A stretch of 64,000 nt of DNA from an uncultured Flavobacteriales bacterium (GTDB taxonomy: Bacteria; Bacteroidota; Bacteroidia; Flavobacteriales; BACL11), in NCBI GenBank assembly GCA_905181635.1, contig CAJIYM010000004.1, positions 142,264 to 206,263 on the forward strand. The letters run 5' to 3'. The translations under genes were made by a program, and so were the position numbers. The notes under the pieces were generated by a model. That model worked only from the letters and a program-made list of their open reading frames with translations. It was not told where the DNA came from and searched no databases. Positions 1-64,000 of this stretch are shown here, piece by piece (the stretch's first letter is position 1; every line of letters begins with the position of its first letter).

Positions 1-459
1 CTAAAAGGCTTTAATGTGAAAATATTGGCTTACGACAAATACCTAACCAATTACCCTCAAGAAAGTAGCATGGAAAACATAAATAAAGAAGCAGATATTA
101 TAAGTTTACATGTACCACTAACAGATGAAACTACATATTTAGTTGATGATAATTTTATAAATAAGTTTGCAAAAAACTTTTACCTCATAAATACTGCAAG
201 AGGGAAATGTCTAAACACAAAAAACTTAGTTAAAGCCTTAGAAAACAATAAAATAAAAGGGGCTTGCCTGGATGTATTAGAATATGAAAAAACTTCATTT
301 GAAAACTTAAGCAAAGACGGCCTTACAAGTGATATGCAATACCTAATGAATGCACAAAATACAATCCTATCCCCTCATGTTGCAGGTTGGACAGTAGAAA
401 GTAATGTAAAAATTGCTGAAGTTTTGCTCAATAAATTTACTTCTGATTTTCCTCAATAA
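1..459 (+). CDS. D-2-hydroxyacid dehydrogenase, C-terminal part (5' end outside window)
   Basis: The frame is open from the first base, so the gene starts before the window; the GTG at 16 is internal. The visible 152 residues match the second half of the NAD-binding domain and the end of the catalytic domain of D-isomer-specific 2-hydroxyacid dehydrogenases such as phosphoglycerate dehydrogenase, glyoxylate reductase or D-lactate dehydrogenase. Visible marks are GFNVKILAYD (the strand after the dinucleotide loop), the NTARG segment with the catalytic Arg, LDVLEYE with the Glu, and LSPHVAGWT with the catalytic His. The substrate cannot be told from this part. Its last 23 bases overlap the end of the convergent gene at 437-2215. 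Confidence 0.85.
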   Translation, partial: LKGFNVKILAYDKYLTNYPQESSMENINKEADIISLHVPLTDETTYLVDDNFINKFAKNFYLINTARGKCLNTKNLVKALENNKIKGACLDVLEYEKTSFENLSKDGLTSDMQYLMNAQNTILSPHVAGWTVESNVKIAEVLLNKFTSDFPQ

Positions 460-2215
460 GAACATCTATTTCAGTTCCCATTTTTTTCATGCTTTCAACC
501 GCATCATTTAAAGATTGATATGCAGCATCCTTTACGCCATTAAAAGTAGCGCCAACTGAATTAAACATTCCTTGGTAGTAAGTAATCCCTTCATTCATAT
601 TAGAAGTAAAAGCAATCAAATACCTCCCTGATTTTTTTCCCCAATCATTTTTATGTTCCTCAATTTTTTCAGACAAATAGGTAAGGTACATTCCTAATTC
701 ATTAACAAACATATTAGGTCGGTCATTACGGACAATACCCTCATCACCGTTATAAATATGATGTGACATATCTTGCAAAGTTAGTTCCTGATCGAAATAT
801 GCCATATTAGGTCCTGGGCAAATAGAAACACCTTTACTCTCACGCGTTTCAACTCCATAATTAATAACTGCAGTTGCAGCTAAACCCATACATAAACATG
901 CTTTATCTGTAATCTGATCAGAAATACCTTGTTCATCAATTTTATTTTTTTGAAATAAACGAGAAGCGGTACAAACCCCTTCAGTACCATATTCATTACT
1001 CAATGCCAAAAACTTTCTAGGGCAAGGGCTTCCTGGCTTTCCTTCTTCAATTTTATTAAACTTCTCAACATCTTTAGTTGAGTTTCTCAAGTTATTAAAC
1101 GGAACTCCTAAAGGAGAAACATTACTCAAATACAAATCTTTTTCTTTTGCATCTTGCAATTGTTTACGTGTTGCAGGATCAACAGTAGTTGCTTCAGGAA
1201 CCAACAAAAAAGGTGTCCCCCAACCTACTGTATCTAATTTATAATGATCAATTAAAAAATTATGTTCTTCAGCAGTAGCAACTCCACCCTGTGCAGTAAT
1301 TGTAATTGCTAAAGTATCATTAGGCACAATCCTTCCATTCGCTTCTAATGCTGGGCTACATACAGCATAAAGCTCATCAACTAGCTCCTGTCTTCTATCT
1401 CTAAACTCCGCTAGGATTGGTCCCATTAAATATCCATCAGTTGCAAAAGCATGACCTCCACAATTTAATCCTGACTCTATCCGATATTCCGAAATCCAAA
1501 GTCCTTTTTTAGCTAAAAACTTACCCTGTATAATTGCTGATCTGTAATCTGAAACTTTAAGAATTATCTTCTTTTTAATGTACCCATTTTCATCTGGGAA
1601 AAAATCATCAAACTGAGCAATATACCCATATAATCTTGGATTCATACCAGCAGAGAAAATTACAGATGATGATAAATCAGAATTAGCATACCCCCTTAAA
1701 CCCGCATGAGCATCATTATATTCTGATGGTAATTCTTCTTTTTTAAAGTAATTTGTTTTATCAACTTTCGTCATGATGTTTACATCAATACTTCCTATTG
1801 ATAAATTATCTTTCAACCATAGTGATAAATCCTCAAAACTAAAAGCGTTTTCAATTAATTTATTGAACTCTTTTTTCACCTCACTAGTGTCAGGTAGCAT
1901 TGCAAAGTACTTTTTTACTTCTTCGAATTTATCTTTTGTTGTTGTAGTGAATTCCTCAAACTTTGATGAAGTAATTTTATTTACCATATTCAGATAAGAA
2001 GTAATTCTATCTGCACGATAATCTTTGGTATTATTCTTTATTTCTTCATAAAATAAATTATTTAATCCACTATAATATTTTCTAAGGCGTTCCAACAAAA
2101 CATCATCCGCTAAAGCAATTACAGTATTAATGCCATAATGAGCTACTTTTAAAGCAGAATCAGCTGTAAAAGCTGTTCCCATTACTGGGATATGAAAAGT
2201 ATGAGATGCTGTCAT
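437..2215 (-). CDS. Conserved hypothetical protein, NPD/GltS-like TIM barrel with clustered cysteines
   Basis: A 592-residue protein that I cannot assign to a characterised enzyme. The N-terminus (IPVMGTAFT, about residues 9-17, then VAHYGINTVIAL) resembles the first barrel strand of nitronate-monooxygenase or glutamate-synthase-like FMN TIM barrels. AQGGVATAEE (308-317) and GWGTPFLLVPE (331-341) look like a barrel phosphate-binding end. Seven cysteines (252, 286, 398, 415, 440, 442, 466) lie in the middle and C-terminal half, in contexts such as NCGGH, PCPRK, GVC and ACLCMG, which suggests a metal or Fe-S site. There is no signal peptide or membrane segment, so it is probably cytosolic. A helical insert occupies about residues 40-135. 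It is transcribed alone, with a good promoter element at 2237-2244. The flavoenzyme assignment is inference. Confidence 0.6.
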   Translation of the reverse strand: MTASHTFHIPVMGTAFTADSALKVAHYGINTVIALADDVLLERLRKYYSGLNNLFYEEIKNNTKDYRADRITSYLNMVNKITSSKFEEFTTTTKDKFEEVKKYFAMLPDTSEVKKEFNKLIENAFSFEDLSLWLKDNLSIGSIDVNIMTKVDKTNYFKKEELPSEYNDAHAGLRGYANSDLSSSVIFSAGMNPRLYGYIAQFDDFFPDENGYIKKKIILKVSDYRSAIIQGKFLAKKGLWISEYRIESGLNCGGHAFATDGYLMGPILAEFRDRRQELVDELYAVCSPALEANGRIVPNDTLAITITAQGGVATAEEHNFLIDHYKLDTVGWGTPFLLVPEATTVDPATRKQLQDAKEKDLYLSNVSPLGVPFNNLRNSTKDVEKFNKIEEGKPGSPCPRKFLALSNEYGTEGVCTASRLFQKNKIDEQGISDQITDKACLCMGLAATAVINYGVETRESKGVSICPGPNMAYFDQELTLQDMSHHIYNGDEGIVRNDRPNMFVNELGMYLTYLSEKIEEHKNDWGKKSGRYLIAFTSNMNEGITYYQGMFNSVGATFNGVKDAAYQSLNDAVESMKKMGTEIDVLIEENQK

Positions 2216-2236
2216 AATTTATGTGTTTTAACGTTA

Positions 2237-2244
2237 CAAAGGTA
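2237..2244 (-). promoter_or_regulatory. Bacteroidota -7 promoter element for the 437-2215 gene
   Basis: On the minus strand this reads TACCTTTG, an exact match to the Bacteroidota -7 element TAnnTTTG. It lies 21 bases before the ATG at 2215. No convincing -33 TTG box was identified. Confidence 0.5.
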
Positions 2245-2276
2245 GTAAATAAAAAGACTTTAAAACAAAATTAAAC

Positions 2277-3524
2277 TTAGCGAGCAATAAGCTGTATAGT
2301 ATTGCGCGATTTCTGCTCTAAAACAACATCCTTATCCTGCAAAAAGGAATCAAAAGAATTATCAGTATAATGCCTTATTGTAAACAGACTTAAATCAATA
2401 TTGTACAGGACTTCATAAAACTGCTGAAAATCCTTTATTAATTGAGGAATTTTATTCTTATCATTATCCACACAAATTGAAAAAGAAACAGCTGAATTTT
2501 GCATCAAGTTTACCTCAACATTATTTTTTGCTAAAAGGGAAAAAATTTGATTTATATGATTCCCTACAATAAATGATAAATCCACATCAGAAATTGAAAT
2601 TAATATCTGATTTTCTTTAATAATAAATGAAGGCATATTACTCATTTTATCTATCTTTCTTTTGACAATAGAGCCCTCAGCTTCTGGCTTAATAAAAGAC
2701 TTAATCCTTAATGGTATATTTTTTTGTTTTAAGGGCTGTATTGTCTTGGGGTGTATCACTTTAGCACCATAAAAAGCCAACTCAATAGCCTCATCAAAAG
2801 AAATTTGACTTAATAATTTTGCGTCCGGAAAATACTTAGGATCCGCATTCATCATCCCAGGCACATCTTTCCAAATTACTACTTCAGATGCGTCTAAACA
2901 AAATGCTAAAATAGCAGCCGAAAAATCACTTCCTTCCCTACCTAATGTTGAAGTAAAATTCTCGGAAGTACAACCTAAAAAACCTTGTGTTATAGAATGT
3001 TTTGTTTTTACATTACGCTTTATCGAATCGTAAGTAGTTTCCCAATCTACTTTTGCATTTCGGTGAGTATTATCTGTACGAATTAAATCCCTAACATCTA
3101 ACCAAGTGTTCTCAAAACCAATTTGTTTCAAATAAGCACTCATAATTTGAGTAGATAAAAACTCCCCAACAGAAACAATTTGATCATAGTCATAGGCATA
3201 ATCCTGGTTAGGCTCATCTTCCAACACCCAATCTATTTCAACAAACAGATTATTTACAATATCAAAAATTGGATGACTTTCTTTAAAAATACCATTCAAA
3301 ATAGTTGTATGAAAATCCTTTACTTTCTGCAAGGCAACATTTGTATTTACTGATTTTTGGATATAAAAATTCACAACATCTTCAAGCATATTAGTAACTT
3401 TTCCCATTGCTGAAAAAACAATTACTAATTCCTGATTAGCATATTCTTGTAAGATATTCGCTACATTTTTAATGTTTTGAACATCCATGATTGACGCACC
3501 ACCAAATTTAAATACTTTTATCAT
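2277..3524 (-). CDS. Aspartate kinase, monofunctional
   Basis: Phosphorylates L-aspartate, the first step to lysine, threonine, methionine and diaminopimelate. The 415-residue product begins with the kinase signature KFGGAS (from residue 6). It has VSVGE near 118 and GREGSDFSAA near 195-204, the aspartokinase nucleotide and substrate segments. The C-terminal ~130 residues (ISISDVDLSF, then NNVEVNLMQNSAVSFSI) look like tandem ACT regulatory domains, so feedback inhibition by an amino acid is likely, though the effector cannot be read. It is not fused to homoserine dehydrogenase. It lies divergent from the phosphofructokinase gene across a short shared promoter region. Confidence 0.9.
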   Translation of the reverse strand: MIKVFKFGGASIMDVQNIKNVANILQEYANQELVIVFSAMGKVTNMLEDVVNFYIQKSVNTNVALQKVKDFHTTILNGIFKESHPIFDIVNNLFVEIDWVLEDEPNQDYAYDYDQIVSVGEFLSTQIMSAYLKQIGFENTWLDVRDLIRTDNTHRNAKVDWETTYDSIKRNVKTKHSITQGFLGCTSENFTSTLGREGSDFSAAILAFCLDASEVVIWKDVPGMMNADPKYFPDAKLLSQISFDEAIELAFYGAKVIHPKTIQPLKQKNIPLRIKSFIKPEAEGSIVKRKIDKMSNMPSFIIKENQILISISDVDLSFIVGNHINQIFSLLAKNNVEVNLMQNSAVSFSICVDNDKNKIPQLIKDFQQFYEVLYNIDLSLFTIRHYTDNSFDSFLQDKDVVLEQKSRNTIQLIAR

Positions 3525-3614
3525 TTTCTATTTAAAATCAGTTACAAAGTAAAGATTATTTTTTAATCAAATACTTTAAAATTTTAGATATTTGCAGTGT
3601 ATAAAAACCATAAA

Positions 3615-4805
3615 ATGAAAATAGCATTCCTAACTTCAGGAGGTATTGCACCTTGTTTATCAGCCTCTATTGGTCGCTTAACCGAAAATTATTTAAGCAA
3701 ATATCCTAAAGCTGAAATTATAGGATACTTAAACGGATACAAAGGATTGCTTTTAGGAAATTCTATTTCATTCCCAAAAACACTTTTAGGAAATACCGAT
3801 AAATTTTATAAATTTGGAGGCTCGCCAATAGGAAATAGTCGAGTAAAACTTGCCAATATTGATGATTGTCTAAAAAAGGGATATGTGAAAGAAGGAGAAA
3901 TTCCATTAGAAGTAGCTGCCAATCAATTATTAAAAGATGGCATTACAATTTTACATACAATTGGTGGTGACGACACCAACATAACAGCTGCTGATTTATC
4001 CAACTATTTAAAAGCAAATAACTATAATTTAACGGTAGTAGGTTTGCCAAAAACAGTAGACAATGATGTTTACCCAATAGCACAAACTTTAGGCGCTTGG
4101 ACAGCTGCCGAGCAAGGCGCTATCTTCTTTGAAAATGTAGCTAATGAAAATACTACTTCTGACAGGCAACTTATTATTCATGAAGTAATGGGCAGGGATT
4201 GCGGATGGCTAACAGCTGCTACAGCCTTAGAATATCGCAAAAGATTAAACAACTTATATTTTATCCCTGAGATAGGACTTAGCAAAGAAAAATGGGAAGT
4301 ACACTCTGTTTTATTACCTGAAGAAGAAATTGATTTTGATAAAGAATGTGAACGTCTAAAAAAAGTAATGGACAAGCACGATTGTGTAAATATTTTTTTA
4401 AGTGAAGGTGCGGGCACGGATGTTATTATTAGGGAAACAGAAAAAAATGGAGAAACTGTATTGCGTGATGCTTTCGGACATGTTCGTTTGGATGACTTAA
4501 ATCCTGGACAATGGTTTGCAAAGCAGTTAGGAAAACGCCTGAAAGCCAATAAAGTATTAGTACAAAAAAGCGGCTATTTTGGGCGCTCATCAAAAGCAAA
4601 CCAAGCTGATTTGGATTTAATATTTGAAGTGGCTGACCATGCTGTACAAAGTGCATTAAGCGGTAAAAATGGTGTTGTAGGTTGGGATGAGGACAATAAC
4701 AATACCTTAAGCTGCATTGATTTTAGCAGAATAAAAGGAGGGAAACCTTTTGATACCACCCTAGATTGGTATAAAAAAATGATTGACGAAATCAGATCCA
4801 TTTAA
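3615..4805 (+). CDS. Pyrophosphate-dependent 6-phosphofructokinase
   Basis: Interconverts fructose 6-phosphate and fructose 1,6-bisphosphate in glycolysis. The sequence has the family's glycine-rich start (FLTSGG), the active-site motif PKTVDND and MGRDCGWLTA. The phosphoryl-donor motif reads GGDD (about residues 117-120) rather than the GGDG of ATP enzymes. In this family an Asp here is the recognised mark of pyrophosphate use, so the step would be reversible. The frame also permits a GTG at 3597. I prefer the ATG at 3615 because MKIAFLTSGG is the canonical N-terminus and the GTG sits on the promoter-like TATTTG. About 396 residues. The stop codon directly abuts mfd, in the same frame. Confidence 0.9.
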   Translation: MKIAFLTSGGIAPCLSASIGRLTENYLSKYPKAEIIGYLNGYKGLLLGNSISFPKTLLGNTDKFYKFGGSPIGNSRVKLANIDDCLKKGYVKEGEIPLEVAANQLLKDGITILHTIGGDDTNITAADLSNYLKANNYNLTVVGLPKTVDNDVYPIAQTLGAWTAAEQGAIFFENVANENTTSDRQLIIHEVMGRDCGWLTAATALEYRKRLNNLYFIPEIGLSKEKWEVHSVLLPEEEIDFDKECERLKKVMDKHDCVNIFLSEGAGTDVIIRETEKNGETVLRDAFGHVRLDDLNPGQWFAKQLGKRLKANKVLVQKSGYFGRSSKANQADLDLIFEVADHAVQSALSGKNGVVGWDEDNNNTLSCIDFSRIKGGKPFDTTLDWYKKMIDEIRSI

Positions 4806-7800
4806 TTGGCAGTACAAGCCCCATTACTAACTTATTTTGGTGAACCCAAACAGACTAACGCTATACAATTAGCGTTAGAAAAAGAACATGCCAAAATACA
4901 GCTTACAGGTATAATTGGCTCATCATTTGCCATCACGGCAAGTGCTGTGGTTAGAGAAAGCAACAAACCTCATCTGTTTATTTTTAGAGATAAAGAGGCG
5001 GCTTCTTATTTTGTAAATGACATTGAAAACTTGCTTAAGAATGAAGTTTTCTTTTTTCCTGCATCCTACAGAAGAGCATACCAAATAGAGGAAACCGACA
5101 ATGCTAACATCCTATTAAGAGCTGAAGTTCTTAATAAATTAAACAATAAGCGCAATCCTATTATTGTAACCTATTCTGAAGCTTTATCAGAAAAAGTAGT
5201 TAGCAGAAAAGAGCTAAAAAAACACACCATTACTCTAAAAATCAAGGATGATATTGCTATTGATTTTTTGGAGGAAATGCTAGAACACCTCAACTTTGAA
5301 AAAGTTGATTTTGTAATTAAATCAGGACAATATTCTATAAGGGGTGGGATTTTAGATGTTTATTCCTTTGCAGATGAAAACCCATTTAGAATAGAGTTTT
5401 TTGATACTGAAATTGAAAGCATACGAACCTTTGATATCAATACCCAACTTTCAGTTAGCGCTGAAAGTAAGATTACAATCATCCCAAATACGGAAGCAAA
5501 AAAGAGCATAGAATCGCAAGTAAGTTTTTTAGAATATTTACCCAAAAATTCAGTAATCTGGACTAAGGACATCAAGTACAGCAAAGGAATTCTAGATGAT
5601 TATTTTGACAGAGCAAACGAGCAATACAATAAAGTATCGGATAGTGCAATTCAGCATTTAAGCCCTGAATATTTATTCACGAATGCCTATCATTTCAGCA
5701 AGGAACTTCAGCAATTTTCAGTAATTGAAAATAGCAATCATCCTAACTTTGAAATAGAGAAAACGATAACGATAAATACAGATCCGCTTACCAAAATAAA
5801 TAAGCAATTTGATTTATTAAAAGAGGATTTACTAAAAAACAAAGAAGCAGGACTTGACAATATTATTCTTTGCTCTTCAGACGAGCAGGAAGAACGATTC
5901 AATGCTATATTTGAACATACAGAAGAAGAACTTAATTATAAATGCATACTGTTTTCATTGCATGAAGGCTATATTGATTACACGAACAAACAAGCAATAT
6001 ATACTGATCATCAGATTTTTGACCGATACCATAAATTCAAGTCAAAAACAAAATTTACAAACAATCAGGCCATAACCATTAAGCAACTTACCTCATTGGA
6101 TATTGGGGATTTTGTAACGCATATTGACCATGGTGTTGGTAGATTTGAAGGTCTGCATAAAATAGAAAATAATGGAAAATATCAAGAGGTAATAAAACTG
6201 ACTTACAAGCAAGGTGATATTCTTTACATTAGCATACACTCCTTGCATAAAATTGCGAAATTTTCAGGCAAAGAAGGTATAGAGCCAAAAATTAATCAAT
6301 TAGGTTCACCCGTTTGGCAAAAAACAAAACAGAAAGCAAAAGCAAAAGTTAAACAAATTGCTTTTAACTTAATACAACTATACGCAAAAAGGAAATCACA
6401 AAAAGGGGTTCAGTTTACCCCAGACACTTATTTGCAACATGAACTAGAAGCCTCTTTTATGTATGAGGACACCCCTGACCAAATAAAAGCGACCATTGAC
6501 ATAAAACAGGATATGGAAAAACAAATGCCAATGGACAGATTAATATGTGGTGATGTAGGATTTGGAAAAACTGAAATTGCAATAAGAGCCGCATTTAAAG
6601 CAGTAGCCGACAGTAAGCAAGTTGCCGTATTAGTACCTACAACTATACTAGCCTTACAGCACTACAAAACTTTTAAAAAAAGACTGAAACACTTACCGTG
6701 TACTGTGGACTATATAAGTCGATTTAAAACTCCAAAAGAACAAAGAGAAACTTTGGAAAGAGTAGCCAGAGCAGAAGTAGATATTCTAATTGGAACTCAC
6801 AGAATAGTAGGGAAAGATGTAAAATTCTTAGACTTAGGCTTGCTTATTATTGATGAGGAGCAGAAGTTTGGCGTAAACATAAAGGACAAACTCAAACTGC
6901 TCAAAGAAAATATTGACACCCTTACACTAAGTGCAACGCCTATCCCCCGTACTTTACAATTTTCGCTTTTAGGCGCTAGAGATTTGTCAGTAATAAACAC
7001 CCCGCCCCCAAACAGACAGTCAGTTGAAACAACAATAATTGGGATGAGCCAAGAAACTATTAGAGATGCTATTAGCTATGAAATGGCTAGAAACGGACAA
7101 GTATTTTTTGTACACAACAGAATTGAAAATATAAATGAAGTAGCGGACTTACTACAAAGGTTATGTCCTGATGCAAAAATAAGAGTTGGGCACGGACAAA
7201 TGGATGGCAAGAAGTTAGAAGAATTAATGATTGACTTTATGGAGGGCGATTTTGATGTTTTAGTATCCACCACAATAATTGAAAATGGAGTAGATGTTGC
7301 AAATGCTAACACCATCATAATTAACAATTCCCAAAACTTTGGCCTAAGTGACTTGCACCAAATGAGAGGAAGAGTTGGGCGTTCCAATAAAAAAGCATTT
7401 TGTTACTTAATTAGCCCTGCCATACACACCCTATCGGAAGAAAGCAGGAAACGATTAATTGCCCTTGAGCAATTCTCTACTTTAGGCAGTGGATTTAAAA
7501 TTGCTATGCGTGACTTAGACATTAGAGGAGCGGGGGATTTATTAGGTGCCGACCAGTCAGGCTTTATTAATGATATTGGTTTTGAAACTTATCAGAAAAT
7601 ACTAAATGAAGCTGTAGAGGAATTGAAACAAGAAAAATTCCAAGATTTATTTACGGACGAGAAAAAAATATTTTATGTCAAAGATTGTCAATTGGATACG
7701 GACTTAGAAATTTTAATTCCTGACACTTATGTAAGCAATATAAGTGAACGATTGAACCTTTATAAGGAACTAAACAACTTTACTGAAGAAAAAGAAATAG

Positions 7801-8129
7801 TTGCTTTTATTGACAGGCTAAATGACCGATTCGGGGCAGCACCTAAAGCCATTTATAATGTTTGTGATGCATTAAGACTAAGATGGGTGGCCAAAAAAAT
7901 TGGCTTTGAAAGGATTATACTTAAGAATGACAGCATGCGTGCTTACTTCCCCTCTCAAGCCGATTCGCCTTACTATAACTCAGAAATGTTCAAACAAGCA
8001 TTGGATTATTTAAAACCTAATTTTGGGACTTGTGAGATGATTGAAAAAAAGGGGAAACTTTCCATGCGTATTAAAAACATCAACTCAATTGAGGGAGCTT
8101 TAGGGGTTTGCAATGAAATTACTCTTTAA
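4806..8129 (+). CDS. mfd: Transcription-repair coupling factor Mfd
   Basis: DNA translocase that removes stalled RNA polymerase and recruits UvrA to the lesion. The product is 1107 residues, normal for Mfd. Order of domains: UvrB-like N-terminus (to ~350), CarD-like RNA-polymerase-interaction domain (~431-495, with DFVTHIDHGVGRFEG), helicase lobe 1 with Walker A GDVGFGKTE (~582-590) and IIDEEQKFG (~682), lobe 2 with the FVHNRIENI and HQMRGRVGRS motifs, and the TRCF C-terminal domain (~975-1075). The apparent start is TTG at 4806, immediately after the phosphofructokinase stop, with no intervening base and in the same frame. The N-terminal alignment with relatives fits this start. Translation is presumably coupled to the upstream gene. 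Confidence 0.95.
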   Translation: MAVQAPLLTYFGEPKQTNAIQLALEKEHAKIQLTGIIGSSFAITASAVVRESNKPHLFIFRDKEAASYFVNDIENLLKNEVFFFPASYRRAYQIEETDNANILLRAEVLNKLNNKRNPIIVTYSEALSEKVVSRKELKKHTITLKIKDDIAIDFLEEMLEHLNFEKVDFVIKSGQYSIRGGILDVYSFADENPFRIEFFDTEIESIRTFDINTQLSVSAESKITIIPNTEAKKSIESQVSFLEYLPKNSVIWTKDIKYSKGILDDYFDRANEQYNKVSDSAIQHLSPEYLFTNAYHFSKELQQFSVIENSNHPNFEIEKTITINTDPLTKINKQFDLLKEDLLKNKEAGLDNIILCSSDEQEERFNAIFEHTEEELNYKCILFSLHEGYIDYTNKQAIYTDHQIFDRYHKFKSKTKFTNNQAITIKQLTSLDIGDFVTHIDHGVGRFEGLHKIENNGKYQEVIKLTYKQGDILYISIHSLHKIAKFSGKEGIEPKINQLGSPVWQKTKQKAKAKVKQIAFNLIQLYAKRKSQKGVQFTPDTYLQHELEASFMYEDTPDQIKATIDIKQDMEKQMPMDRLICGDVGFGKTEIAIRAAFKAVADSKQVAVLVPTTILALQHYKTFKKRLKHLPCTVDYISRFKTPKEQRETLERVARAEVDILIGTHRIVGKDVKFLDLGLLIIDEEQKFGVNIKDKLKLLKENIDTLTLSATPIPRTLQFSLLGARDLSVINTPPPNRQSVETTIIGMSQETIRDAISYEMARNGQVFFVHNRIENINEVADLLQRLCPDAKIRVGHGQMDGKKLEELMIDFMEGDFDVLVSTTIIENGVDVANANTIIINNSQNFGLSDLHQMRGRVGRSNKKAFCYLISPAIHTLSEESRKRLIALEQFSTLGSGFKIAMRDLDIRGAGDLLGADQSGFINDIGFETYQKILNEAVEELKQEKFQDLFTDEKKIFYVKDCQLDTDLEILIPDTYVSNISERLNLYKELNNFTEEKEIVAFIDRLNDRFGAAPKAIYNVCDALRLRWVAKKIGFERIILKNDSMRAYFPSQADSPYYNSEMFKQALDYLKPNFGTCEMIEKKGKLSMRIKNINSIEGALGVCNEITL

Positions 8130-8256
8130 AAAGAGGAAAAGCAAAATAAAAACCAGCACAATTGAGAGCTATTTTCATGCTATCAACAATAAAAACAACT
8201 TATTAACAATCTTTTTTTTTACTAGCCAATCACTTTTAAATCATCTAGGATTTAAG

Positions 8257-8264
8257 TAAAATTG
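8257..8264 (+). promoter_or_regulatory. Possible -7 promoter element upstream of purH
   Basis: TAAAATTG matches TAnnTTTG with one mismatch, 22 bases before the purH ATG. The rest of the 157-base gap between mfd and purH is AT-rich and shows no hairpin, RNA gene or other structure that I can support. Confidence 0.3.
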
Positions 8265-8286
8265 CAAGGAGTATTAAAAAATAAAA

Positions 8287-9810
8287 ATGTCTGAGAAAAG
8301 AACCATCAAAAACGCACTAATTTCCGTATTCCATAAGAACGGACTAGCACCCATTGTAAAGAAATTAAATGAGCTAGGAGTAAACATCTATTCAACAGGT
8401 GGAACTCAAAGCTTTATTGAAAAGCAAGGGATTGCTGTAAATCGTGTAGAGGACCTAACAACTTACCCTTCAATATTGGGTGGAAGAGTTAAGACTTTAC
8501 ACCCAAATGTATTTGGCGGAATACTCTCCAGAAGAGAATTAGCAAGCGATAAAGAGCAATTGGAACAGTATAAAATTCCTGAATTTGATTTAGTAATTGT
8601 TGACCTCTACCCCTTTGAAAAAACAGTTTCATTAGGGGCTAGCGAAGAAGATATTATTGAAAAAATTGATATCGGTGGTATTTCATTAATCCGTGCAGCT
8701 GCAAAAAACTTCAAAGATGTATTAATCGTTTCCGAGATGAAGCAGTATACTGAAATGTTGGAAATATTAAACAATAATGGAGCCCGCACAAGCATGGCAG
8801 AAAGAAAGAAATTTGCAGGCACTGCATTCGATGTTTCTTCTCATTATGATACGGCTATTTTCAATTACTTTAATACTGAAAACACACCAGCATTCAAGGA
8901 AAGTATCCGTGAGGGAAAAACTTTGCGTTATGGAGAGAATCCTCATCAATCAGGAACTTTTTATGGTAACTTAGATGATATGTTTACTAAGCTAAACGGA
9001 AAAGAACTTTCCTACAACAACCTACTGGATGTTGATGCAGCCGTACACTTAATTGCTGAATTTAACGAAACTACTTTTGTGGTTTTAAAACACAACAATG
9101 CTTGTGGTTTAGCTAGCCGTCCAAACTTACTTGACGCTTGGACAGCCGCTTTAGCTGGTGATCCTACTTCTGCTTTTGGTGGAGTGCTTATTACCAATAA
9201 TGAAGTAGATTTAGCGACTGCTGAAGAAATAAATAAATTATTTTATGAAGTATTAATTGCTCCTTCATTTGCTGCTGATGCCCTTGAATTATTGAAAGGG
9301 AAAAAGAATAGAGTACTTTTACAGCAAAATCAAGTTAACTTACCAAAAGCACAATTCCGCACTGCACTTAATGGCGTATTATACCAAGATAAAGACTTGA
9401 AAAGTGATGCAATTACTGACATGGTAACTGCGACACATCTTGCACCAACACAAGAGCAATTATCGGATTTAATATTTGCTTCTAAAGTATGTAAACACAC
9501 AAAATCCAACACCATTGTATTTGCAAAAGGAAAACAATTATTTGCAAGTGGAGTTGGACAAACATCAAGAGTAGACGCACTAAAACAAGCTGTAAATAAA
9601 GCAAAAAAATTTGGTTTTGATTTGAATGGATGCGTAATGGCTTCTGATGCATTTTTTCCTTTCCCTGACTGTATAGAATTAGCAGATAATGCAGGAATAA
9701 AAGCAGTGATACAGCCAGGAGGATCAATAAAAGATGAATTATCAATTGAATATTGCAACAACAACAACATGACAATGGTATTAACTGGAACAAGACATTT
9801 TAAACACTAA
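8287..9810 (+). CDS. purH: Bifunctional AICAR transformylase / IMP cyclohydrolase PurH
   Basis: Catalyses the last two steps of de novo purine synthesis: formylation of AICAR, then ring closure to IMP. The 507 residues fit the family. The N-terminal MGS-like cyclohydrolase domain (1 to ~190) carries YSTGGT and GGRVKTLHP. The transformylase domain follows, with RYGENPHQ (~213) and KHNNACG (~267), the catalytic Lys-His segment, and ends in VLTGTRHFKH. It leads the mre cell-shape genes by 11 bases and is probably co-transcribed with them, an arrangement common in Bacteroidota. Confidence 0.97.
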   Translation: MSEKRTIKNALISVFHKNGLAPIVKKLNELGVNIYSTGGTQSFIEKQGIAVNRVEDLTTYPSILGGRVKTLHPNVFGGILSRRELASDKEQLEQYKIPEFDLVIVDLYPFEKTVSLGASEEDIIEKIDIGGISLIRAAAKNFKDVLIVSEMKQYTEMLEILNNNGARTSMAERKKFAGTAFDVSSHYDTAIFNYFNTENTPAFKESIREGKTLRYGENPHQSGTFYGNLDDMFTKLNGKELSYNNLLDVDAAVHLIAEFNETTFVVLKHNNACGLASRPNLLDAWTAALAGDPTSAFGGVLITNNEVDLATAEEINKLFYEVLIAPSFAADALELLKGKKNRVLLQQNQVNLPKAQFRTALNGVLYQDKDLKSDAITDMVTATHLAPTQEQLSDLIFASKVCKHTKSNTIVFAKGKQLFASGVGQTSRVDALKQAVNKAKKFGFDLNGCVMASDAFFPFPDCIELADNAGIKAVIQPGGSIKDELSIEYCNNNNMTMVLTGTRHFKH

Positions 9811-9821
9811 AAATAAATATT

Positions 9822-10844
9822 ATGGGATGGTTTGACTTTATGCAAGAAGCAATTGCGATTGATTTAGGAACTGCAAATACACTAATTATTTATAACGATA
9901 AAGTAGTTGTAGACGAGCCTTCTATTGTTGCTAAAAACATCAGAACGGGTGATGTGGTAGCTATTGGAACAAAGGCTCAACAGATGCACGGAAAGACACA
10001 TAAAGAAATTGAAACTTTGCGACCACTAAAAGATGGAGTAATTGCTGACTTCCAATCCTCGGAGCAAATGATAAGGGGATTTATTGGTATGATTCCTAGA
10101 AAAAGATCCATATTTTCACCAGCACTGAAGATGGTAATATGTATCCCATCAGGTGTAACCGAGGTTGAAAAAAGAGCAGTAATTGATTCAGCAGAACATG
10201 CTGGAGCAAAAGATGTTTGGCTAATACACGAACCTATGGCAGCTGCAATTGGGATTGGAATTGATGTATTGGAACCAAAAGGAAATATGGTAATTGATAT
10301 TGGCGGTGGTACAACTGAGATTGCAGTTATTTCATTAGGCGGAATTGTTTGTGATAAATCAATTAGAGTTGCAGGAGATGAATTTACTGATAATATAAAA
10401 AACTATATGAAAACCAGGCACAATATAGCAGTTGGTGATATTATGGCTGAACAAATAAAAATAAATGTTGGCTCGGCACTCACTGAGCTAGAAGAACCAC
10501 CAGCAAACTATGCTGTTCACGGAAGAGATTTAATGAGTGGAATTCCAAAAGAGGTAATTGTAACTTATAAAGAAATTGCAGGATCACTTAACAATTCTAT
10601 TGAACAAATTGAAGAAGCTGTAATGAGCGCTCTATTCAACACTCCACCAGCACTTTCGGCTGATATTTATAATGAAGGATTATATTTAACCGGTGGAGGG
10701 TCAATGTTAAGAGGGTTAGATAAACGAATTTCAAGAAAAACAAAGCTACCTGTATATGTTGCTGAAGATCCATTAAGAGCTGTAGCAAGAGGAACCGGAA
10801 TTGCACTTAAAAATATAGAAAGCTATACATTCTTAATTCAATAG
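9822..10844 (+). CDS. mreB: Rod shape-determining protein MreB
   Basis: Bacterial actin that forms membrane-bound filaments guiding the elongasome. The 340-residue product has the actin-fold phosphate loop AIDLGTANT, the central DIGGGTTE motif, and LTGGGSML near the C-terminus, as in MreB rather than FtsA. The N-terminal MGWFDFMQ could be the short amphipathic membrane anchor. It is the first of the mreB-mreC-mreD-PBP2-rodA series, all on the plus strand with short gaps or overlaps. This predicts a rod-shaped cell, at least for part of the life cycle. Confidence 0.96.
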   Translation: MGWFDFMQEAIAIDLGTANTLIIYNDKVVVDEPSIVAKNIRTGDVVAIGTKAQQMHGKTHKEIETLRPLKDGVIADFQSSEQMIRGFIGMIPRKRSIFSPALKMVICIPSGVTEVEKRAVIDSAEHAGAKDVWLIHEPMAAAIGIGIDVLEPKGNMVIDIGGGTTEIAVISLGGIVCDKSIRVAGDEFTDNIKNYMKTRHNIAVGDIMAEQIKINVGSALTELEEPPANYAVHGRDLMSGIPKEVIVTYKEIAGSLNNSIEQIEEAVMSALFNTPPALSADIYNEGLYLTGGGSMLRGLDKRISRKTKLPVYVAEDPLRAVARGTGIALKNIESYTFLIQ

Positions 10845-10857
10845 CCCTTAAGCGAAA

Positions 10858-11673
10858 ATGTATAACCTATTACGATTTATTAAGATAAATCATTTTCTAT
10901 TATTGTTTCTATTAATAGAAGGGTTTTCTGTCTTTTTATTGCTAAAAAATAATAGTTATCAAGCAAATAAAGCTATTAATTTTAGCACACAATATACAGG
11001 CCTTGTTTACAAATACACAACCTCATTTTCTAACTATGTAGCACTGAAAGAAACTAATGAGTTTCTTGTAAGTGAAAATGCTAAGCTCCATTCTTTACTG
11101 AAAAATGAATCTGAATTTACTGATTCAACTTTAATAAAAAGCAAGCATTTCAACTACTATCCTGCTAAAGTGATAAATAGTTCAGTAAGTAAACGAAATA
11201 ACTTTATCACATTAAACAAAGGATTAAAACATGGTATTACGACAGGAATGGGTGTAATAACAAATCAGGGAGTTGTTGGGGTTATCCATTCTGTAAGCAA
11301 AAATTATGCAATTGCCATTTCCTTACTTCACCGAAAATCAGCTATAGGTATTCAGCTAAATAAAAATAATCACAATGGAATTTTGAAATGGAAGGGGTTT
11401 GATTATAAAACCGTTAACATCAATGATTTTCCAAATCATATCCCTATTAAAATTAGCGATACCATAAGTACAAACAGCCATAGTATTATTTTTCCTGAAG
11501 GAGTAAATATTGGGGCAGTAAAAAGTATTCAGAAAAATAAAGATGATGGGTTTTATGATGTTAGCGTTAAACTTTTTGAAGATTTCAATCAGTTAAACTA
11601 TGTCTATATCATCCATTCTCAAGCTGCAGAAGAACAATTGATGTTAGAAAAAACAATTAAAGAGAATGAATAA
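10858..11673 (+). CDS. mreC: Rod shape-determining protein MreC
   Basis: Periplasmic scaffold of the elongasome, linking MreB and MreD to PBP2. The 271-residue protein has one N-terminal membrane segment (about 11-29), a coiled coil (about 60-85, with KETNEFLVSENAKL) and a beta-rich core with the MreC-like GLKHGITTGMGVITNQGVVG stretch and later FPEGVNIG. It starts 13 bases after mreB and overlaps mreD by 8 bases, which implies translational coupling. Confidence 0.92.
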   Translation: MYNLLRFIKINHFLLLFLLIEGFSVFLLLKNNSYQANKAINFSTQYTGLVYKYTTSFSNYVALKETNEFLVSENAKLHSLLKNESEFTDSTLIKSKHFNYYPAKVINSSVSKRNNFITLNKGLKHGITTGMGVITNQGVVGVIHSVSKNYAIAISLLHRKSAIGIQLNKNNHNGILKWKGFDYKTVNINDFPNHIPIKISDTISTNSHSIIFPEGVNIGAVKSIQKNKDDGFYDVSVKLFEDFNQLNYVYIIHSQAAEEQLMLEKTIKENE

Positions 11674-12178
11674 ATATTTTGCAAAATACCTATTTCTACT
11701 ACCTTTATATGTTGCACTACAGGTACTAGTACTTAACCAGATTCTATTTTCAGCCTATATTAATCCGTTTTTATATGTAATTCTAATTATAGGTTTACCA
11801 ATAAAGACACCCAAGTGGTTTTTACTTATTTATGCTTTCTTACTTGGTTTTTTTATTGACATTTTTTCAGGAAGTTTAGGGTTTCATTCAACAGCAACAA
11901 TACTTATTGCTTTTTTAAAACCCTTCATTAGTAAGATAACTATACCTCATAATATACTAGGAGATACAGATGAGATTACACTAAAAAAGATAGGAAATAA
12001 AGCTTTTATTACGTTTTCATTATTTTTAATCATTGTCCATAATAGCTGTTTATTTATTATGGAACACATTAATTTTAATCTGGCTATTGTAGGTAAAATA
12101 TTGTCTAGCTCATTTGTTACCTTAATCATTGTGCTTATTTCACAATTATTTATAAAAAAAAATAATGAAAGGTTATAA
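11666..12178 (+). CDS. mreD: Rod shape-determining protein MreD
   Basis: Small integral membrane partner of MreC in the elongasome. The 170 residues form about five hydrophobic helices (for example FLLPLYVALQVLVLNQILF at the start and VTLIIVLISQLF at the end), with the MreD-like GFFIDIFSGSLGFHS segment in the middle. MreD sequences diverge strongly, so position between mreC and the PBP2 gene carries much of the call. It overlaps mreC by 8 bases and the PBP2 gene by 14. Confidence 0.88.
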   Translation: MNKYFAKYLFLLPLYVALQVLVLNQILFSAYINPFLYVILIIGLPIKTPKWFLLIYAFLLGFFIDIFSGSLGFHSTATILIAFLKPFISKITIPHNILGDTDEITLKKIGNKAFITFSLFLIIVHNSCLFIMEHINFNLAIVGKILSSSFVTLIIVLISQLFIKKNNERL

Positions 12179-13982
12179 AAATAGACATAAAATTGTTGTT
12201 GCTATATTTACGTTAATTGCCATTACTTTCATCACTAAATTATTTTACATTCAAATATTGAATGATAATTATAAATTCTCTGCTAACAATAATGTATTGC
12301 GCTATGAAGTACAGCAGTCGGTAAGAGGATTAATCTACGATAGAGACAGTAACCTTATTGTTGCTAATGTCCCTGCTTACGACTTAATGATTATCCCCAG
12401 AGAATTAAAAGAACAAGTGATTGATACTTTAGCTTTTTGTAATTTGATTAGTATAAGCAAAGAAGAATACCTAGTAAAATACAAAAAAGCTTCTAACTAT
12501 TCTAGTTATAAAGAAAGTGTATTCATAAAACACATCAATCTAGAAAACTCTAGCACACTATCCGAAAAGCTTTTTCAATTTCCTGGTTTCTATTTAAGAA
12601 AGATTACAATGCGAGATTACCCAAGTAATGTAGCTACTCATTTAATAGGTTACCTAGGAGAAGTAAATTTAAAAAAAACTAAGGAAGATCCTTACTATAC
12701 TAAGGGAGATTTGACAGGAGTTAGTGGAGTGGAAGCAGCATATGAAAAGCACCTTAGAGGGCAGAAAGGAATGGCTATAAAATTAGTTGATGTACATAAC
12801 CGTGATCAAGGTAAATTCCAAGCAGGAAAGTTTGACACCATACCAATTGCTGGAAGTAATTTAATTTCAACCATTGATATTGAGTTACAACAATATGGCG
12901 AACAACTAATGAGAAATAAGATTGGAGCAATTGTAGCTATTGAACCCTCAACAGGAGAAATTCTTGCTTTAGTTTCCGCACCTACTTACAATCCAAATTT
13001 GTTAATTGGACGAAAACGATCAGTCAATTATAGTATCCTATCTAAGGATAAAAAAAAACCTTTATTCAATAGAGCATTACAAGGAACCTACCCGCCTGGG
13101 TCAACTTTCAAATTAGTAACCGGACTTATTGCTTTACAAGAAGGAACAATATCTAAAAACACTCAATTTTCCTGTGATGATGGTTACAACTATGGAAATG
13201 ATAAAAAAGTAGGTTGTCACCCTCATAAATCACCTGTTAGGTTAATAAACGGAATTGAAATTTCATGTAATACTTATTTTTGTAATATATACGAAAAGTA
13301 TTTTAATCAATTTGGCTCCACTAAAGAGGCTTATGATAATTGGTACAGTCATGTATCCAGTTTTGGCGTAGGAAACTTTATGAATAATGACTTTATAACA
13401 GGAAGCCCAGGAAAACTACCAAAATCAACTTATTTTAACACTTTATACCGAGGAAGCTGGAATGCCAACACCATTATATCAATGGCAATTGGGCAAGGAG
13501 AATTATTACTTACCCCCATACAAATGGCAAACATGACCGCTATACTTGCCAACAAAGGATACTACTATACACCACATATCATCAAAAGCATTTCAGGTGA
13601 ATTAAGTATTGATAGTAACTATACAACTAAGAAATATTGTAGCATTGACAAACAACATTTCACACCAATAATCAACGGTATGGAGCAAGTCGTTTATGGT
13701 AAAGAAGGAACCGCAAAATATTGTAAAATTCCGAACTACGAAATATGTGGAAAAACAGGGACAGCACAAAATCCTCATGGGGAAGATCATTCTATATTTA
13801 TTGCTTTTGCACCAAAAAAAAAACCAGCAATAGCCATAGCAGTTTATGTTGAAAATGGAGGATGGGGATCAACTTGGGCTGCCCCTATTGCATCATTAAT
13901 GATAGAAAAATACCTAAACAGAGAAACAACAAATAAAGCCCAAGAAACTTTTATCCTAAATGGAAATTTAATAGATAAATAA
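12165..13982 (+). CDS. mrdA: Penicillin-binding protein 2 (elongation transpeptidase)
   Basis: Class B penicillin-binding protein that cross-links peptidoglycan during side-wall growth. The 605-residue product has one N-terminal membrane anchor (about 9-28), a PBP dimerisation domain (RGLIYDRDSNLIVANVP near 48-64) and a transpeptidase domain. All three catalytic motifs are present: STFK in PPGSTFK (~311), SCN (~366) and KTGTA (~528). It starts inside the end of mreD. Its stop overlaps the rodA start as TAATG, so the two are very likely translationally coupled. Confidence 0.95.
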   Translation: MKGYKNRHKIVVAIFTLIAITFITKLFYIQILNDNYKFSANNNVLRYEVQQSVRGLIYDRDSNLIVANVPAYDLMIIPRELKEQVIDTLAFCNLISISKEEYLVKYKKASNYSSYKESVFIKHINLENSSTLSEKLFQFPGFYLRKITMRDYPSNVATHLIGYLGEVNLKKTKEDPYYTKGDLTGVSGVEAAYEKHLRGQKGMAIKLVDVHNRDQGKFQAGKFDTIPIAGSNLISTIDIELQQYGEQLMRNKIGAIVAIEPSTGEILALVSAPTYNPNLLIGRKRSVNYSILSKDKKKPLFNRALQGTYPPGSTFKLVTGLIALQEGTISKNTQFSCDDGYNYGNDKKVGCHPHKSPVRLINGIEISCNTYFCNIYEKYFNQFGSTKEAYDNWYSHVSSFGVGNFMNNDFITGSPGKLPKSTYFNTLYRGSWNANTIISMAIGQGELLLTPIQMANMTAILANKGYYYTPHIIKSISGELSIDSNYTTKKYCSIDKQHFTPIINGMEQVVYGKEGTAKYCKIPNYEICGKTGTAQNPHGEDHSIFIAFAPKKKPAIAIAVYVENGGWGSTWAAPIASLMIEKYLNRETTNKAQETFILNGNLIDK

Positions 13983-15244
13983 TGAGAGCTGCAAAAAATA
14001 TATTCGCAAATATTGACAAAGTAAGTATTGGGCTTTATGTATTACTTATGCTTTTTGGGTTGATAAACATTTATGCTTCACAGTTCAATGATGACTCGGC
14101 AATGGTAATTGACTTTAGTAGCCGATATGGAAAACAACTTTTTTTTATTTGCATTTCTTCTTTTGTTGCTTTTTTAATACTTATAATCGACTGGAAATTC
14201 TTCTATTCCCTTTCTTACATCTTTTATGTCGCTATTATTCTACTGCTAATTGGAGTGCTTTTTAAAGGAGGGATTACCGGTGGAGCTACATCCTGGTTCG
14301 AATTTGGAAGTTTTAAATTTCAACCTTCAGAATTCGCAAAGTTTACCACCGCACTTGCACTTGCAAAATACTATAACAACCTTAACACTAAACGCAAGTC
14401 ATTACACGAGAAGCTCAGTACCTATGCAATAATTATACTTCCGTTTTTATTGATTATACTGCAAAATGACCTTGGCACTGCCTTAGTTTATGCAGGATTT
14501 GTACTCGTATTATATCGCGAAGGCCTTTCGGGAAACATCCTGATATTTGGATTAATTATTGCCATTCTATTTGTGGTTACCTTACTAGTTGAAAAGACAA
14601 TTATAGTTACTTTTATATCAGGGATTGCATTAATTATATTTTTGCTTTCAAGAAGAAAAAAGAAAGAACTATTACTTATAATGGGTATACTAATAACAAG
14701 TATATCTTTTATTTTTAGTGTTGATTATATATTCAATGATGTAATGGCCCCACATCAAAAAAAAAGAATAGATATTTTATTAGGAAAAGAGTTTGACCCT
14801 CACGGAGCAGGATACAACCTTATCCAATCAAAAATTGCGATTGGCTCTGGAGGGTTTAGTGGAAAAGGTTTTTTAAACGGAACACAAACTCGATTTGATT
14901 TTGTACCCGAGCAAAGTACAGACTTTATCTTTTGTACTATCGGAGAGGAATGGGGATTCCTAGGTAGTTTTTTCTTTATCTCATTATTCCTAGGTCTGCT
15001 CTTTAGGGTACTTTTCCTTGCCGAAAGACAAAGATCAAACTTCAGCAGGATTTATGGCTATAGTGTGGCCACTATCCTTTTTATGCACTTTACTATAAAT
15101 ATAGGAATGACTATTGGCTTGTTGCCTGTAATTGGAATACCATTGCCTTTTATTAGTTATGGCGGTTCTTCTTTACTTGGCTTTACTATCCTACTCTTTA
15201 TTTTCCTAAATCTTGATTCTTACCGCTTACAGATTTTGAGATAA
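13982..15244 (+). CDS. rodA: Peptidoglycan glycosyltransferase RodA
   Basis: SEDS-family polymerase that extends glycan strands with PBP2 in the elongasome. The 420 residues form about ten membrane helices. Typical SEDS segments are seen: WFEFGSFKFQPSEFAKF, the extracellular GFLNGTQTRFDFVPEQSTDFIF loop with conserved EQSTDFIF, and the closing PLPFISYGGSS. The start ATG shares one base with the PBP2 stop. It is the last gene of the purH-mre train and is followed by a hairpin terminator. Confidence 0.95.
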   Translation: MRAAKNIFANIDKVSIGLYVLLMLFGLINIYASQFNDDSAMVIDFSSRYGKQLFFICISSFVAFLILIIDWKFFYSLSYIFYVAIILLLIGVLFKGGITGGATSWFEFGSFKFQPSEFAKFTTALALAKYYNNLNTKRKSLHEKLSTYAIIILPFLLIILQNDLGTALVYAGFVLVLYREGLSGNILIFGLIIAILFVVTLLVEKTIIVTFISGIALIIFLLSRRKKKELLLIMGILITSISFIFSVDYIFNDVMAPHQKKRIDILLGKEFDPHGAGYNLIQSKIAIGSGGFSGKGFLNGTQTRFDFVPEQSTDFIFCTIGEEWGFLGSFFFISLFLGLLFRVLFLAERQRSNFSRIYGYSVATILFMHFTINIGMTIGLLPVIGIPLPFISYGGSSLLGFTILLFIFLNLDSYRLQILR

Positions 15245-15278
15245 AAAAAAGCCCAACCTTTCGGCTGAGCATTTTTTA
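15243..15278. terminator. Bidirectional intrinsic terminator between rodA and ppiD
   Basis: A run of A, then GCCCAACC, a short loop, GGCTGAGC, and a run of T. The core stem has six of eight pairs and is lengthened by the flanking A/T runs. It lies between two converging genes and could serve both. Confidence 0.6.
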
Positions 15279-15297
15279 TTTATTTTAAAAGAACTGA

Positions 15298-17397
15298 TTA
15301 ATTAAAATCTGAACGATTATCTTTTACATCAGCCTCAGTGTTTAATACTTTATAAGCAGCACCATTAGCATAAGCAGCAGCTCCTTTTTGTGCTTCTTGT
15401 TTTTGCTTAGTAAAATCACCAGTATTTTTTGCATCATCCTTAGCGGTAACCTGTACTACATAAACAGCATTAGCTCCTGCAATTGGACTAGAAACAGAAC
15501 CAACAGCAGTACCAAAAATAGAACCTACTAACTCAGGTTCGTAACCAATACCTTGCAAGCTTAAGTTTGCTAAATTAGCTCTTTGTGCATTCACAACGGA
15601 TTGTCCATTGTTAGCTGCAATGGCAACTAAATCATCTCCTGTTATAGACGCAGTAATATAGTCCGCTTTCTTATCCTTCACTACTAAAGCAGAAATTTGC
15701 TCTTTAATATCTTCTAAAGGGATATTCCCCTTAATATGTTCTTTTGTTAAGTAAGCGACAACATAAGAGTTTTCAAACTGGAAGACTTCAGAAACAGTTC
15801 CTTCAACTGTAGTATTCATCCATCTTACCATTTCTCTTGAGTTTGGCAAACCAACAATGCTTTGCTTGTCAGCAGTTACTTTACTATCGCTTCTTTTTAC
15901 TAAATTTTGCTGTGCAACTAAAGAATCAAAAGCAATTCCTTCATTTAATATTTTTCCTGCAAACTGAGCTGCTTCAGAGTAATAAGTATTATACGTTTCA
16001 GTGCTTGGCTCAACATTTCTGTCGATAAAAGCAATTTTTACTTTACGTACAGCTCTACTTGTTTTTGTTACCTCAATAAGATGAACGCCAAATTGAGAAG
16101 TAACGACACTAAAGTCCCCTCTTTTAGAAGTAAAACAAGCTTCATTAAATTCATCAACCATTGCTCCTTCCAAGAACCAACCTAGGTCACCTCCTTTAAT
16201 AGCAGAACTTTTATCCTCAGAATTTTTTTCTGCTAAAGCACCAAAGTCAGCACCCGCTTGAACTTGTGCTTTTATAGCTTCAATTCTTATATTTACAGAA
16301 TCCAAACTCATAGTTTGAGTAGGAGATATTAAGATATGACGCGCCTCAACTGAATCAGGACGATCTTGAGCGATTGCTAACTTAGCAATACGATAAACAC
16401 CTTGACTCACTTGATAAGGACCTATAACAGCACCTTGTTCAGCATTAAATAATTCCTCCCAATTCTTATCTGCTAAATCTTCTTTAGTAGTAAAAGTAAA
16501 ACGTGCTGAAGTATTATCAGAATTTCTTCTAGCCATTAAATCATAATCTTCAAAAATAGTAAAGTCAGCTTTTAAATCGGTAATAGCTGATTTAGTAGTT
16601 GCATCATCTTCTTGTGAAGGAATAACTGTAAATACTACAAAGTCAACATTCTTTGATGCTGTTTGCTCATAGTTTGATTTATTGTCATCATAATAATTTG
16701 CTAATTCGCTTTCAGTTGGCTCAACCATGCTATCAGCAACTGAAGAAAAAGGAATAGCTACATAGTTAAAAGTAATATTTTGTGAATTTTCGTTAAAGTT
16801 CAATTTCGCTTCTTCACCCGTTACATACATAGCATTCGAAACTAGTGAATTGTACTTTGAAGTTTTAATTAAGCCAATTAAGTATTTTTGGAAACCTACC
16901 CATCTTGTTCTTGCTTCTCCTGTTGGATCTTGGTCAATTTGTTTTAAATAGCCTAATACCTTTGTTCTATCAAACTGACCCGTTAATTGATCTTGAAAAG
17001 CAGGAACTTTTGAAATTTCAGGATGTACATTTAATCCCTGTAATAACTCAAAAAACTCATCATCAGAAACATCAATTCCTAATTTACCGAATTCATTGTT
17101 CATAATTAAATCTCTCACATACTGATCCCATATTTGAGATCGAATCTGAGATGTTGTTGTTTGATTAAGTACGCCTTGCTGATTCTGAGACTTCCAGTTT
17201 TGAATTCCTTCCTCAACTTTTAATTCATAAGCTTGACGTGTTACATCTTCACCCAATACTTCTCCTACATAAATACTACCCCCACCACTTGATCCAAGAG
17301 ATGACATAAAGTCGCCTAAAATGAAAGCTAGCATTGCTACGCCAATTACCGTTAATAATAATCCTGATCTATTTCTAATTTTTCCTAGTGTTGCCAT
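15298..17397 (-). CDS. PpiD-like periplasmic peptidyl-prolyl isomerase/chaperone
   Basis: Membrane-anchored folding factor for secreted and outer-membrane proteins. The 699-residue product has one N-terminal membrane helix (about 12-30, after GKIRNRSG), a SurA/PpiD-like N-terminal chaperone region, and a parvulin domain (about 349-450) with the classic EARHILI and KGGDLGWFLEGAMVDEFNEA stretches. A long C-terminal region with a second, degenerate parvulin-like part follows. The bulk is periplasmic. It is the last gene of the minus-strand coaX operon, which otherwise contains outer-membrane and LPS-export functions, consistent with an envelope role. Confidence 0.9.
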   Translation of the reverse strand: MATLGKIRNRSGLLLTVIGVAMLAFILGDFMSSLGSSGGGSIYVGEVLGEDVTRQAYELKVEEGIQNWKSQNQQGVLNQTTTSQIRSQIWDQYVRDLIMNNEFGKLGIDVSDDEFFELLQGLNVHPEISKVPAFQDQLTGQFDRTKVLGYLKQIDQDPTGEARTRWVGFQKYLIGLIKTSKYNSLVSNAMYVTGEEAKLNFNENSQNITFNYVAIPFSSVADSMVEPTESELANYYDDNKSNYEQTASKNVDFVVFTVIPSQEDDATTKSAITDLKADFTIFEDYDLMARRNSDNTSARFTFTTKEDLADKNWEELFNAEQGAVIGPYQVSQGVYRIAKLAIAQDRPDSVEARHILISPTQTMSLDSVNIRIEAIKAQVQAGADFGALAEKNSEDKSSAIKGGDLGWFLEGAMVDEFNEACFTSKRGDFSVVTSQFGVHLIEVTKTSRAVRKVKIAFIDRNVEPSTETYNTYYSEAAQFAGKILNEGIAFDSLVAQQNLVKRSDSKVTADKQSIVGLPNSREMVRWMNTTVEGTVSEVFQFENSYVVAYLTKEHIKGNIPLEDIKEQISALVVKDKKADYITASITGDDLVAIAANNGQSVVNAQRANLANLSLQGIGYEPELVGSIFGTAVGSVSSPIAGANAVYVVQVTAKDDAKNTGDFTKQKQEAQKGAAAYANGAAYKVLNTEADVKDNRSDFN

Positions 17398-17473
17398 TCT
17401 CGTTTTATTTTAATGAAGTTGGCGAATATACAATTGTTATTTAAGAAATAAAAATAGAAAAGCCCCCTATTTT

Positions 17474-18724
17474 TTATCTAGTAGACACCTTCAATTGCAC
17501 TTCTTGTATTGCAGTCTCATTTACTTTTATGATAGTAAATTGAAATTCTTCCAGTTTTATTACATCATCTTTTTGAGGAATTTCTTCCAAATGATGCAAG
17601 ATTAATCCTGCTATAGTTTCGTATTCATCTGACTCAGGTAGAGTAAGTTTATATTTTTTATTAACCAGCTCAATGTCTAAAAGTGCAAAAAGATGATATT
17701 TATTTTTAGCTAATTTTTTATCGGTAATTTCTTCCACATCATGCTCATCAACTATCTCACCAACAATTTCTTCAGTAACATCCTCAATAGTAAGCATTCC
17801 AGAAGTACCACCAAACTCATCAACAACCAAAGCAACTCCTTTATTACCATCAATAAACTGATTTAGTAATTGCATAACTGACATACTTTCTGGCACAAAA
17901 GGAATAGGTAATAAAATAGAACGTACGTTATGTGGATTTCTAAACAAATCAGAAGAATGAATATAGCCAATCACTTTATCAATATTTCCTTTAAAAATTA
18001 AGATTTTGGACAACTTGGTAGCTATAAATCTATTTTTAACTTCATTAATTGGTGACGAAATATCCATAGCTACTAGCTTAGTTCTTGGAATCATACATTC
18101 ACGCAATTTTTTATCAGTTAGATCTAAGACATTTTGCAGCATTTCTACCTCCACCCGACTATCCTCCACTCCATCAGTTGATTTTACATTACTAAGATAT
18201 TCATCCAAATCTGTTTTACCAAATACCTGCTTACCATCTTCCATTTTTTGCCCTAACAAATATTTTAATACTAATTTAGAAAGAAATAGCATAAGCAAAG
18301 CTACAGGCCTAAAAAAAACAAAAAACAACCAAATAGGGATAGAAAATATTCTTAAGATCTGATTAGGATAAATTCTAAAAATTGCTTTAGGTAAAAACTC
18401 AGCTGTTACTAAGACTATTAAAGTAGTAATAATAGTTTGCACAAATAAAAGCGCTAAATCAGAACTGAAATAATACGTAATTTCTGGTGTTAGAATTTGA
18501 GTCATTACTATGCCATAAATCACCAAGGCTATATTATTCCCCACCAACATAGTAGTTATAAAATCAGATTCGTTCTTGGAAAAAAAAGTTATTATATTTG
18601 AAGGGAATTTTCCTGTATTTTTATCTAGTTCTAACTTTAACTTGTTAGCCGAAATAAATGCAATTTCTACTCCCGAGAAAAAAGCAGAAAAAAACAAGGT
18701 AGAAATAGCGACAGATACAAGCAT
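17474..18724 (-). CDS. CNNM/CorC-type hemolysin-like membrane protein
   Basis: A 416-residue member of the DUF21-CBS-CorC_HlyC family. An N-terminal four-helix CNNM membrane domain (to ~190, beginning FFSAFFSGVEIAFISA) is followed by a CBS pair (~195-320, with MIPRTKLVAMDI and VVDEFGGTSGMLTIEDV) and a C-terminal CorC domain (from ~340). Family members are linked to magnesium or other divalent-cation efflux. It is a paralogue of GldE at 61580-62893, but its neighbours (lptC above, ppiD below) are not gld genes, so I do not call it gldE. It begins 20 bases after lptC. Confidence 0.85.
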   Translation of the reverse strand: MLVSVAISTLFFSAFFSGVEIAFISANKLKLELDKNTGKFPSNIITFFSKNESDFITTMLVGNNIALVIYGIVMTQILTPEITYYFSSDLALLFVQTIITTLIVLVTAEFLPKAIFRIYPNQILRIFSIPIWLFFVFFRPVALLMLFLSKLVLKYLLGQKMEDGKQVFGKTDLDEYLSNVKSTDGVEDSRVEVEMLQNVLDLTDKKLRECMIPRTKLVAMDISSPINEVKNRFIATKLSKILIFKGNIDKVIGYIHSSDLFRNPHNVRSILLPIPFVPESMSVMQLLNQFIDGNKGVALVVDEFGGTSGMLTIEDVTEEIVGEIVDEHDVEEITDKKLAKNKYHLFALLDIELVNKKYKLTLPESDEYETIAGLILHHLEEIPQKDDVIKLEEFQFTIIKVNETAIQEVQLKVSTR

Positions 18725-18744
18725 GTGCGTAAAAATACTAAAAC

Positions 18745-19278
18745 TTAATCTGTTTGAGTTGTGAAATCAAAAGTTCCGTGAACTTTAGTAATTGAATACT
18801 CTTTAAAGTCAGTAGTAGAAGTAAAACCTTCACCAAAGACAACTTCTTTACCAGTTGTAATTTTCACTTTCTTATCAGTATATATTTTATTTTTATTTTC
18901 ATCCCAAACCAACTCATCCGTCTCAAGTTTTTTATCATCAGTACTAATTAGTATTACATTATTTTTTGCTAACATAATTTTTTTCTCCTCATCTATTGAA
19001 GCGTAATCAGCAATAAGTGTTGATTGCAAATGTGAAGAGTCATTATAAAAATAAACCTCCAATTTATTAGGGAAAATTAATGCAGGTTGAAAGTCTTGAA
19101 AACGCTCAATACTATTAGCTAGCACTTTAACTTTCACCTTACCATTTTCCGTATGGAGAAGTTGCGCTCCTTTAATCTGCTCAATAGGTTGGCGCCTAAC
19201 GCTAACAAACTCCTGCACAAGTTTAGGATCATTAGTGCATGAAGTCATTACAATTAAAAAGATAATAAATAAACGCAT
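18745..19278 (-). CDS. lptC: LPS export protein LptC, lipoprotein form
   Basis: Part of the Lpt bridge that moves LPS from the inner to the outer membrane. The 177-residue product begins with a lipoprotein signal ending MTSC (Cys14), a common form in Bacteroidota, whereas the E. coli protein is anchored by a membrane helix. The body is the beta-jellyroll OstA-like fold, visible as alternating strands: LIADYASIDEEKKIMLAKNN, then LETDELVWDENKNKIYTDK and VVFGEGFTSTTDF. It lies in an operon between a TPR protein and a CNNM protein, an order repeated in many Bacteroidota. Confidence 0.82.
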   Translation of the reverse strand: MRLFIIFLIVMTSCTNDPKLVQEFVSVRRQPIEQIKGAQLLHTENGKVKVKVLANSIERFQDFQPALIFPNKLEVYFYNDSSHLQSTLIADYASIDEEKKIMLAKNNVILISTDDKKLETDELVWDENKNKIYTDKKVKITTGKEVVFGEGFTSTTDFKEYSITKVHGTFDFTTQTD

Positions 19279-19287
19279 AATTTTCGC

Positions 19288-20586
19288 TTAGTCACTTGTA
19301 CGAGCTGTGGTGGCTTTATTGATCCAGCAACCAATAGTATGTGATTTTCCAGATTCTACTCCATTAAAAAAACAAGTTTCTTTTGTTGGGAAATATTTTG
19401 AATAGGTATTAATACTCTTACTTGCTCTCGATTTAGTATCCTTATCAGCAAGTGCTCTACTAAATGAATCAACTGCAACCCAATATACTGTTGATTTTTC
19501 AAAATCACCATCACAAATTTTAGCACCTGAAACATAAATATTCCCTAAGTTTAAATATGCTTCACCCCAGCCATTTCTAAGTTCTAATGCACTATAAACA
19601 GCATTCCTTGCCAATAGAAAAGAACCTGCATTACGATAAGCATCTGCTAAACCTAAATAGTATATAGCTCTTTGATTTTTAACCTCCTCCATTTCAGTTG
19701 CTTTTTTAGCAAACTCAATAGCATCAGAATATTTACCTTTTGCAATACTCATTTTTGCCATTTTATCAGCAGAAGATGCAGAGGGATCTAACTGATATAA
19801 TCTGCTAGAAGCATCAAAGAATAATTTTTCAGATGTACAATTCTTATTTTCTAATACTTTTGTAACTCTTTTTAAAAAAGAAATATCATTTGTTGTAGGA
19901 TCAAATTTTGCAGAAAAAAGAAATACTAAATCCTCACAATTAGCATAGGGAGTAAAAAGATTTTCAATCTTTTCAGCATACTGAATAAAATATTTAGTTA
20001 CTTTAGATTCATTAACGATATTGTAATCAATAATGTCAGAAATTCGAGCGTAAGCCTCCAAAACATCTTTCTTTGATTTTTCTCCAAGTTTCTCCAAGTT
20101 TACCATTGCTTTAACATAACCATAGACTGCTCTAAAATCTGAATTATTACCATCTAAATTTATTGACTTATCTAAAATAGATAAAGCTTCAGAGCTTCTT
20201 CTTTTATCTGAAATTACTAGTTCGTAACCTTTTAAACCCAAAACATATCCCTCTTTTCCAAAATACTTGATTCTTTGGTCGAAAATCATCATTATGGTAT
20301 CAAGATATGCTGACTTATTTTCTTTATCAATTTTCATTCTCTCCTTAAAAATCTTAGGCCCATTTTTATAAATATTGCCACTTGACTTAGGACAATTATT
20401 AAAAGTCCAACGCCAAGGAATTAAAGCATCTACATAGTTCTTTTGCTTATAATACTCTCTAAATAACGAAAGGTTTTCAATACACGCAACACTATCCATT
20501 CCAAATTTGGACTGAGCATTAGAACTAAAACTAGTTAAAAAAATTGCTACTAAAAAAAAATTTATTTTCATCATCTTATTAATCAT
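19288..20586 (-). CDS. Secreted TPR-repeat protein
   Basis: A 432-residue protein with a Sec signal peptide (to about 24, ending SSNAQ) and several tetratricopeptide-like helical pairs, clearest around residues 270-360 (YSDAIEFAKKATEM, YYLGLADAYRNAGSFLLA, GEAYLNLGNIYVSG). It is probably periplasmic or outer-membrane associated and a protein-interaction scaffold; no enzyme motif is seen. It starts inside the last 8 bases of the outer-membrane protein gene and ends 9 bases before lptC, so it is co-expressed with both. This gene is widely retained at this position in Bacteroidota but its role is not settled. Starts at Met5 or Met6 are also possible. Confidence 0.75.
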   Translation of the reverse strand: MINKMMKINFFLVAIFLTSFSSNAQSKFGMDSVACIENLSLFREYYKQKNYVDALIPWRWTFNNCPKSSGNIYKNGPKIFKERMKIDKENKSAYLDTIMMIFDQRIKYFGKEGYVLGLKGYELVISDKRRSSEALSILDKSINLDGNNSDFRAVYGYVKAMVNLEKLGEKSKKDVLEAYARISDIIDYNIVNESKVTKYFIQYAEKIENLFTPYANCEDLVFLFSAKFDPTTNDISFLKRVTKVLENKNCTSEKLFFDASSRLYQLDPSASSADKMAKMSIAKGKYSDAIEFAKKATEMEEVKNQRAIYYLGLADAYRNAGSFLLARNAVYSALELRNGWGEAYLNLGNIYVSGAKICDGDFEKSTVYWVAVDSFSRALADKDTKSRASKSINTYSKYFPTKETCFFNGVESGKSHTIGCWINKATTARTSD

Positions 20587-21829
20587 ATTTTCTTTTTACG
20601 AACCAAATTCCGTCATAAGAAACGCTTAGACCAAAATTTATAAATTGTTCTTTTATTAAATTATTATCAGTTGTCCCTCTTTGTCCCAAAGTGAGAGAAA
20701 TATCATATTTTGTTCTTGATTTTTTCACAGGAATACCAAAACCAAAACTTACGCTCATTTCTTTTAATTGTGTATCGTTTAAAGTTAGGGGGGTATTACT
20801 ATAATTAGCTCCTAAACGATACTGCATTCTTTTGTAATATTTAGTAACTGAATTAAATTCTGGAGTATATTGTAATCCAGCAGAAAGACGCATACTATTA
20901 CTTAAGTCATCACTCTCACCTAATAATGTATAGTCAGCCCAATTTTGAATACTATAATCTGCTATTAAAAGCCATTTTTCACCATCACGATACATTAAAC
21001 CAGTACTAATATAACTTGGGAGATTAACTTCCCCCCATTCCACTAAATTACTAGTAGTGTCCTTTACTATTTCATTTGTTCCCGAAATAGTTTCCACAAT
21101 ATTTGTTCGCTTTGCTCGCAGGCTTGAATTATTATTAGCCGTTAAACCAAAGGACAATACCTTCTCATTCGCTAATGCCATTTTATACATTAACCCCAAC
21201 TCATAGTAATATCCTTTTAAGTTTATGCTAGAATTTGAACGAGAATCAAAAAAAGATTCATCATCATAATCAAGTTTCTTCCTTCTATTTAAGCCCCCAA
21301 ACAAATAAGACGCATTCATTCCTAAAGAAAACCCTTTAAAAGGTTCGTATGCTCCTCCAAAATACACTTTACTCAAACCTCCATCTCCTGTATAAATCAT
21401 GTTAGCATTTACTAATGTATCTCTTGCATTTAATGTGTAACCAATATTACTAAAAGGTAACATTCCAATACTTGCTCCCAACTTACTACTAATAGGAAAA
21501 GCGATCGTCATGTGACTAAAAGCAGAATTATTAGCAACCTGCTTATCAGTTGAATTCTGAAGTTGAGTTGTTTTATGCATTCCTCCTGTTGAAAACAAGA
21601 ATGAGTTTGCTCTAAAAGAGGTGTAACTTGCAGGATTTGATGGATTTACACTATTAGAACTACTAAGTGCTGTAACCCCACCCCCTAACGCATTATATAC
21701 TGGCAATACATTTCCTTGTAAATCTCCTAATCCAAAACGAGAGTATGGTGAGCTTGTTCCTAATTGCGCTAATGCACTTAATCCACAAAAAATAAAGACT
21801 ACTACTACTAATTTTTTTAATTTATTCAT
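20579..21829 (-). CDS. Outer-membrane beta-barrel protein of the coaX operon
   Basis: A 416-residue protein with a signal peptide (to about 21, ending LSALAQ), then SSPYSRFGLGD, a start motif common in Bacteroidota outer-membrane barrels. Alternating strands run to the end (FGLTANNNSSLRA, WLLIADYSIQNW, YRLGANYSNTPL), and the chain ends in an aromatic-rich strand. It resembles the FadL/PorV-like barrel class, but the substrate or partner cannot be read. Start and stop overlap coaX and the TPR gene by 8 bases each. Confidence 0.75.
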   Translation of the reverse strand: MNKLKKLVVVVFIFCGLSALAQLGTSSPYSRFGLGDLQGNVLPVYNALGGGVTALSSSNSVNPSNPASYTSFRANSFLFSTGGMHKTTQLQNSTDKQVANNSAFSHMTIAFPISSKLGASIGMLPFSNIGYTLNARDTLVNANMIYTGDGGLSKVYFGGAYEPFKGFSLGMNASYLFGGLNRRKKLDYDDESFFDSRSNSSINLKGYYYELGLMYKMALANEKVLSFGLTANNNSSLRAKRTNIVETISGTNEIVKDTTSNLVEWGEVNLPSYISTGLMYRDGEKWLLIADYSIQNWADYTLLGESDDLSNSMRLSAGLQYTPEFNSVTKYYKRMQYRLGANYSNTPLTLNDTQLKEMSVSFGFGIPVKKSRTKYDISLTLGQRGTTDNNLIKEQFINFGLSVSYDGIWFVKRKYD

Positions 21830-22538
21830 TATAATCTAAAATTTCATTTAATCCTTCCATTACTAAAAAAGGATTTGCAAATATGCTACTTTTTAATTCA
21901 GTTTCAAAGAAAAAACAATCCCCACCTGTAACGATAATTATAGTGTCTTTATTTTCCATTTTATAAACATTAATTATTTCCCGGACTTCAGCTAATATTC
22001 CTTGTTGTACACCACTCATGATTGATGAGTTCGTATCATAACCCATAGTCATGCTAATATCAGAAAATTCACACAGGGGCAAATTACTTGTGAACAGATT
22101 AAGTGCCTTGTATCTCATTCTTATACCTGGAGAAATCCTACCCCCCTTATATATTTTTCTTTTATTAATAAAATCAATAGTAAGACAAGTACCTGCGTCA
22201 AATACCAAAATATCTTGATTTGGAAATAAAAAAGATGCTCCAATAATAGCAGCAATTCTATCTTTACCTAAAGTACTAGGTGTTTTATAATCAATTGTGA
22301 TTGGCAAAGGAGTGCTTTCATTTAAAAGATGAGCGTTAAAATATTGAATTATTTGTTTAAGATCAGAATCTACTAACTTAACAGAAGAGACAATAGTATC
22401 TGAAATAGTTTGCTTTCCTATAAAAACAAGTATGTTTTGCAAAGTAAAATCTTTAAAAACAGTAGAGGTAATCAGCTGTTTAGCTTCAAATAAGGCAGCT
22501 TTAACTGCTGTATTTCCTATGTCAATTATAAGTTTCAA
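21822..22538 (-). CDS. coaX: Type III pantothenate kinase
   Basis: Phosphorylates pantothenate, the first committed step of coenzyme A synthesis. The 238-residue product has the ASKHA-fold motifs of this type: DIGNTAVKAA at residues 6-15, GKDRIAAIIGA, VFDAGTCLTID and GGRISPGIRMR. The start is a TTG at 22538: MKLIIDIGNT is the expected N-terminus, and no ATG or GTG precedes it in frame near the promoter element at 22556-22563. It heads the minus-strand operon that continues to ppiD. Confidence 0.92.
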   Translation of the reverse strand: MKLIIDIGNTAVKAALFEAKQLITSTVFKDFTLQNILVFIGKQTISDTIVSSVKLVDSDLKQIIQYFNAHLLNESTPLPITIDYKTPSTLGKDRIAAIIGASFLFPNQDILVFDAGTCLTIDFINKRKIYKGGRISPGIRMRYKALNLFTSNLPLCEFSDISMTMGYDTNSSIMSGVQQGILAEVREIINVYKMENKDTIIIVTGGDCFFFETELKSSIFANPFLVMEGLNEILDYNE

Positions 22539-22555
22539 CGAATGTAAAATTTTGT

Positions 22556-22563
22556 CAAAAATA
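22556..22563 (-). promoter_or_regulatory. -7 promoter element for the coaX operon
   Basis: On the minus strand this reads TATTTTTG, an exact TAnnTTTG match 17 bases before the TTG start of coaX. The 5' leader would be very short. Confidence 0.45.
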
Positions 22564-22623
22564 TAAAATTACAATTCACTATGATGATTTGCTCAAAATA
22601 TTTCTCTAAATTAAAAAAACAAT

Positions 22624-22631
22624 TAAATTTG
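22624..22631 (+). promoter_or_regulatory. -7 promoter element for tRNA-Phe
   Basis: TAAATTTG matches TAnnTTTG exactly, 15 bases before the first base of the tRNA. Confidence 0.5.
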
Positions 22632-22646
22632 CATCCCTAAATAGTT

Positions 22647-22719
22647 GGCGCTATAGCTCAGTTGGTAGAGCAATGGACTGAAAATCCATGTGTCCCTAGT
22701 TCGAATCTTGGTAGCGCCA
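22647..22719 (+). tRNA. tRNA-Phe (GAA)
   Basis: The acceptor stem pairs GGCGCTA with TAGCGCC. The D arm reads GCTC..GAGC. The anticodon stem pairs ATGGA with TCCAT around the loop CTGAAAA, giving anticodon GAA. The T arm contains GTTCGAATC. The discriminator base is A at 22719 and the 3' CCA is not encoded. 73 nucleotides. Confidence 0.97.
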
Positions 22720-22726
22720 CTTAAAC

Positions 22727-22759
22727 AAAAAGCCCCATTCAAACGAGTGGGGCTTTTTT
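22727..22759. terminator. Intrinsic terminator after tRNA-Phe
   Basis: AAAAAGCCCCA pairs perfectly with TGGGGCTTTTT around a ten-base loop. It is placed to stop the tRNA transcript and, from the other side, the T9SS protein gene ending at 22779. Confidence 0.85.
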
Positions 22760-22778
22760 ATTTTTGTAAGAAAGGAAT

Positions 22779-24749
22779 TTATTCTACGATTACCTTCTCA
22801 GTATAAACTTCTTTTTCATTTTTCAATTCAATAGTATAAATTCCTTTATCAAAACTTAGTAAATCAATATTAGTATTCATTCCATTTATAGTCGTAGAAA
22901 AAACTATTTGGCCTAACGCGTTATTTACTGTTACATCATATTTAGCAATTTCTCCTAATTCAATAATAAATAATCCATTTGTTGGGTTAGGGTAAGTAGT
23001 AAAAATAGATTGCTTAAGATCAGAAACAGAACTAACACTTGATGGATCAAAATTCATTCGAACCATTGGAGTTCTAGTTAAATAATACCAAGTTGGAATT
23101 CCTTGATTGACCACATCATTAGGATTAAGACCAAATTCATCAAATAAACTGTGTTCTCCATTGTACATTGATTGACCAGAAGTTCCAATAAAAGCACTGT
23201 CAGTAGGATGAACAAAACCAGCTATACCTACTTCATAAGCATAACCATTATATAAATCTACTGGATCAGCAAAAACAATATCTACCCAAGCACCTAAATC
23301 TTGAGTTGTTATTGTATAGTTATCTGATTCGTTCAGTAGTATTACACCCCCATCTGCATTAGAAATAGTTGTATCTAATTCATAAACTACAGCTTTAATC
23401 TCAGCTCCAGCAACTGACTCATCTGAAATATAAGTTCTTAAACTCGTAAGTTGCTCATCAGCATACATTTCGAATCTAGTAGTGAAATGCCATTGATCAT
23501 CAGGGCCTCCTACGATCCAATTACCATCAGGATCTCCATTAATGTCAGTACCATTATCTTTTGCATAAATATAATCACTGATTTCTATTCCTTTAATTAC
23601 GGTATCGGAAGTAGCAATAATTACACCTGAAGAATCAGATTCTGCCCATATTGATACTCCATAATTACCAACAACAGGAGATAATGAAGGATTTGCCGCA
23701 ACAACCATTGAATCAATATTATTTATTGCTGAATTAGCAGCTACATTAGTTGGATTAGATGTACCTGAATAAGATCCTGCTGCTCCATAAACCTCATACT
23801 TTAATGTAGACACCTGATCATTAGCACCAGAATTTCTTAATACGCCCTCTATAACATAAGGATGATTTGCTAACTGTGAAAGCGGAGTAACTGTATAATC
23901 TAAACCAATGATTGTATTTAAGCCTGTGCCAGTATAATTTGCATAATCAATCCAAAAACCACCAACAACAACATCTTCAATTTCAATCATATTTAATGGA
24001 GTCTCTATAAGCTCTAAATCATCCATTTGCCAGAAATAGTAACCTGAAAAATTATTATTAGAATTTGTTGACCCTTCAAAAACAAAACTCATTTGTACAT
24101 CAGCATTACCCACAACTGAAAAAGGAATTCTAGACAATATCACTTCATCAACAAATGAAGATTCGTTAACAGCAAGATTGGTATGAACTTGTACTCTTTC
24201 TTGAAATACGCCACTGACATAAAAATCAATAAAGGCTTGCCCAGCATATGTTCTAAAATATGAATTCATCTTTAAAGTAACATCAGAATATGAAGAAAGA
24301 TCAATCATCTCCGTCAATAATTCGCCATTATGAGGCGTAGGGTAGTTACCTGTACCAAAAGCACCAGCAACACCATTATTATCATAATAATCAGAGTCAA
24401 AAATAAGAAAACCGTTATTTGCAGTTGGTGAAGAAATTGGGTTATTAGTAGAGGGATTATTATTAATTCCAGAGTAAGCTCCTTGACCACCTACTTGATT
24501 ACTTGGAGATGTAGAAGTTCCTCTATACACCCAAGGTACAATTGAATTTTCCCATGTTGTTGGAAGTCCATTAGCAAAATCTTCTGACCATATAGGAATG
24601 CTAGAAGGAACAGTAAACTTATTAGAATTTAATGCTAGATTTTTTTTAGCTTTTTCCCCATCTTCAATTGTTAGGGCATGTGAGTCAATTTGAGAAAAAG
24701 CACTTATTGTTATGCTTAATGCAAAAATTGAAATGTAGATTTTTTTCAT
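22779..24749 (-). CDS. T9SS-secreted cell-surface protein with C-terminal sorting tail
   Basis: A 656-residue secreted protein. It has a signal peptide (to about 19, ending ISAFSQ) and an adhesin-like domain starting PIWSEDFANGLPTTW, reminiscent of choice-of-anchor-J/MAM-type lectin-like modules (about 50-255). A middle region begins near VVGGFWIDYANYTG, and a final ~75-residue type A sorting domain has YPNPTNGLFIIEL and ends YTEKVIVE. The tail directs export through the type IX system. No catalytic motif is recognised, so an adhesive or carbohydrate-binding role is only a guess. It is a paralogue of its neighbour at 24851-26782, with the same domain order. Confidence 0.8.
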   Translation of the reverse strand: MKKIYISIFALSITISAFSQIDSHALTIEDGEKAKKNLALNSNKFTVPSSIPIWSEDFANGLPTTWENSIVPWVYRGTSTSPSNQVGGQGAYSGINNNPSTNNPISSPTANNGFLIFDSDYYDNNGVAGAFGTGNYPTPHNGELLTEMIDLSSYSDVTLKMNSYFRTYAGQAFIDFYVSGVFQERVQVHTNLAVNESSFVDEVILSRIPFSVVGNADVQMSFVFEGSTNSNNNFSGYYFWQMDDLELIETPLNMIEIEDVVVGGFWIDYANYTGTGLNTIIGLDYTVTPLSQLANHPYVIEGVLRNSGANDQVSTLKYEVYGAAGSYSGTSNPTNVAANSAINNIDSMVVAANPSLSPVVGNYGVSIWAESDSSGVIIATSDTVIKGIEISDYIYAKDNGTDINGDPDGNWIVGGPDDQWHFTTRFEMYADEQLTSLRTYISDESVAGAEIKAVVYELDTTISNADGGVILLNESDNYTITTQDLGAWVDIVFADPVDLYNGYAYEVGIAGFVHPTDSAFIGTSGQSMYNGEHSLFDEFGLNPNDVVNQGIPTWYYLTRTPMVRMNFDPSSVSSVSDLKQSIFTTYPNPTNGLFIIELGEIAKYDVTVNNALGQIVFSTTINGMNTNIDLLSFDKGIYTIELKNEKEVYTEKVIVE

Positions 24750-24776
24750 TTTTGTAAATTTAAATTATTTAGTTTG

Positions 24777-24784
24777 TAAAGGTA
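24777..24784 (-). promoter_or_regulatory. -7 promoter element for the 22779-24749 gene
   Basis: On the minus strand this reads TACCTTTA, one mismatch from TAnnTTTG, 27 bases before the ATG. It sits between the terminator at 24804-24828 and the gene, so the gene has its own promoter. Confidence 0.4.
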
Positions 24785-24803
24785 TATAAAAATAAAGCAT
24801 AAA

Positions 24804-24828
24804 AAAAGCCCGGCTATACCGGGCTTTT
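24804..24828. terminator. Intrinsic terminator between the two T9SS protein genes
   Basis: AAAAGCCCGG, loop CTATA, CCGGGCTTTT: a perfect ten-pair stem. It lies 23 bases past the stop of the 24851-26782 gene on the minus strand and separates the paralogues into two transcripts. Confidence 0.88.
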
Positions 24829-24850
24829 ACTTTATTTTATAGATTACAAA

Positions 24851-26782
24851 CTATTCAACTATTACTTTTTCAGTATAAATTGCATTTTCATCTTTCAATT
24901 TAATAGTATAAATTCCTTTATCAAAACTTGATAAATCAATATTAGTATTCATTCCATTTGTTGTTGTAGTGAAAACTGTTTGGCCTAATACATTGTTTAC
25001 AGAGACATCATATTTTTCATTAACATCTAATTCAATAGTAAACAACCCATTTGTAGGATTAGGAAAAACATTAAATTGTGAATTTTTAACATCATTAATT
25101 GCAGTACCTATAACCCAAGCTGCAGGTCCAAAATTCATTCTAATTAAATAACCTGAACCTGTATACCAATATGCAAATCCTCCAGTTCCAATATCACAAC
25201 CATTATCTTGAATATAAGCTACAGCATTATCATTACTACTCGTACTTATCCCAACTGTATCCGTTGGATGTACCTCACCCTTAACAGCTGCTAAATATGA
25301 TGTTCCAGCTAATAAATCTGCACTTAAGGGAAGTGTAACCCAACTTCCAATATCTGAAGACTGTAGATTGTATGAATCAGATCCATCTAAAAGTATTGGA
25401 TCAGATGCGGCGTCATCTTCATATAGTTCAACTGAAACACTTGCTCCAGGAATAGAATTTTCACTAACATGAAAAGAGATAGATGTCATCGATACATCTG
25501 CAAATATATCAAATACATTTGCAAGTACTTGACCACAGAGTGTTCTTGATAAATAAGCATAACCTGAAGCATTTGCCCCATCACTATCCCAGTCATAATC
25601 AATACCATAAATGGTATCGGTAACTATCATTGATTTAGTTATTACAGGAGTTGTAGGAAAAGAATCTGAAGATGCCCACCAACTAATATTATGCAACCCC
25701 ATATTAGCAGGAGTAAATGGAGAACTTGTTGATACAGTATCGCTAGAGCCGGATGGATATGACATAGAATTAGAAGATAGTGATGTAATTGTTCCATTCT
25801 CATCAATTTCAACATTCATAGTGGCATTTTCTTGAGTCTGAATACCTGTACTACTAACAACTCCCTCAATTCTTAATGGCTGTGTAGCTGCCTGAAGCAT
25901 TGGGTAAAAAGTATAATCAGTACCAGCTCCAAAAACACCTAAAGCAGATGCAGGGTCATTATAGCCAATCCACCATCCACCAAATGTCTCAGAACTAAAT
26001 CTTAATTCATGTTCTGGAGTTTCAATAATTGCAACATCATCAACAAACCATGCATACCCCCATGTACCTGTCCAATGGAAACGAATATATATATTCTCTA
26101 ATTCTGTTGATGTTAATCCAACTAAAGCAGGACTAATATTAACTGAAACTAATTGAGGATTAGTTGATTGATATCCACCAGAAGCAAGACCAGGGAAAGG
26201 CATAAATACACTCTGACCTATGAGGCCTGAAGCATTAGCAGACGACGTTGGATCTAACTCTGGCCACTCTACGATACCATTAGCATCTGCAACTCCAACA
26301 ACAACATAACATACCTCACTGTTATAACTTCTATAGTTTGTTTCAAATTCTATATTTACATCTGTATATCCATTTAAATCAACTGGGTTCGCCATTGTAA
26401 GCCAGCTATCTTCAATCTCAGTCCCACCAGTAGCACCACCATAGGCATCGGAATCTATCATTGCCCATCCATTAGCAGCACTAGTAGATTCAATATCAGC
26501 AGACGGATATGAACCAGTACAAGAGTTTTGGCCAATCTGCCAGTCTAAAGAACATGCATTTTGATCGTGATCTATCACCCAATTTGCTGGATTAGAAAAA
26601 TCATCTGACCAAATTGGTGATGGAGACGTAGCGAAATTTGATAGTGTAACTAAAGGTAATGTTACACCATTATTTGCTACCATTTTCTTAATATTTGCTT
26701 CAGGAACATAAGCCGTTTTCGATTGCGAAAAAGCTATGAATGAGACTATTAAGAAACAAGATAGTAGTAAAATTTTTTTCAT
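24851..26782 (-). CDS. T9SS-secreted cell-surface protein with C-terminal sorting tail (paralogue)
   Basis: A 643-residue secreted protein with a signal peptide (to about 20, ending IAFSQS). A jellyroll-like module starts PIWSDDFSNPANW (about 53-255), the middle region begins FGGWWIGYNDPAS, and the type A sorting domain has FPNPTNGLFTIEL and the same final YTEKVIVE as its neighbour. The domain order mirrors 22779-24749, while the middle regions have diverged. The sorting domains are nearly identical at DNA level. Function unknown; export to the cell surface or medium by the type IX system is well supported. Confidence 0.8.
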   Translation of the reverse strand: MKKILLLSCFLIVSFIAFSQSKTAYVPEANIKKMVANNGVTLPLVTLSNFATSPSPIWSDDFSNPANWVIDHDQNACSLDWQIGQNSCTGSYPSADIESTSAANGWAMIDSDAYGGATGGTEIEDSWLTMANPVDLNGYTDVNIEFETNYRSYNSEVCYVVVGVADANGIVEWPELDPTSSANASGLIGQSVFMPFPGLASGGYQSTNPQLVSVNISPALVGLTSTELENIYIRFHWTGTWGYAWFVDDVAIIETPEHELRFSSETFGGWWIGYNDPASALGVFGAGTDYTFYPMLQAATQPLRIEGVVSSTGIQTQENATMNVEIDENGTITSLSSNSMSYPSGSSDTVSTSSPFTPANMGLHNISWWASSDSFPTTPVITKSMIVTDTIYGIDYDWDSDGANASGYAYLSRTLCGQVLANVFDIFADVSMTSISFHVSENSIPGASVSVELYEDDAASDPILLDGSDSYNLQSSDIGSWVTLPLSADLLAGTSYLAAVKGEVHPTDTVGISTSSNDNAVAYIQDNGCDIGTGGFAYWYTGSGYLIRMNFGPAAWVIGTAINDVKNSQFNVFPNPTNGLFTIELDVNEKYDVSVNNVLGQTVFTTTTNGMNTNIDLSSFDKGIYTIKLKDENAIYTEKVIVE

Positions 26783-26812
26783 TTTTTTTATTTTAAATTA
26801 TTAATTTGGATG

Positions 26813-26820
26813 CAAATATA
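26813..26820 (-). promoter_or_regulatory. -7 promoter element for the 24851-26782 gene
   Basis: On the minus strand this reads TATATTTG, an exact TAnnTTTG match, 30 bases before the ATG at 26782. Confidence 0.5.
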
Positions 26821-26868
26821 ATATAACTTAGGTAAATAACTCTGCTCTTATTTTATAAATATTGTTTA

Positions 26869-29751
26869 TTAAATATAATCTGAAATTGGCGAACATGAAC
26901 AATTAAAATTTCTATCCCCAAATGCATCATTCACTCTTCTAACTGAGGGCCAGAATTTTCTATCCCTTACCCATTCTAACGGATACACAGCTTTTTGCCT
27001 TGTATAATTAAAATTCCACTCATCATTTACAGCCAGCCCTAAAGTATGTGGCGCATTTTTCAACACACTTTCTTCTAAAATAACTTCTCCAGTGAGTACT
27101 TCATTAATTTCATTTTTAATACTAATCATTGCCTCACAAAAACGATCTAATTCTTCCTTACTTTCGCTTTCAGTAGGTTCAATCATTAAGGTTCCTACTA
27201 CAGGAAAAGAAACAGTTGGTGCATGAAAACCATAGTCCATTAAACGCTTAGCTACATCAACAACCTCAATTCCATCTTTTTTAAACATTCTAAAGTCTAT
27301 AATCATTTCATGAGCAACCCTATTATTCTTACCTGAGTATAAAACATCAAAATGCTTCACTAATTTCTCTTTAATATAGTTTGCATTTAATATAGCTATC
27401 TCAGTTGAATATTTTAACCCCCCTGTACCTAACATTTTAATATAGGCATAAGAGATAGACAAAACTAAAGCACTACCCCAAGGAGCAGAAGAAATAGACA
27501 TTCCATTTTCTCCACCCATTTTCACTAAAGGATTATTGGGTAAAAATGGTTTTAAATGTTCTACCACTCCAATTGGACCCATTCCAGGACCGCCACCACC
27601 ATGAGGAATAGCAAATGTTTTGTGCAGGTTTAAATGACAAACATCCGCACCAATAAGTGCAGGATTTGTTATTCCCACTTGCGCATTCATATTTGCACCA
27701 TCCATATATACTTGTCCTCCATTATCATGAATAATCTGAGTTATTTCCATAATTGCTTCTTCGTACACACCATGAGTCGAAGGATAAGTTATCATTAAAG
27801 CAGAAAGATTCTCCTTATATTCTTCAGCTTTTTCTCTTAACACATTAACATCAATATTACCGTATTCATCACATGGTGTAACCACAACCTTCATTCCTGC
27901 CATAACTGCTGAAGCAGGATTAGTACCATGTGCAGAAGAAGGTATTAAACATATATTTCTATTATCATCACCCCTACTTTCATGATAAGCTCTAATGACC
28001 ATTAATCCAGCAAACTCTCCTTGAGCACCAGAATTTGGTTGCAAACTCATAGCGTCAAATCCAGTAATCTCACACAACATTTCTTCTAATTCATGAAACA
28101 TTATATGATAACCCCTTGCTTGATGAGCAGGAGCAAATGGATGTAAATTTCCAAATTCCAACCAACTCAATGGGAATAATTCAGAAGCTGCATTCAATTT
28201 CATAGTACATGAGCCTAACGGAATCATGGAATGTGTTAATGATAAATCTTTATTTTCTAAGCGCTTAATGTAACGCATCATTTCCGTTTCCGAATGATAT
28301 TTGTTAAAAATATCATGCTGCATAAATAAGGAAGTACGAAAAAGTGCATCTGGAATTCTTGCCGTTGCCAGTGTATAATCACCACTCAACACCTCTTTTA
28401 TTAAATCTTGTGAGTCAGAATGATTACAGCTTTTCGCAAATACTTCTAAAATATCATTGATATTACTTAGGTCATCTTTCTCATCAATACTTATTGAAAG
28501 AGCATCATCATTAATATAATTAAAATTTATTTTCGCATCTTCTGCATAGGTCTTTATATTTTCCATAGAAACATTTCCAACTGAAATATGTAGCGTATCA
28601 AAATAAATAGGATTCAACTGATGATAACCTAATTGTGTTAATCCTTCTGCCAAAGTAGCAGTTAAGGAATGAATATTTTTACTCATTCTCCTTAAGCCTT
28701 CAGCTCCATGATACACTCCATACATACTTGCCATAACAGCTAACAATACTTGTGCAGTACAAATATTTGATGTTGCTTTTTCTCTTTTAATATGCTGCTC
28801 TCTTGTTTGCAAAGCCATTCTTAGCGCTCTGTTTCCAGTCACATCCTCGCTAACACCAATAATCCTTCCGGGAATACTTCTTTTATATTTTTCGAAAGTA
28901 GCAAAATAGGCAGCATGAGGACCACCATATCCCATAGGGATTCCAAATCTCTGGGTAGTTCCTACTACAATATCAGCTCCCCATTCTGCAGGTGGAGTAA
29001 GTAAACTTAAACTCAATAAATCAGCCGCTACAACTACACCTGATTCTATTGCTTTTAGTTGACTAACAAAATCAGTATAATCAATTACCTCTCCATATTT
29101 CGCGGGATATTGTAAAATAGCACCAAAAAACTGATCATCAATTTCTACCTCATCATGATTGTCTATTATAAGATTAACACCTAGAGGGATGGCACGAGTT
29201 TTTAAAATTTCAATAGTTTGCGGAAAACATAATTCTGAAACAAAGAAGTTAGTTATTTTTTCTGACTTCTGCTTTCTACTTCTATTGTTATACAATAGGA
29301 TCATAGCTTCAGCAGCAGCAGTTCCTTCATCAAGTAATGAAGCATTAGCAATTTCCATTCCTGTAAGCTCACTTACCATAGTTTGATAATTCAATAATGC
29401 CTCCATTCTGCCTTGTGCAATTTCAGCCTGATAAGGACTATAAGCTGTGTACCAACCCGGATTTTCTAAAATGTTTCTTTGAATAACACCAGGAAGAATT
29501 GTATTAAAATAGCCCATTCCAATATATGAACGGTAATTTTTATTCTTTTGAGCTACTCCTTTCATATGCTCAATAAAACGACTTTCTGATAATGCATCAG
29601 GCAAATTCATCTCTCTTCCTAAATGAATTTTAGCAGGAATTGTTTCGTTAATTAATTGTTTAATAGAGGATGCTTTCACTAGAGATAGCATTTCCTTAAC
29701 ATCATTCCTTCTAGGCCCAATATGTCTGTCTGCAAACTTATCTATACTCAT
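26869..29751 (-). CDS. gcvP: Glycine dehydrogenase (decarboxylating), glycine cleavage P-protein
   Basis: PLP enzyme that decarboxylates glycine and passes the aminomethyl group to the H-protein lipoate. The 960-residue product is the fused long form of P-protein. The start DRHIGPRRNDVKEML is typical. The C-terminal half holds the PLP-lysine motif HLNLHKTFAIPHGGGGPG and the phosphate-binding SSAHGTNPASA. Other glycine-cleavage genes (gcvT, gcvH) are not in the window. It is expressed alone from a promoter element at 29770-29777, divergent from the helicase gene. Confidence 0.97.
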   Translation of the reverse strand: MSIDKFADRHIGPRRNDVKEMLSLVKASSIKQLINETIPAKIHLGREMNLPDALSESRFIEHMKGVAQKNKNYRSYIGMGYFNTILPGVIQRNILENPGWYTAYSPYQAEIAQGRMEALLNYQTMVSELTGMEIANASLLDEGTAAAEAMILLYNNRSRKQKSEKITNFFVSELCFPQTIEILKTRAIPLGVNLIIDNHDEVEIDDQFFGAILQYPAKYGEVIDYTDFVSQLKAIESGVVVAADLLSLSLLTPPAEWGADIVVGTTQRFGIPMGYGGPHAAYFATFEKYKRSIPGRIIGVSEDVTGNRALRMALQTREQHIKREKATSNICTAQVLLAVMASMYGVYHGAEGLRRMSKNIHSLTATLAEGLTQLGYHQLNPIYFDTLHISVGNVSMENIKTYAEDAKINFNYINDDALSISIDEKDDLSNINDILEVFAKSCNHSDSQDLIKEVLSGDYTLATARIPDALFRTSLFMQHDIFNKYHSETEMMRYIKRLENKDLSLTHSMIPLGSCTMKLNAASELFPLSWLEFGNLHPFAPAHQARGYHIMFHELEEMLCEITGFDAMSLQPNSGAQGEFAGLMVIRAYHESRGDDNRNICLIPSSAHGTNPASAVMAGMKVVVTPCDEYGNIDVNVLREKAEEYKENLSALMITYPSTHGVYEEAIMEITQIIHDNGGQVYMDGANMNAQVGITNPALIGADVCHLNLHKTFAIPHGGGGPGMGPIGVVEHLKPFLPNNPLVKMGGENGMSISSAPWGSALVLSISYAYIKMLGTGGLKYSTEIAILNANYIKEKLVKHFDVLYSGKNNRVAHEMIIDFRMFKKDGIEVVDVAKRLMDYGFHAPTVSFPVVGTLMIEPTESESKEELDRFCEAMISIKNEINEVLTGEVILEESVLKNAPHTLGLAVNDEWNFNYTRQKAVYPLEWVRDRKFWPSVRRVNDAFGDRNFNCSCSPISDYI

Positions 29752-29769
29752 TCTTTAAATTTTAGTTCG

Positions 29770-29777
29770 CAAAAATA
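29770..29777 (-). promoter_or_regulatory. -7 promoter element for gcvP
   Basis: On the minus strand this reads TATTTTTG, an exact TAnnTTTG match 18 bases before the gcvP ATG. Confidence 0.5.
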
Positions 29778-29858
29778 GATAATGAATTTTTAAAAACTAC
29801 TATGTGTTAATAAAAAAGGATAAGTTCATCATTATAGTAGTTAAGGAAAATAATAGAG

Positions 29859-29866
29859 TATTTTTG
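29859..29866 (+). promoter_or_regulatory. -7 promoter element for the DEAD-box helicase gene
   Basis: TATTTTTG, an exact TAnnTTTG match 15 bases before the ATG at 29882. It lies inside the longer open frame beginning at GTG 29804, which argues for the ATG as the true start. Confidence 0.5.
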
Positions 29867-29881
29867 CAAAAAATTTATAAT

Positions 29882-31810
29882 ATGACATTTTCTGAATTAG
29901 GGCTAAATAAAAACATCCAAAAAGCAATAACAGATTTAGGTTTTGAGAACCCAACACCAATCCAACAGGAATCAATTCCTTATTTGTTGGAAAATAAAAA
30001 TGATCTAATTGCATTAGCTCAAACTGGTACTGGAAAAACTGCTGCATTTGGATTACCTGTATTGAATAAAATTGATATTGAGAGAAAATTACCTCAAGCT
30101 ATAATTTTGTGTCCTACAAGAGAGCTTTGCCTTCAGATTGCAAAAGACATGGATACATATGCAAAATACACAAAAGGATTAAAAATTACCGCTGTTTATG
30201 GTGGAGCTAGTATAATGCCACAAATAAAATCATTAAAATCTGGCACTCAAATTGTTGTTGGTACTCCAGGAAGGGTTATAGATTTAATAAATAGAAAGTC
30301 ATTAAAATTACAAGATATTGAATTTGTAGTTTTAGATGAAGCAGACGAAATGTTAAATATGGGATTCAAAGATGACTTGGATACTATATTAGCGGAAACG
30401 CCTTCAGAAAAACAAACTTTACTTTTTTCAGCAACAATGCCAAAAGAAGTAATGCGAATTAGTAAAAACTATATGCAGAATCCTAAGACAATTGAGGTTG
30501 CAAGCAGAAATGAAGGTGCTGCAAATATAGAGCATCATTATTACATGGTAAATGCTCGTGACAGATACAAAGCTTTAAGAAGAATCTGTGATGTAAATCC
30601 TGATATATACGGAATAGTATTTTGCCGAACTAGAAGAGAGACGGCTGAAGTAGCAGACAAACTAATGCAAGATGGCTATAGCGCTGATGCTATACATGGT
30701 GAATTATCTCAAGCACAAAGAGACCATGTTATGGGGCGTTTCAGAAAAAGAAAACTACAACTATTGGTAGCAACAGATGTTGCCGCTAGAGGAATTGATA
30801 TTAATGAATTATCTCATGTTATCAACTATAACCTTCCTGATGATGATGAAATATATGTACATAGATCAGGGAGAACAGGTAGGGCTGGAAACAAAGGAAC
30901 ATCAATTATTATTGCACATAGTCGAGAGGGAAGAAAGCTAAAGTCAATTGAAAGAATGATTAAGCGTGACTTAACCCTAATGAAAGTTCCTAATGGAGAT
31001 GAAATTTGTCAAATCCAGTTGATGAAATTAGTTGATAAAGTAGTTACTACTGAAGTAAACCATCAAATTGACAAGTACTTACCATCTATTGAAGAAAAAT
31101 TAGCTCATTTAGATAAAGAAGCGCTTATTAAGCATTTTGTTTCTGCTGAATTTAACCGTTTCTTATCTTTCTACAAAAATGCTCCTGACCTAAATGTAAC
31201 GGGAAGTAATAATAGAGATAGAAATGAAAGAAGTGGTGGAAGAAATGAGAGAAGTGGAGGAAGAAATGAGAGAAGTGGAGGAAGAAATGAGAGAAGTGGA
31301 GGAAGAAATGAGAGAAGTGGAGGAGAAAGAACCGGTCATGCTGAAGCTGGATATACCAGATTTTTTATCAATTTGGGAGCTGAAAAAGATTTGCAAGCTC
31401 ACAATCTAATTGGGTTAATAAATGAGTACACAAGAAATAGAAATATTCCAGTAGGAAAGATTGATATCATGAGAAAGTTCTCATTTTTTGAGGCTCCAAA
31501 TGATTTTGAAACTGACGTATTAAGCGGTCTTTCTGACGCAGTTTGGAATGGAAATAGAGTTAATGTTGAAGTATCTCAAGCTCCAGGAGTAAAGTCATCT
31601 AGAGGAGGTGGGAACAGAGGGGGAAGCGGACGTTCATACTCTGGAGGAGGTGGAGAAAAAAGAAGTAATTCAGGTGGCGGAAGAGACAGACATGGAGGCA
31701 GATCTTCTTCAAGAAGAGAGTCGTCAGGTGGAGGGAAAACTAGTGGAGGAAGTTCAAGCTCTTTTAGAGGTCGATTTAATGCTGCTGCAAAAAAAACTAA
31801 AAAAGACTAA
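29882..31810 (+). CDS. DEAD-box RNA helicase with C-terminal RNA-binding domain and RG-rich tail
   Basis: ATP-dependent RNA helicase of the DeaD/CsdA type, likely in ribosome assembly, mRNA turnover or cold adaptation. About 642 residues from ATG 29882, which gives MTFSELGLN, the usual helicase start; an upstream GTG at 29804 is in frame but precedes the promoter element. It has the Q motif (GFENPTPIQQ), AQTGTGKTAA, DEAD, SATMP and HRSGRTGRAG. A DbpA-like RNA-binding fold (TRFFINLGAEKD to VNVEVSQ) follows. Low-complexity Gly/Arg/Ser sequence lies before and after that fold. The part before it is a five-copy RNERSGG repeat. The gene ends 4 bases into the convergent tsaB. Confidence 0.93.
   Translation: MTFSELGLNKNIQKAITDLGFENPTPIQQESIPYLLENKNDLIALAQTGTGKTAAFGLPVLNKIDIERKLPQAIILCPTRELCLQIAKDMDTYAKYTKGLKITAVYGGASIMPQIKSLKSGTQIVVGTPGRVIDLINRKSLKLQDIEFVVLDEADEMLNMGFKDDLDTILAETPSEKQTLLFSATMPKEVMRISKNYMQNPKTIEVASRNEGAANIEHHYYMVNARDRYKALRRICDVNPDIYGIVFCRTRRETAEVADKLMQDGYSADAIHGELSQAQRDHVMGRFRKRKLQLLVATDVAARGIDINELSHVINYNLPDDDEIYVHRSGRTGRAGNKGTSIIIAHSREGRKLKSIERMIKRDLTLMKVPNGDEICQIQLMKLVDKVVTTEVNHQIDKYLPSIEEKLAHLDKEALIKHFVSAEFNRFLSFYKNAPDLNVTGSNNRDRNERSGGRNERSGGRNERSGGRNERSGGRNERSGGERTGHAEAGYTRFFINLGAEKDLQAHNLIGLINEYTRNRNIPVGKIDIMRKFSFFEAPNDFETDVLSGLSDAVWNGNRVNVEVSQAPGVKSSRGGGNRGGSGRSYSGGGGEKRSNSGGGRDRHGGRSSSRRESSGGGKTSGGSSSSFRGRFNAAAKKTKKD
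31220..31324 (+). repeat. In-frame 21-bp tandem repeat, five copies (RNERSGG)
   Basis: Five head-to-tail copies of a 21-base unit encode RNERSGG within the helicase linker. The first copy differs at two positions (gaa for gag, ggt for gga); the other four are identical. A repeat of whole codons can gain or lose units by slippage without breaking the frame. Confidence 0.95.
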
Positions 31811-32481
31811 GGACTTTTTCTTCCAGCAACAAAATCCTTTAAATAATAAGGCTCAAAATAAGCAACATCTTCAAAATCCTTGTTTTCAAATTTCTCTTTG
31901 GCTAAAATTCCTAAATTCTTTGCTGAAGGACAAATTCCTTCAACAAATTTAGCATTTTTATGACTTACTATTTCTTGACATTTTAAGGATCCATCTCCAA
32001 AGAATAATATTTCATTTCTTAAAAATTCTGCATAAGTATTTTCATCTACAACATCTGCTTGCACACCTCTAATTTGTTTAATATTCACATCATATAAGCC
32101 AGAAAAAACCTCCATTCTCCTTGCGTCAATCATAGGACAATAAATAGTTGAATTCATATTTTTAGCCATAGCAAAGGCCATAGCCTTTAAAGTAGAAATA
32201 GCGATTAATGGAATATCTAAAGCATAACACAGTCCTTTGGCTGTTGAAGTTCCAATACGTAATCCAGTATAAGAGCCAGGACCCATACTTAAGGCGACTG
32301 CATCAACATTATTTAAAGTAATATTAGCTAAATCAATAACATCTTTAATAAACAAGGTAAGCTGCTCAGCATGAGTGTAATCATCTGAAATATGCTCCTT
32401 TTCAGCTATAACTATTCCATCACTAAATAATGCAATAGAGCAGTTTTTAGTAGCTGTTTCTATTCCTAAAATCAGGGCCAT
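31807..32481 (-). CDS. tsaB: tRNA threonylcarbamoyladenosine biosynthesis protein TsaB
   Basis: Partner of TsaD in making t6A at position 37 of ANN-decoding tRNAs. The 224-residue product has the ASKHA start ILGIETATKNCSIALF and the TsaB segment ALSMGPGSYTGLRIGTSTAKGL. It lacks the metal-binding His pair of TsaD, as expected for TsaB. The start ATG shares one base with the stop of the outer-membrane barrel gene, so this housekeeping gene is at the end of the glycan gene train. The 3' end overlaps the helicase gene by 4 bases. Confidence 0.92.
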   Translation of the reverse strand: MALILGIETATKNCSIALFSDGIVIAEKEHISDDYTHAEQLTLFIKDVIDLANITLNNVDAVALSMGPGSYTGLRIGTSTAKGLCYALDIPLIAISTLKAMAFAMAKNMNSTIYCPMIDARRMEVFSGLYDVNIKQIRGVQADVVDENTYAEFLRNEILFFGDGSLKCQEIVSHKNAKFVEGICPSAKNLGILAKEKFENKDFEDVAYFEPYYLKDFVAGRKSP

Positions 32482-34088
32482 TAAATGTCGTAATAATGAT
32501 TAAATAAATCGCTCTTAATTCCAAAATTAATAAATTGAGTTTGTAATTCTTCATCCTCATTTTTAAAATCGCGTAAAGTAACACCTAGATTTATTTTGAG
32601 ATTCGTTTTTTGATTAACAATATAAGAAATATTGAAAATTTTAATATTAACTGTTGTTAAATTACCTTGATACATCTCAACACCAAAGTCATAAGGTCTA
32701 TCTCTATAATTATCATAAACATCATTTCCATATGAGGCAGGATCACCATCAATATTATCTCCATATTTTAAAGAAATTATTTTACCATCAATTACAAACT
32801 TTTTCCATTTGTAATTTAAAATAACTAAGAATTCAGAAAAGTTAGCTCCTAAGGGGTGAGCAAGAGGTTGATTATAATGAGCATAATTCTGTTGAGGATT
32901 AAAATGAGAATAAGTATATGGCCTAGCCAGATTGCACTCAGTTTGCAGAGTTAAATTATCTATACTAAATGCATTAAATATTTTAAAGCCTAATTGATAA
33001 GCAAACTTATTAGCCCAATAACCATTATTAGATTTTATTTGCTCTAAAGTAAATTCATCTAGCAATAACTGCCCATACAAATAAGATGAAAAAGGTAATT
33101 TATATTTTAAATTTACACCAACTAAAACGTTACCAGAAGACCCTACAGAATATTCTACTGGCCTAAGCATTACTATTGGATTCAAATAATTAACATCAAA
33201 TCCACTGCTTCCTGGAGCATGATTCATTCTCCAAATAACAGATTCGAATAATGAAATATTTAATTTTTTAGTAGCATTAATACTTAAGTAATGAGATGAC
33301 ATATATTTCTTAGCATAACCCATCACATCATAATTAACTATACCATTATCTGTAAAATAATTAATATCCTGTAACTCAGTATACAGATTAGTGTATTGCA
33401 CTTTCCAGAAACTAGTCTGCAATCTTAAATATGGATAATTGAAAGTGTTATCTGAAAGTAATAATGAACGATACCCGTCTCCTATAAAATGTTTTCCATG
33501 ACCAAACTGTACTGCAAACATTTTACTAGGCCTGTACGATACATAGCCTGATGACATTGCATAATCAAATCCTGTTTCTTTAAAAGATCTTGCATATCCC
33601 TGTCCAGGGACAACTAGATTTTCCCGAATTTGAGCGTCTAGATAATCAGGAAATATAGATTGATTTTCAGCAAAAGAACTGAAAAAAGATATTTTTTTAC
33701 CTAAATCACCTTCTATAACAAAACCCCTAGTATTTGTAAATGTATTTTTTTCCTGAATAAATTCTTTTCCAGATGTTAAATTTATAATTGGTGAAGCAGT
33801 TACCCTGTAATCCTTTCCGCTTAAGATGATTAGATGCTCTGAAAGTATTTTTCTTAAATAACAATTAGAATAATTTGTTTGCACTTGTGATTCAATAATA
33901 GAATCGACATCAAAATTAAAATCTGATTTTACAATGGGTTTAAAGGAAGTATGCAAATCTGACTCTTCAGCATATATTATCTCATTAAAATTTGAGGAAT
34001 AACTATTTCCTAACATTAAATTAGCATGCTGAGCATTCAAATTGAAAATACTAAACGAAAAGAAAAAGAAAAAAGGAAAAAACCTCAT
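32481..34088 (-). CDS. Wzi/RemB-like outer-membrane beta-barrel protein
   Basis: A 535-residue outer-membrane protein with a signal peptide (to about 19, ending LNAQ). The region YVSYRPSKMFAVQFGHGKHF, then GDGYRSLLLSDNTFNYPYLRLQ, resembles the capsule-assembly Wzi family and the related Bacteroidota gliding protein RemB. Wzi binds nascent capsule at the cell surface. The rest alternates amphipathic strands and aromatic girdles. It directly follows the WecA-like transferase (stop and start touch at 34088), which supports a role in surface assembly of the glycan made by this locus. Choosing between Wzi and RemB needs a profile search. Confidence 0.72.
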   Translation of the reverse strand: MRFFPFFFFFSFSIFNLNAQHANLMLGNSYSSNFNEIIYAEESDLHTSFKPIVKSDFNFDVDSIIESQVQTNYSNCYLRKILSEHLIILSGKDYRVTASPIINLTSGKEFIQEKNTFTNTRGFVIEGDLGKKISFFSSFAENQSIFPDYLDAQIRENLVVPGQGYARSFKETGFDYAMSSGYVSYRPSKMFAVQFGHGKHFIGDGYRSLLLSDNTFNYPYLRLQTSFWKVQYTNLYTELQDINYFTDNGIVNYDVMGYAKKYMSSHYLSINATKKLNISLFESVIWRMNHAPGSSGFDVNYLNPIVMLRPVEYSVGSSGNVLVGVNLKYKLPFSSYLYGQLLLDEFTLEQIKSNNGYWANKFAYQLGFKIFNAFSIDNLTLQTECNLARPYTYSHFNPQQNYAHYNQPLAHPLGANFSEFLVILNYKWKKFVIDGKIISLKYGDNIDGDPASYGNDVYDNYRDRPYDFGVEMYQGNLTTVNIKIFNISYIVNQKTNLKINLGVTLRDFKNEDEELQTQFINFGIKSDLFNHYYDI

Positions 34089-35140
34089 TATTTTAATTTA
34101 TATTTAATCATGTAGAAGATAATAAGCCACAATAAAAAACTAAACAAAGTTAATATCGCAATACTGAAATTTACGTTGATATTAAATATTATAAGAACAT
34201 ATGTAAATAAAATAACAATTACTGAAACCACATACAATATTAAACTAGTATATCTATGTCCAGCACCTAAATCAATTAAAGCATGATGAACATGATCTCT
34301 TGATGCAGTTAAAGTTCCATTACCATTTAATGCTCTAGCAATAAAAACTCTCAAAGAATCAAAAAGTGGAACTGCTAATATTGAGATTGCTAATAAAGGA
34401 CCTATATTAGGCAGTGAATAGTTATCATTTACTAGCCCGTATTTAATACAATTAATTGCTAAAACAGATAAAATCATCCCAACAACTAAAGAACCTGTAT
34501 CTCCCATAAATATTCTGGCAGGAAAAACATTGAACTTTAAAAATCCAACTAAAGCACCTGATAAAGTAAAAGCAATTAAGGCTATATTATTTTGCTCCAT
34601 TATTAAGGCAATAGCTCCAAATGAAAGAGATGAAATCAAACCTATCCCACCGGCTAAACCATCAATGCCATCTATTAAGTTAAACGCGTTTGTAATAACA
34701 ATTACTACAAAAATAGTAAAAGATACACTTGCCCAAATTGGCAAATCATGCACCCCTAAAACTCCATGCATACTATCAATTTGAAGATCGCCAAGAAAAA
34801 TTAAAATTAGAGTAGCTAAGATCTGGCCAATTAACTTTTTGAAAGCTGTAATAACTCGTAAATCATCAATAAGACCAACTATAAAAACAATTAAAATACT
34901 CACTAAAATGAACTGAATATTTTCGAAATTATCTGTCCAAAATAATAATGAGCAAATAAAACCAGTAAAAATAGCAATACCGCCAAAAAAAGGTGTGCTA
35001 ACTTTATGAGATGATCTGTCTCCTGCAGTATCTAATAAATTTAATTTTTTTGCGAAATGTATAAGCTTAGGAATAGCAATATAGCTAATCAACAATGCAG
35101 AAATGAAAGAATATAAAATATTTAAATATGGCGTAAACAT
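34088..35140 (-). CDS. WecA/TagO-like undecaprenyl-phosphate sugar-1-phosphate transferase
   Basis: Polytopic enzyme that moves a HexNAc-1-phosphate from a UDP-sugar to undecaprenyl phosphate, starting a lipid-linked glycan. About 350 residues and ten to eleven helices. Family motifs are present: [33 protein letters not shown] and the loop RDHVHH. This loop fits WecA/TagO better than the peptidoglycan MraY. The frame extends to a GTG at 35182; I prefer the ATG at 35140 ([11 protein letters not shown]), which starts at the first membrane helix. It lies in the glycan locus and is its likely initiating enzyme. Confidence 0.88.
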
Positions 35141-35250
35141 TATAATAATTTTCTCAAAAATAATATTATTATTTAATAACACATACTAATTTAGTAAAAT
35201 GAAAGTTATTTTTATTAAAATAAATTGTCATTTTAATTTACAAATTATCT

Positions 35251-35745
35251 TTACAAACATATAGTACTACACCATTTGGATAATGTATATTCATTATCCA
35301 CTTTTACACTAGTCAAACCCATCTTATTTCCTGCTTGTATATCCGTATACGAGTCTCCAATCAAATATGATTGAGATAATTTTATTTCTGGAAAATCAAT
35401 CATTGCTTGCTCTATCATACCAGGATTTGGTTTACGACAGTTGCAATTTTCAGAAGATAAATGAGGGCAATAATATATCTTATCTATTACTCCACCATTT
35501 TTTTTTAATTCACACAACATATATTCGTGTAAAACACATAAGTCCTTATCTGACATTATTCCTTTTGCAATTCCCTGCTGATTAGTTACAATAAGAATAC
35601 GTTTAAATATTTTTGAAAGTTTTGATATAGAATCTTTTACACCTGAAATAAACTTAAACTGGTCAATATTTTTAATATACTCACCATCTAATTTTAAATT
35701 TATTACGCCATCTCTATCTAAGAAAAGAGTATCTAGATTATGCAT
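35251..35745 (-). CDS. gmhB: D-glycero-D-manno-heptose 1,7-bisphosphate 7-phosphatase
   Basis: HAD-family phosphatase in nucleotide-activated heptose synthesis. The sequence shows the HAD nucleophile motif LFLDRDGVIN, VTNQQGIAKG, the GmhB zinc loop (CPH then CNCRKP) and IGDSYTDIQAG. The start is set at ATG 35745, within the GATGCATAA that also carries the gmhA stop. An upstream start at 35766 would add seven residues. About 164 residues. A gap of about 110 bases follows to the WecA-like gene, AT-rich with no clear signal. With gmhA it forms half of the heptose pathway; the kinase/adenylyltransferase step is not in the window. Confidence 0.9.
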   Translation of the reverse strand: MHNLDTLFLDRDGVINLKLDGEYIKNIDQFKFISGVKDSISKLSKIFKRILIVTNQQGIAKGIMSDKDLCVLHEYMLCELKKNGGVIDKIYYCPHLSSENCNCRKPNPGMIEQAMIDFPEIKLSQSYLIGDSYTDIQAGNKMGLTSVKVDNEYTLSKWCSTICL

Positions 35746-36319
35746 CTGGAAACATTTCTTGCTCAATCAATTGACAAACAATATGTCCAACTAGAATATG
35801 TGCTTCTTGTACTCTTGGCGTGTCGTCAGAAGGAACGCAAATCATAATATCACAAATATCCCGCATAGCACCACCATTTTTTCCTGTAAAACCAACAGTT
35901 TTCATTCCTAATTCATTAGCTTTTTCAATTGCCTTAACCACATTAGGAGAATTACCTGAAGTTGATATTCCTATAAGAATATCTCCATTTTTACCAGCAG
36001 CCTCAACCATTCTTGAATAAGTGGCTTCATAACCATAATCATTTGCTACGGCAGTCATAAAAGATGGATTTACATGTAGTGCCTCAGCATACAAAGGAGG
36101 ACGGTCAGCATAAAACTTTCCGCTTAACTCAGCTGCAATGTGCTGGGCATCAGAAGCACTACCTCCATTTCCACAAAAAAGCATTTTTTTATCTGATTGG
36201 AAAGCAATTACACTTTCAGCAACAATTTGCTGAATATTAGCTTTTAAATGATCATTCTGAAAAATGCTAGTGTAATTTTTAATAGCACTTTTCATACATT
36301 TTTCTATTCTACTTTTCAT
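35738..36319 (-). CDS. gmhA: Sedoheptulose-7-phosphate isomerase
   Basis: Converts sedoheptulose 7-phosphate to D-glycero-D-manno-heptose 7-phosphate, the entry to heptose for LPS core or surface glycans. The 193-residue SIS-domain protein has the GmhA motifs FCGNGGSASDAQHIAAEL, ANDYGYEATYSRMVEA and GISTSGNSPNVVKAI. It is followed by gmhB with an 8-base overlap. A good promoter element lies just upstream at 36334-36341, so gmhA, gmhB and the genes below may also be expressed apart from the upper locus. Confidence 0.94.
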   Translation of the reverse strand: MKSRIEKCMKSAIKNYTSIFQNDHLKANIQQIVAESVIAFQSDKKMLFCGNGGSASDAQHIAAELSGKFYADRPPLYAEALHVNPSFMTAVANDYGYEATYSRMVEAAGKNGDILIGISTSGNSPNVVKAIEKANELGMKTVGFTGKNGGAMRDICDIMICVPSDDTPRVQEAHILVGHIVCQLIEQEMFPDA

Positions 36320-36333
36320 CTTTATTGTTTTTA

Positions 36334-36341
36334 CAAAAATA
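36334..36341 (-). promoter_or_regulatory. Internal -7 promoter element upstream of gmhA
   Basis: On the minus strand this reads TATTTTTG, an exact TAnnTTTG match, in the 29-base gap between the GT4 stop and the gmhA start. It could separate gmhA-gmhB-wecA-like-wzi-like-tsaB from the upper glycan genes. Confidence 0.45.
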
Positions 36342-36348
36342 CAACTTT

Positions 36349-37494
36349 TTATAATGATAGATACGCTTGCAATGTCTGTCTTCCAATATCAACCCAATCA
36401 TATTTCTTTTTTATTAACTCAACTCCCTTAACTCTTACTTTCTCCATCAACACCTCATTAATCAATATACTATTTAACTTATTAGTTAAGTCACTCACAT
36501 TTTCAGTCTTAAATACGAAGCCATTTTCATTATTAGAAATTATTTCTGTCAAAGGGGGTAAATCAGAGACTAAAGCAGGACGCTCAAAACTTAAAGTCAT
36601 CATAAGTACGCCACTCTGATAAATTTTTTTGTACGGAAGAACAACTAAATCTGAAGCGCAGTAATAATGCTCCACATTTTCTTGCTGAATAAATTTAGTA
36701 TGTAGTAGCACATAGTCTGATAAATTATTTTCATCAATAATATTTTGATATACAGAAAAATCATTCTCCCAAGGTTTCCCCGCAATCACTAATAAAACAT
36801 CTGGATTTTTCTCTACAACACCTTTCAAGGCAGATAATAAAATCTCTAAACCTTTAACTTTTTTTATCATACCAAAAAATAATAATACTCTTCTATTATT
36901 TGGAATAGCTAGTATCTTTCTAGATTTCTCTTTATTAAATTGAATATTAATAAACGGAATATAGTTCCCATGCGGAACAATAGAAATATATGGTTCTAGA
37001 TTAGTATTAACATTTATAATCTCTGACTTACTAAACTGATTATGAGTTATAATTCTTTCCGACAATTTATAAATCAGATTCGTAATAATTAATGAATTAG
37101 ATGAATTGGAAAAAGAACTAACATCATGTACGGTTAACACTACTTTTCCAAATAGTATTTTGACAAAGAGTAAGTTAAACAGGACTAAAAAATTAGTATA
37201 AAAAATATGAAAATGAAAAACAGAAATTCCTGAAAATCTGGCGTGAAAAACTGAAAAAACTGTACCTAAAATCCAATTAATACCACTAGTAATTCTGAAA
37301 CCATTTTTAAATATGTTTTTATAAAAAGCAAAAAACTTGACTCCGCTTATTTTAGGGTCAGCAGTTTCGTTATTTGTGTACAGACTTACATCAACACCAT
37401 TATTAACCAAGCCAATTGCCTGCCCGAAGGCATAAAAATGAAATGACCCTCCATGAGCACCCAATGTATCTATAATCGCTACTTTTCTATTCAT
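36349..37494 (-). CDS. Glycosyltransferase family 4 (GT-B fold)
   Basis: A 381-residue cytosolic transferase with a two-Rossmann GT-B layout. The N-terminal acceptor domain starts VAIIDTLGAHGGSFHFY. The C-terminal donor domain carries RVLLFFGMIKKVKGLEILLSA, VLLVIAGKP and FERPALVSDLPPLTEIISN with the GT4 Glu that contacts the nucleotide sugar. Sugar and linkage cannot be read. It lies two bases after the GT2 gene in the glycan locus and presumably adds one residue of the lipid-linked unit. Confidence 0.88.
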   Translation of the reverse strand: MNRKVAIIDTLGAHGGSFHFYAFGQAIGLVNNGVDVSLYTNNETADPKISGVKFFAFYKNIFKNGFRITSGINWILGTVFSVFHARFSGISVFHFHIFYTNFLVLFNLLFVKILFGKVVLTVHDVSSFSNSSNSLIITNLIYKLSERIITHNQFSKSEIINVNTNLEPYISIVPHGNYIPFINIQFNKEKSRKILAIPNNRRVLLFFGMIKKVKGLEILLSALKGVVEKNPDVLLVIAGKPWENDFSVYQNIIDENNLSDYVLLHTKFIQQENVEHYYCASDLVVLPYKKIYQSGVLMMTLSFERPALVSDLPPLTEIISNNENGFVFKTENVSDLTNKLNSILINEVLMEKVRVKGVELIKKKYDWVDIGRQTLQAYLSL

Positions 37495-37496
37495 TA

Positions 37497-38405
37497 TTAT
37501 TTAATTAAGCCTTGAAAATAAGATTTATTAATCAACAACCAAGTTGAAATATTTTTTCTAATCTGAGGATTTACAATAAATTTAATATTGTTTTTTAAAA
37601 ATAACCAAGCAATAAAAGCATAAGAAAACAAACCACCAATTTTCTTCAGAAAATAAATATGATTTTTAATATTTTGTTGTAAAAAGAAATTTCCTCTATA
37701 AATTTTTTTTTCATCTTTTTCAAAGGATTTTGTTAAACTCCCAACTTTATGATAGAACTCTACATGAGGATAATAAAGTATTTTATGCCTACCATCTCTC
37801 AATACTCTGTATAAAAAATCAGTGTCATCAAAATAAACAAAATACTTTTCATCCATTAATCCAATATCCTGAAATACCTCTTTTTTAACTAGTAAACAAC
37901 AAGTTGGAGCATATTCCACATTAATAATTTCATTATATTGACCTTCATCCAACTCCTTCATACCTCTGTGTAATGGCACATATCCTTTCTCTTTTATAAA
38001 CCAACTGCCAGCGTACCAAATTTGATTTGGGTTATCATAGTACATTATTTTTGGACTAACCAAACTAGATTTATCTTTAATCTGAATCTTAATTAATTTT
38101 TCAATTAAAGAGCTTTCAAATTCGACATCATTATTTATAATTAAAAGCTGATCACAACCATCCAAAATTGCTTTTCTAATTCCTTGATTATTTGCCACAG
38201 CAACTCCTAAATTTTTAGAATTTTTAACAACCTGTAACCTGTTATCCTTTTCGTTTTTTAATATTGAAAGCGTTAAATCAGATGAAGCGTTATCAATAAC
38301 ATATAAAATTAAATTTGAATGTGCCTGTTTCCATACGCAATCCAAAAACGGTCTCAAAACATCAGCCGAATTATAAGTAATAGTAACTAGGGCTATTTTA
38401 TCCAA
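37497..38405 (-). CDS. Glycosyltransferase family 2 (rhamnosyltransferase-like)
   Basis: A 302-residue GT-A transferase. The nucleotide-binding start is IALVTITYNSADVL, then VIDNASSDLT, NLGVAVANNQGI and LIINNDVEF, where NND replaces the DxD metal motif as in many rhamnosyl- and related GT2 enzymes, and YFVYFDDTDFLYRVLRDG in the acceptor part. A C-terminal hydrophobic stretch (FSYAFIAWLFLK) may associate with the membrane. It overlaps the acyltransferase gene by 8 bases. Confidence 0.88.
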   Translation of the reverse strand: MDKIALVTITYNSADVLRPFLDCVWKQAHSNLILYVIDNASSDLTLSILKNEKDNRLQVVKNSKNLGVAVANNQGIRKAILDGCDQLLIINNDVEFESSLIEKLIKIQIKDKSSLVSPKIMYYDNPNQIWYAGSWFIKEKGYVPLHRGMKELDEGQYNEIINVEYAPTCCLLVKKEVFQDIGLMDEKYFVYFDDTDFLYRVLRDGRHKILYYPHVEFYHKVGSLTKSFEKDEKKIYRGNFFLQQNIKNHIYFLKKIGGLFSYAFIAWLFLKNNIKFIVNPQIRKNISTWLLINKSYFQGLIK

Positions 38406-38883
38406 CCCGTTTGATATTTACTGCAGAAGCCCCAACCATAACAGCTCCTGGCTCAACATCTTTTGTTATTACTACATTTGCCCCAATTACAGCTCCCTTT
38501 CCAATAGTAACTGGTTTTGCAATTACGCAGTTCATACCAATAAAAACATCATTCTCAATGATCACTTTACCTACGTAGAATCTAAAATGATAATCAGGGT
38601 GATCTGAAAGCTTTTCTGTGTCAATAAAATGAGTAATTATCTTAGTGCCCGTTGTTATGATACATCTATCTCCAATAAAAATATTAGATGGATATATACT
38701 ATCAATAAGAACATCTTCTCCAATAAAAACTGTGCTAACATTATGAAAATTAACACCTCTCAACTTGTGTATTCTTGCCCTTGCATATCCTGAAAGCAAA
38801 CTACTTTTTGCTATTACGTGCAAAATCTTATTAAGAAATCTTCTAACTCCATATTTTTTTTGCGATTCTATTTCTTTACTCAT
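38398..38883 (-). CDS. Left-handed beta-helix acyltransferase (WcaF/maltose acetyltransferase-like)
   Basis: A 161-residue hexapeptide-repeat protein of the LbH acetyltransferase class. Imperfect [IV]GxxxxI turns run from about 50 (VFIGEDVLIDS, IFIGDRCIITTGTKI, VIIENDVFIGMNCVI) to the closing coil GAVIGANVVITKDVEPGAV. Relatives O-acetylate sugars of surface glycans from acetyl-CoA. Here it probably acetylates a sugar of the locus product. Start and stop overlap the sulfotransferase and GT2 genes by 4 and 8 bases. Confidence 0.87.
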   Translation of the reverse strand: MSKEIESQKKYGVRRFLNKILHVIAKSSLLSGYARARIHKLRGVNFHNVSTVFIGEDVLIDSIYPSNIFIGDRCIITTGTKIITHFIDTEKLSDHPDYHFRFYVGKVIIENDVFIGMNCVIAKPVTIGKGAVIGANVVITKDVEPGAVMVGASAVNIKRVG

Positions 38884-39716
38884 TTTAAATATATATTTTT
38901 AAATTTAAAATAATCCTTATTTATGTATTGCTCTAATAAAAGTCTATCAACTTCTTTAAGTTGCTTTTTTTCAGCTGTCTTATAAAATAAAAACTTAAGA
39001 TAATCAACTAACTGTTGTGGGATAATTATTTTAAGTTTTGAAGTTAAGTTTCTATTATGTTGCAATGTTTTTGAAATAATATTTCTTGGTGTTTTATTAG
39101 CATTTACTCTCTCTTGATCTTTAGAGTATTCTAAGTTATCAAGTTCTAAAAAGCTACACAATTTATCAATATCATCATTTATATTCTCTAGTTGCGCTAT
39201 GAAAATCTGATTTTCATCAAAATATTCTAAATAATTGCTTACTTGTTTATAGTATAAACTATTTTCTATATATTGATGAATAAATTTCTTATGCTTATTT
39301 TTTTTATTTACTAAATACTCATTCAATGACTCTGTTGCATAACCCATTCTTTTATCCATATTGTAATGAGAAAAAGCCCTGAGAATTGGATCTCTAACGA
39401 TTATAATTATTTTTGCCTTAGAATTAAACTCATGTAATTTCTTTGGAATAGAAGGATAGGCAAAATATGATACGCTACCATCAACTAAATATTTAAATGA
39501 TTTCCCCTTTTTAAATGCCTTTAAATAATCATTCTCATTTCTAATTTTATAATCTTTATAATATGAGTTATATGTTAATTCATCATAAGAGAAATGATTA
39601 ATTTCCTTAAGTTCTTTTGTAGTAAAAACATCTTTATGTTTTTTTAAAATTGACCAAAGAAGAGTAGATCCTGATTTTGGTGCGCCAACTAAAAATAAAT
39701 TTGGTTTATCTTTCAT
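38880..39716 (-). CDS. PAPS-dependent sulfotransferase (fourth of the locus)
   Basis: A 278-residue sulfotransferase that would move sulfate from PAPS to a glycan hydroxyl or amine. The 5'-phosphosulfate loop is VGAPKSGSTLLWSILKKH at about 8-25. The 3'-phosphate site is IIIVRDPILRAFSHYNMD, with the expected Arg and Ser. It is the most divergent of the four: it sits apart from the tandem trio, is shorter, and lacks their hWT-like C-terminus. It overlaps the glycosidase-like gene by 11 bases and the acyltransferase by 4. Confidence 0.88.
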   Translation of the reverse strand: MKDKPNLFLVGAPKSGSTLLWSILKKHKDVFTTKELKEINHFSYDELTYNSYYKDYKIRNENDYLKAFKKGKSFKYLVDGSVSYFAYPSIPKKLHEFNSKAKIIIIVRDPILRAFSHYNMDKRMGYATESLNEYLVNKKNKHKKFIHQYIENSLYYKQVSNYLEYFDENQIFIAQLENINDDIDKLCSFLELDNLEYSKDQERVNANKTPRNIISKTLQHNRNLTSKLKIIIPQQLVDYLKFLFYKTAEKKQLKEVDRLLLEQYINKDYFKFKNIYLK

Positions 39717-41115
39717 TATTTATAGTTACTAAGGTTATGCTATATGGCTTTATCGTAAGTTCAGATATGTTTTCTAAATCAGAAATAGTATAATTAATAT
39801 CTCCCTTCTTTTTATTGTTACAATATAATTCTTTTCCAAAATATTCCTTAAGTGTTATTTGCGATAACACTTGCTTAAAAGATATTTTATGAAATTCACT
39901 TGACCAATTAATTATGTATCTATACTTCTCATTATTATTCTCCTCACATGAATAAAGATAGCAAAAATTAGTAACTCTAGTTTTATCAATTGTTAAATTT
40001 TTTTGATTAAACATTTCAGAAAGCATCTGAAAAGGATGAAATGTTGTGTGAGTTTCTGTGAGTCCAGACCTATTCATTAATACTGATCCCGAAACATCTC
40101 TTCCTGCTAAATTATGATAAGTAGCAAGCTCTATGTTTGAGAAGTTCTTAGAAACAGAAATTTCTAGTAAGTAATTTGCAACATATATAGCTTGAAACAA
40201 TGTATTTCCAGTAATTTTTGACATTTGAAGATTCCATTCAGTGATCCAAATAGCTTTCTCAGAAAAAATCGAATTATTTAATCCTATCTCTTCTGGATAA
40301 ATATTATTAAAATAATTTATAATTCTTTCTCTATATAAAAAGAATGCTTCTCTCTGGCTTTTTCCTTCAGGTATTTCAGAAACCATTTTACCATCTTTAT
40401 CTCTTCCTTTTGTGACTTTAGCATAAGAATGTATAATAATTGCATCGTAAAAATCTTCTTTTGCTAATAATTCATTCCAATAGTTATGTCTTTCTTGACC
40501 TCTTGTAACTGGAGCGGCTACAACTCCTAAAAGAATATTCGGAAAAATACTTTTTAATTCAATTGCTAAATTTTTAGTTAGTTGAATATATTTATCACCA
40601 TCAATTAAATGCATATAACTTCTATTAGAAAGCTCACTTCCTAATTCGATGCCAACTACATTTATATTGTTTTCAACAAGCTTATCTATAATTTTGATTA
40701 TTTCATCGCTTGATGCTGTAAGAATATTTACATCTACAATTACCTTAGAATTTAAATACTTTGCTAAATAGATAAAGTCATAGATATAATTTTTATTTAT
40801 TTTTTTCTTTCTTTCATAATTTTGAATACCAGTTACTCGTTTTGGGAGCACTCCTTTGTGGTATTTATTCACTTCATTAATATTTATTCCATAACCAACT
40901 CCATCAGGATGATAGAAATTACCAAAACCTCCAGGAAATCTTAGCAAATTAGGAGAAAGTTGAATGACCTGATTCATAAAAATTGAATCATAAACATTAT
41001 GGAAGGTAAATGTAGTATTTGTACTAAACCCAAACACATTAGGCCTAATAGAATTCTGAGACAGCGAGCACACAGCAATTAGACTTAAACAAACTATTAA
41101 TGTTAAATTTTTCAT
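39706..41115 (-). CDS. Secreted glycoside-hydrolase-like protein (clan GH-A, GH51/GH79-like)
   Basis: A 469-residue protein with a Sec signal peptide (to about 20, CSLSQ) and a TIM-barrel glycosidase look: NLLRFPGGFGNFYH (57-69), as in arabinofuranosidase and heparanase families, GIELGSE (155-161) at the acid/base position, and WITEWNL with the nucleophile-type Glu (293). A small beta domain ends the chain. The usual Asn-Glu before the acid/base Glu is Ser-Glu here. If active it could trim or release the sulfated glycan outside the inner membrane; if not, it could bind it. The family assignment is by motif only. It starts 26 bases after the epimerase gene. Confidence 0.65.
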   Translation of the reverse strand: MKNLTLIVCLSLIAVCSLSQNSIRPNVFGFSTNTTFTFHNVYDSIFMNQVIQLSPNLLRFPGGFGNFYHPDGVGYGININEVNKYHKGVLPKRVTGIQNYERKKKINKNYIYDFIYLAKYLNSKVIVDVNILTASSDEIIKIIDKLVENNINVVGIELGSELSNRSYMHLIDGDKYIQLTKNLAIELKSIFPNILLGVVAAPVTRGQERHNYWNELLAKEDFYDAIIIHSYAKVTKGRDKDGKMVSEIPEGKSQREAFFLYRERIINYFNNIYPEEIGLNNSIFSEKAIWITEWNLQMSKITGNTLFQAIYVANYLLEISVSKNFSNIELATYHNLAGRDVSGSVLMNRSGLTETHTTFHPFQMLSEMFNQKNLTIDKTRVTNFCYLYSCEENNNEKYRYIINWSSEFHKISFKQVLSQITLKEYFGKELYCNNKKKGDINYTISDLENISELTIKPYSITLVTINNER

Positions 41116-41141
41116 ATATTTTAAAAAAATAAAAATATAAC

Positions 41142-42272
41142 TTATTTAATCAATCCTTTAACTTTTAATTTTTTAATTGAAGCCTCATATTCATCTTGCA
41201 CAATATCTTGCGTTTGCACCCATTCAACAAATTTAGCAACTCCAGCTTTAAAAGTAAACTTAGGATTAAAGCCTAAAGTATTTTTGATTTTTGATAAATC
41301 GGCATAATTATGACGAATGTCACCTAAACGATATTTACCACTTATCTTAATTTCTACATCTGAATTATATAGACCCTTTAAAGTATTTGCTAATTGCAAA
41401 ACTGTTACTGCAAATCCAGAACCTACATTAAATATTTGATGGTTAGCTTCTTTCTTTTCTAAAGCTAAAACAGTTGCATCTACAGCATCATCAATGAAAA
41501 TAAAATCTCTACTTTCAGCTCCATCTTCATAAATATCAATATCATTTCCATTCAATAACCTTGTAGAAAAAATAGATAAAATTCCTGTATAAGGATTACT
41601 TAAAGATTGTCCAGGACCATAAACATTCTGATACCTCAATGCAACAGCAGGAATACCTAGAGTTTTTCCCATTAGGAGAATCATCTGTTCTTGCTGTAAT
41701 TTTGTAATACCATAAATAGAAGACGGAATAGCCTTTGAATCTTCATCTGTAGCTAATAATTGTAAAGGTTCATTACATTTGTTGCAAAATAAATTAAATT
41801 TCCCCTGAGACAAATCTATTTCCTTCCTTGGTTCAGGAAAAACTTCTGCATCATTCTTGCATAAATACTTACCTTCTCCGTAAATAGAACGTGAAGAGGC
41901 AACAATCATCTTTTTTATGCTGTGACGCTCATTGGCTAAAATATCTAATAAGTGTGTAGTTCCTAAAATATTAACTTCACTGTATCTAGCTATCTCATAC
42001 ATAGATTGCCCAGTACCTGTTTCAGCAGCCAAATGGATTACAATATCTTGCCCATTTAAGGCTTTTTTCCAATCAGATTTATTACTGACATCCCCTAAAA
42101 TAAAAGTAACTTGATTTTTGATTGAATTATATAAGACAGAATCCTGATTCTCACCATGGATTTGCTTTGACAAATTATCAAGTACAGTAATATTGTATCC
42201 TTTAGAGACTAATTTTACCGCTAAGTGTGAGCCAATAAATCCTGCTCCACCTGTAATTAAAATATTCTTCAT
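41142..42272 (-). CDS. NAD-dependent sugar epimerase (SDR) with cysteine-bearing insert, dTDP-L-rhamnose 4-epimerase-like
   Basis: A 376-residue extended short-chain dehydrogenase acting on a nucleotide sugar. It has the Rossmann motif GGAGFIG (8-14), the catalytic YGITK (187-191), and RYQNVYGPGQ and RDFIFIDD as in GalE-type epimerases. Between about 134 and 175 there is an insert, YGEGKYLC to CNKC (Cys138, 163, 166), seen in the dTDP-L-rhamnose 4-epimerase group and likely a small metal knob. The start is ATG 42272, overlapping the polymerase stop as ATGA; the frame extends 45 residues further upstream into that gene without homology. It probably supplies one sugar of the glycan. Confidence 0.82.
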   Translation of the reverse strand: MKNILITGGAGFIGSHLAVKLVSKGYNITVLDNLSKQIHGENQDSVLYNSIKNQVTFILGDVSNKSDWKKALNGQDIVIHLAAETGTGQSMYEIARYSEVNILGTTHLLDILANERHSIKKMIVASSRSIYGEGKYLCKNDAEVFPEPRKEIDLSQGKFNLFCNKCNEPLQLLATDEDSKAIPSSIYGITKLQQEQMILLMGKTLGIPAVALRYQNVYGPGQSLSNPYTGILSIFSTRLLNGNDIDIYEDGAESRDFIFIDDAVDATVLALEKKEANHQIFNVGSGFAVTVLQLANTLKGLYNSDVEIKISGKYRLGDIRHNYADLSKIKNTLGFNPKFTFKAGVAKFVEWVQTQDIVQDEYEASIKKLKVKGLIK

Positions 42273-43531
42273 CCTATTTGCTGTTTGTGTGATGTCATCT
42301 TGTAATAAACATATGTAAATCCAGAGATAATGAAAATAAAGAAAAAAGGCTTTAACAATAAGGGTTCTGACATAACTGATACAACCATTATAAACATCCA
42401 AAGCCATTTTTTATCTTTAATTATTTGCTGCTTGAAAAACATATAAAGCAATAATATAGCTGTAGGAAATCCCATTGCAGCCATTAAAAATGTAATGGAA
42501 TTACTACTGCCTTTATCTGTACTACTTACTTTTGATTCCACTCCGGCTTTTTCTTGAAGAGAATTTAATGAAGATGAAAAAACAAAAAACTCTTGCCTCA
42601 TGCTCTGAAATTGCTCCACATCTGAACCTATACCTGTTAATGGATGCTCAAGGGCAATGAAAAAGGGTTGAACTAAATCAAAATATCTTTTTTGAAAAGA
42701 CCATTCCTTTTCACCCAGAATTTTCTCCTCAACATTAAAACTAAAGATCATATATATTGGAATACCTAATGTCAACACAAACGGCCTTAGCCATTTGTTT
42801 GCATTATACTCATTAAATAAATAAACTGTAAATTGAATCAATAATAATGCTAAACCTGTAGTAGAGTAAGTTGTTAAGATTAGAAAAGCAGTTAAAAACA
42901 ATAAAAATTTTCTTTTTTTAATAACAAAAGCCTCTAGAAAGAAAAACATATTTAAAAAAACTTGCAAAACACCTGGCTCCCAAAATAAACCTTGATTTCG
43001 ACAAAATTCTAATCCATACAATGAAGCAGTAGCTCTCTCTGTTGAATAGAAAAAAATATTCATAAATGTTTCACATTCATGATATTCAGAAATAATAACA
43101 ATCAAATTATCCTTCAAAAAAAAGTATGCAATAAAATTAAATAAAGAGTGAAAAACGATTAAGCCAAGGGATATATACAAACTTCCTGTTAGCTGCTGAT
43201 GAGTTCGATTATTCTTAAAATGCAACAATAATAAACTCGCCAAAGTAACTGTTAATAAATGAAACAAATACTTATTTACTATTTGCTCTGTAATTGAAAA
43301 ATAATAATTAATAATACCTATAAAAAATAATGTAGAAAAAGTAATAACTATAGAATTGAAAGTGCTTTTTTTCCATTTATCTTCCATAAAAATAAGTACA
43401 AATAAAATGAATAACAAAAAAAATAGTGAAGCAATATTTCTATTAAATACAAATAACAGACCGCCAGTACTTAAAATTAACATTAACATTAAAATAGCAT
43501 CTACACATTTTTTTCTTAAGCTATACATCAT
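42269..43531 (-). CDS. O-antigen/exopolysaccharide polymerase-like membrane protein (Wzy/WaaL class)
   Basis: A roughly 420-residue polytopic protein with about eleven to twelve hydrophobic helices and one larger loop (about 290-340, FFIALEHPLTGIGSDVEQFQ and on). The HPLTGIGS segment is like the conserved Wzy_C loop of O-antigen polymerases and ligases. Sequence in this class is poorly conserved, so the call rests on topology, this motif and its place in the locus. The start is set at ATG 43531, overlapping the sulfotransferase stop; 43540 and 43528 are also possible. It would join lipid-linked repeat units in the periplasm, or ligate them to an acceptor. Confidence 0.78.
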   Translation of the reverse strand: MMYSLRKKCVDAILMLMLILSTGGLLFVFNRNIASLFFLLFILFVLIFMEDKWKKSTFNSIVITFSTLFFIGIINYYFSITEQIVNKYLFHLLTVTLASLLLLHFKNNRTHQQLTGSLYISLGLIVFHSLFNFIAYFFLKDNLIVIISEYHECETFMNIFFYSTERATASLYGLEFCRNQGLFWEPGVLQVFLNMFFFLEAFVIKKRKFLLFLTAFLILTTYSTTGLALLLIQFTVYLFNEYNANKWLRPFVLTLGIPIYMIFSFNVEEKILGEKEWSFQKRYFDLVQPFFIALEHPLTGIGSDVEQFQSMRQEFFVFSSSLNSLQEKAGVESKVSSTDKGSSNSITFLMAAMGFPTAILLLYMFFKQQIIKDKKWLWMFIMVVSVMSEPLLLKPFFFIFIISGFTYVYYKMTSHKQQIG

Positions 43532-44421
43532 GATTTCCAATGCATTTTTCTATTCAGTAATTGTTCTAATTTATTAATCTCTTCAACAAAGTACAGTTGA
43601 TATATCTCATCTTTCTGAATATTATTTAGCGGTTTTGGAGTAAAAGAACTAATACTCGCTCTTTGAATCTTGTTTTTTAAAATTTGTCTAAACTTTAAAG
43701 ATGGAATTAGCAATTTAATTATAGATCTCCACCAGCCAGATCTCTTCAGCAATCTCTTTATCCAAATAAATTTAGCTACGCTAGCAGGGTTACTCTTTAT
43801 GTTGTAATTAAGTTCAGGGATATAATCAATGCCTAAAAAAGAAAATATCTTTTTAATACTAGCAGTTCTATTGGCAACAAATTCCTGCTCAAAATGAATA
43901 AACAAAAACTGCTCTATTGGAAAATATTCAAGATAATTACTTATCATTCTATAATAACAACCCTGACTAACATAAGAGCATCTTAATTCTGCTAAATAGT
44001 CATCTTTCAGACGAGCATCATTTATTCTAACCTTTTCCTTAGAAAGTGCTTTTAAAAATCCTTCTAACTCATACTCGTCTCTTTTAGAATGTAAATAATG
44101 CGAAAATGCTCTATCCACAGGATTTCTTAATATAACTAAAAATTTAATGTTCTCACCTAAGCTTGTAAAAATACGTTTTGCCGCATTTTTTTCGTATAAA
44201 TAAGAAGGAGTGAAATCCATAATTACTTTCTGCTGTTTAACACTATTAAAATAGGTTTTATCATACCAATCTATTCCATTACAATAATTAGAAGGGATGT
44301 CAAAATAATGAGGCTCTTTAAAAGAAGGAGCATAGACATCTGGGTGTTGCCTTAACAAATCGTACAAAGTAGTCGTCCCTGATTTAGCTGCGCCTATACA
44401 CATGAAGTTAGGTAAATTCAT
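43528..44421 (-). CDS. PAPS-dependent sulfotransferase (third of the tandem trio)
   Basis: A 297-residue sulfotransferase. The PAPS 5'-phosphosulfate loop is IGAAKSGTTTLYDLLRQHP at about 7-25, with the PHYFDIP segment following. The 3'-phosphate site is FLVILRNPVDRAFSHYLHS, with both Arg and Ser present. The C-terminus ends LNRKMHWKS, the short tail shared with its neighbours. It is related to heparan-sulfate-type (Sulfotransfer_1) enzymes. Probably cytosolic: no signal peptide or membrane helix. Overlaps by 4 bases at its start and 4 at its end make it part of one tight operon. Confidence 0.9.
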   Translation of the reverse strand: MNLPNFMCIGAAKSGTTTLYDLLRQHPDVYAPSFKEPHYFDIPSNYCNGIDWYDKTYFNSVKQQKVIMDFTPSYLYEKNAAKRIFTSLGENIKFLVILRNPVDRAFSHYLHSKRDEYELEGFLKALSKEKVRINDARLKDDYLAELRCSYVSQGCYYRMISNYLEYFPIEQFLFIHFEQEFVANRTASIKKIFSFLGIDYIPELNYNIKSNPASVAKFIWIKRLLKRSGWWRSIIKLLIPSLKFRQILKNKIQRASISSFTPKPLNNIQKDEIYQLYFVEEINKLEQLLNRKMHWKS

Positions 44422-45305
44422 GAAGTCCAGTGGTTTAAATTTATTGATATGAGTTTAGATAATCTTTTAACATCCTGCCTGTAGTATTTACACAAATAAT
44501 TTCTAGTACTCTTATTAATTTTTGATGTTTCATTTACAGTATATTTCATTATCTTTTTTCTAATAAAAATACGTAAAGTTTGGGAAGGGAGAACTATTTT
44601 AAGCAATGACTTTAATTTATTATTTGACAATAGTAATGCTTTCATCTTTATACTTTTCCATTGCCACCCACCAACCATGTGCCGCTCAGCAGTGTCAATC
44701 ATACAGTTTTTTACTTCCAAAAAATTAAATACTCTAAGCAACTCCATGTTTACATCATTAACATAATCATCATATATAATAATATGAACATCTTTAAAGT
44801 TCTGTAAATATAACTTTACTTGATTATAATAATTACCTAACTCTAAATATCTTGATGCAGGAGTCATTTTAGCATTTTTCAGATATCTACTTTCTGATTT
44901 ATCAATCGCTTCCTCAAATGACAAAGATTCCATTAAATTATATCTTTTTACATGCTGAAAACCAGAATACGCTCTTTCAACAGGATTTCTAAGCATGATA
45001 ATTATTTTAGAATCTTCACCAAATTTATCTTTTATTTTTGGTATCACAATTTCTGGATACATTAAATACATAACAGAAGATTCTCCCCGATATTTCTCAC
45101 CTTCTCCTTCCAAAAACAAATCTGAATACTCAATAAAATTTGTTATCCCAGTTGGGATCCTATTCATTCCTATTTCCTGATTTATTAAATAATGAGGTTC
45201 TTTAGGATTACACATAAACACATCGGGATGCTGATGTAAATAATTATGTAATGAAGTTGTTCCACTTTTAGCCGCCCCAACTATAAATAGATTTGGTAGT
45301 GCCAT
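44418..45305 (-). CDS. PAPS-dependent sulfotransferase (second of the tandem trio)
   Basis: A 295-residue sulfotransferase with VGAAKSGTTSLHNYLHQHPD at about 8-27 (PAPS loop) and IIIMLRNPVERAYSGFQHVK (3'-phosphate site). The SFEEAI and MTPASRYLELGNYYNQV segments align with the upstream neighbour at 45305-46213, and both end LxHWT, so the two look like a local duplication that has since diverged. It shares one base with that gene and 4 with the next. Substrate position cannot be read. Confidence 0.9.
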   Translation of the reverse strand: MALPNLFIVGAAKSGTTSLHNYLHQHPDVFMCNPKEPHYLINQEIGMNRIPTGITNFIEYSDLFLEGEGEKYRGESSVMYLMYPEIVIPKIKDKFGEDSKIIIMLRNPVERAYSGFQHVKRYNLMESLSFEEAIDKSESRYLKNAKMTPASRYLELGNYYNQVKLYLQNFKDVHIIIYDDYVNDVNMELLRVFNFLEVKNCMIDTAERHMVGGWQWKSIKMKALLLSNNKLKSLLKIVLPSQTLRIFIRKKIMKYTVNETSKINKSTRNYLCKYYRQDVKRLSKLISINLNHWTS

Positions 45306-46213
45306 TATTTTGTCCAGTGTGTTAAATCGACATTCAATAAGTCAGACAATTTCTTAACATCATCTTCAAAAAATTTATTCAACTTTATTCTTGTATTCTC
45401 CTTCATTGGCAAAACTTTATCAGTTGAGATAGAGATCAATGTCTCTCTAACAAATTTTTTAAAAAAATTTGGAGAAACTTTTTTTAAAACCGATTTTAAT
45501 GAGCTATTTTTCATAATAAAATGTTTCATTTTTTCATTCTTCCATCTTGTTCCGCCAACATTATGATGACTCAAAAAATCAATATTAGTGTCTATTGTTG
45601 TACCTAGAAAATCAAATACTTTTTTAATTTCCCCGTGAGTATCATCTCTGAAATCTTCATAAAAGACAATATGTACATCTTTAAAATTTACTTTATACTC
45701 TCTTACCATATCATAATACAATCCCATTTCCCTGTACATAACCATAGGAGTTAGACTAAATTCTTCATCCAATCTTCCTTCCTCAATTTCCAAAGCTTCT
45801 TCAAAAGAATTCTGCTCTTTAAAACCTCTGGAAACATGCTGGAATGCAGAATAAGCTCTATCTGTAGGATTACGTAGCATGATAATAATTTTCACATTCT
45901 CGCCAAGATATTTTTTTATATTACCTATTGCATGCTTATAAAAATATAAATACAAAACCGTAGATTCTCCAATAAATACTTCATCTTTCACATTATTAAA
46001 AAGAGATTTATATTCTTCCCAGTCCCAAACTCCATTATGTAATCTATGTTTAACTAAGTCTTTTATTAAGAATCTTGGTTCTTTCACTTTCATACCTTTT
46101 TTGTCGTACGAAGGCATAAAGACTTCAGGATGTTGATTTAAATAATTATGCAAAGAAGATGTACCACTTTTTGCAGCTCCTACAATCAAAAAATTTGGTA
46201 ACTTATCTTTCAT
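45305..46213 (-). CDS. PAPS-dependent sulfotransferase (first of the tandem trio)
   Basis: A 302-residue sulfotransferase. The PAPS loop is VGAAKSGTSSLHNYLNQHPE (about 11-30) and the 3'-phosphate motif is IIIMLRNPTDRAYSAFQHVS. It ends DLTHWTK. It carries a short basic insert after the first motif (SYDKKGMKVKEPRFL) that the neighbour lacks, perhaps part of acceptor binding. It overlaps the flippase gene by 11 bases. Confidence 0.9.
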   Translation of the reverse strand: MKDKLPNFLIVGAAKSGTSSLHNYLNQHPEVFMPSYDKKGMKVKEPRFLIKDLVKHRLHNGVWDWEEYKSLFNNVKDEVFIGESTVLYLYFYKHAIGNIKKYLGENVKIIIMLRNPTDRAYSAFQHVSRGFKEQNSFEEALEIEEGRLDEEFSLTPMVMYREMGLYYDMVREYKVNFKDVHIVFYEDFRDDTHGEIKKVFDFLGTTIDTNIDFLSHHNVGGTRWKNEKMKHFIMKNSSLKSVLKKVSPNFFKKFVRETLISISTDKVLPMKENTRIKLNKFFEDDVKKLSDLLNVDLTHWTK

Positions 46214-47567
46214 GTTTTACAAATGGGATATAAAAGGTGTAAAATCCAAACTTCTTTTTAATCACTAAAACCATACTTAAATTCCAAACTATTAAACTAG
46301 ACATAGAAGCTATTGCAGCCCCATTAATTCCATATATTGGTATTAACATTAAATTTAATAGTATATTTACAATAGCTCCAAAAAAGAGGATTTTTGCATA
46401 TACATTTTGATGTCCAGTCATTTGTAAAATATTACCTACTGATCCTGACAAGGAACTAATCAATCTCCCGCAAGATAAAAAGATAAATGCTGTAGCACCT
46501 ATTTTAAATTTATCACCAAACAAACCTAAAAAGAACTCAGGCAAAATAAAGAAAATCAAAGCAAGCGGAACAGTAGTCCAGAATATCATTTTAGTAGATT
46601 GATGAATCACTTTTTCCAATCCTTTAACATCATTTTTAGCAAACATCTCTGCAAATTTTGGAGAAGCAATGCTATTAATAGCCATGAGTGAAACTGCTGC
46701 AAACATAGAAAGTTTAAATGCGGTATAATAGACACCAACCTCTTCTATATTAGTTGTTATTCCATTTACAACATTTGGCGTGTCAATTGCTCCCAACATT
46801 AATTTATCAGTCCAAGCCATAATAAATTGAACAGATTGAGCAAACATTAGGGGAATAGAAATCTTGAATAAAGTAGAATAACTCATTACCTCCTTTTCTG
46901 CACTATCTTTTCCTTTTGATCTTTTATTTAACCAATATCTAAATGAAATAAATGACAATAACGATACAATTAAAACACTGATTAAATAAGCATAAACAGG
47001 AACATCTGAAGTAGTAAAAAATTGATATAATATAACAATAGATATTAAGGAAAATAATGCTTGAGCCATCCTATAGAAAAAAGAAAATTCTGCAATTCTC
47101 TTTAATCCCCTTAAACTCTGATAATGCAACATGAAAAAAATCATTGGAAGTACAAAAAATGCATTTATCTGAATATATAATGGATTTGCATTTATCAATT
47201 CTGAGATTGGAACCGATAAAAAATACATTAGCACAGAAGCAACAATTGAACTGATTGAGAGAACAGAGATAACTTGTTTTCGGAATTTGAAAATACTTGT
47301 CCATTTATCTTGTGAGGCAAAAGATGCTATAAAACGGATAGAAGTTGTATCCAATCCAAGTTTAGCTATAAGGGTGAATAATCTTAGAACTGCTATTGCC
47401 AGCACATAATCTCCCAGTCCTTTTGCTCCAAATAAATTTGCAATTACTAAAGTCAGTAGGTATCCAACTGTTAAACCTCCAAATCTTAAAATAAAAGATA
47501 TTCCTCCACCTTTTAAGAGTTCAGAAAAATCTCTATCTTCTAATACCTTTTGAAATATTTTTTTCAT
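46203..47567 (-). CDS. Wzx-like flippase (polysaccharide biosynthesis/MATE-like transporter)
   Basis: A 454-residue inner-membrane protein with about fourteen helices, starting with the family's amphipathic FSELLKGGGISFILRFGGLT. It has ISIPLMFAQSVQFIMAWTDKLMLG in the middle, a typical MOP-superfamily helix, and GAIVNILLNLMLIPIYGINGAAIAS near the C-terminus. Members flip undecaprenyl-diphosphate-linked glycan units to the periplasmic face. Position beside the sulfotransferases suggests sulfation occurs before flipping, on the cytosolic side where PAPS is. Confidence 0.9.
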   Translation of the reverse strand: MKKIFQKVLEDRDFSELLKGGGISFILRFGGLTVGYLLTLVIANLFGAKGLGDYVLAIAVLRLFTLIAKLGLDTTSIRFIASFASQDKWTSIFKFRKQVISVLSISSIVASVLMYFLSVPISELINANPLYIQINAFFVLPMIFFMLHYQSLRGLKRIAEFSFFYRMAQALFSLISIVILYQFFTTSDVPVYAYLISVLIVSLLSFISFRYWLNKRSKGKDSAEKEVMSYSTLFKISIPLMFAQSVQFIMAWTDKLMLGAIDTPNVVNGITTNIEEVGVYYTAFKLSMFAAVSLMAINSIASPKFAEMFAKNDVKGLEKVIHQSTKMIFWTTVPLALIFFILPEFFLGLFGDKFKIGATAFIFLSCGRLISSLSGSVGNILQMTGHQNVYAKILFFGAIVNILLNLMLIPIYGINGAAIASMSSLIVWNLSMVLVIKKKFGFYTFYIPFVKHER

Positions 47568-47571
47568 AAAA

Positions 47572-48363
47572 CTAATTCACTAAAAACCATGGATTAAGTA
47601 AGTTTTCTTTATTATAAATTACATCTTCAGTTGAATTATATTGTTTAACAGAAAAACCTGCATATTTAGCAATTGCATGTCCTGCCCCTGTATCCCATTC
47701 CATTGTTGGCGAATACCTAGGATATGCATCTGCCTTTCCCTCTGCAACCATACAAATCTTTAATGATGAGCCAACTGCCATTATTTCTATATTACCATAC
47801 TTCTGTTTCATTTGATCAAAAAACACTTCTGTTTCATCTGACATATGAGAACGGGAACCAACAATCACATGATTTAATCTTTTATGATCAATTGGCAATG
47901 AATCGGAAAGCTCAATTAATGTCTCTAGACTTTTAATTACTGAATTGGTGCTTACCTTGTAAGAGCCTAACCCCTCCATAGCAAAATACAATTCTTCTTT
48001 TACAGGAACATAAATTACCCCCATAATTGGGTCTCCATTATGAATCAATGCTATATTAACAGTAAACTCGCCATTTCTTCTTACAAATTCTTTAGTTCCA
48101 TCTAATGGGTCAACCAGCCAAAAATACTCCCAATCCTTTCTTTGTGAATAAGTAATTTCAGCACCCTCTTCACTTAAAATAGGAATTTCTGTGCCTGACA
48201 AATAATCTTCTATTACGTCATTACAATTTTTATCTGCCATAGTTAGAGGAGATTTATCATCCTTGTGTTCAACGATAAAATTAGAAGCATATACATCCAT
48301 AATAGAATGACCTCCTTCAATAGAAGCGTTAATAGATTTTATCAATAGTTCCTTAAAATTCAT
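47572..48363 (-). CDS. cysQ: 3'(2'),5'-bisphosphate nucleotidase CysQ
   Basis: Removes the 3'-phosphate from PAP, the by-product of sulfotransfer, which otherwise inhibits sulfotransferases and exonucleases. The 263-residue product has the inositol-monophosphatase-fold metal sites: SEEGAE, LVDPLDGTKEFVRRNGEFTV and the C-terminal MEWDTGAGHAI. Within this gene train it most likely sustains the four sulfotransferases. It overlaps the deoC-like gene by 11 bases and precedes the flippase by four bases. Confidence 0.93.
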   Translation of the reverse strand: MNFKELLIKSINASIEGGHSIMDVYASNFIVEHKDDKSPLTMADKNCNDVIEDYLSGTEIPILSEEGAEITYSQRKDWEYFWLVDPLDGTKEFVRRNGEFTVNIALIHNGDPIMGVIYVPVKEELYFAMEGLGSYKVSTNSVIKSLETLIELSDSLPIDHKRLNHVIVGSRSHMSDETEVFFDQMKQKYGNIEIMAVGSSLKICMVAEGKADAYPRYSPTMEWDTGAGHAIAKYAGFSVKQYNSTEDVIYNKENLLNPWFLVN

Positions 48364-49093
48364 TTTCTTGCTTTTCTTTGTTTATAAGTACCGCCTTAGA
48401 CGTGCCAATCCTTGTTGCTCCTGCTTTTATCATTGACATACAATCTTTAAGGCTTGAGATACCCCCAGAAGCTTTTATTTGTAAATTTCCAGCAACGTAT
48501 TTAATAATTTTAACATCTTCAACTGTAGCCCCATAACTTCCATAATATCCTGTAGATGTTTTAATAAAAACCTTATTTGTATTTTGAGGAAAATTAGAAT
48601 GCACGAGTCTTGAAATTCTTTTAGAAATACTTCTTATTTCATCTTTTGATAGAGCACCTGTTTCAATTATCCACTTTATTATTTTTTTATGCCCCAATAC
48701 AAACTTAGTTACTTCAATAATATCATTATCAAACTTCTCAAAACTACCTCTTTTAAATGCATTATAATCACAAACATAATCAATATCATACACCCCTCTT
48801 TCAATAGCTAATTTCCCCTCAGATATTTTTTGTTTAGTAGAGCTTGTTCCAAAAGGAAAGTCAACAACAGTACCTACTTTTAACTTTGATTTAGATATCT
48901 CGATTAATTCTTTAGCTAATGTTATAAATTCTGAACGAATCATAATACATGCAAAATTTGCATCAATCGCTTCCATTATATAATTTATAACAATTTCTTT
49001 TGTTTCAATTGCTGAAACACCTGTTTCATCAGTAGTTTTAAGATAAGTTGAATCTAGGTAACTTGCTATATTTACTTTTTTTTTCAATGTCAT
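48353..49093 (-). CDS. deoC: Deoxyribose-phosphate aldolase-like protein
   Basis: Class I aldolase; the standard reaction splits 2-deoxyribose 5-phosphate to glyceraldehyde 3-phosphate and acetaldehyde. About 246 residues from ATG 49093 (MTLKKKVNIASYLDSTYLKT). A start at 49126 is open but lies upstream of the promoter element at 49106-49113. The Schiff-base lysine motif is FIKTSTGYYG and the second lysine is in IKASGGISSLKD, as in DeoC. The Asp of IDYVCDYNAF fits the third catalytic residue. Being first in the sulfated-glycan train is odd: its product could be a sugar-phosphate intermediate rather than a nucleoside breakdown step, but that is inference. Confidence 0.85.
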   Translation of the reverse strand: MTLKKKVNIASYLDSTYLKTTDETGVSAIETKEIVINYIMEAIDANFACIMIRSEFITLAKELIEISKSKLKVGTVVDFPFGTSSTKQKISEGKLAIERGVYDIDYVCDYNAFKRGSFEKFDNDIIEVTKFVLGHKKIIKWIIETGALSKDEIRSISKRISRLVHSNFPQNTNKVFIKTSTGYYGSYGATVEDVKIIKYVAGNLQIKASGGISSLKDCMSMIKAGATRIGTSKAVLINKEKQENEF

Positions 49094-49105
49094 ATTTAAC
49101 AAAGC

Positions 49106-49113
49106 CAAATCTA
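49106..49113 (-). promoter_or_regulatory. -7 promoter element for the deoC-cysQ-wzx glycan operon
   Basis: On the minus strand this reads TAGATTTG, an exact TAnnTTTG match 13 bases before the ATG at 49093. It would drive the long minus-strand train. Confidence 0.5.
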
Positions 49114-49160
49114 AATAAAAAATCACACAACTAGTGCATTTAAAAATTGATAAAATTTCC

Positions 49161-49168
49161 TAAATTTG
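49161..49168 (+). promoter_or_regulatory. -7 promoter element for cysCDN
   Basis: TAAATTTG, an exact TAnnTTTG match 13 bases before the cysC ATG. It lies about 50 bases from the opposing deoC element, so the PAPS genes and the glycan genes diverge from one short shared region. Confidence 0.5.
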
Positions 49169-49180
49169 TAAGCTCAAATT

Positions 49181-49795
49181 ATGAAAGAATCTAAAGATAA
49201 TTTATTTCCAATTTTTAACGAAATTCTAAAAAAAGAGGAGAAAGAAATATTGTTAAAACAAAATGCAAAAGTAATCTGGATGACTGGACTTTCTGGTTCT
49301 GGGAAAACTACTATTGCCAAAGGAGTAGAAAGACATCTACATTCAATAGGTATTCTCAATCAACTTTTGGATGGAGATAATATCCGAGTAGGAATCAGTA
49401 ACAATCTTACTTTTTCTTCAGAAGACAGAGCTGAAAACATAAGAAGGATTTCAGAAGTAAGCAAGCTTTTTCTAAATTGCGGAGTAATAACTTTAAATTG
49501 TTTTGTAAGTCCAACAATTGAGATTAGAAATATTGCAAAAGAAATAATTGGAGTAGATAATTTTATTGAAGTATATATAAACGCTTCTGTTAATACCTGT
49601 GAAGAAAGAGATGTAAAAGGTCTCTATAGGAAAGCTAGAAATGGAGAAATCCAAGATTTTACAGGAATTAGCGCACCATTTGAAGCTCCTAAATCACCAA
49701 AAATAGAAATAAATACAAACCAGCTCTCCATTGATGAATCGGTACAGAAAGTTTTGGATTACATCTTGCCGATTATAAAAACAAGTAAAATATGA
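49181..49795 (+). CDS. cysC: Adenylylsulfate (APS) kinase
   Basis: Phosphorylates APS to PAPS, the donor for sulfotransferases. The 204-residue product has the P-loop GLSGSGKTT (36-44), LLDGDNIRVGISNNLTFSSEDR (the APS-binding DGD and NxxLxFS parts), RRISEVSKLF, and the KGLYRKARNGEIQDFTGISAPFE lid. It is a stand-alone kinase, not fused to CysN. It overlaps cysD by four bases (ATGA). It heads a three-gene operon divergent from the sulfotransferase train. Confidence 0.96.
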   Translation: MKESKDNLFPIFNEILKKEEKEILLKQNAKVIWMTGLSGSGKTTIAKGVERHLHSIGILNQLLDGDNIRVGISNNLTFSSEDRAENIRRISEVSKLFLNCGVITLNCFVSPTIEIRNIAKEIIGVDNFIEVYINASVNTCEERDVKGLYRKARNGEIQDFTGISAPFEAPKSPKIEINTNQLSIDESVQKVLDYILPIIKTSKI

Positions 49796-50697
49796 GTTCA
49801 TACAACTTAACACACTTAATGGAATTAGAATCGGAAGCAATTTTTATTATAAGAGAAGTGGCTGCACAGTTTGAAAAACCTGTGATGTTATTTTCTGGTG
49901 GAAAAGATTCTATCATTATGTTCCATCTTGCCAGAAAGGCATTTCATCCAGGAAAAGTTCCTTTTCCACTAATGCATATTGATACTGGTCATAACTTCCC
50001 AGAAACTATTGAATTTAGAGACAGATTAATAAAAGAAACAGGAGAAACATTAATTGTGAAATATGTTCAAGATTCAATTGACAAAGGAACTGCAGTCGAA
50101 GAAAGCGGAATAAATGCATCACGAAATGGATTGCAAACAATAACCCTTTTAGAAGGGATAGAGCAAGGAAAATATGATTGCGCATTGGGAGGAGCAAGAA
50201 GGGATGAAGAAAAAGCAAGAGCTAAAGAAAGATTCTTTTCCCACAGAGATGAATTTGGGCAATGGGACCCTAAAAATCAAAGGCCAGAACTTTGGAACCT
50301 GTTTAATGGAAAAAAGAAAATGGGAGAACATTTTAGAATATTCCCAATTTCTAATTGGACAGAAATGGATGTTTGGCAATATATATTACATGAAAAACTT
50401 GAGTTACCTTCATTATATTTTTCTCATAAAAGAGAAGTAGTAATCAGAAATGGAGTCTTACTTGGTAAATGCAACTACATACAATTAAAAGATAGTGAGA
50501 AATGGGTAGAAAAAAATATTAGATGTAGAACTATTGGAGATATGACTTGCACAGGAGTTACAGAATCAAATGCAGTAACTTTAGAAGAAATTATTGAAGA
50601 AGTAGCAACAACAAAAGTGACAGAGAGAGGAGGAAGAACTGACGACAAAAGATCTGAAGCAGCTATGGAAGATAGAAAAAAAGAAGGGTACTTTTAA
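49792..50697 (+). CDS. cysD: Sulfate adenylyltransferase subunit 2
   Basis: Catalytic subunit of ATP sulfurylase, making APS from sulfate and ATP. The 301-residue protein has the PP-loop SGGKDSIIMFHLARKAF (35-51), the RRDEEKARAKER stretch, GLQTITLLEGIEQG, and the typical end GGRTDDKRSEAAMEDRKKEGYF. It is coupled to cysC by overlap and followed by cysN after 8 bases. Confidence 0.97.
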   Translation: MSSYNLTHLMELESEAIFIIREVAAQFEKPVMLFSGGKDSIIMFHLARKAFHPGKVPFPLMHIDTGHNFPETIEFRDRLIKETGETLIVKYVQDSIDKGTAVEESGINASRNGLQTITLLEGIEQGKYDCALGGARRDEEKARAKERFFSHRDEFGQWDPKNQRPELWNLFNGKKKMGEHFRIFPISNWTEMDVWQYILHEKLELPSLYFSHKREVVIRNGVLLGKCNYIQLKDSEKWVEKNIRCRTIGDMTCTGVTESNAVTLEEIIEEVATTKVTERGGRTDDKRSEAAMEDRKKEGYF

Positions 50698-50705
50698 AAA
50701 AGATT

Positions 50706-51974
50706 ATGAGCGAAACAAAAGGATATTTAGATATGGAGCTTCTACGATTCACAACTGCAGGAAGTGTTGATGATGGCAAAAGTACTTTGATTGGCAGATT
50801 ACTTTATGATAGTAAAGCAATTTTTGAAGATCAAATGGAATTATTAGAAGAAACTAGTAAACAAAGAGGAGAGAATGGCGTAAACCTTGCACTTTTAACA
50901 GATGGATTAAGATCAGAAAGAGAGCAAGGAATTACTATTGATGTAGCTTACAGGTACTTTGCAACTCCAAAGAGAAAATTTATTATCGCAGATACACCAG
51001 GACATATCCAATATACCCGTAATATGGTTACAGGAGCCTCTACTGCAAACTTGGCATTACTTTTAGTAGATGCTCGTCATGGTATAGTTGAACAAACTAA
51101 AAGACATGCTTTTATTGCTTCTCTTTTACAAATTCCTCACATTGCTGTTTGTATAAATAAAATGGATTTAGTAGATTACAATCAAGGAGAATTTGAGAAA
51201 ATTAAATCTGATTTTGAGAGTTTTTCTTCTAAACTAGAAATAAAAGATATTCACTTTGTTCCTATTTCGGCTTTGAATGGAGATAATGTTGTTGACCGTT
51301 CTAAAAATATGGATTGGTATGAAGGATCTACGTTAATGCACCTTTTAGAAAATATTCACATTGGCTCAGACCAGAATCATATAGATTGTAGATTTCCAAT
51401 ACAATATGTAGTTCGCCCTCAATCCAAAGAATATCCAGACTATAGAGGTTATGCTGGAAGAATTGAAGGCGGAGTTTTTAAACCAGGAGATAATGTAACA
51501 GTTCTTCCTTCAGGGTTTACATCTAAAATTAAATCTATTGACACTTTTGACGGTAAAGTAGCTGAAGCTTTTTCTCCTATGTCAGTTTGTATAACCTTAG
51601 TAGATAATATTGATATTAGTAGAGGAGATATGCTAGTAAGAGAAAACAATAAGCCCAAAGTTGAGCAAGATATTGATGTTATGATTTGTTGGATGAATGA
51701 AAAGAAAATGATTCCTAAAGGGAAGTATACTATCAGACATACTAGCCAAACTGCTAGATGCATTGTTAAAGAAGTGAAGTACAAAATAGATATTAATACT
51801 TTACACAGAATGGAGGATGAAAAAGAGATAGGACTAAACGATATAGGCAGAATTACTATACGAACAACTAAACCTTTATTCTTTGATAGTTATATAAGAA
51901 ATAGAAATACAGGAAGTATTATTTTAATAGATGAAGCAACAAACGAAACAGTTGCTGCTGGAATGGCAATCTAG
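50706..51974 (+). CDS. cysN: Sulfate adenylyltransferase subunit 1 (GTPase)
   Basis: Regulatory GTPase subunit of ATP sulfurylase; GTP hydrolysis drives APS formation. The 422-residue, EF-Tu-like protein has GSVDDGKST (19-27), the switch segment REQGITIDVAYRYF, ADTPGH and NKMD, then two beta-barrel domains. The length matches CysN alone, without a fused APS kinase. It ends three bases from a convergent small zinc-ribbon gene. No PAPS-reductase or sulfite-reductase gene follows. Confidence 0.97.
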   Translation: MSETKGYLDMELLRFTTAGSVDDGKSTLIGRLLYDSKAIFEDQMELLEETSKQRGENGVNLALLTDGLRSEREQGITIDVAYRYFATPKRKFIIADTPGHIQYTRNMVTGASTANLALLLVDARHGIVEQTKRHAFIASLLQIPHIAVCINKMDLVDYNQGEFEKIKSDFESFSSKLEIKDIHFVPISALNGDNVVDRSKNMDWYEGSTLMHLLENIHIGSDQNHIDCRFPIQYVVRPQSKEYPDYRGYAGRIEGGVFKPGDNVTVLPSGFTSKIKSIDTFDGKVAEAFSPMSVCITLVDNIDISRGDMLVRENNKPKVEQDIDVMICWMNEKKMIPKGKYTIRHTSQTARCIVKEVKYKIDINTLHRMEDEKEIGLNDIGRITIRTTKPLFFDSYIRNRNTGSIILIDEATNETVAAGMAI

Positions 51975-51977
51975 TTA

Positions 51978-52169
51978 TTATATAGCACAATTCATATCTT
52001 CCCCACAACATAAAGGAGATTTTATTTTACCATGTCCATTTGGGCATTTTGAAATCTGCACCTGTATACCATCATCTAACTTGAGAACATCATTAACTAA
52101 TGGAGCATCACATTTACCGCAAGTTGCATTAACAGACATACCACATTTATCACACTTATAAGTTTCCAT
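51978..52169 (-). CDS. Small zinc-ribbon protein
   Basis: A 63-residue protein with two CxxC pairs (YKCDKCG and ATCGKCD), then CPNGHGKIKSPLCCGEDMNC with further Cys and His, suggesting one or two bound zinc ions. The start is ATG 52169 (METYKCDKCGM). A frame extension to 52208 adds residues upstream of the promoter element at 52182-52189. Function unknown; resembles rubredoxin-like or zinc-ribbon small proteins common in Flavobacteriia. Nothing ties it to the sulfation genes except position. Confidence 0.7.
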   Translation of the reverse strand: METYKCDKCGMSVNATCGKCDAPLVNDVLKLDDGIQVQISKCPNGHGKIKSPLCCGEDMNCAI

Positions 52170-52181
52170 AATTTTTTTTAG

Positions 52182-52189
52182 CAAATATA
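52182..52189 (-). promoter_or_regulatory. -7 promoter element for the small zinc-ribbon gene
   Basis: On the minus strand this reads TATATTTG, an exact TAnnTTTG match 13 bases before ATG 52169. The remaining ~150 bases to 52350 are AT-rich with no other supported feature apart from the weak hairpin at 52337-52365. Confidence 0.5.
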
Positions 52190-52336
52190 AAGAAAAAGTT
52201 AAAACCATTTCATAAAATAATTCCTCAAGTTTACTTTAGTAAATTTATTAGCGAAGCAAAAGAGCTAAAAATTTTAGTTTTAACGCAATATAATAATATG
52301 ACAGAGCCTCCGTTATAATCATGCTACTCTGATAAA

Positions 52337-52365
52337 AATAAAAAACCACTTAATTGAGCGGGTTT
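52337..52365 (-). terminator. Possible terminator at the end of the MFS transporter gene
   Basis: On the minus strand an imperfect hairpin (AACC, bulge, CT, loop, AG, T, GGTT) includes the stop codon and is followed by TTTTATTTTT. The stem is weak. Confidence 0.35.
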
Positions 52366-53591
52366 ATTTTATTTATGACTTTTCTTTTTTCATAATCCAG
52401 CACTAATAAATAATACATAAACACACCAAAAGCATACAAAGCAGCTGTTATATAAAATATATAAGCATAAGGTAGACCTTCAGCTTTTAAGTACCTAAAT
52501 ATTTGCGAACTAAAAAACCAACTACCACTCCAAATTGCTGCCATAATAGCGCTAAGCATTTCCTGGTTTTTCTTTCCTACATAATTCATAGTAAGCTCTG
52601 ATGTCATTGGGGCAGCCATATTCATTAGTGGAGTTCTTATCCAGAAGCATAAAACAGCTATAGGAAATGCCCACCAATAATGAATGAAAAACTCAGTTGT
52701 AGCTAAAGCAATTAAAGCAATAACTGCAGTGATTTGGGTGTAAGTAATTCCTTTTTTAAAACCTAACTTATTTTTCACATTAGGAACAAGTAAGGCCAAA
52801 ATAGCAACTAGTACACTAGCAACTCCACCTATAACAGCAAATCCTGTAGAATCTACCTGAAAGTTATGAAAAAAGAATAAATTAATGAAGGGAATAGTTA
52901 AACCCGCTCCAACAGCAATAATAAGCGTAGGAATAATAGCCTTAAGCAACAAATCCCAATCATAGGATTTCCATTGCAAATCTTTTTTGACAGGTACAAC
53001 CACATCAACCTTCATTTTTAGCAGATAATACACTCCAAAAAATCCTATAAAAGCAATAAATAATAAAATAATTCCCTCGTCAATTTCATGCATAAACTGA
53101 CCAAATCCAAAAATGATTATTCCACTTAAAATTGTCCCAAAACTATGAGTTGCATAATTTAAGGATATAGCATGTGATTGATTATGGCTAGCTGTATTTC
53201 GCATTACATAAGGCAATGAACTTACTTGAAATAAAGTAAAAACAATACCCCATAAAACAAATAACAACGGCAAATACTTATAACAAGCATTTTGCACTGC
53301 AAATACTAAAAAAATAGCTACTAATGGCACGCCCAAACTGCCCATCATAAAAAAAGATTTCAATGGCCTGCCCTTTATATAAAATCCTAGAGGAAATGCT
53401 AGCAACATAACAGCCAGAAAGCGATAGGAAATGAAATTGGCTATCTCTGGGTCAGAAAATCCTTGCTTTGCTAAATAAATATTTAAAATCAAAAAGAAAG
53501 CCGCCCCAATCAACTGAACAAAAAATTCTGCCTTTATCATCAAAAGCACATGCTCCTCTAATTGTAAATATGATTTAATTATTTTTTTCAA
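52350..53591 (-). CDS. MFS transporter
   Basis: A 413-residue protein with about twelve membrane helices arranged in two six-helix halves, joined by a loop near 190-205 (LKMKVDVVVPVKKDLQWKSYD). The substrate is unknown; no drug- or sugar-specific motif stands out. GFYIKGRPLKSF after helix 2 is in the place of the MFS A-motif but does not match it well. It lies 18 bases after the DUF4286 gene and is probably the last gene of the serS operon. Confidence 0.82.
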   Translation of the reverse strand: MKKIIKSYLQLEEHVLLMIKAEFFVQLIGAAFFLILNIYLAKQGFSDPEIANFISYRFLAVMLLAFPLGFYIKGRPLKSFFMMGSLGVPLVAIFLVFAVQNACYKYLPLLFVLWGIVFTLFQVSSLPYVMRNTASHNQSHAISLNYATHSFGTILSGIIIFGFGQFMHEIDEGIILLFIAFIGFFGVYYLLKMKVDVVVPVKKDLQWKSYDWDLLLKAIIPTLIIAVGAGLTIPFINLFFFHNFQVDSTGFAVIGGVASVLVAILALLVPNVKNKLGFKKGITYTQITAVIALIALATTEFFIHYWWAFPIAVLCFWIRTPLMNMAAPMTSELTMNYVGKKNQEMLSAIMAAIWSGSWFFSSQIFRYLKAEGLPYAYIFYITAALYAFGVFMYYLLVLDYEKRKVINKINPLN

Positions 53592-53609
53592 AATAGAAGA
53601 ATACCAATT

Positions 53610-53918
53610 TTAGAATTCCTGAATAACCTCCATTAGAGTACGAAAAGCAACAGCCTTATCGCCATAACGATTTACGTGTTTTTTTTGCAAATTAGAAGCA
53701 AATTTAACTTGATATTGATGCAAATCCTTCATGCTTTCACAGGAATATGCAATAGCAAAAGTATTGTCACTATCCGCCTGTACTATTACCCTATTTATTT
53801 GTGATTTAAAAAAAATACCAGTAGCCATTACTTCAGGAATATGCACAGATTTCATCCATATTAACCAATCTACCTTAATACTTTCCTCTACGCTTACAGT
53901 TACATTATAAATTATCAT
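53610..53918 (-). CDS. DUF4286 family protein
   Basis: A 102-residue small cytosolic protein starting MIIYNVTVSVEESIKVDWL, the signature start of DUF4286, a ferredoxin-like alpha/beta family widespread in Bacteroidota. It also has WMKSVHIPEVMATGIF and the ending AVAFRTLMEVIQEF. Function not known. Start ATG 53918 is chosen to fit MIIYNV; 53927 adds three residues. It overlaps the TPR gene end by 14 bases. Confidence 0.82.
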   Translation of the reverse strand: MIIYNVTVSVEESIKVDWLIWMKSVHIPEVMATGIFFKSQINRVIVQADSDNTFAIAYSCESMKDLHQYQVKFASNLQKKHVNRYGDKAVAFRTLMEVIQEF

Positions 53919-55722
53919 TTTTCTCATTTAAATTATCTCCTCTTAAGCTTCTAAAACGCTTTCTAGCTTCTGCTACAAAAATACTACTACTATGTTCCAA
54001 TAATATTTTCTCGTATAGGTCCATAGCTTTTTCAGGGTTAATTAGAATTCTATCATATAATTTCGCCATGCTATACAGTGCATCATCAGCCAAAATATCA
54101 AAATTCCAATCAGTTACAATCTTATCATACATTTTCAATACCATTTCCGTATTATTCAATTGCATGTATATTTCTGCCTTTCGCATATATATTTCATCAG
54201 ATAAAGTATGACCAGGGAAAATAGTAATCACTGAATCATACTTAGTAATTGCTTTTTCATAATTCTGTTGATAAAACAACAAATCGGCAGCTGCAAACAT
54301 ATGCATAGCAATACTAGAAGTATCTAGATTTAGATTATCAATAATTAATAGAGATAAATCCATAGCATCATTTGCTATAAGTTTTGAGGTAGATGCCTTA
54401 AGGGTTCCTAACTGAGCCTGAGCCCAATCAAAATCACCTTGATAATAAGCAATTTTTGCTCGTCTTAATTTCGCTTGATGTCCTATCGGATTTTCTTTAA
54501 AGTCCTTTTCCACCTGAGAATAATATAATAAGGATTCCCAAATATTTCCTAAAAGCAATTGCACATCAGCATACTCTAGCTTACATTCTGCTAGGTCATA
54601 CTCATCAATACCTACAACATCCATAGCGCTTAACAATATAGCTTCGGCAGATAACAAATCATGTAAATAGAAAGCTTTAAAATGCGCATAGTTGGAAAGC
54701 AACAATACAGTATTTCTAGTCTCTCCTAATAAAGAAATTAATTTTTTATATTCATCATCCAAAACATTCAAATCTTGATTTGTGCTATTTAAAATTTTAG
54801 TTTTAGCATATAATCTATTAATATTTGCTTTAATAAATAAGAAGTTATTTTCGCCCTTTTCAATAACGTATTCATAAGCATCAATCGCTAAATCATAGTA
54901 TTGTTTATCTAAGAAAGTTTCAGCTAAATCAAAAACTCCTTCACCATCTGAATCTGTACGTTTATCCAGAGATTTAGCTTGAATAAATGCCATTTCATAT
55001 TGTTCATTTTGCATAAAGAGCCAAATAAGCAAATCTGAAAAATCAGTTCTAGCTTTCTCTTCTCTTACAAAAGGTAATAATTTTTTTTTGACTAACTGAT
55101 AGTTGAACTCACTTTTAATTCCATCATTATTTAAGAATAACTGTATTTTTGTAAAAACAATTTTCTTTTTCTTTGAATTGCGCTTTAGTTCATCTAAGTA
55201 TTCTACAATCATCAAATCCATTTTACCTAAATGCGCATATAGTTGTGCTTTTTGCGTGCCAAAATTAGAATTAATGTTTAACTTTTCAGATAATAAATAT
55301 ACTCGTAAAGCATCACTATACATTTCATAACGACTAAAAGTATTAGCTAAATTTATTGCTTGGGATTGCTGCCCTGTTAAATTTTTGAATATTTTTTTGA
55401 ATGTACGATCTGCCTTTTTAATATATCCACTTTTCTGCTGAACTAAACCAACTTCTAGCTGATAGCTCAAGCTATTAGGATAAATTTTAGACACCTTTTT
55501 GGCTAATCCCTCAGCTTGCTTATATTGTTCTGTTTTTAGTAAAGAACCAAAGTAAGGGATATAATAAGCAATTGAAAATCGCTCCTTATTAAGTTCTTCA
55601 TAAATAGAAATTGCTTTATCATACTCACCATTAATGTAATATTGATATGCTAATTTTTGCTCTGCCTGCTGCTGTCCAGAAGCAAACAAAGAAATTAGCA
55701 TAAATACAAATAGTAAACGCAT
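53905..55722 (-). CDS. Secreted TPR-repeat protein
   Basis: A 605-residue protein with a signal peptide (about 1-17, LFASGQ) followed by repeated helical pairs along the whole chain. They are clearest at the start (KLAYQYYINGEYDKAISIYEEL), near 250 (DLAETFLDKQYYDLAIDAYEYV) and near the C-terminus (FYQQNYEKAITKYDSVITIF, DALYSMAKLYDRI). It is probably a periplasmic scaffold. Its ATG follows the serS stop directly with no gap, so translation is likely coupled. Confidence 0.82.
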   Translation of the reverse strand: MRLLFVFMLISLFASGQQQAEQKLAYQYYINGEYDKAISIYEELNKERFSIAYYIPYFGSLLKTEQYKQAEGLAKKVSKIYPNSLSYQLEVGLVQQKSGYIKKADRTFKKIFKNLTGQQSQAINLANTFSRYEMYSDALRVYLLSEKLNINSNFGTQKAQLYAHLGKMDLMIVEYLDELKRNSKKKKIVFTKIQLFLNNDGIKSEFNYQLVKKKLLPFVREEKARTDFSDLLIWLFMQNEQYEMAFIQAKSLDKRTDSDGEGVFDLAETFLDKQYYDLAIDAYEYVIEKGENNFLFIKANINRLYAKTKILNSTNQDLNVLDDEYKKLISLLGETRNTVLLLSNYAHFKAFYLHDLLSAEAILLSAMDVVGIDEYDLAECKLEYADVQLLLGNIWESLLYYSQVEKDFKENPIGHQAKLRRAKIAYYQGDFDWAQAQLGTLKASTSKLIANDAMDLSLLIIDNLNLDTSSIAMHMFAAADLLFYQQNYEKAITKYDSVITIFPGHTLSDEIYMRKAEIYMQLNNTEMVLKMYDKIVTDWNFDILADDALYSMAKLYDRILINPEKAMDLYEKILLEHSSSIFVAEARKRFRSLRGDNLNEKNDNL

Positions 55723-56988
55723 TTATTTTATGATATCAAAACCTGTGTAAGGCTGTAACGCTTTCGGAATTTTTATTCCCTGAGCAGTTTGGTTATTTTC
55801 AATAAGCGCAGCATAAATTCTTGGCAAGGCCAATGCGCTTCCGTTTAATGTATGACATAATTGTGTTTTACCATTCCCATCCTTATATCTTAATTTTAAT
55901 CGGTTAGCTTGATAGCTTTCAAAATTAGAAACTGAACTTACCTCTAACCATCTTTCTTGCCCCGCAGAATACACTTCAAAGTCAAAAGTAATTGCTGATG
56001 TGAAACTCAAATCACCACCACATAATTGTAAAATTTTATACGGCAATTCTAATTCGTCAAGTATGCTAGCCACATGGCTAACCATTAAATCTAAAGTCTC
56101 ATATGACTTATTAGGGTGTTGAACCTGAACAATCTCTACCTTATCAAATTGATGTAATCTATTTAACCCTCTCACTTCTTTTCCATAAGAACCGGCCTCA
56201 CGTCTAAAACAAGGAGTATAGGCAGTACACATAATTGGGAATTTATCCACAATTACATTACGAAAAAAATTAGTTACTGGAACCTCTGCAGTTGGAATTA
56301 AATACAAATTATCCTCATTCGCATGATACATTTGCCCTTCTTTATCGGGTAACTGACCAGTACCAAAACCTGACGCCTCATTCACTAAATGAGGCGGGAG
56401 ATATTCAATATATCCTGCAGCAGTATTTTTATCTAAGAAATAAGAAATTAAGGCTCTTTGTAACCTTGCGCCTTTATCAATATAAACAGGAAAACCTGCT
56501 CCTGTTATTTTATTCCCAAGTGCGAAGTCAATCAAATTATAGTCAGTAGTTAATTCCCAGTGAGGCTTAGCACCTTTCATTAAATTTGGTATTTTTCCTA
56601 CCTCTTTTAATATTCTATTATCTAAATCCGACTTTCCTTTAGGCACAGAAGGATGTGGAATATTTGGTATCTGGACTAGAATACTTTGAATTTCTTTTTC
56701 AAGTTCAATTTGCTTAGTTTGTAATGCTTTAGACTCCTCTTTTATTAAAGCTGATTCTTCCTTTAATAAATTTGCCTCAGCAACTTTTCCTGTTTTATAC
56801 ATTTCGCCAATCTGCTTAGCAAACTGATTTCCCTTTGCCAACAACTCATCAGATTGCTGTTGCGTAGCTTTACGCTCATTGTCCTTAGCAATTACGGAAT
56901 CAAACAAATCAGTAGCATCTATATTCTTCAGCTTAAGTAAAGCAATATAACTATCTTTGTTTTCTCTTATTTTATTAATGTGTAGCAT
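55723..56988 (-). CDS. serS: Seryl-tRNA synthetase
   Basis: Class II aminoacyl-tRNA synthetase that charges tRNA-Ser. The 421 residues comprise an N-terminal coiled-coil arm (about 30-100, rich in Lys/Glu) and a catalytic domain. Motif 2 is CFRREAGSYGKEVRGLNRLH, with TAEVPVTNFF before it, and motif 3 is SALALPRIYAALIEN near the end. A promoter element is at 57019-57026. Confidence 0.97.
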   Translation of the reverse strand: MLHINKIRENKDSYIALLKLKNIDATDLFDSVIAKDNERKATQQQSDELLAKGNQFAKQIGEMYKTGKVAEANLLKEESALIKEESKALQTKQIELEKEIQSILVQIPNIPHPSVPKGKSDLDNRILKEVGKIPNLMKGAKPHWELTTDYNLIDFALGNKITGAGFPVYIDKGARLQRALISYFLDKNTAAGYIEYLPPHLVNEASGFGTGQLPDKEGQMYHANEDNLYLIPTAEVPVTNFFRNVIVDKFPIMCTAYTPCFRREAGSYGKEVRGLNRLHQFDKVEIVQVQHPNKSYETLDLMVSHVASILDELELPYKILQLCGGDLSFTSAITFDFEVYSAGQERWLEVSSVSNFESYQANRLKLRYKDGNGKTQLCHTLNGSALALPRIYAALIENNQTAQGIKIPKALQPYTGFDIIK

Positions 56989-57018
56989 CTTAATTCTTAG
57001 GTTTATCTATTAACGAAA

Positions 57019-57026
57019 CAAATGTA
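57019..57026 (-). promoter_or_regulatory. -7 promoter element for serS
   Basis: On the minus strand this reads TACATTTG, an exact TAnnTTTG match 30 bases before the serS ATG and just past the rpmA terminator. Confidence 0.48.
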
Positions 57027-57031
57027 AATAA

Positions 57032-57061
57032 AAAAAACTCCTGATTGCTCAGAAGTTTTTC
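57032..57061 (-). terminator. Intrinsic terminator after rplU-rpmA
   Basis: AACTCCTGA pairs with TCAGAAGTT (one mismatch) around a TTGC loop, flanked by A and T runs. It lies about 25 bases past the rpmA stop. Confidence 0.75.
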
Positions 57062-57085
57062 TTTATTGTAAGTGTAGTACAATCC

Positions 57086-57349
57086 TTAGTTTACAACTTC
57101 ATTTTCAACAGAAACATAAGATCTATTATTTCTTTTCTTAGTAAATTTAACTTTACCGTCAGTCAAAGCAAATAAGGTATGGTCTTTACCCATTCCAACA
57201 TTTTCTCCTGGATTGTGCACTGTACCTCTTTGACGAACAATAATGTTACCAGCAATGATGGCCTGACCACCAAATATTTTTACCCCTAATCGTTTACTTT
57301 GCGATTCTCTACCATTTTTTGAACTTCCTGCTCCTTTTTTATGTGCCAT
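57086..57349 (-). CDS. rpmA: 50S ribosomal protein L27
   Basis: Large-subunit protein near the peptidyl-transferase centre. The 87-residue product starts [20 protein letters not shown], the usual L27 start without a cleavable N-terminal extension, and contains [24 protein letters not shown]. It follows rplU by 25 bases in the standard pair. Confidence 0.98.
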
Positions 57350-57374
57350 TTTCTTAAGTTTTTATTTCTACTTA

Positions 57375-57812
57375 TTATTCAGCTTTTTTAGCTGCTGCTT
57401 TCTTAGTTGATGCTTTCTTAACAACAGTTTTCTTTACCGGTGCTTTTTCAGCGACCGGATTAGCCGCTTTTTTTGGTGCCGCTTTTTTGGCAGCCGGAGC
57501 CTTAGCATCAATTGAAAGTATTTCTAATTTTGTTAAATACTGTCTGTGACCGTTTTTAACTTTATATCCTTTTCTTCTTTTCTTTTTAAAGACAATTACT
57601 TTATCACCTTTCAAATGCTCAAGTACTTTTGCAGTTACTTTAGCTCCTGTTATAACTGGGGCGCCAACATTTACTGAACCAGAATCATCCAACAAAAGAA
57701 CTTTATCAAAATCAATCTTTGAACCTTCTTCTGAGTCTAACCTGTGTACAAATATCTGCTGATCTTTTTCAACTTTGAATTGTTGCCCTGCTATCTCAAC
57801 TATTGCGTACAT
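57375..57812 (-). CDS. rplU: 50S ribosomal protein L21 with Lys/Ala-rich C-terminal tail
   Basis: Large-subunit protein binding 23S rRNA. About 145 residues: the core (MYAIVEIAGQQFKVEKDQQI through FKKKRRKGYKVKNGHRQ) is normal L21 of ~103 residues. A tail of ~40 residues rich in Ala, Lys and Pro follows (PAAKKAAPKKA and AKKAE at the end), like a histone-H1-type basic tail. The start is ATG 57812; an in-frame GTG at 57848 lies upstream of the conserved start and on the promoter element. Confidence 0.96.
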   Translation of the reverse strand: MYAIVEIAGQQFKVEKDQQIFVHRLDSEEGSKIDFDKVLLLDDSGSVNVGAPVITGAKVTAKVLEHLKGDKVIVFKKKRRKGYKVKNGHRQYLTKLEILSIDAKAPAAKKAAPKKAANPVAEKAPVKKTVVKKASTKKAAAKKAE

Positions 57813-57837
57813 TATTATTTTTTTTAAATATGGGCTG

Positions 57838-57845
57838 CAAAAATA
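57838..57845 (-). promoter_or_regulatory. -7 promoter element for rplU-rpmA
   Basis: On the minus strand this reads TATTTTTG, an exact TAnnTTTG match 25 bases before ATG 57812. The rest of the gap to the divergent protease gene is AT-rich and shows no other structure. Confidence 0.5.
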
Positions 57846-57937
57846 CACAATCTGATAAAATGAACAAAAAATAAACTAACTTTTTTGAACAACTAAGATT
57901 AGTAATCGTTTAAGAAACAATTATACTTATAAAAATA

Positions 57938-57945
57938 TAACTTTG
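57938..57945 (+). promoter_or_regulatory. -7 promoter element for the M43 metalloprotease gene
   Basis: TAACTTTG, an exact TAnnTTTG match 18 bases before the ATG at 57964. Confidence 0.48.
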
Positions 57946-57963
57946 TAGCATAAAATACAAACA

Positions 57964-59085
57964 ATGAAAAGAATTTTGATATTACTTTTAGCGAGCATTA
58001 GCCTAACAATTAATGCACAAGAAAGATGCGGCACAGAAGCTCATACTAAAAGCATGATAAAAAACAATCCTGAGTACGCAATAGCTAGAAATAAGGTAAA
58101 TACCCAAACTGAAAAATGGATTAAAAACAACCCTAATCATAGCGAAAAAACCATCATCACTATTCCTGTTGTAGTACATGTTGTATGGAAAACTAATAAT
58201 CAAAATATCTCAGATGCTCAGATTCAATCACAAATTGACGTGCTGAATGAAGATTACAGAAGAACAAATGTAGATAAAATAAATACTCCAAATGTATGGC
58301 AATCTATTGCTGCTGACTGTGAAATAGAATTCTGTTTAGCATCCATTGACCCAAACGGAAACCCCACAACAGGTATTGAAAGAACAGAAACAGCACACGG
58401 ACAGTTTGGTATGAATAGTGATATTCACACTAGTACAAGTGGAGGTGCAGACGACTGGCCAAATGATGATTACCTTAATATTTGGGTGTGCAACATCCAA
58501 AGTGGATTGTTAGGATATGCAAGCCCCCCCAGTAATTGGATTGGTGATGGTGATGGTCTTGTAATTGGTTATCAATATTTTGGAACAGAAGGTGTTCTTC
58601 AAGCCCCTTACAATAAAGGGAGAACTGCAACACATGAAATTGGACACTGGCTAAACCTTGATCACGTTTGGGGAGGATGGGGAAACTGCGGAAATGACCA
58701 GGTAAACGACACCCCTAAACAAGAGACAGAAAACTATTCTTGCCCTGCCTTCCCTCTACATCCAAATGCCTGTAACACTATAAATGCAAATGGAGATATG
58801 TTTATGAATTATATGGATTACACTAATGATGCATGTATGAACTTATTTACAAACGGACAAAAAAATAGAATGCTGGCTGCTATAAACAGCTATCGTTCTA
58901 ATATGCTTTCACACAATTTATGCGAAGGAAGTCTTGGTATTTCTGAACAGATGAAAAACAACAATAAAAGATTAATTAAAATTGTAGATATTTTGGGCAG
59001 AACAATTACAGAAAAACAAAAAAATACACCATTATTTTACATTTATGATAACGGAAGTGTAGAAAAGAAAATAATTATTGAATGA
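57964..59085 (+). CDS. Secreted M43 (pappalysin-type) zinc metalloprotease with T9SS-like tail
   Basis: A 373-residue secreted protease. It has a signal peptide (to about 18, SLTINAQ) and a prodomain-like stretch with a Cys (ERCGTEAH) that may act as a cysteine switch. The zinc site HEIGHWLNLDHVWG (about 224-237) is the HExxHxxGxxH class with Leu-Asn in the middle, followed by paired Cys (GNCGNDQ, NYSCPAF, NACN, NDACMNLF) and the Met-turn MNYMDYTNDACM typical of M43. The last ~50 residues (LIKIVDILGRTITEK to VEKKIIIE) resemble a shortened type IX sorting tail. Expected to cleave proteins outside the cell. Confidence 0.88.
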   Translation: MKRILILLLASISLTINAQERCGTEAHTKSMIKNNPEYAIARNKVNTQTEKWIKNNPNHSEKTIITIPVVVHVVWKTNNQNISDAQIQSQIDVLNEDYRRTNVDKINTPNVWQSIAADCEIEFCLASIDPNGNPTTGIERTETAHGQFGMNSDIHTSTSGGADDWPNDDYLNIWVCNIQSGLLGYASPPSNWIGDGDGLVIGYQYFGTEGVLQAPYNKGRTATHEIGHWLNLDHVWGGWGNCGNDQVNDTPKQETENYSCPAFPLHPNACNTINANGDMFMNYMDYTNDACMNLFTNGQKNRMLAAINSYRSNMLSHNLCEGSLGISEQMKNNNKRLIKIVDILGRTITEKQKNTPLFYIYDNGSVEKKIIIE

Positions 59086-59110
59086 TTTTTTTATCACAAA
59101 ATCATGTAAT

Positions 59111-59137
59111 GCCCATTTATTTAATTGGGCTATTTTT
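59111..59137 (+). terminator. Possible terminator after the M43 protease gene
   Basis: GCCCA, ten-base loop, TGGGC followed by TATTTTTATT on the plus strand. The hairpin covers the stop codon of the convergent EamA gene. A short stem makes this tentative. Confidence 0.45.
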
Positions 59138-59992
59138 ATTCACCAAATACACTCCACTCAGAATAATTAATACTGCCAAAATATGATGCATTGTAATATT
59201 CTCACCATCAAACACACCCCATAAAATAGCTACAATAGGTATCAAATAAGTAACAGAGGAAGCAAAAATAGCAGACGATCTACTTATTAGTTTATTAAAA
59301 ATTACAACCGCCGAAGAAGTACCAACAACTGCCAAAAGAGCAATATACAGCAAAGCTTCTATCCCTTGTTCTGTTTTAGCAAGTGTTAAAAAATCAGCAT
59401 TAAAAATATAAACAGCAGAAAGTGGACCAATAATCAAGAATGCCAAAGCAGTAACAGAAAGTGCATCTATGCCTTGAAGATATTTCTTAATTACATTAAT
59501 ACTTATCGCGTACATCACTGTAGCGACAACAACTAATAGCACATAATTATTAATCTCAACACCTCCTCCTACACTAAATAGAGTAAGAAAAACTGCCCCA
59601 AAAAGACCAAGTAAAACTCCTAAAATATTTGTCTTTGAAGGTCTAGATTTAAAAAAGTAAATACCAAAAACTAGTGTAAATAAAGGTACTAGAGAATTTA
59701 AAATTCCAACTAGCGAACTATCTAATTGAGTTTGAGCCTTTGTGAATAAAAAAGCAGGGATACCGTTCCCAAAAAATGCCATTACAAAAATAGGGAGAAT
59801 GTGCACCTTACTTACTTTTTTAAATGCCTGAAATAAAAATGGAACTAAAGAAAGAAAAGCAATAAACAAGCGTAAAGCAGCTACCTGAACATCACTAAAA
59901 ACTAACAAACCCTTTTTCATCAAAATAAACGAACTCCCCCAAACAGTTGCAAGAAACAAAAGTGTTAGATAATTTTTAATTGATTTTTTCAT
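59117..59992 (-). CDS. EamA/DMT-family transporter
   Basis: A 291-residue inner-membrane protein with about ten helices in two EamA repeats (1-140 and 150-290). The typical opening is FLATVWGSSFILMKKGL, and GNGIPAFLFTKAQTQLDSSLVGILNSL and SSAVVIFNKLISRSSAIFASS fit the drug/metabolite transporter superfamily. The substrate is unknown; relatives export amino acids or metabolites. It is transcribed alone, with an element at 60009-60016. Confidence 0.88.
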   Translation of the reverse strand: MKKSIKNYLTLLFLATVWGSSFILMKKGLLVFSDVQVAALRLFIAFLSLVPFLFQAFKKVSKVHILPIFVMAFFGNGIPAFLFTKAQTQLDSSLVGILNSLVPLFTLVFGIYFFKSRPSKTNILGVLLGLFGAVFLTLFSVGGGVEINNYVLLVVVATVMYAISINVIKKYLQGIDALSVTALAFLIIGPLSAVYIFNADFLTLAKTEQGIEALLYIALLAVVGTSSAVVIFNKLISRSSAIFASSVTYLIPIVAILWGVFDGENITMHHILAVLIILSGVYLVNKNSPIK

Positions 59993-60008
59993 AACATTTA
60001 TTTGGCGG

Positions 60009-60016
60009 CAAATATA
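60009..60016 (-). promoter_or_regulatory. -7 promoter element for the EamA transporter
   Basis: On the minus strand this reads TATATTTG, an exact TAnnTTTG match 17 bases before the ATG. Confidence 0.48.
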
Positions 60017-60052
60017 TGCTCAAAGCAAATAGATTTTCGATTTTTTAAATGC

Positions 60053-60060
60053 TATTTTTG
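60053..60060 (+). promoter_or_regulatory. -7 promoter element for ctaA
   Basis: TATTTTTG, an exact TAnnTTTG match six bases before the ATG at 60066, giving an almost leaderless transcript. Confidence 0.48.
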
Positions 60061-60065
60061 CAATC

Positions 60066-61076
60066 ATGAATACTTCACAAAAAAGAATAGTAACTTACTG
60101 GCTCTATCTAGGACTTATTTTAGTTGGATTAATGATTATTATTGGAGGAATAACTAGATTGACACATTCAGGACTTTCAATGGTAGAATGGAAATTAATT
60201 GGAGGGACAATTCCTCCTTTAAATGAAAATCAATGGCAGGAAACATTTACTAAATATCAGCAATTTCCAGAATATAAAAAGATAAACACTGGAATGAGTT
60301 TAAGCGAATTCAAAGCTATCTTTTTTTGGGAGTATTTACATAGGCTATTTGGCAGACTAATTGGACTTATTTTTATCATCCCTTTTATTATTTTTTGGAC
60401 AAAAAAATGGCTAGACAACTCTCAAAAAAAGAAATTAATAATCCTTCTTGGACTAGGAGCATTTCAAGGGTTTTTAGGCTGGTTTATGGTGGAAAGCGGA
60501 CTAGTTGATATTCCTGCAGTAAGTCATTATCGCTTAGCTACACATTTATTAACAGCATTTACTCTCATGTGCTATATATATTGGTTAACCCTAAGTTTTA
60601 ACAATGTAGAAAGATATCCAAACCAAATAATAAACCGACTCAGTAAGTGGTTAATTGGCCTTTTAGTCATTCAGATTGTTTATGGTGCTTTTGTAGCAGG
60701 CTTAAAAGCTGGCTATTTAATACCCATAAAGGGTGGATTTTTTGAAATTATATTTGGTTATACTTTACGAAGTTCAGGTGATTTTAGCTTACTCGAAAAC
60801 GGCCTTGACATTCAGGCTTTTCATAGAATTTTTGCATGGGTTGTACTTGCAATGTCAATCGTAATTTACAATAAGTCTAAAAAAACTAACCTAAGAACTA
60901 GTGGAATTCTAGTATTTGGATTAGTAATTACGCAAATTTCATTAGGCATTGCAACCTTGCTATTAAGAGTCCAAATTCATATAGCTACTACTCATCAATT
61001 TATTGCAATTCTACTTTTACTTACAGTGATTCATCTAACTTATCTTTCCAGTGAAAAGTCTCAATCAAATGCTTAA
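60066..61076 (+). CDS. ctaA: Heme A synthase (COX15/CtaA)
   Basis: Oxidises the C8 methyl of heme O to make heme A for cytochrome c oxidase. The 336-residue inner-membrane protein has about eight helices. The conserved His/Glu sites are visible: FFWEYLHRLFGRLIG (first His), VSHYRLATHLLTA, QAFHRIFAWVVLA and IATTHQFIAI, together with GGITRLTHSGLSMVEW at the start. Its last 56 bases overlap the end of gldD on the other strand. The presence of this gene implies aerobic respiration with an aa3- or caa3-type oxidase. Confidence 0.93.
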   Translation: MNTSQKRIVTYWLYLGLILVGLMIIIGGITRLTHSGLSMVEWKLIGGTIPPLNENQWQETFTKYQQFPEYKKINTGMSLSEFKAIFFWEYLHRLFGRLIGLIFIIPFIIFWTKKWLDNSQKKKLIILLGLGAFQGFLGWFMVESGLVDIPAVSHYRLATHLLTAFTLMCYIYWLTLSFNNVERYPNQIINRLSKWLIGLLVIQIVYGAFVAGLKAGYLIPIKGGFFEIIFGYTLRSSGDFSLLENGLDIQAFHRIFAWVVLAMSIVIYNKSKKTNLRTSGILVFGLVITQISLGIATLLLRVQIHIATTHQFIAILLLLTVIHLTYLSSEKSQSNA

Positions 61077-61593
61077 TATCATATTTTAGAAAATTGTTGA
61101 TTGGTAATATAGAGTCATTTATTTCAGTATTGAAATAAAGAGCTCCTCTGAAAAAATGATTAACACTATCCGTTAAAAAAAACTGAGCGGCTGTAGCTGA
61201 CATCCCATCATAATCATACAATACTCCATATACTTTTAAAGAATCATTTATATACAATTGCTCTTTAATTGCATCAGATATTAAATTATGCTTGTATGCT
61301 AATTTCTGTGATTGCTCAAAATGCTCATCCAAATTATTTTCTAATGAGAAATAGGAAATATATAACACTCCATTTTGATTAGGAAAAACAATATCTATAA
61401 GGCAATTATCATTACTTTTCTTTAAGTGACTATATACAGGCAGCTCAAAACCAAAAGGACAATTAATTGCTATTTTAACATATTCTTTTTGAGGAAAATC
61501 TAACTTAATAAGTGCTTTTGGCTTTGGCGTGTAATCATTATCACAAGATACAAATAATACCGATAAAAAAAGTAATAGTCTAATCTTCATCAA
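61021..61593 (-). CDS. gldD: Gliding motility lipoprotein GldD
   Basis: Lipoprotein required for gliding and type IX secretion in Flavobacteriia. The 190-residue product has a lipoprotein signal ending VSC (Cys17), then DYTPKPKALIKLDFPQKEYV and NCPFGFELPVYS, the conserved GldD opening, and ends KHLIETFHWKDKL. The last part is the family's conserved C-terminus and lies within the overlap with ctaA. It overlaps gldE by 14 bases. Confidence 0.92.
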   Translation of the reverse strand: MMKIRLLLFLSVLFVSCDNDYTPKPKALIKLDFPQKEYVKIAINCPFGFELPVYSHLKKSNDNCLIDIVFPNQNGVLYISYFSLENNLDEHFEQSQKLAYKHNLISDAIKEQLYINDSLKVYGVLYDYDGMSATAAQFFLTDSVNHFFRGALYFNTEINDSILPINNFLKYDIKHLIETFHWKDKLDESL

Positions 61594-62893
61594 TGCTAAC
61601 TTTTAAGCGTTTAATTCGTCTTACATCAGCAGATTCAACCAACAATGTATAAGGAGGAATCCTACAACTTTCTCCTATCTTTAATATTCTTCCTTCTATT
61701 TCAAGTACTAATCCTGCCAAAGAGTCTGATTCACCTTTAATTTCCTCAAAATAATCGATTTCTCCTTTCACTACTTTGAGGAAATCATTTAATGAAATTT
61801 TTCCCTCAAAAACAAAACTATTATCATCTAGTTTAGAATAGATGTTCTCTTCCTCATCAAATTCATCATTTATTTCCCCAACAATTTCTTCTAAAACATC
61901 TTCTAAAGTTACAATTCCTGACGTACCTCCATACTCGTCAACCACAATAGCAATATGATTTTTCTTAAGCTGGAATTCTTTTAGTAAGTCATTAATCATT
62001 TTTGTTTCTGGAACATAATAAGGTATCCTACATAATTTCACCCAATCAAAATCATCATTTTCATCTAAGAAAGGAATTAAATCCTTAATATATAGTATTC
62101 CTAATACAGCATCAAACTGAACTTTATATACAGGTATACGAGAAAAACCTGAAGATATAACAAGCTGAAGCACTTCTTTGAATTTTGTTTTATGTTCAAT
62201 TGCTAACACATCAACTCTTGATTTCATTATTTCTTTAACATCCGTGTTTCCAAACTCAACAACAGATCTTAATATTCTTCTTTCATCTTCCTTACTTTCG
62301 TGCTCAGTAATATCCAAAGCTTTAGTTATTTCCTCAAAAGAAACCTCAGTTTGTCTTTGAGCTAAGCGCTTATCAATAAAATCAGTGAATGAAACCAGTA
62401 AATAACTAAGAGGAGAAAATAATTTTTGCAAAAATAATAATGGCTTTACCATATTTAACGAAAATTCTTTTGCTTTCTGATTCGCATACACCTTAGGTGT
62501 AATTTCACCAAAAAGCACTAATAAAGCAGTAATAATTACAACTTGAAAAATAAATTCTAAAGAAGATCCATCAGGGAAAGTAAATGCCAATGAAGTAAGA
62601 TTTGCTGAGAAGATTACAATTGCAACATTAATAAAATTATTAACTATTAAAATAGTTGCTAAAAGTTTATTTGGTTTTTTTAATAAAGTAATAATCTCAC
62701 TATTTTCCTTTTCCAAGTCATCCAATTCGCTAGCACTTAAAGAAAAATAAGCAACTTCAGCACCTGAAATGAATGCAGAACAAACAATTAATAATAACAC
62801 AAAAAATAAGCTACTAAGCACTTCTAGATTAAAAAAATGAAGCTCTACGAGGCTGAAAATTGATAAAAATATAGGGACGGGAATCTCTTCCAA
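61580..62893 (-). CDS. gldE: Gliding motility protein GldE (CNNM/CBS/CorC family)
   Basis: A 437-residue inner-membrane protein with a CNNM (DUF21) domain (to ~210, starting FISGAEVAYFSLS), a CBS pair (~215-340, with IMKSRVDVLAI and VVDEYGGTSGIVTLEDVLEE) and a CorC_HlyC C-terminal domain. Its place between ssb and gldD is the standard gld context in Flavobacteriia, which separates it from the other paralogue in this window. GldE is needed for gliding in F. johnsoniae; its transport role is not settled. Confidence 0.92.
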   Translation of the reverse strand: MEEIPVPIFLSIFSLVELHFFNLEVLSSLFFVLLLIVCSAFISGAEVAYFSLSASELDDLEKENSEIITLLKKPNKLLATILIVNNFINVAIVIFSANLTSLAFTFPDGSSLEFIFQVVIITALLVLFGEITPKVYANQKAKEFSLNMVKPLLFLQKLFSPLSYLLVSFTDFIDKRLAQRQTEVSFEEITKALDITEHESKEDERRILRSVVEFGNTDVKEIMKSRVDVLAIEHKTKFKEVLQLVISSGFSRIPVYKVQFDAVLGILYIKDLIPFLDENDDFDWVKLCRIPYYVPETKMINDLLKEFQLKKNHIAIVVDEYGGTSGIVTLEDVLEEIVGEINDEFDEEENIYSKLDDNSFVFEGKISLNDFLKVVKGEIDYFEEIKGESDSLAGLVLEIEGRILKIGESCRIPPYTLLVESADVRRIKRLKVSIDED

Positions 62894-62908
62894 AATAGAA
62901 TTATTTAA

Positions 62909-63310
62909 TTAAAATGGTAAGTCATCTGATTTATCATTAGAAGATGAAGAAGATAACGAAGGAGAGTCATCTTGAGATTGCCTACCACCAAGCATGGTCA
63001 TATTATCAGCCAATATTTCAGTATTATATCTTGTTTTACCATCTTTATCTTCCCACTTACTTGTTTTGATTTTTCCTTCAATATAAACACTTGCTCCTTT
63101 CTTTAAGTATTTTTCAGCCACTTCAGCCAACCCTCTCCATAAAACTATGTTGTGCCACTCAGTTTGACTCACACGCTCACCTTCCTTATTCTTGTAATTT
63201 TCTGTTGTTGCTAAGGAAAAATTTGCAACAGCAACTCCATTATCTAGATATCGTACTTCAGGATCCTTTCCTAAATTCCCCAATAATATAACTTTATTAA
63301 CTCCTGCCAT
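62909..63310 (-). CDS. ssb: Single-stranded DNA-binding protein
   Basis: Coats single-stranded DNA in replication and repair. The 133 residues comprise an OB fold ([20 protein letters not shown] to ADNMTMLGG), a short Ser/Asp linker and the acidic tip SDDLPF that recruits partner proteins. It lies 15 bases before gldE, and a promoter element lies at 63340-63347. Confidence 0.97.
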
Positions 63311-63339
63311 GACTATAATTTTTTATTTAGAATCTTAAA

Positions 63340-63347
63340 CAAATATA
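63340..63347 (-). promoter_or_regulatory. -7 promoter element for ssb-gldE-gldD
   Basis: On the minus strand this reads TATATTTG, an exact TAnnTTTG match 30 bases before the ssb ATG, in the 44-base gap after mutY. Confidence 0.48.
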
Positions 63348-63354
63348 TACAATT

Positions 63355-63999
63355 CTACACTAATTTTATAGTCTCAAAATATTTTTCTGTTAGTCGAGAA
63401 ACAGGAAGTTCTAATAATCTATTTTTAGAAATAAGTTCATACTCTTCCAATTCAACTCCAGTTGCTTTTATTCGCCAAAACTGAGCATGGATTTTTTGAT
63501 GAGAAAGAACATGAATGAACTCACAAGAAACGGACTTAATATTAAAAGTTGAATTTAAAAATATCTTTAGCCAATCATTAGATTTCATAACTTGCTTCTC
63601 GTCCATTTTTTTCATAAATTCTAAAAAAGGGAATTCATAAAGACCAGTCCAAATCCCTGATTTTCTTTTACCAAAAAAAATATTATCTTTTTGTTCAATT
63701 AACAAATAGTATAAAAACCTATCATTAACTTTAACCTTTTTTGATTTTACTGGTAATTGCGCAACGGAATTAGTAGAATAAGCAACACAAGAATCCTGCA
63801 AATGACAACTTGAGCAGTGAGGAGATTTTGGTTTACATATTATAGCGCCAAATTCCATAATTGCTTGATTGTAAATGGCTGCTTTTTTTTCAATAAGCAA
63901 TTCTTGTGCTAATTTCTGAAACTGCTTTTTGCCGGCTGAGATGTCAAAAGGGATACTTACACCAAAGACTCTACTTAAAACACGAATAACATTCCCGTC
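63355..63999 (-). CDS. mutY: Adenine DNA glycosylase MutY, C-terminal part (5' end outside window)
   Basis: Removes A mispaired with 8-oxoG. The frame stays open to the window edge, reading DGNVIRVLSRVFGV at the edge, the MutY equivalent of the catalytic-Asp region's follow-on helix. The [4Fe-4S] cluster loop follows the exact spacing C-x6-C-x2-C-x5-C (CKPKSPHCSSCHLQDSC). The C-terminal NUDIX-like domain that reads 8-oxoG runs from about FLYYLLIEQKDNIFFGKR to the stop. The first part of the gene lies beyond 64000. Gene order mutY-ssb-gldE-gldD is typical of Flavobacteriia. Confidence 0.93.
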   Translation of the reverse strand, partial: DGNVIRVLSRVFGVSIPFDISAGKKQFQKLAQELLIEKKAAIYNQAIMEFGAIICKPKSPHCSSCHLQDSCVAYSTNSVAQLPVKSKKVKVNDRFLYYLLIEQKDNIFFGKRKSGIWTGLYEFPFLEFMKKMDEKQVMKSNDWLKIFLNSTFNIKSVSCEFIHVLSHQKIHAQFWRIKATGVELEEYELISKNRLLELPVSRLTEKYFETIKLV

Positions 64000-64000
64000 A

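Follow-up and report, generated by a model that had tools for sequence, protein, structure and literature searches.

Why would an operon that appears to assemble a sulfated polysaccharide also encode a protein with the fold of a polysaccharide-cleaving enzyme, and what does it mean that this protein carries serine where related enzymes carry the asparagine preceding the catalytic acid/base? The question is raised by a 64,000-nucleotide stretch of DNA from an uncultured Flavobacteriales bacterium, referred to here as the window.

Gene context of the hydrolase

The gene lies at 39706..41115 on the (-) strand, starts with ATG, and encodes a clan GH-A glycoside hydrolase-like protein of 469 amino acids, predicted to form a TIM barrel and a C-terminal beta-sandwich. 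Orthologs across the bacterial family are 36-48% identical to it, and the nearest relative is 93% identical. The dN/dS of that pair is about 0.12-0.18, which together with the ortholog identities indicates that the reading frame is not a chance one. The same ratio, with 57 of the 87 differences at third codon positions, points to purifying selection. A signal peptide is predicted by eye at residues 1-19 (41059..41115, (-)); residues 2-16 are helical in the structural model, and the hydrophobic N-terminus is common to all the aligned orthologs. Secretion to the periplasm is thus a prediction from inspection of the sequence. A T9SS sorting tail was found by Pfam neither in the window protein nor in its orthologs.

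The neighboring genes are on the (-) strand unless noted. The conserved upstream neighbor encodes an NAD-dependent sugar epimerase/dehydratase (41142..42275). Next to it are genes for a Wzy-like polymerase/ligase (42269..43540; PF04932, E 4e-5, below its cut-off), three sulfotransferases (43528-44421, 44418-45305 and 45305-46213, with PF00685 at 43531-44421, 44421-45305 and 45308-46213), a Wzx-like flippase (46203..47567; Polysacc_synt) and an inositol-monophosphatase family protein (47572..48363), which from its context is probably the PAP phosphatase CysQ. A further conserved operon gene at 48353-49126 resembles a DeoC-like aldolase by eye; Pfam gives it no match at E 0.001. CysC, CysD and CysN, which would activate sulfate to PAPS, are encoded on the (+) strand at 49181..51974; the Pfam families are observed, and the individual names follow order and family. 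On the other side of the hydrolase are a fourth sulfotransferase (38880..39716; PF00685 at 38883-39716), whose frame overlaps that of the hydrolase, and a hexapeptide-repeat acyltransferase (38398..38883), in place of which most other loci have a second sulfotransferase gene, gene 10. The same operon continues with genes for Wzi-like, Glycos_transf_4 (WecA-like), HAD phosphatase, SIS isomerase (GmhA-like), GT group 1 and GT2 proteins (32481..38405). SusCD-type genes are absent among the annotated operon neighbors, and Poly_export genes are located elsewhere in the genome. This gene content, with four sulfotransferases in all beside CysC/CysD/CysN, suggests a conserved Wzx/Wzy operon for a sulfated polysaccharide.

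Each of the 37 operon loci examined, two of which come from one genome, contains the hydrolase. Gene order is nearly constant: the hydrolase immediately follows the epimerase except in the outlying locus L084, and in many loci its frame overlaps neighboring frames, mostly by short stretches. Thirteen genomes of the family without a detected hydrolase are also without a detected Wzy, while two positive controls have Wzy; many of the family's genomes are incomplete, so this joint absence may partly reflect assembly gaps. Nine loci (L035, L040, L042, L043, L044, L046, L051, L100 and L101) have, between the two glycosyltransferase genes, an opposite-strand pair whose members look by eye like an MBOAT/AlgI-like O-acyltransferase and its AlgJ-like partner. 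In L084, from genome G098 in another family of the order, a gene that by eye resembles a polysaccharide deacetylase adjoins the hydrolase, which is more distant (about 32% identity) and has cysteine at position 160.

Fold, active site and family assignment

An AlphaFold2 model built with 25 orthologs has a mean pLDDT of 89.3 and a pTM of 0.89. The top Foldseek matches of the model are GH51 arabinofuranosidases (E 6e-20), followed by GH79 and GH39. VIA-align gives Z 30.1 to the GH51 structure 3ug3 (rmsd 3.3 A, 389 residues aligned), Z 28.6 to the bacterial heparanase 5bwi of GH79 (3.4 A, 378 residues) and Z 24.8 to human proheparanase (5la4). These matches extend over barrel and beta-sandwich, i.e. 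the full length, and on the strength of this predicted structure membership in clan GH-A is well supported. Model and profile alignment together agree with the clan pattern of a (beta/alpha)8 barrel, with the predicted acid/base glutamate after strand 4 and the predicted nucleophile glutamate at strand 7.

Three motifs mark the active site: LRFPGG (residues 58-63), GIELGSEL (155-162) and IWITEWNL (289-296). In profile-profile alignments (hhalign) against sets of GH51, GH39 and GH79 sequences from other genomes, Glu161 (40633..40635, (-)) falls on the glutamate of the Asn-Glu motif in all three families. Glu293 (40237..40239, (-)) falls on the GH79 nucleophile, with IWITEW over IWLTET, and near the nucleophiles of GH51 and GH39; the likeness to the GH39 profile is modest (hhalign probability 75%). 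Glu161, Glu293, His229 and Tyr231 do not vary among the 39 orthologs, whose median pairwise identity is 0.44. The first-pass annotation, made from the sequence, had proposed a GH51/GH79-like fold, these two glutamates as acid/base and nucleophile-type residue, a serine in place of the conserved asparagine, and a location among sulfotransferases; all four proposals hold up against the model, the alignments, the orthologs and the four PF00685 matches.

Asparagine directly before the acid/base glutamate is common, though not universal, in clan GH-A, and the position is strongly conserved in the GH51, GH39 and GH79 sets compared. In the window protein it is occupied by Ser160 (40636..40638, (-)), and none of the 39 orthologs has asparagine there. 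Whether homologs in sister loci keep the serine, which the first-pass annotation had proposed to check, has a mixed answer: 28 do, and the rest have arginine (4), threonine (3), glycine (2) or cysteine (2). With respect to the Asn224/Glu225 pair of GH79, the glutamate is present and the asparagine absent. Residue 160 covaries without exception with residue 59, an arginine in the window protein (40939..40941, (-)): Arg59 accompanies Ser, Thr or Cys160 (n=33), Ala59 accompanies Arg160 (n=4), and Ser59 accompanies Gly160 (n=2). The two forms without Arg59 all belong to loci of the acyltransferase type, and each forms one well-supported group on the tree, which makes two events rather than six.

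Distant relatives from other families of the order include some with ELGNE and some with ELGSE. Three of them (L030, L086 and L091) have ELGSE or EMGSE, so the operon orthologs are not alone in having serine at the asparagine position. Another, at L092:3997-5772 (-), has the canonical ELGNE together with a T9SS sorting tail (PF18962), unlike the tail-less operon form.

The window protein has no sequence match in Pfam, NCBIfam or PDB, and a profile of 25 orthologs has no match in PDB. It is without a match to the GH51 models PF22848 and PF06964; PF22848 was not found in its genome, and one ortholog matches PF06964 weakly (E 0.13). For GH79 (PF03662) and GH39 (PF01229) nothing exceeds the cut-off in the window protein or its orthologs. 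Glyco_hydro_cc (PF11790, GH128) matches 22 of 25 orthologs weakly and the window protein not at all; in the ten orthologs inspected the matches cover a short stretch around the nucleophile, the best scoring 21.0 bits against a cut-off of 21. The viral contigs searched yielded no relative, a plasmid search yielded a single weak Rhodococcus match, and a phylum-wide search outside the order gave weak N-terminal matches only. No one CAZy family is supported, and the protein is not a GH79 member. The sequence libraries searched give it no name.

Exchange of a three-gene decoration cassette

Drops in DNA identity to genus-mates delimit a swapped cassette of hydrolase, sulfotransferase and acyltransferase genes at 38404..41141 (-). 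Relative to genus-mate G012 (locus L041) the window is 76% identical over 35269-38404 and 84% identical over 41141-48375. Only two short stretches align between these flanks, and the gap comprises exactly the three genes, with sharp breakpoints where the epimerase gene ends and where the GT2 gene starts. The G012 hydrolase allele is 42% identical to that of the window and the cassette sulfotransferase 33%; instead of the acyltransferase, G012 has gene 10, a second sulfotransferase family (PF13469). The swap was noted across the window (38404-41141) and loci L041, L042, L043 and L040.

Pairs of loci with similar flanks were compared by cassette type. Where a locus with gene 10 plus sulfotransferase is paired with one with sulfotransferase plus acyltransferase, hydrolase identity is at most about 45%, even with flanks at 83%, whereas in same-type pairs it follows flank identity (r 0.83). 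The hydrolase therefore travels with the decoration genes and not with Wzy, and a cassette of the hydrolase and two modifying enzymes is exchanged whole between close relatives. Two other explanations were rejected. Wzy type does not drive hydrolase type, since G012 shares Wzy at 79% and differs in hydrolase; and the operon was not replaced horizontally as a whole in the window strain, since only the middle three genes break relative to G012.

Proposed function and comparison with known systems

We infer location, activity, substrate and physiological role together: the protein probably works in the periplasm as a catalytically competent retaining hydrolase of clan GH-A whose dedicated substrate is the sulfated polysaccharide of its own Wzx/Wzy operon. 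The polymer would be exported through the inner membrane and then cleaved in the periplasm by a retaining mechanism, in which Glu161 would act as acid/base and Glu293 as nucleophile. Cleavage would trim chain length, release the polymer from the assembly machine, or clear stray periplasmic chains. Loss of the conserved asparagine could cripple turnover, which counts against an active enzyme. Lost catalysis, which the first-pass annotation had allowed for, nevertheless appears unlikely, because the Glu161/Glu293 pair is invariant while the asparagine position varies among Ser, Thr, Cys, Gly and Arg. A GH-A-fold scaffold or chaperone that binds the sulfated polymer and has lost hydrolysis would fit a gene that lacks the clan asparagine in 39 of 39 orthologs and is tied to biosynthesis rather than catabolism. 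A pure binder, however, should have lost one or more of the two glutamates, His229 and Tyr231 in some lineages, and their retention at this level of divergence makes such a protein improbable.

The replaced asparagine, with residue 160 covarying with Arg59, leads us to propose that the -1 subsite is reshaped for the operon's own decorated sugar. A reshaped subsite with a varying 59/160 pair might also serve transglycosylation, in which the retaining mechanism moves chains onto a surface acceptor or cross-links them. Arginine mutants of GH51 enzymes, such as those at Arg67, have been made to favor this reaction. PDB entry titles include a crystallized Arg67 mutant of one GH51 enzyme, and the operon encodes a Wzi-like surface protein; no acceptor is known, however, and most orthologs keep Arg59, so we regard transglycosylation as unlikely. 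Least probable is a catabolic enzyme for foreign sulfated glycans that is in the operon by happenstance. Some sulfatases are encoded elsewhere in relatives, but the hydrolase is kept in 37 operon loci, was not found in genomes where Wzy was not found, is exchanged jointly with modifying enzymes, and has neither a T9SS tail nor SusCD-type genes among its annotated neighbors.

Work on heparanase informs on the role of the asparagine; little was found in the literature on it for GH51 or clan GH-A at large. In heparanase this residue, Asn224, contacts the substrate, and it does not vary at all among the GH79 enzymes that were compared (PMC9500389). It clashes with 2-O-sulfate, which is given as the reason that 2-O-sulfated uronic acids stay uncleaved (PMC6892829), so its loss may admit 2-O-sulfated sugars. 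By this analogy, the -1 sugar may carry a C2 substituent, as loss of the asparagine from an enzyme encoded among sulfotransferases would suggest. We offer tentatively the more specific reading of a GH-A family undescribed in the libraries searched, with a small residue or arginine in place of the asparagine. It would cleave the sulfated polysaccharide of its own operon where a residue bears a 2-O-sulfate or another C2 substituent, and co-exchange with the sulfotransferase and acyltransferase genes that determine the decoration would keep the hydrolase suited to it. Replacement at the pocket position that blocks sulfated sugars in human heparanase may thus have given an enzyme that acts on the cell's own coat. 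If so, the case would illustrate how bacteria fit the specificity of a hydrolase to the decoration of a capsule, and a glycosidase dedicated to a sulfated polymer of the cell's own making could serve as a tool to cut sulfated glycans with their sulfate still in place. Among bacteria, sulfated polysaccharides have been held in one paper to be exclusive to cyanobacteria (PMC8205485); the gene content here points to possible polysaccharide synthesis with several sulfotransferases in a lineage of Flavobacteriales.

Among known enzymes, the GH51 alpha-L-arabinofuranosidases (3ug3, 3s2c) are closest in fold (Z about 30) and share RFPGG, barrel plus beta-sandwich and both glutamate positions; the window protein differs in having no GH51 Pfam match, serine for asparagine, 13-17% identity and a place in a biosynthesis operon. 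The GH79 heparanases and beta-glucuronidases (5bwi, 5la4, 3vny) share fold (Z 24.8-28.6), glutamate pair, secretion (predicted for the window protein) and a sulfated-glycan context, but the window protein is without the Asn224 equivalent and a GH79 Pfam match. At the level of the locus, the synechan (xss) cluster of Synechocystis is likewise a Wzx/Wzy locus with sulfotransferases, but has two of these versus four here (plus CysC/D/N), and its published description names no hydrolase (PMC8205485). Hydrolase genes are known from other EPS operons, and PslG of Pseudomonas aeruginosa needs E165 and E276 for its role in Psl production (PMC9075953). Psl differs in being a polymer of mannose, rhamnose and glucose, not described as sulfated in the abstract of PMC11912335. 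PslG is co-transcribed with its polysaccharide operon, is located at the inner membrane and in the periplasm, and requires two catalytic glutamates; the window gene, too, encodes within a polysaccharide operon a hydrolase-fold protein that its sequence marks as secreted. These parallels suggest that hydrolases of biosynthesis loci, such as PslG, are the best functional analogs, ahead of heparanase.
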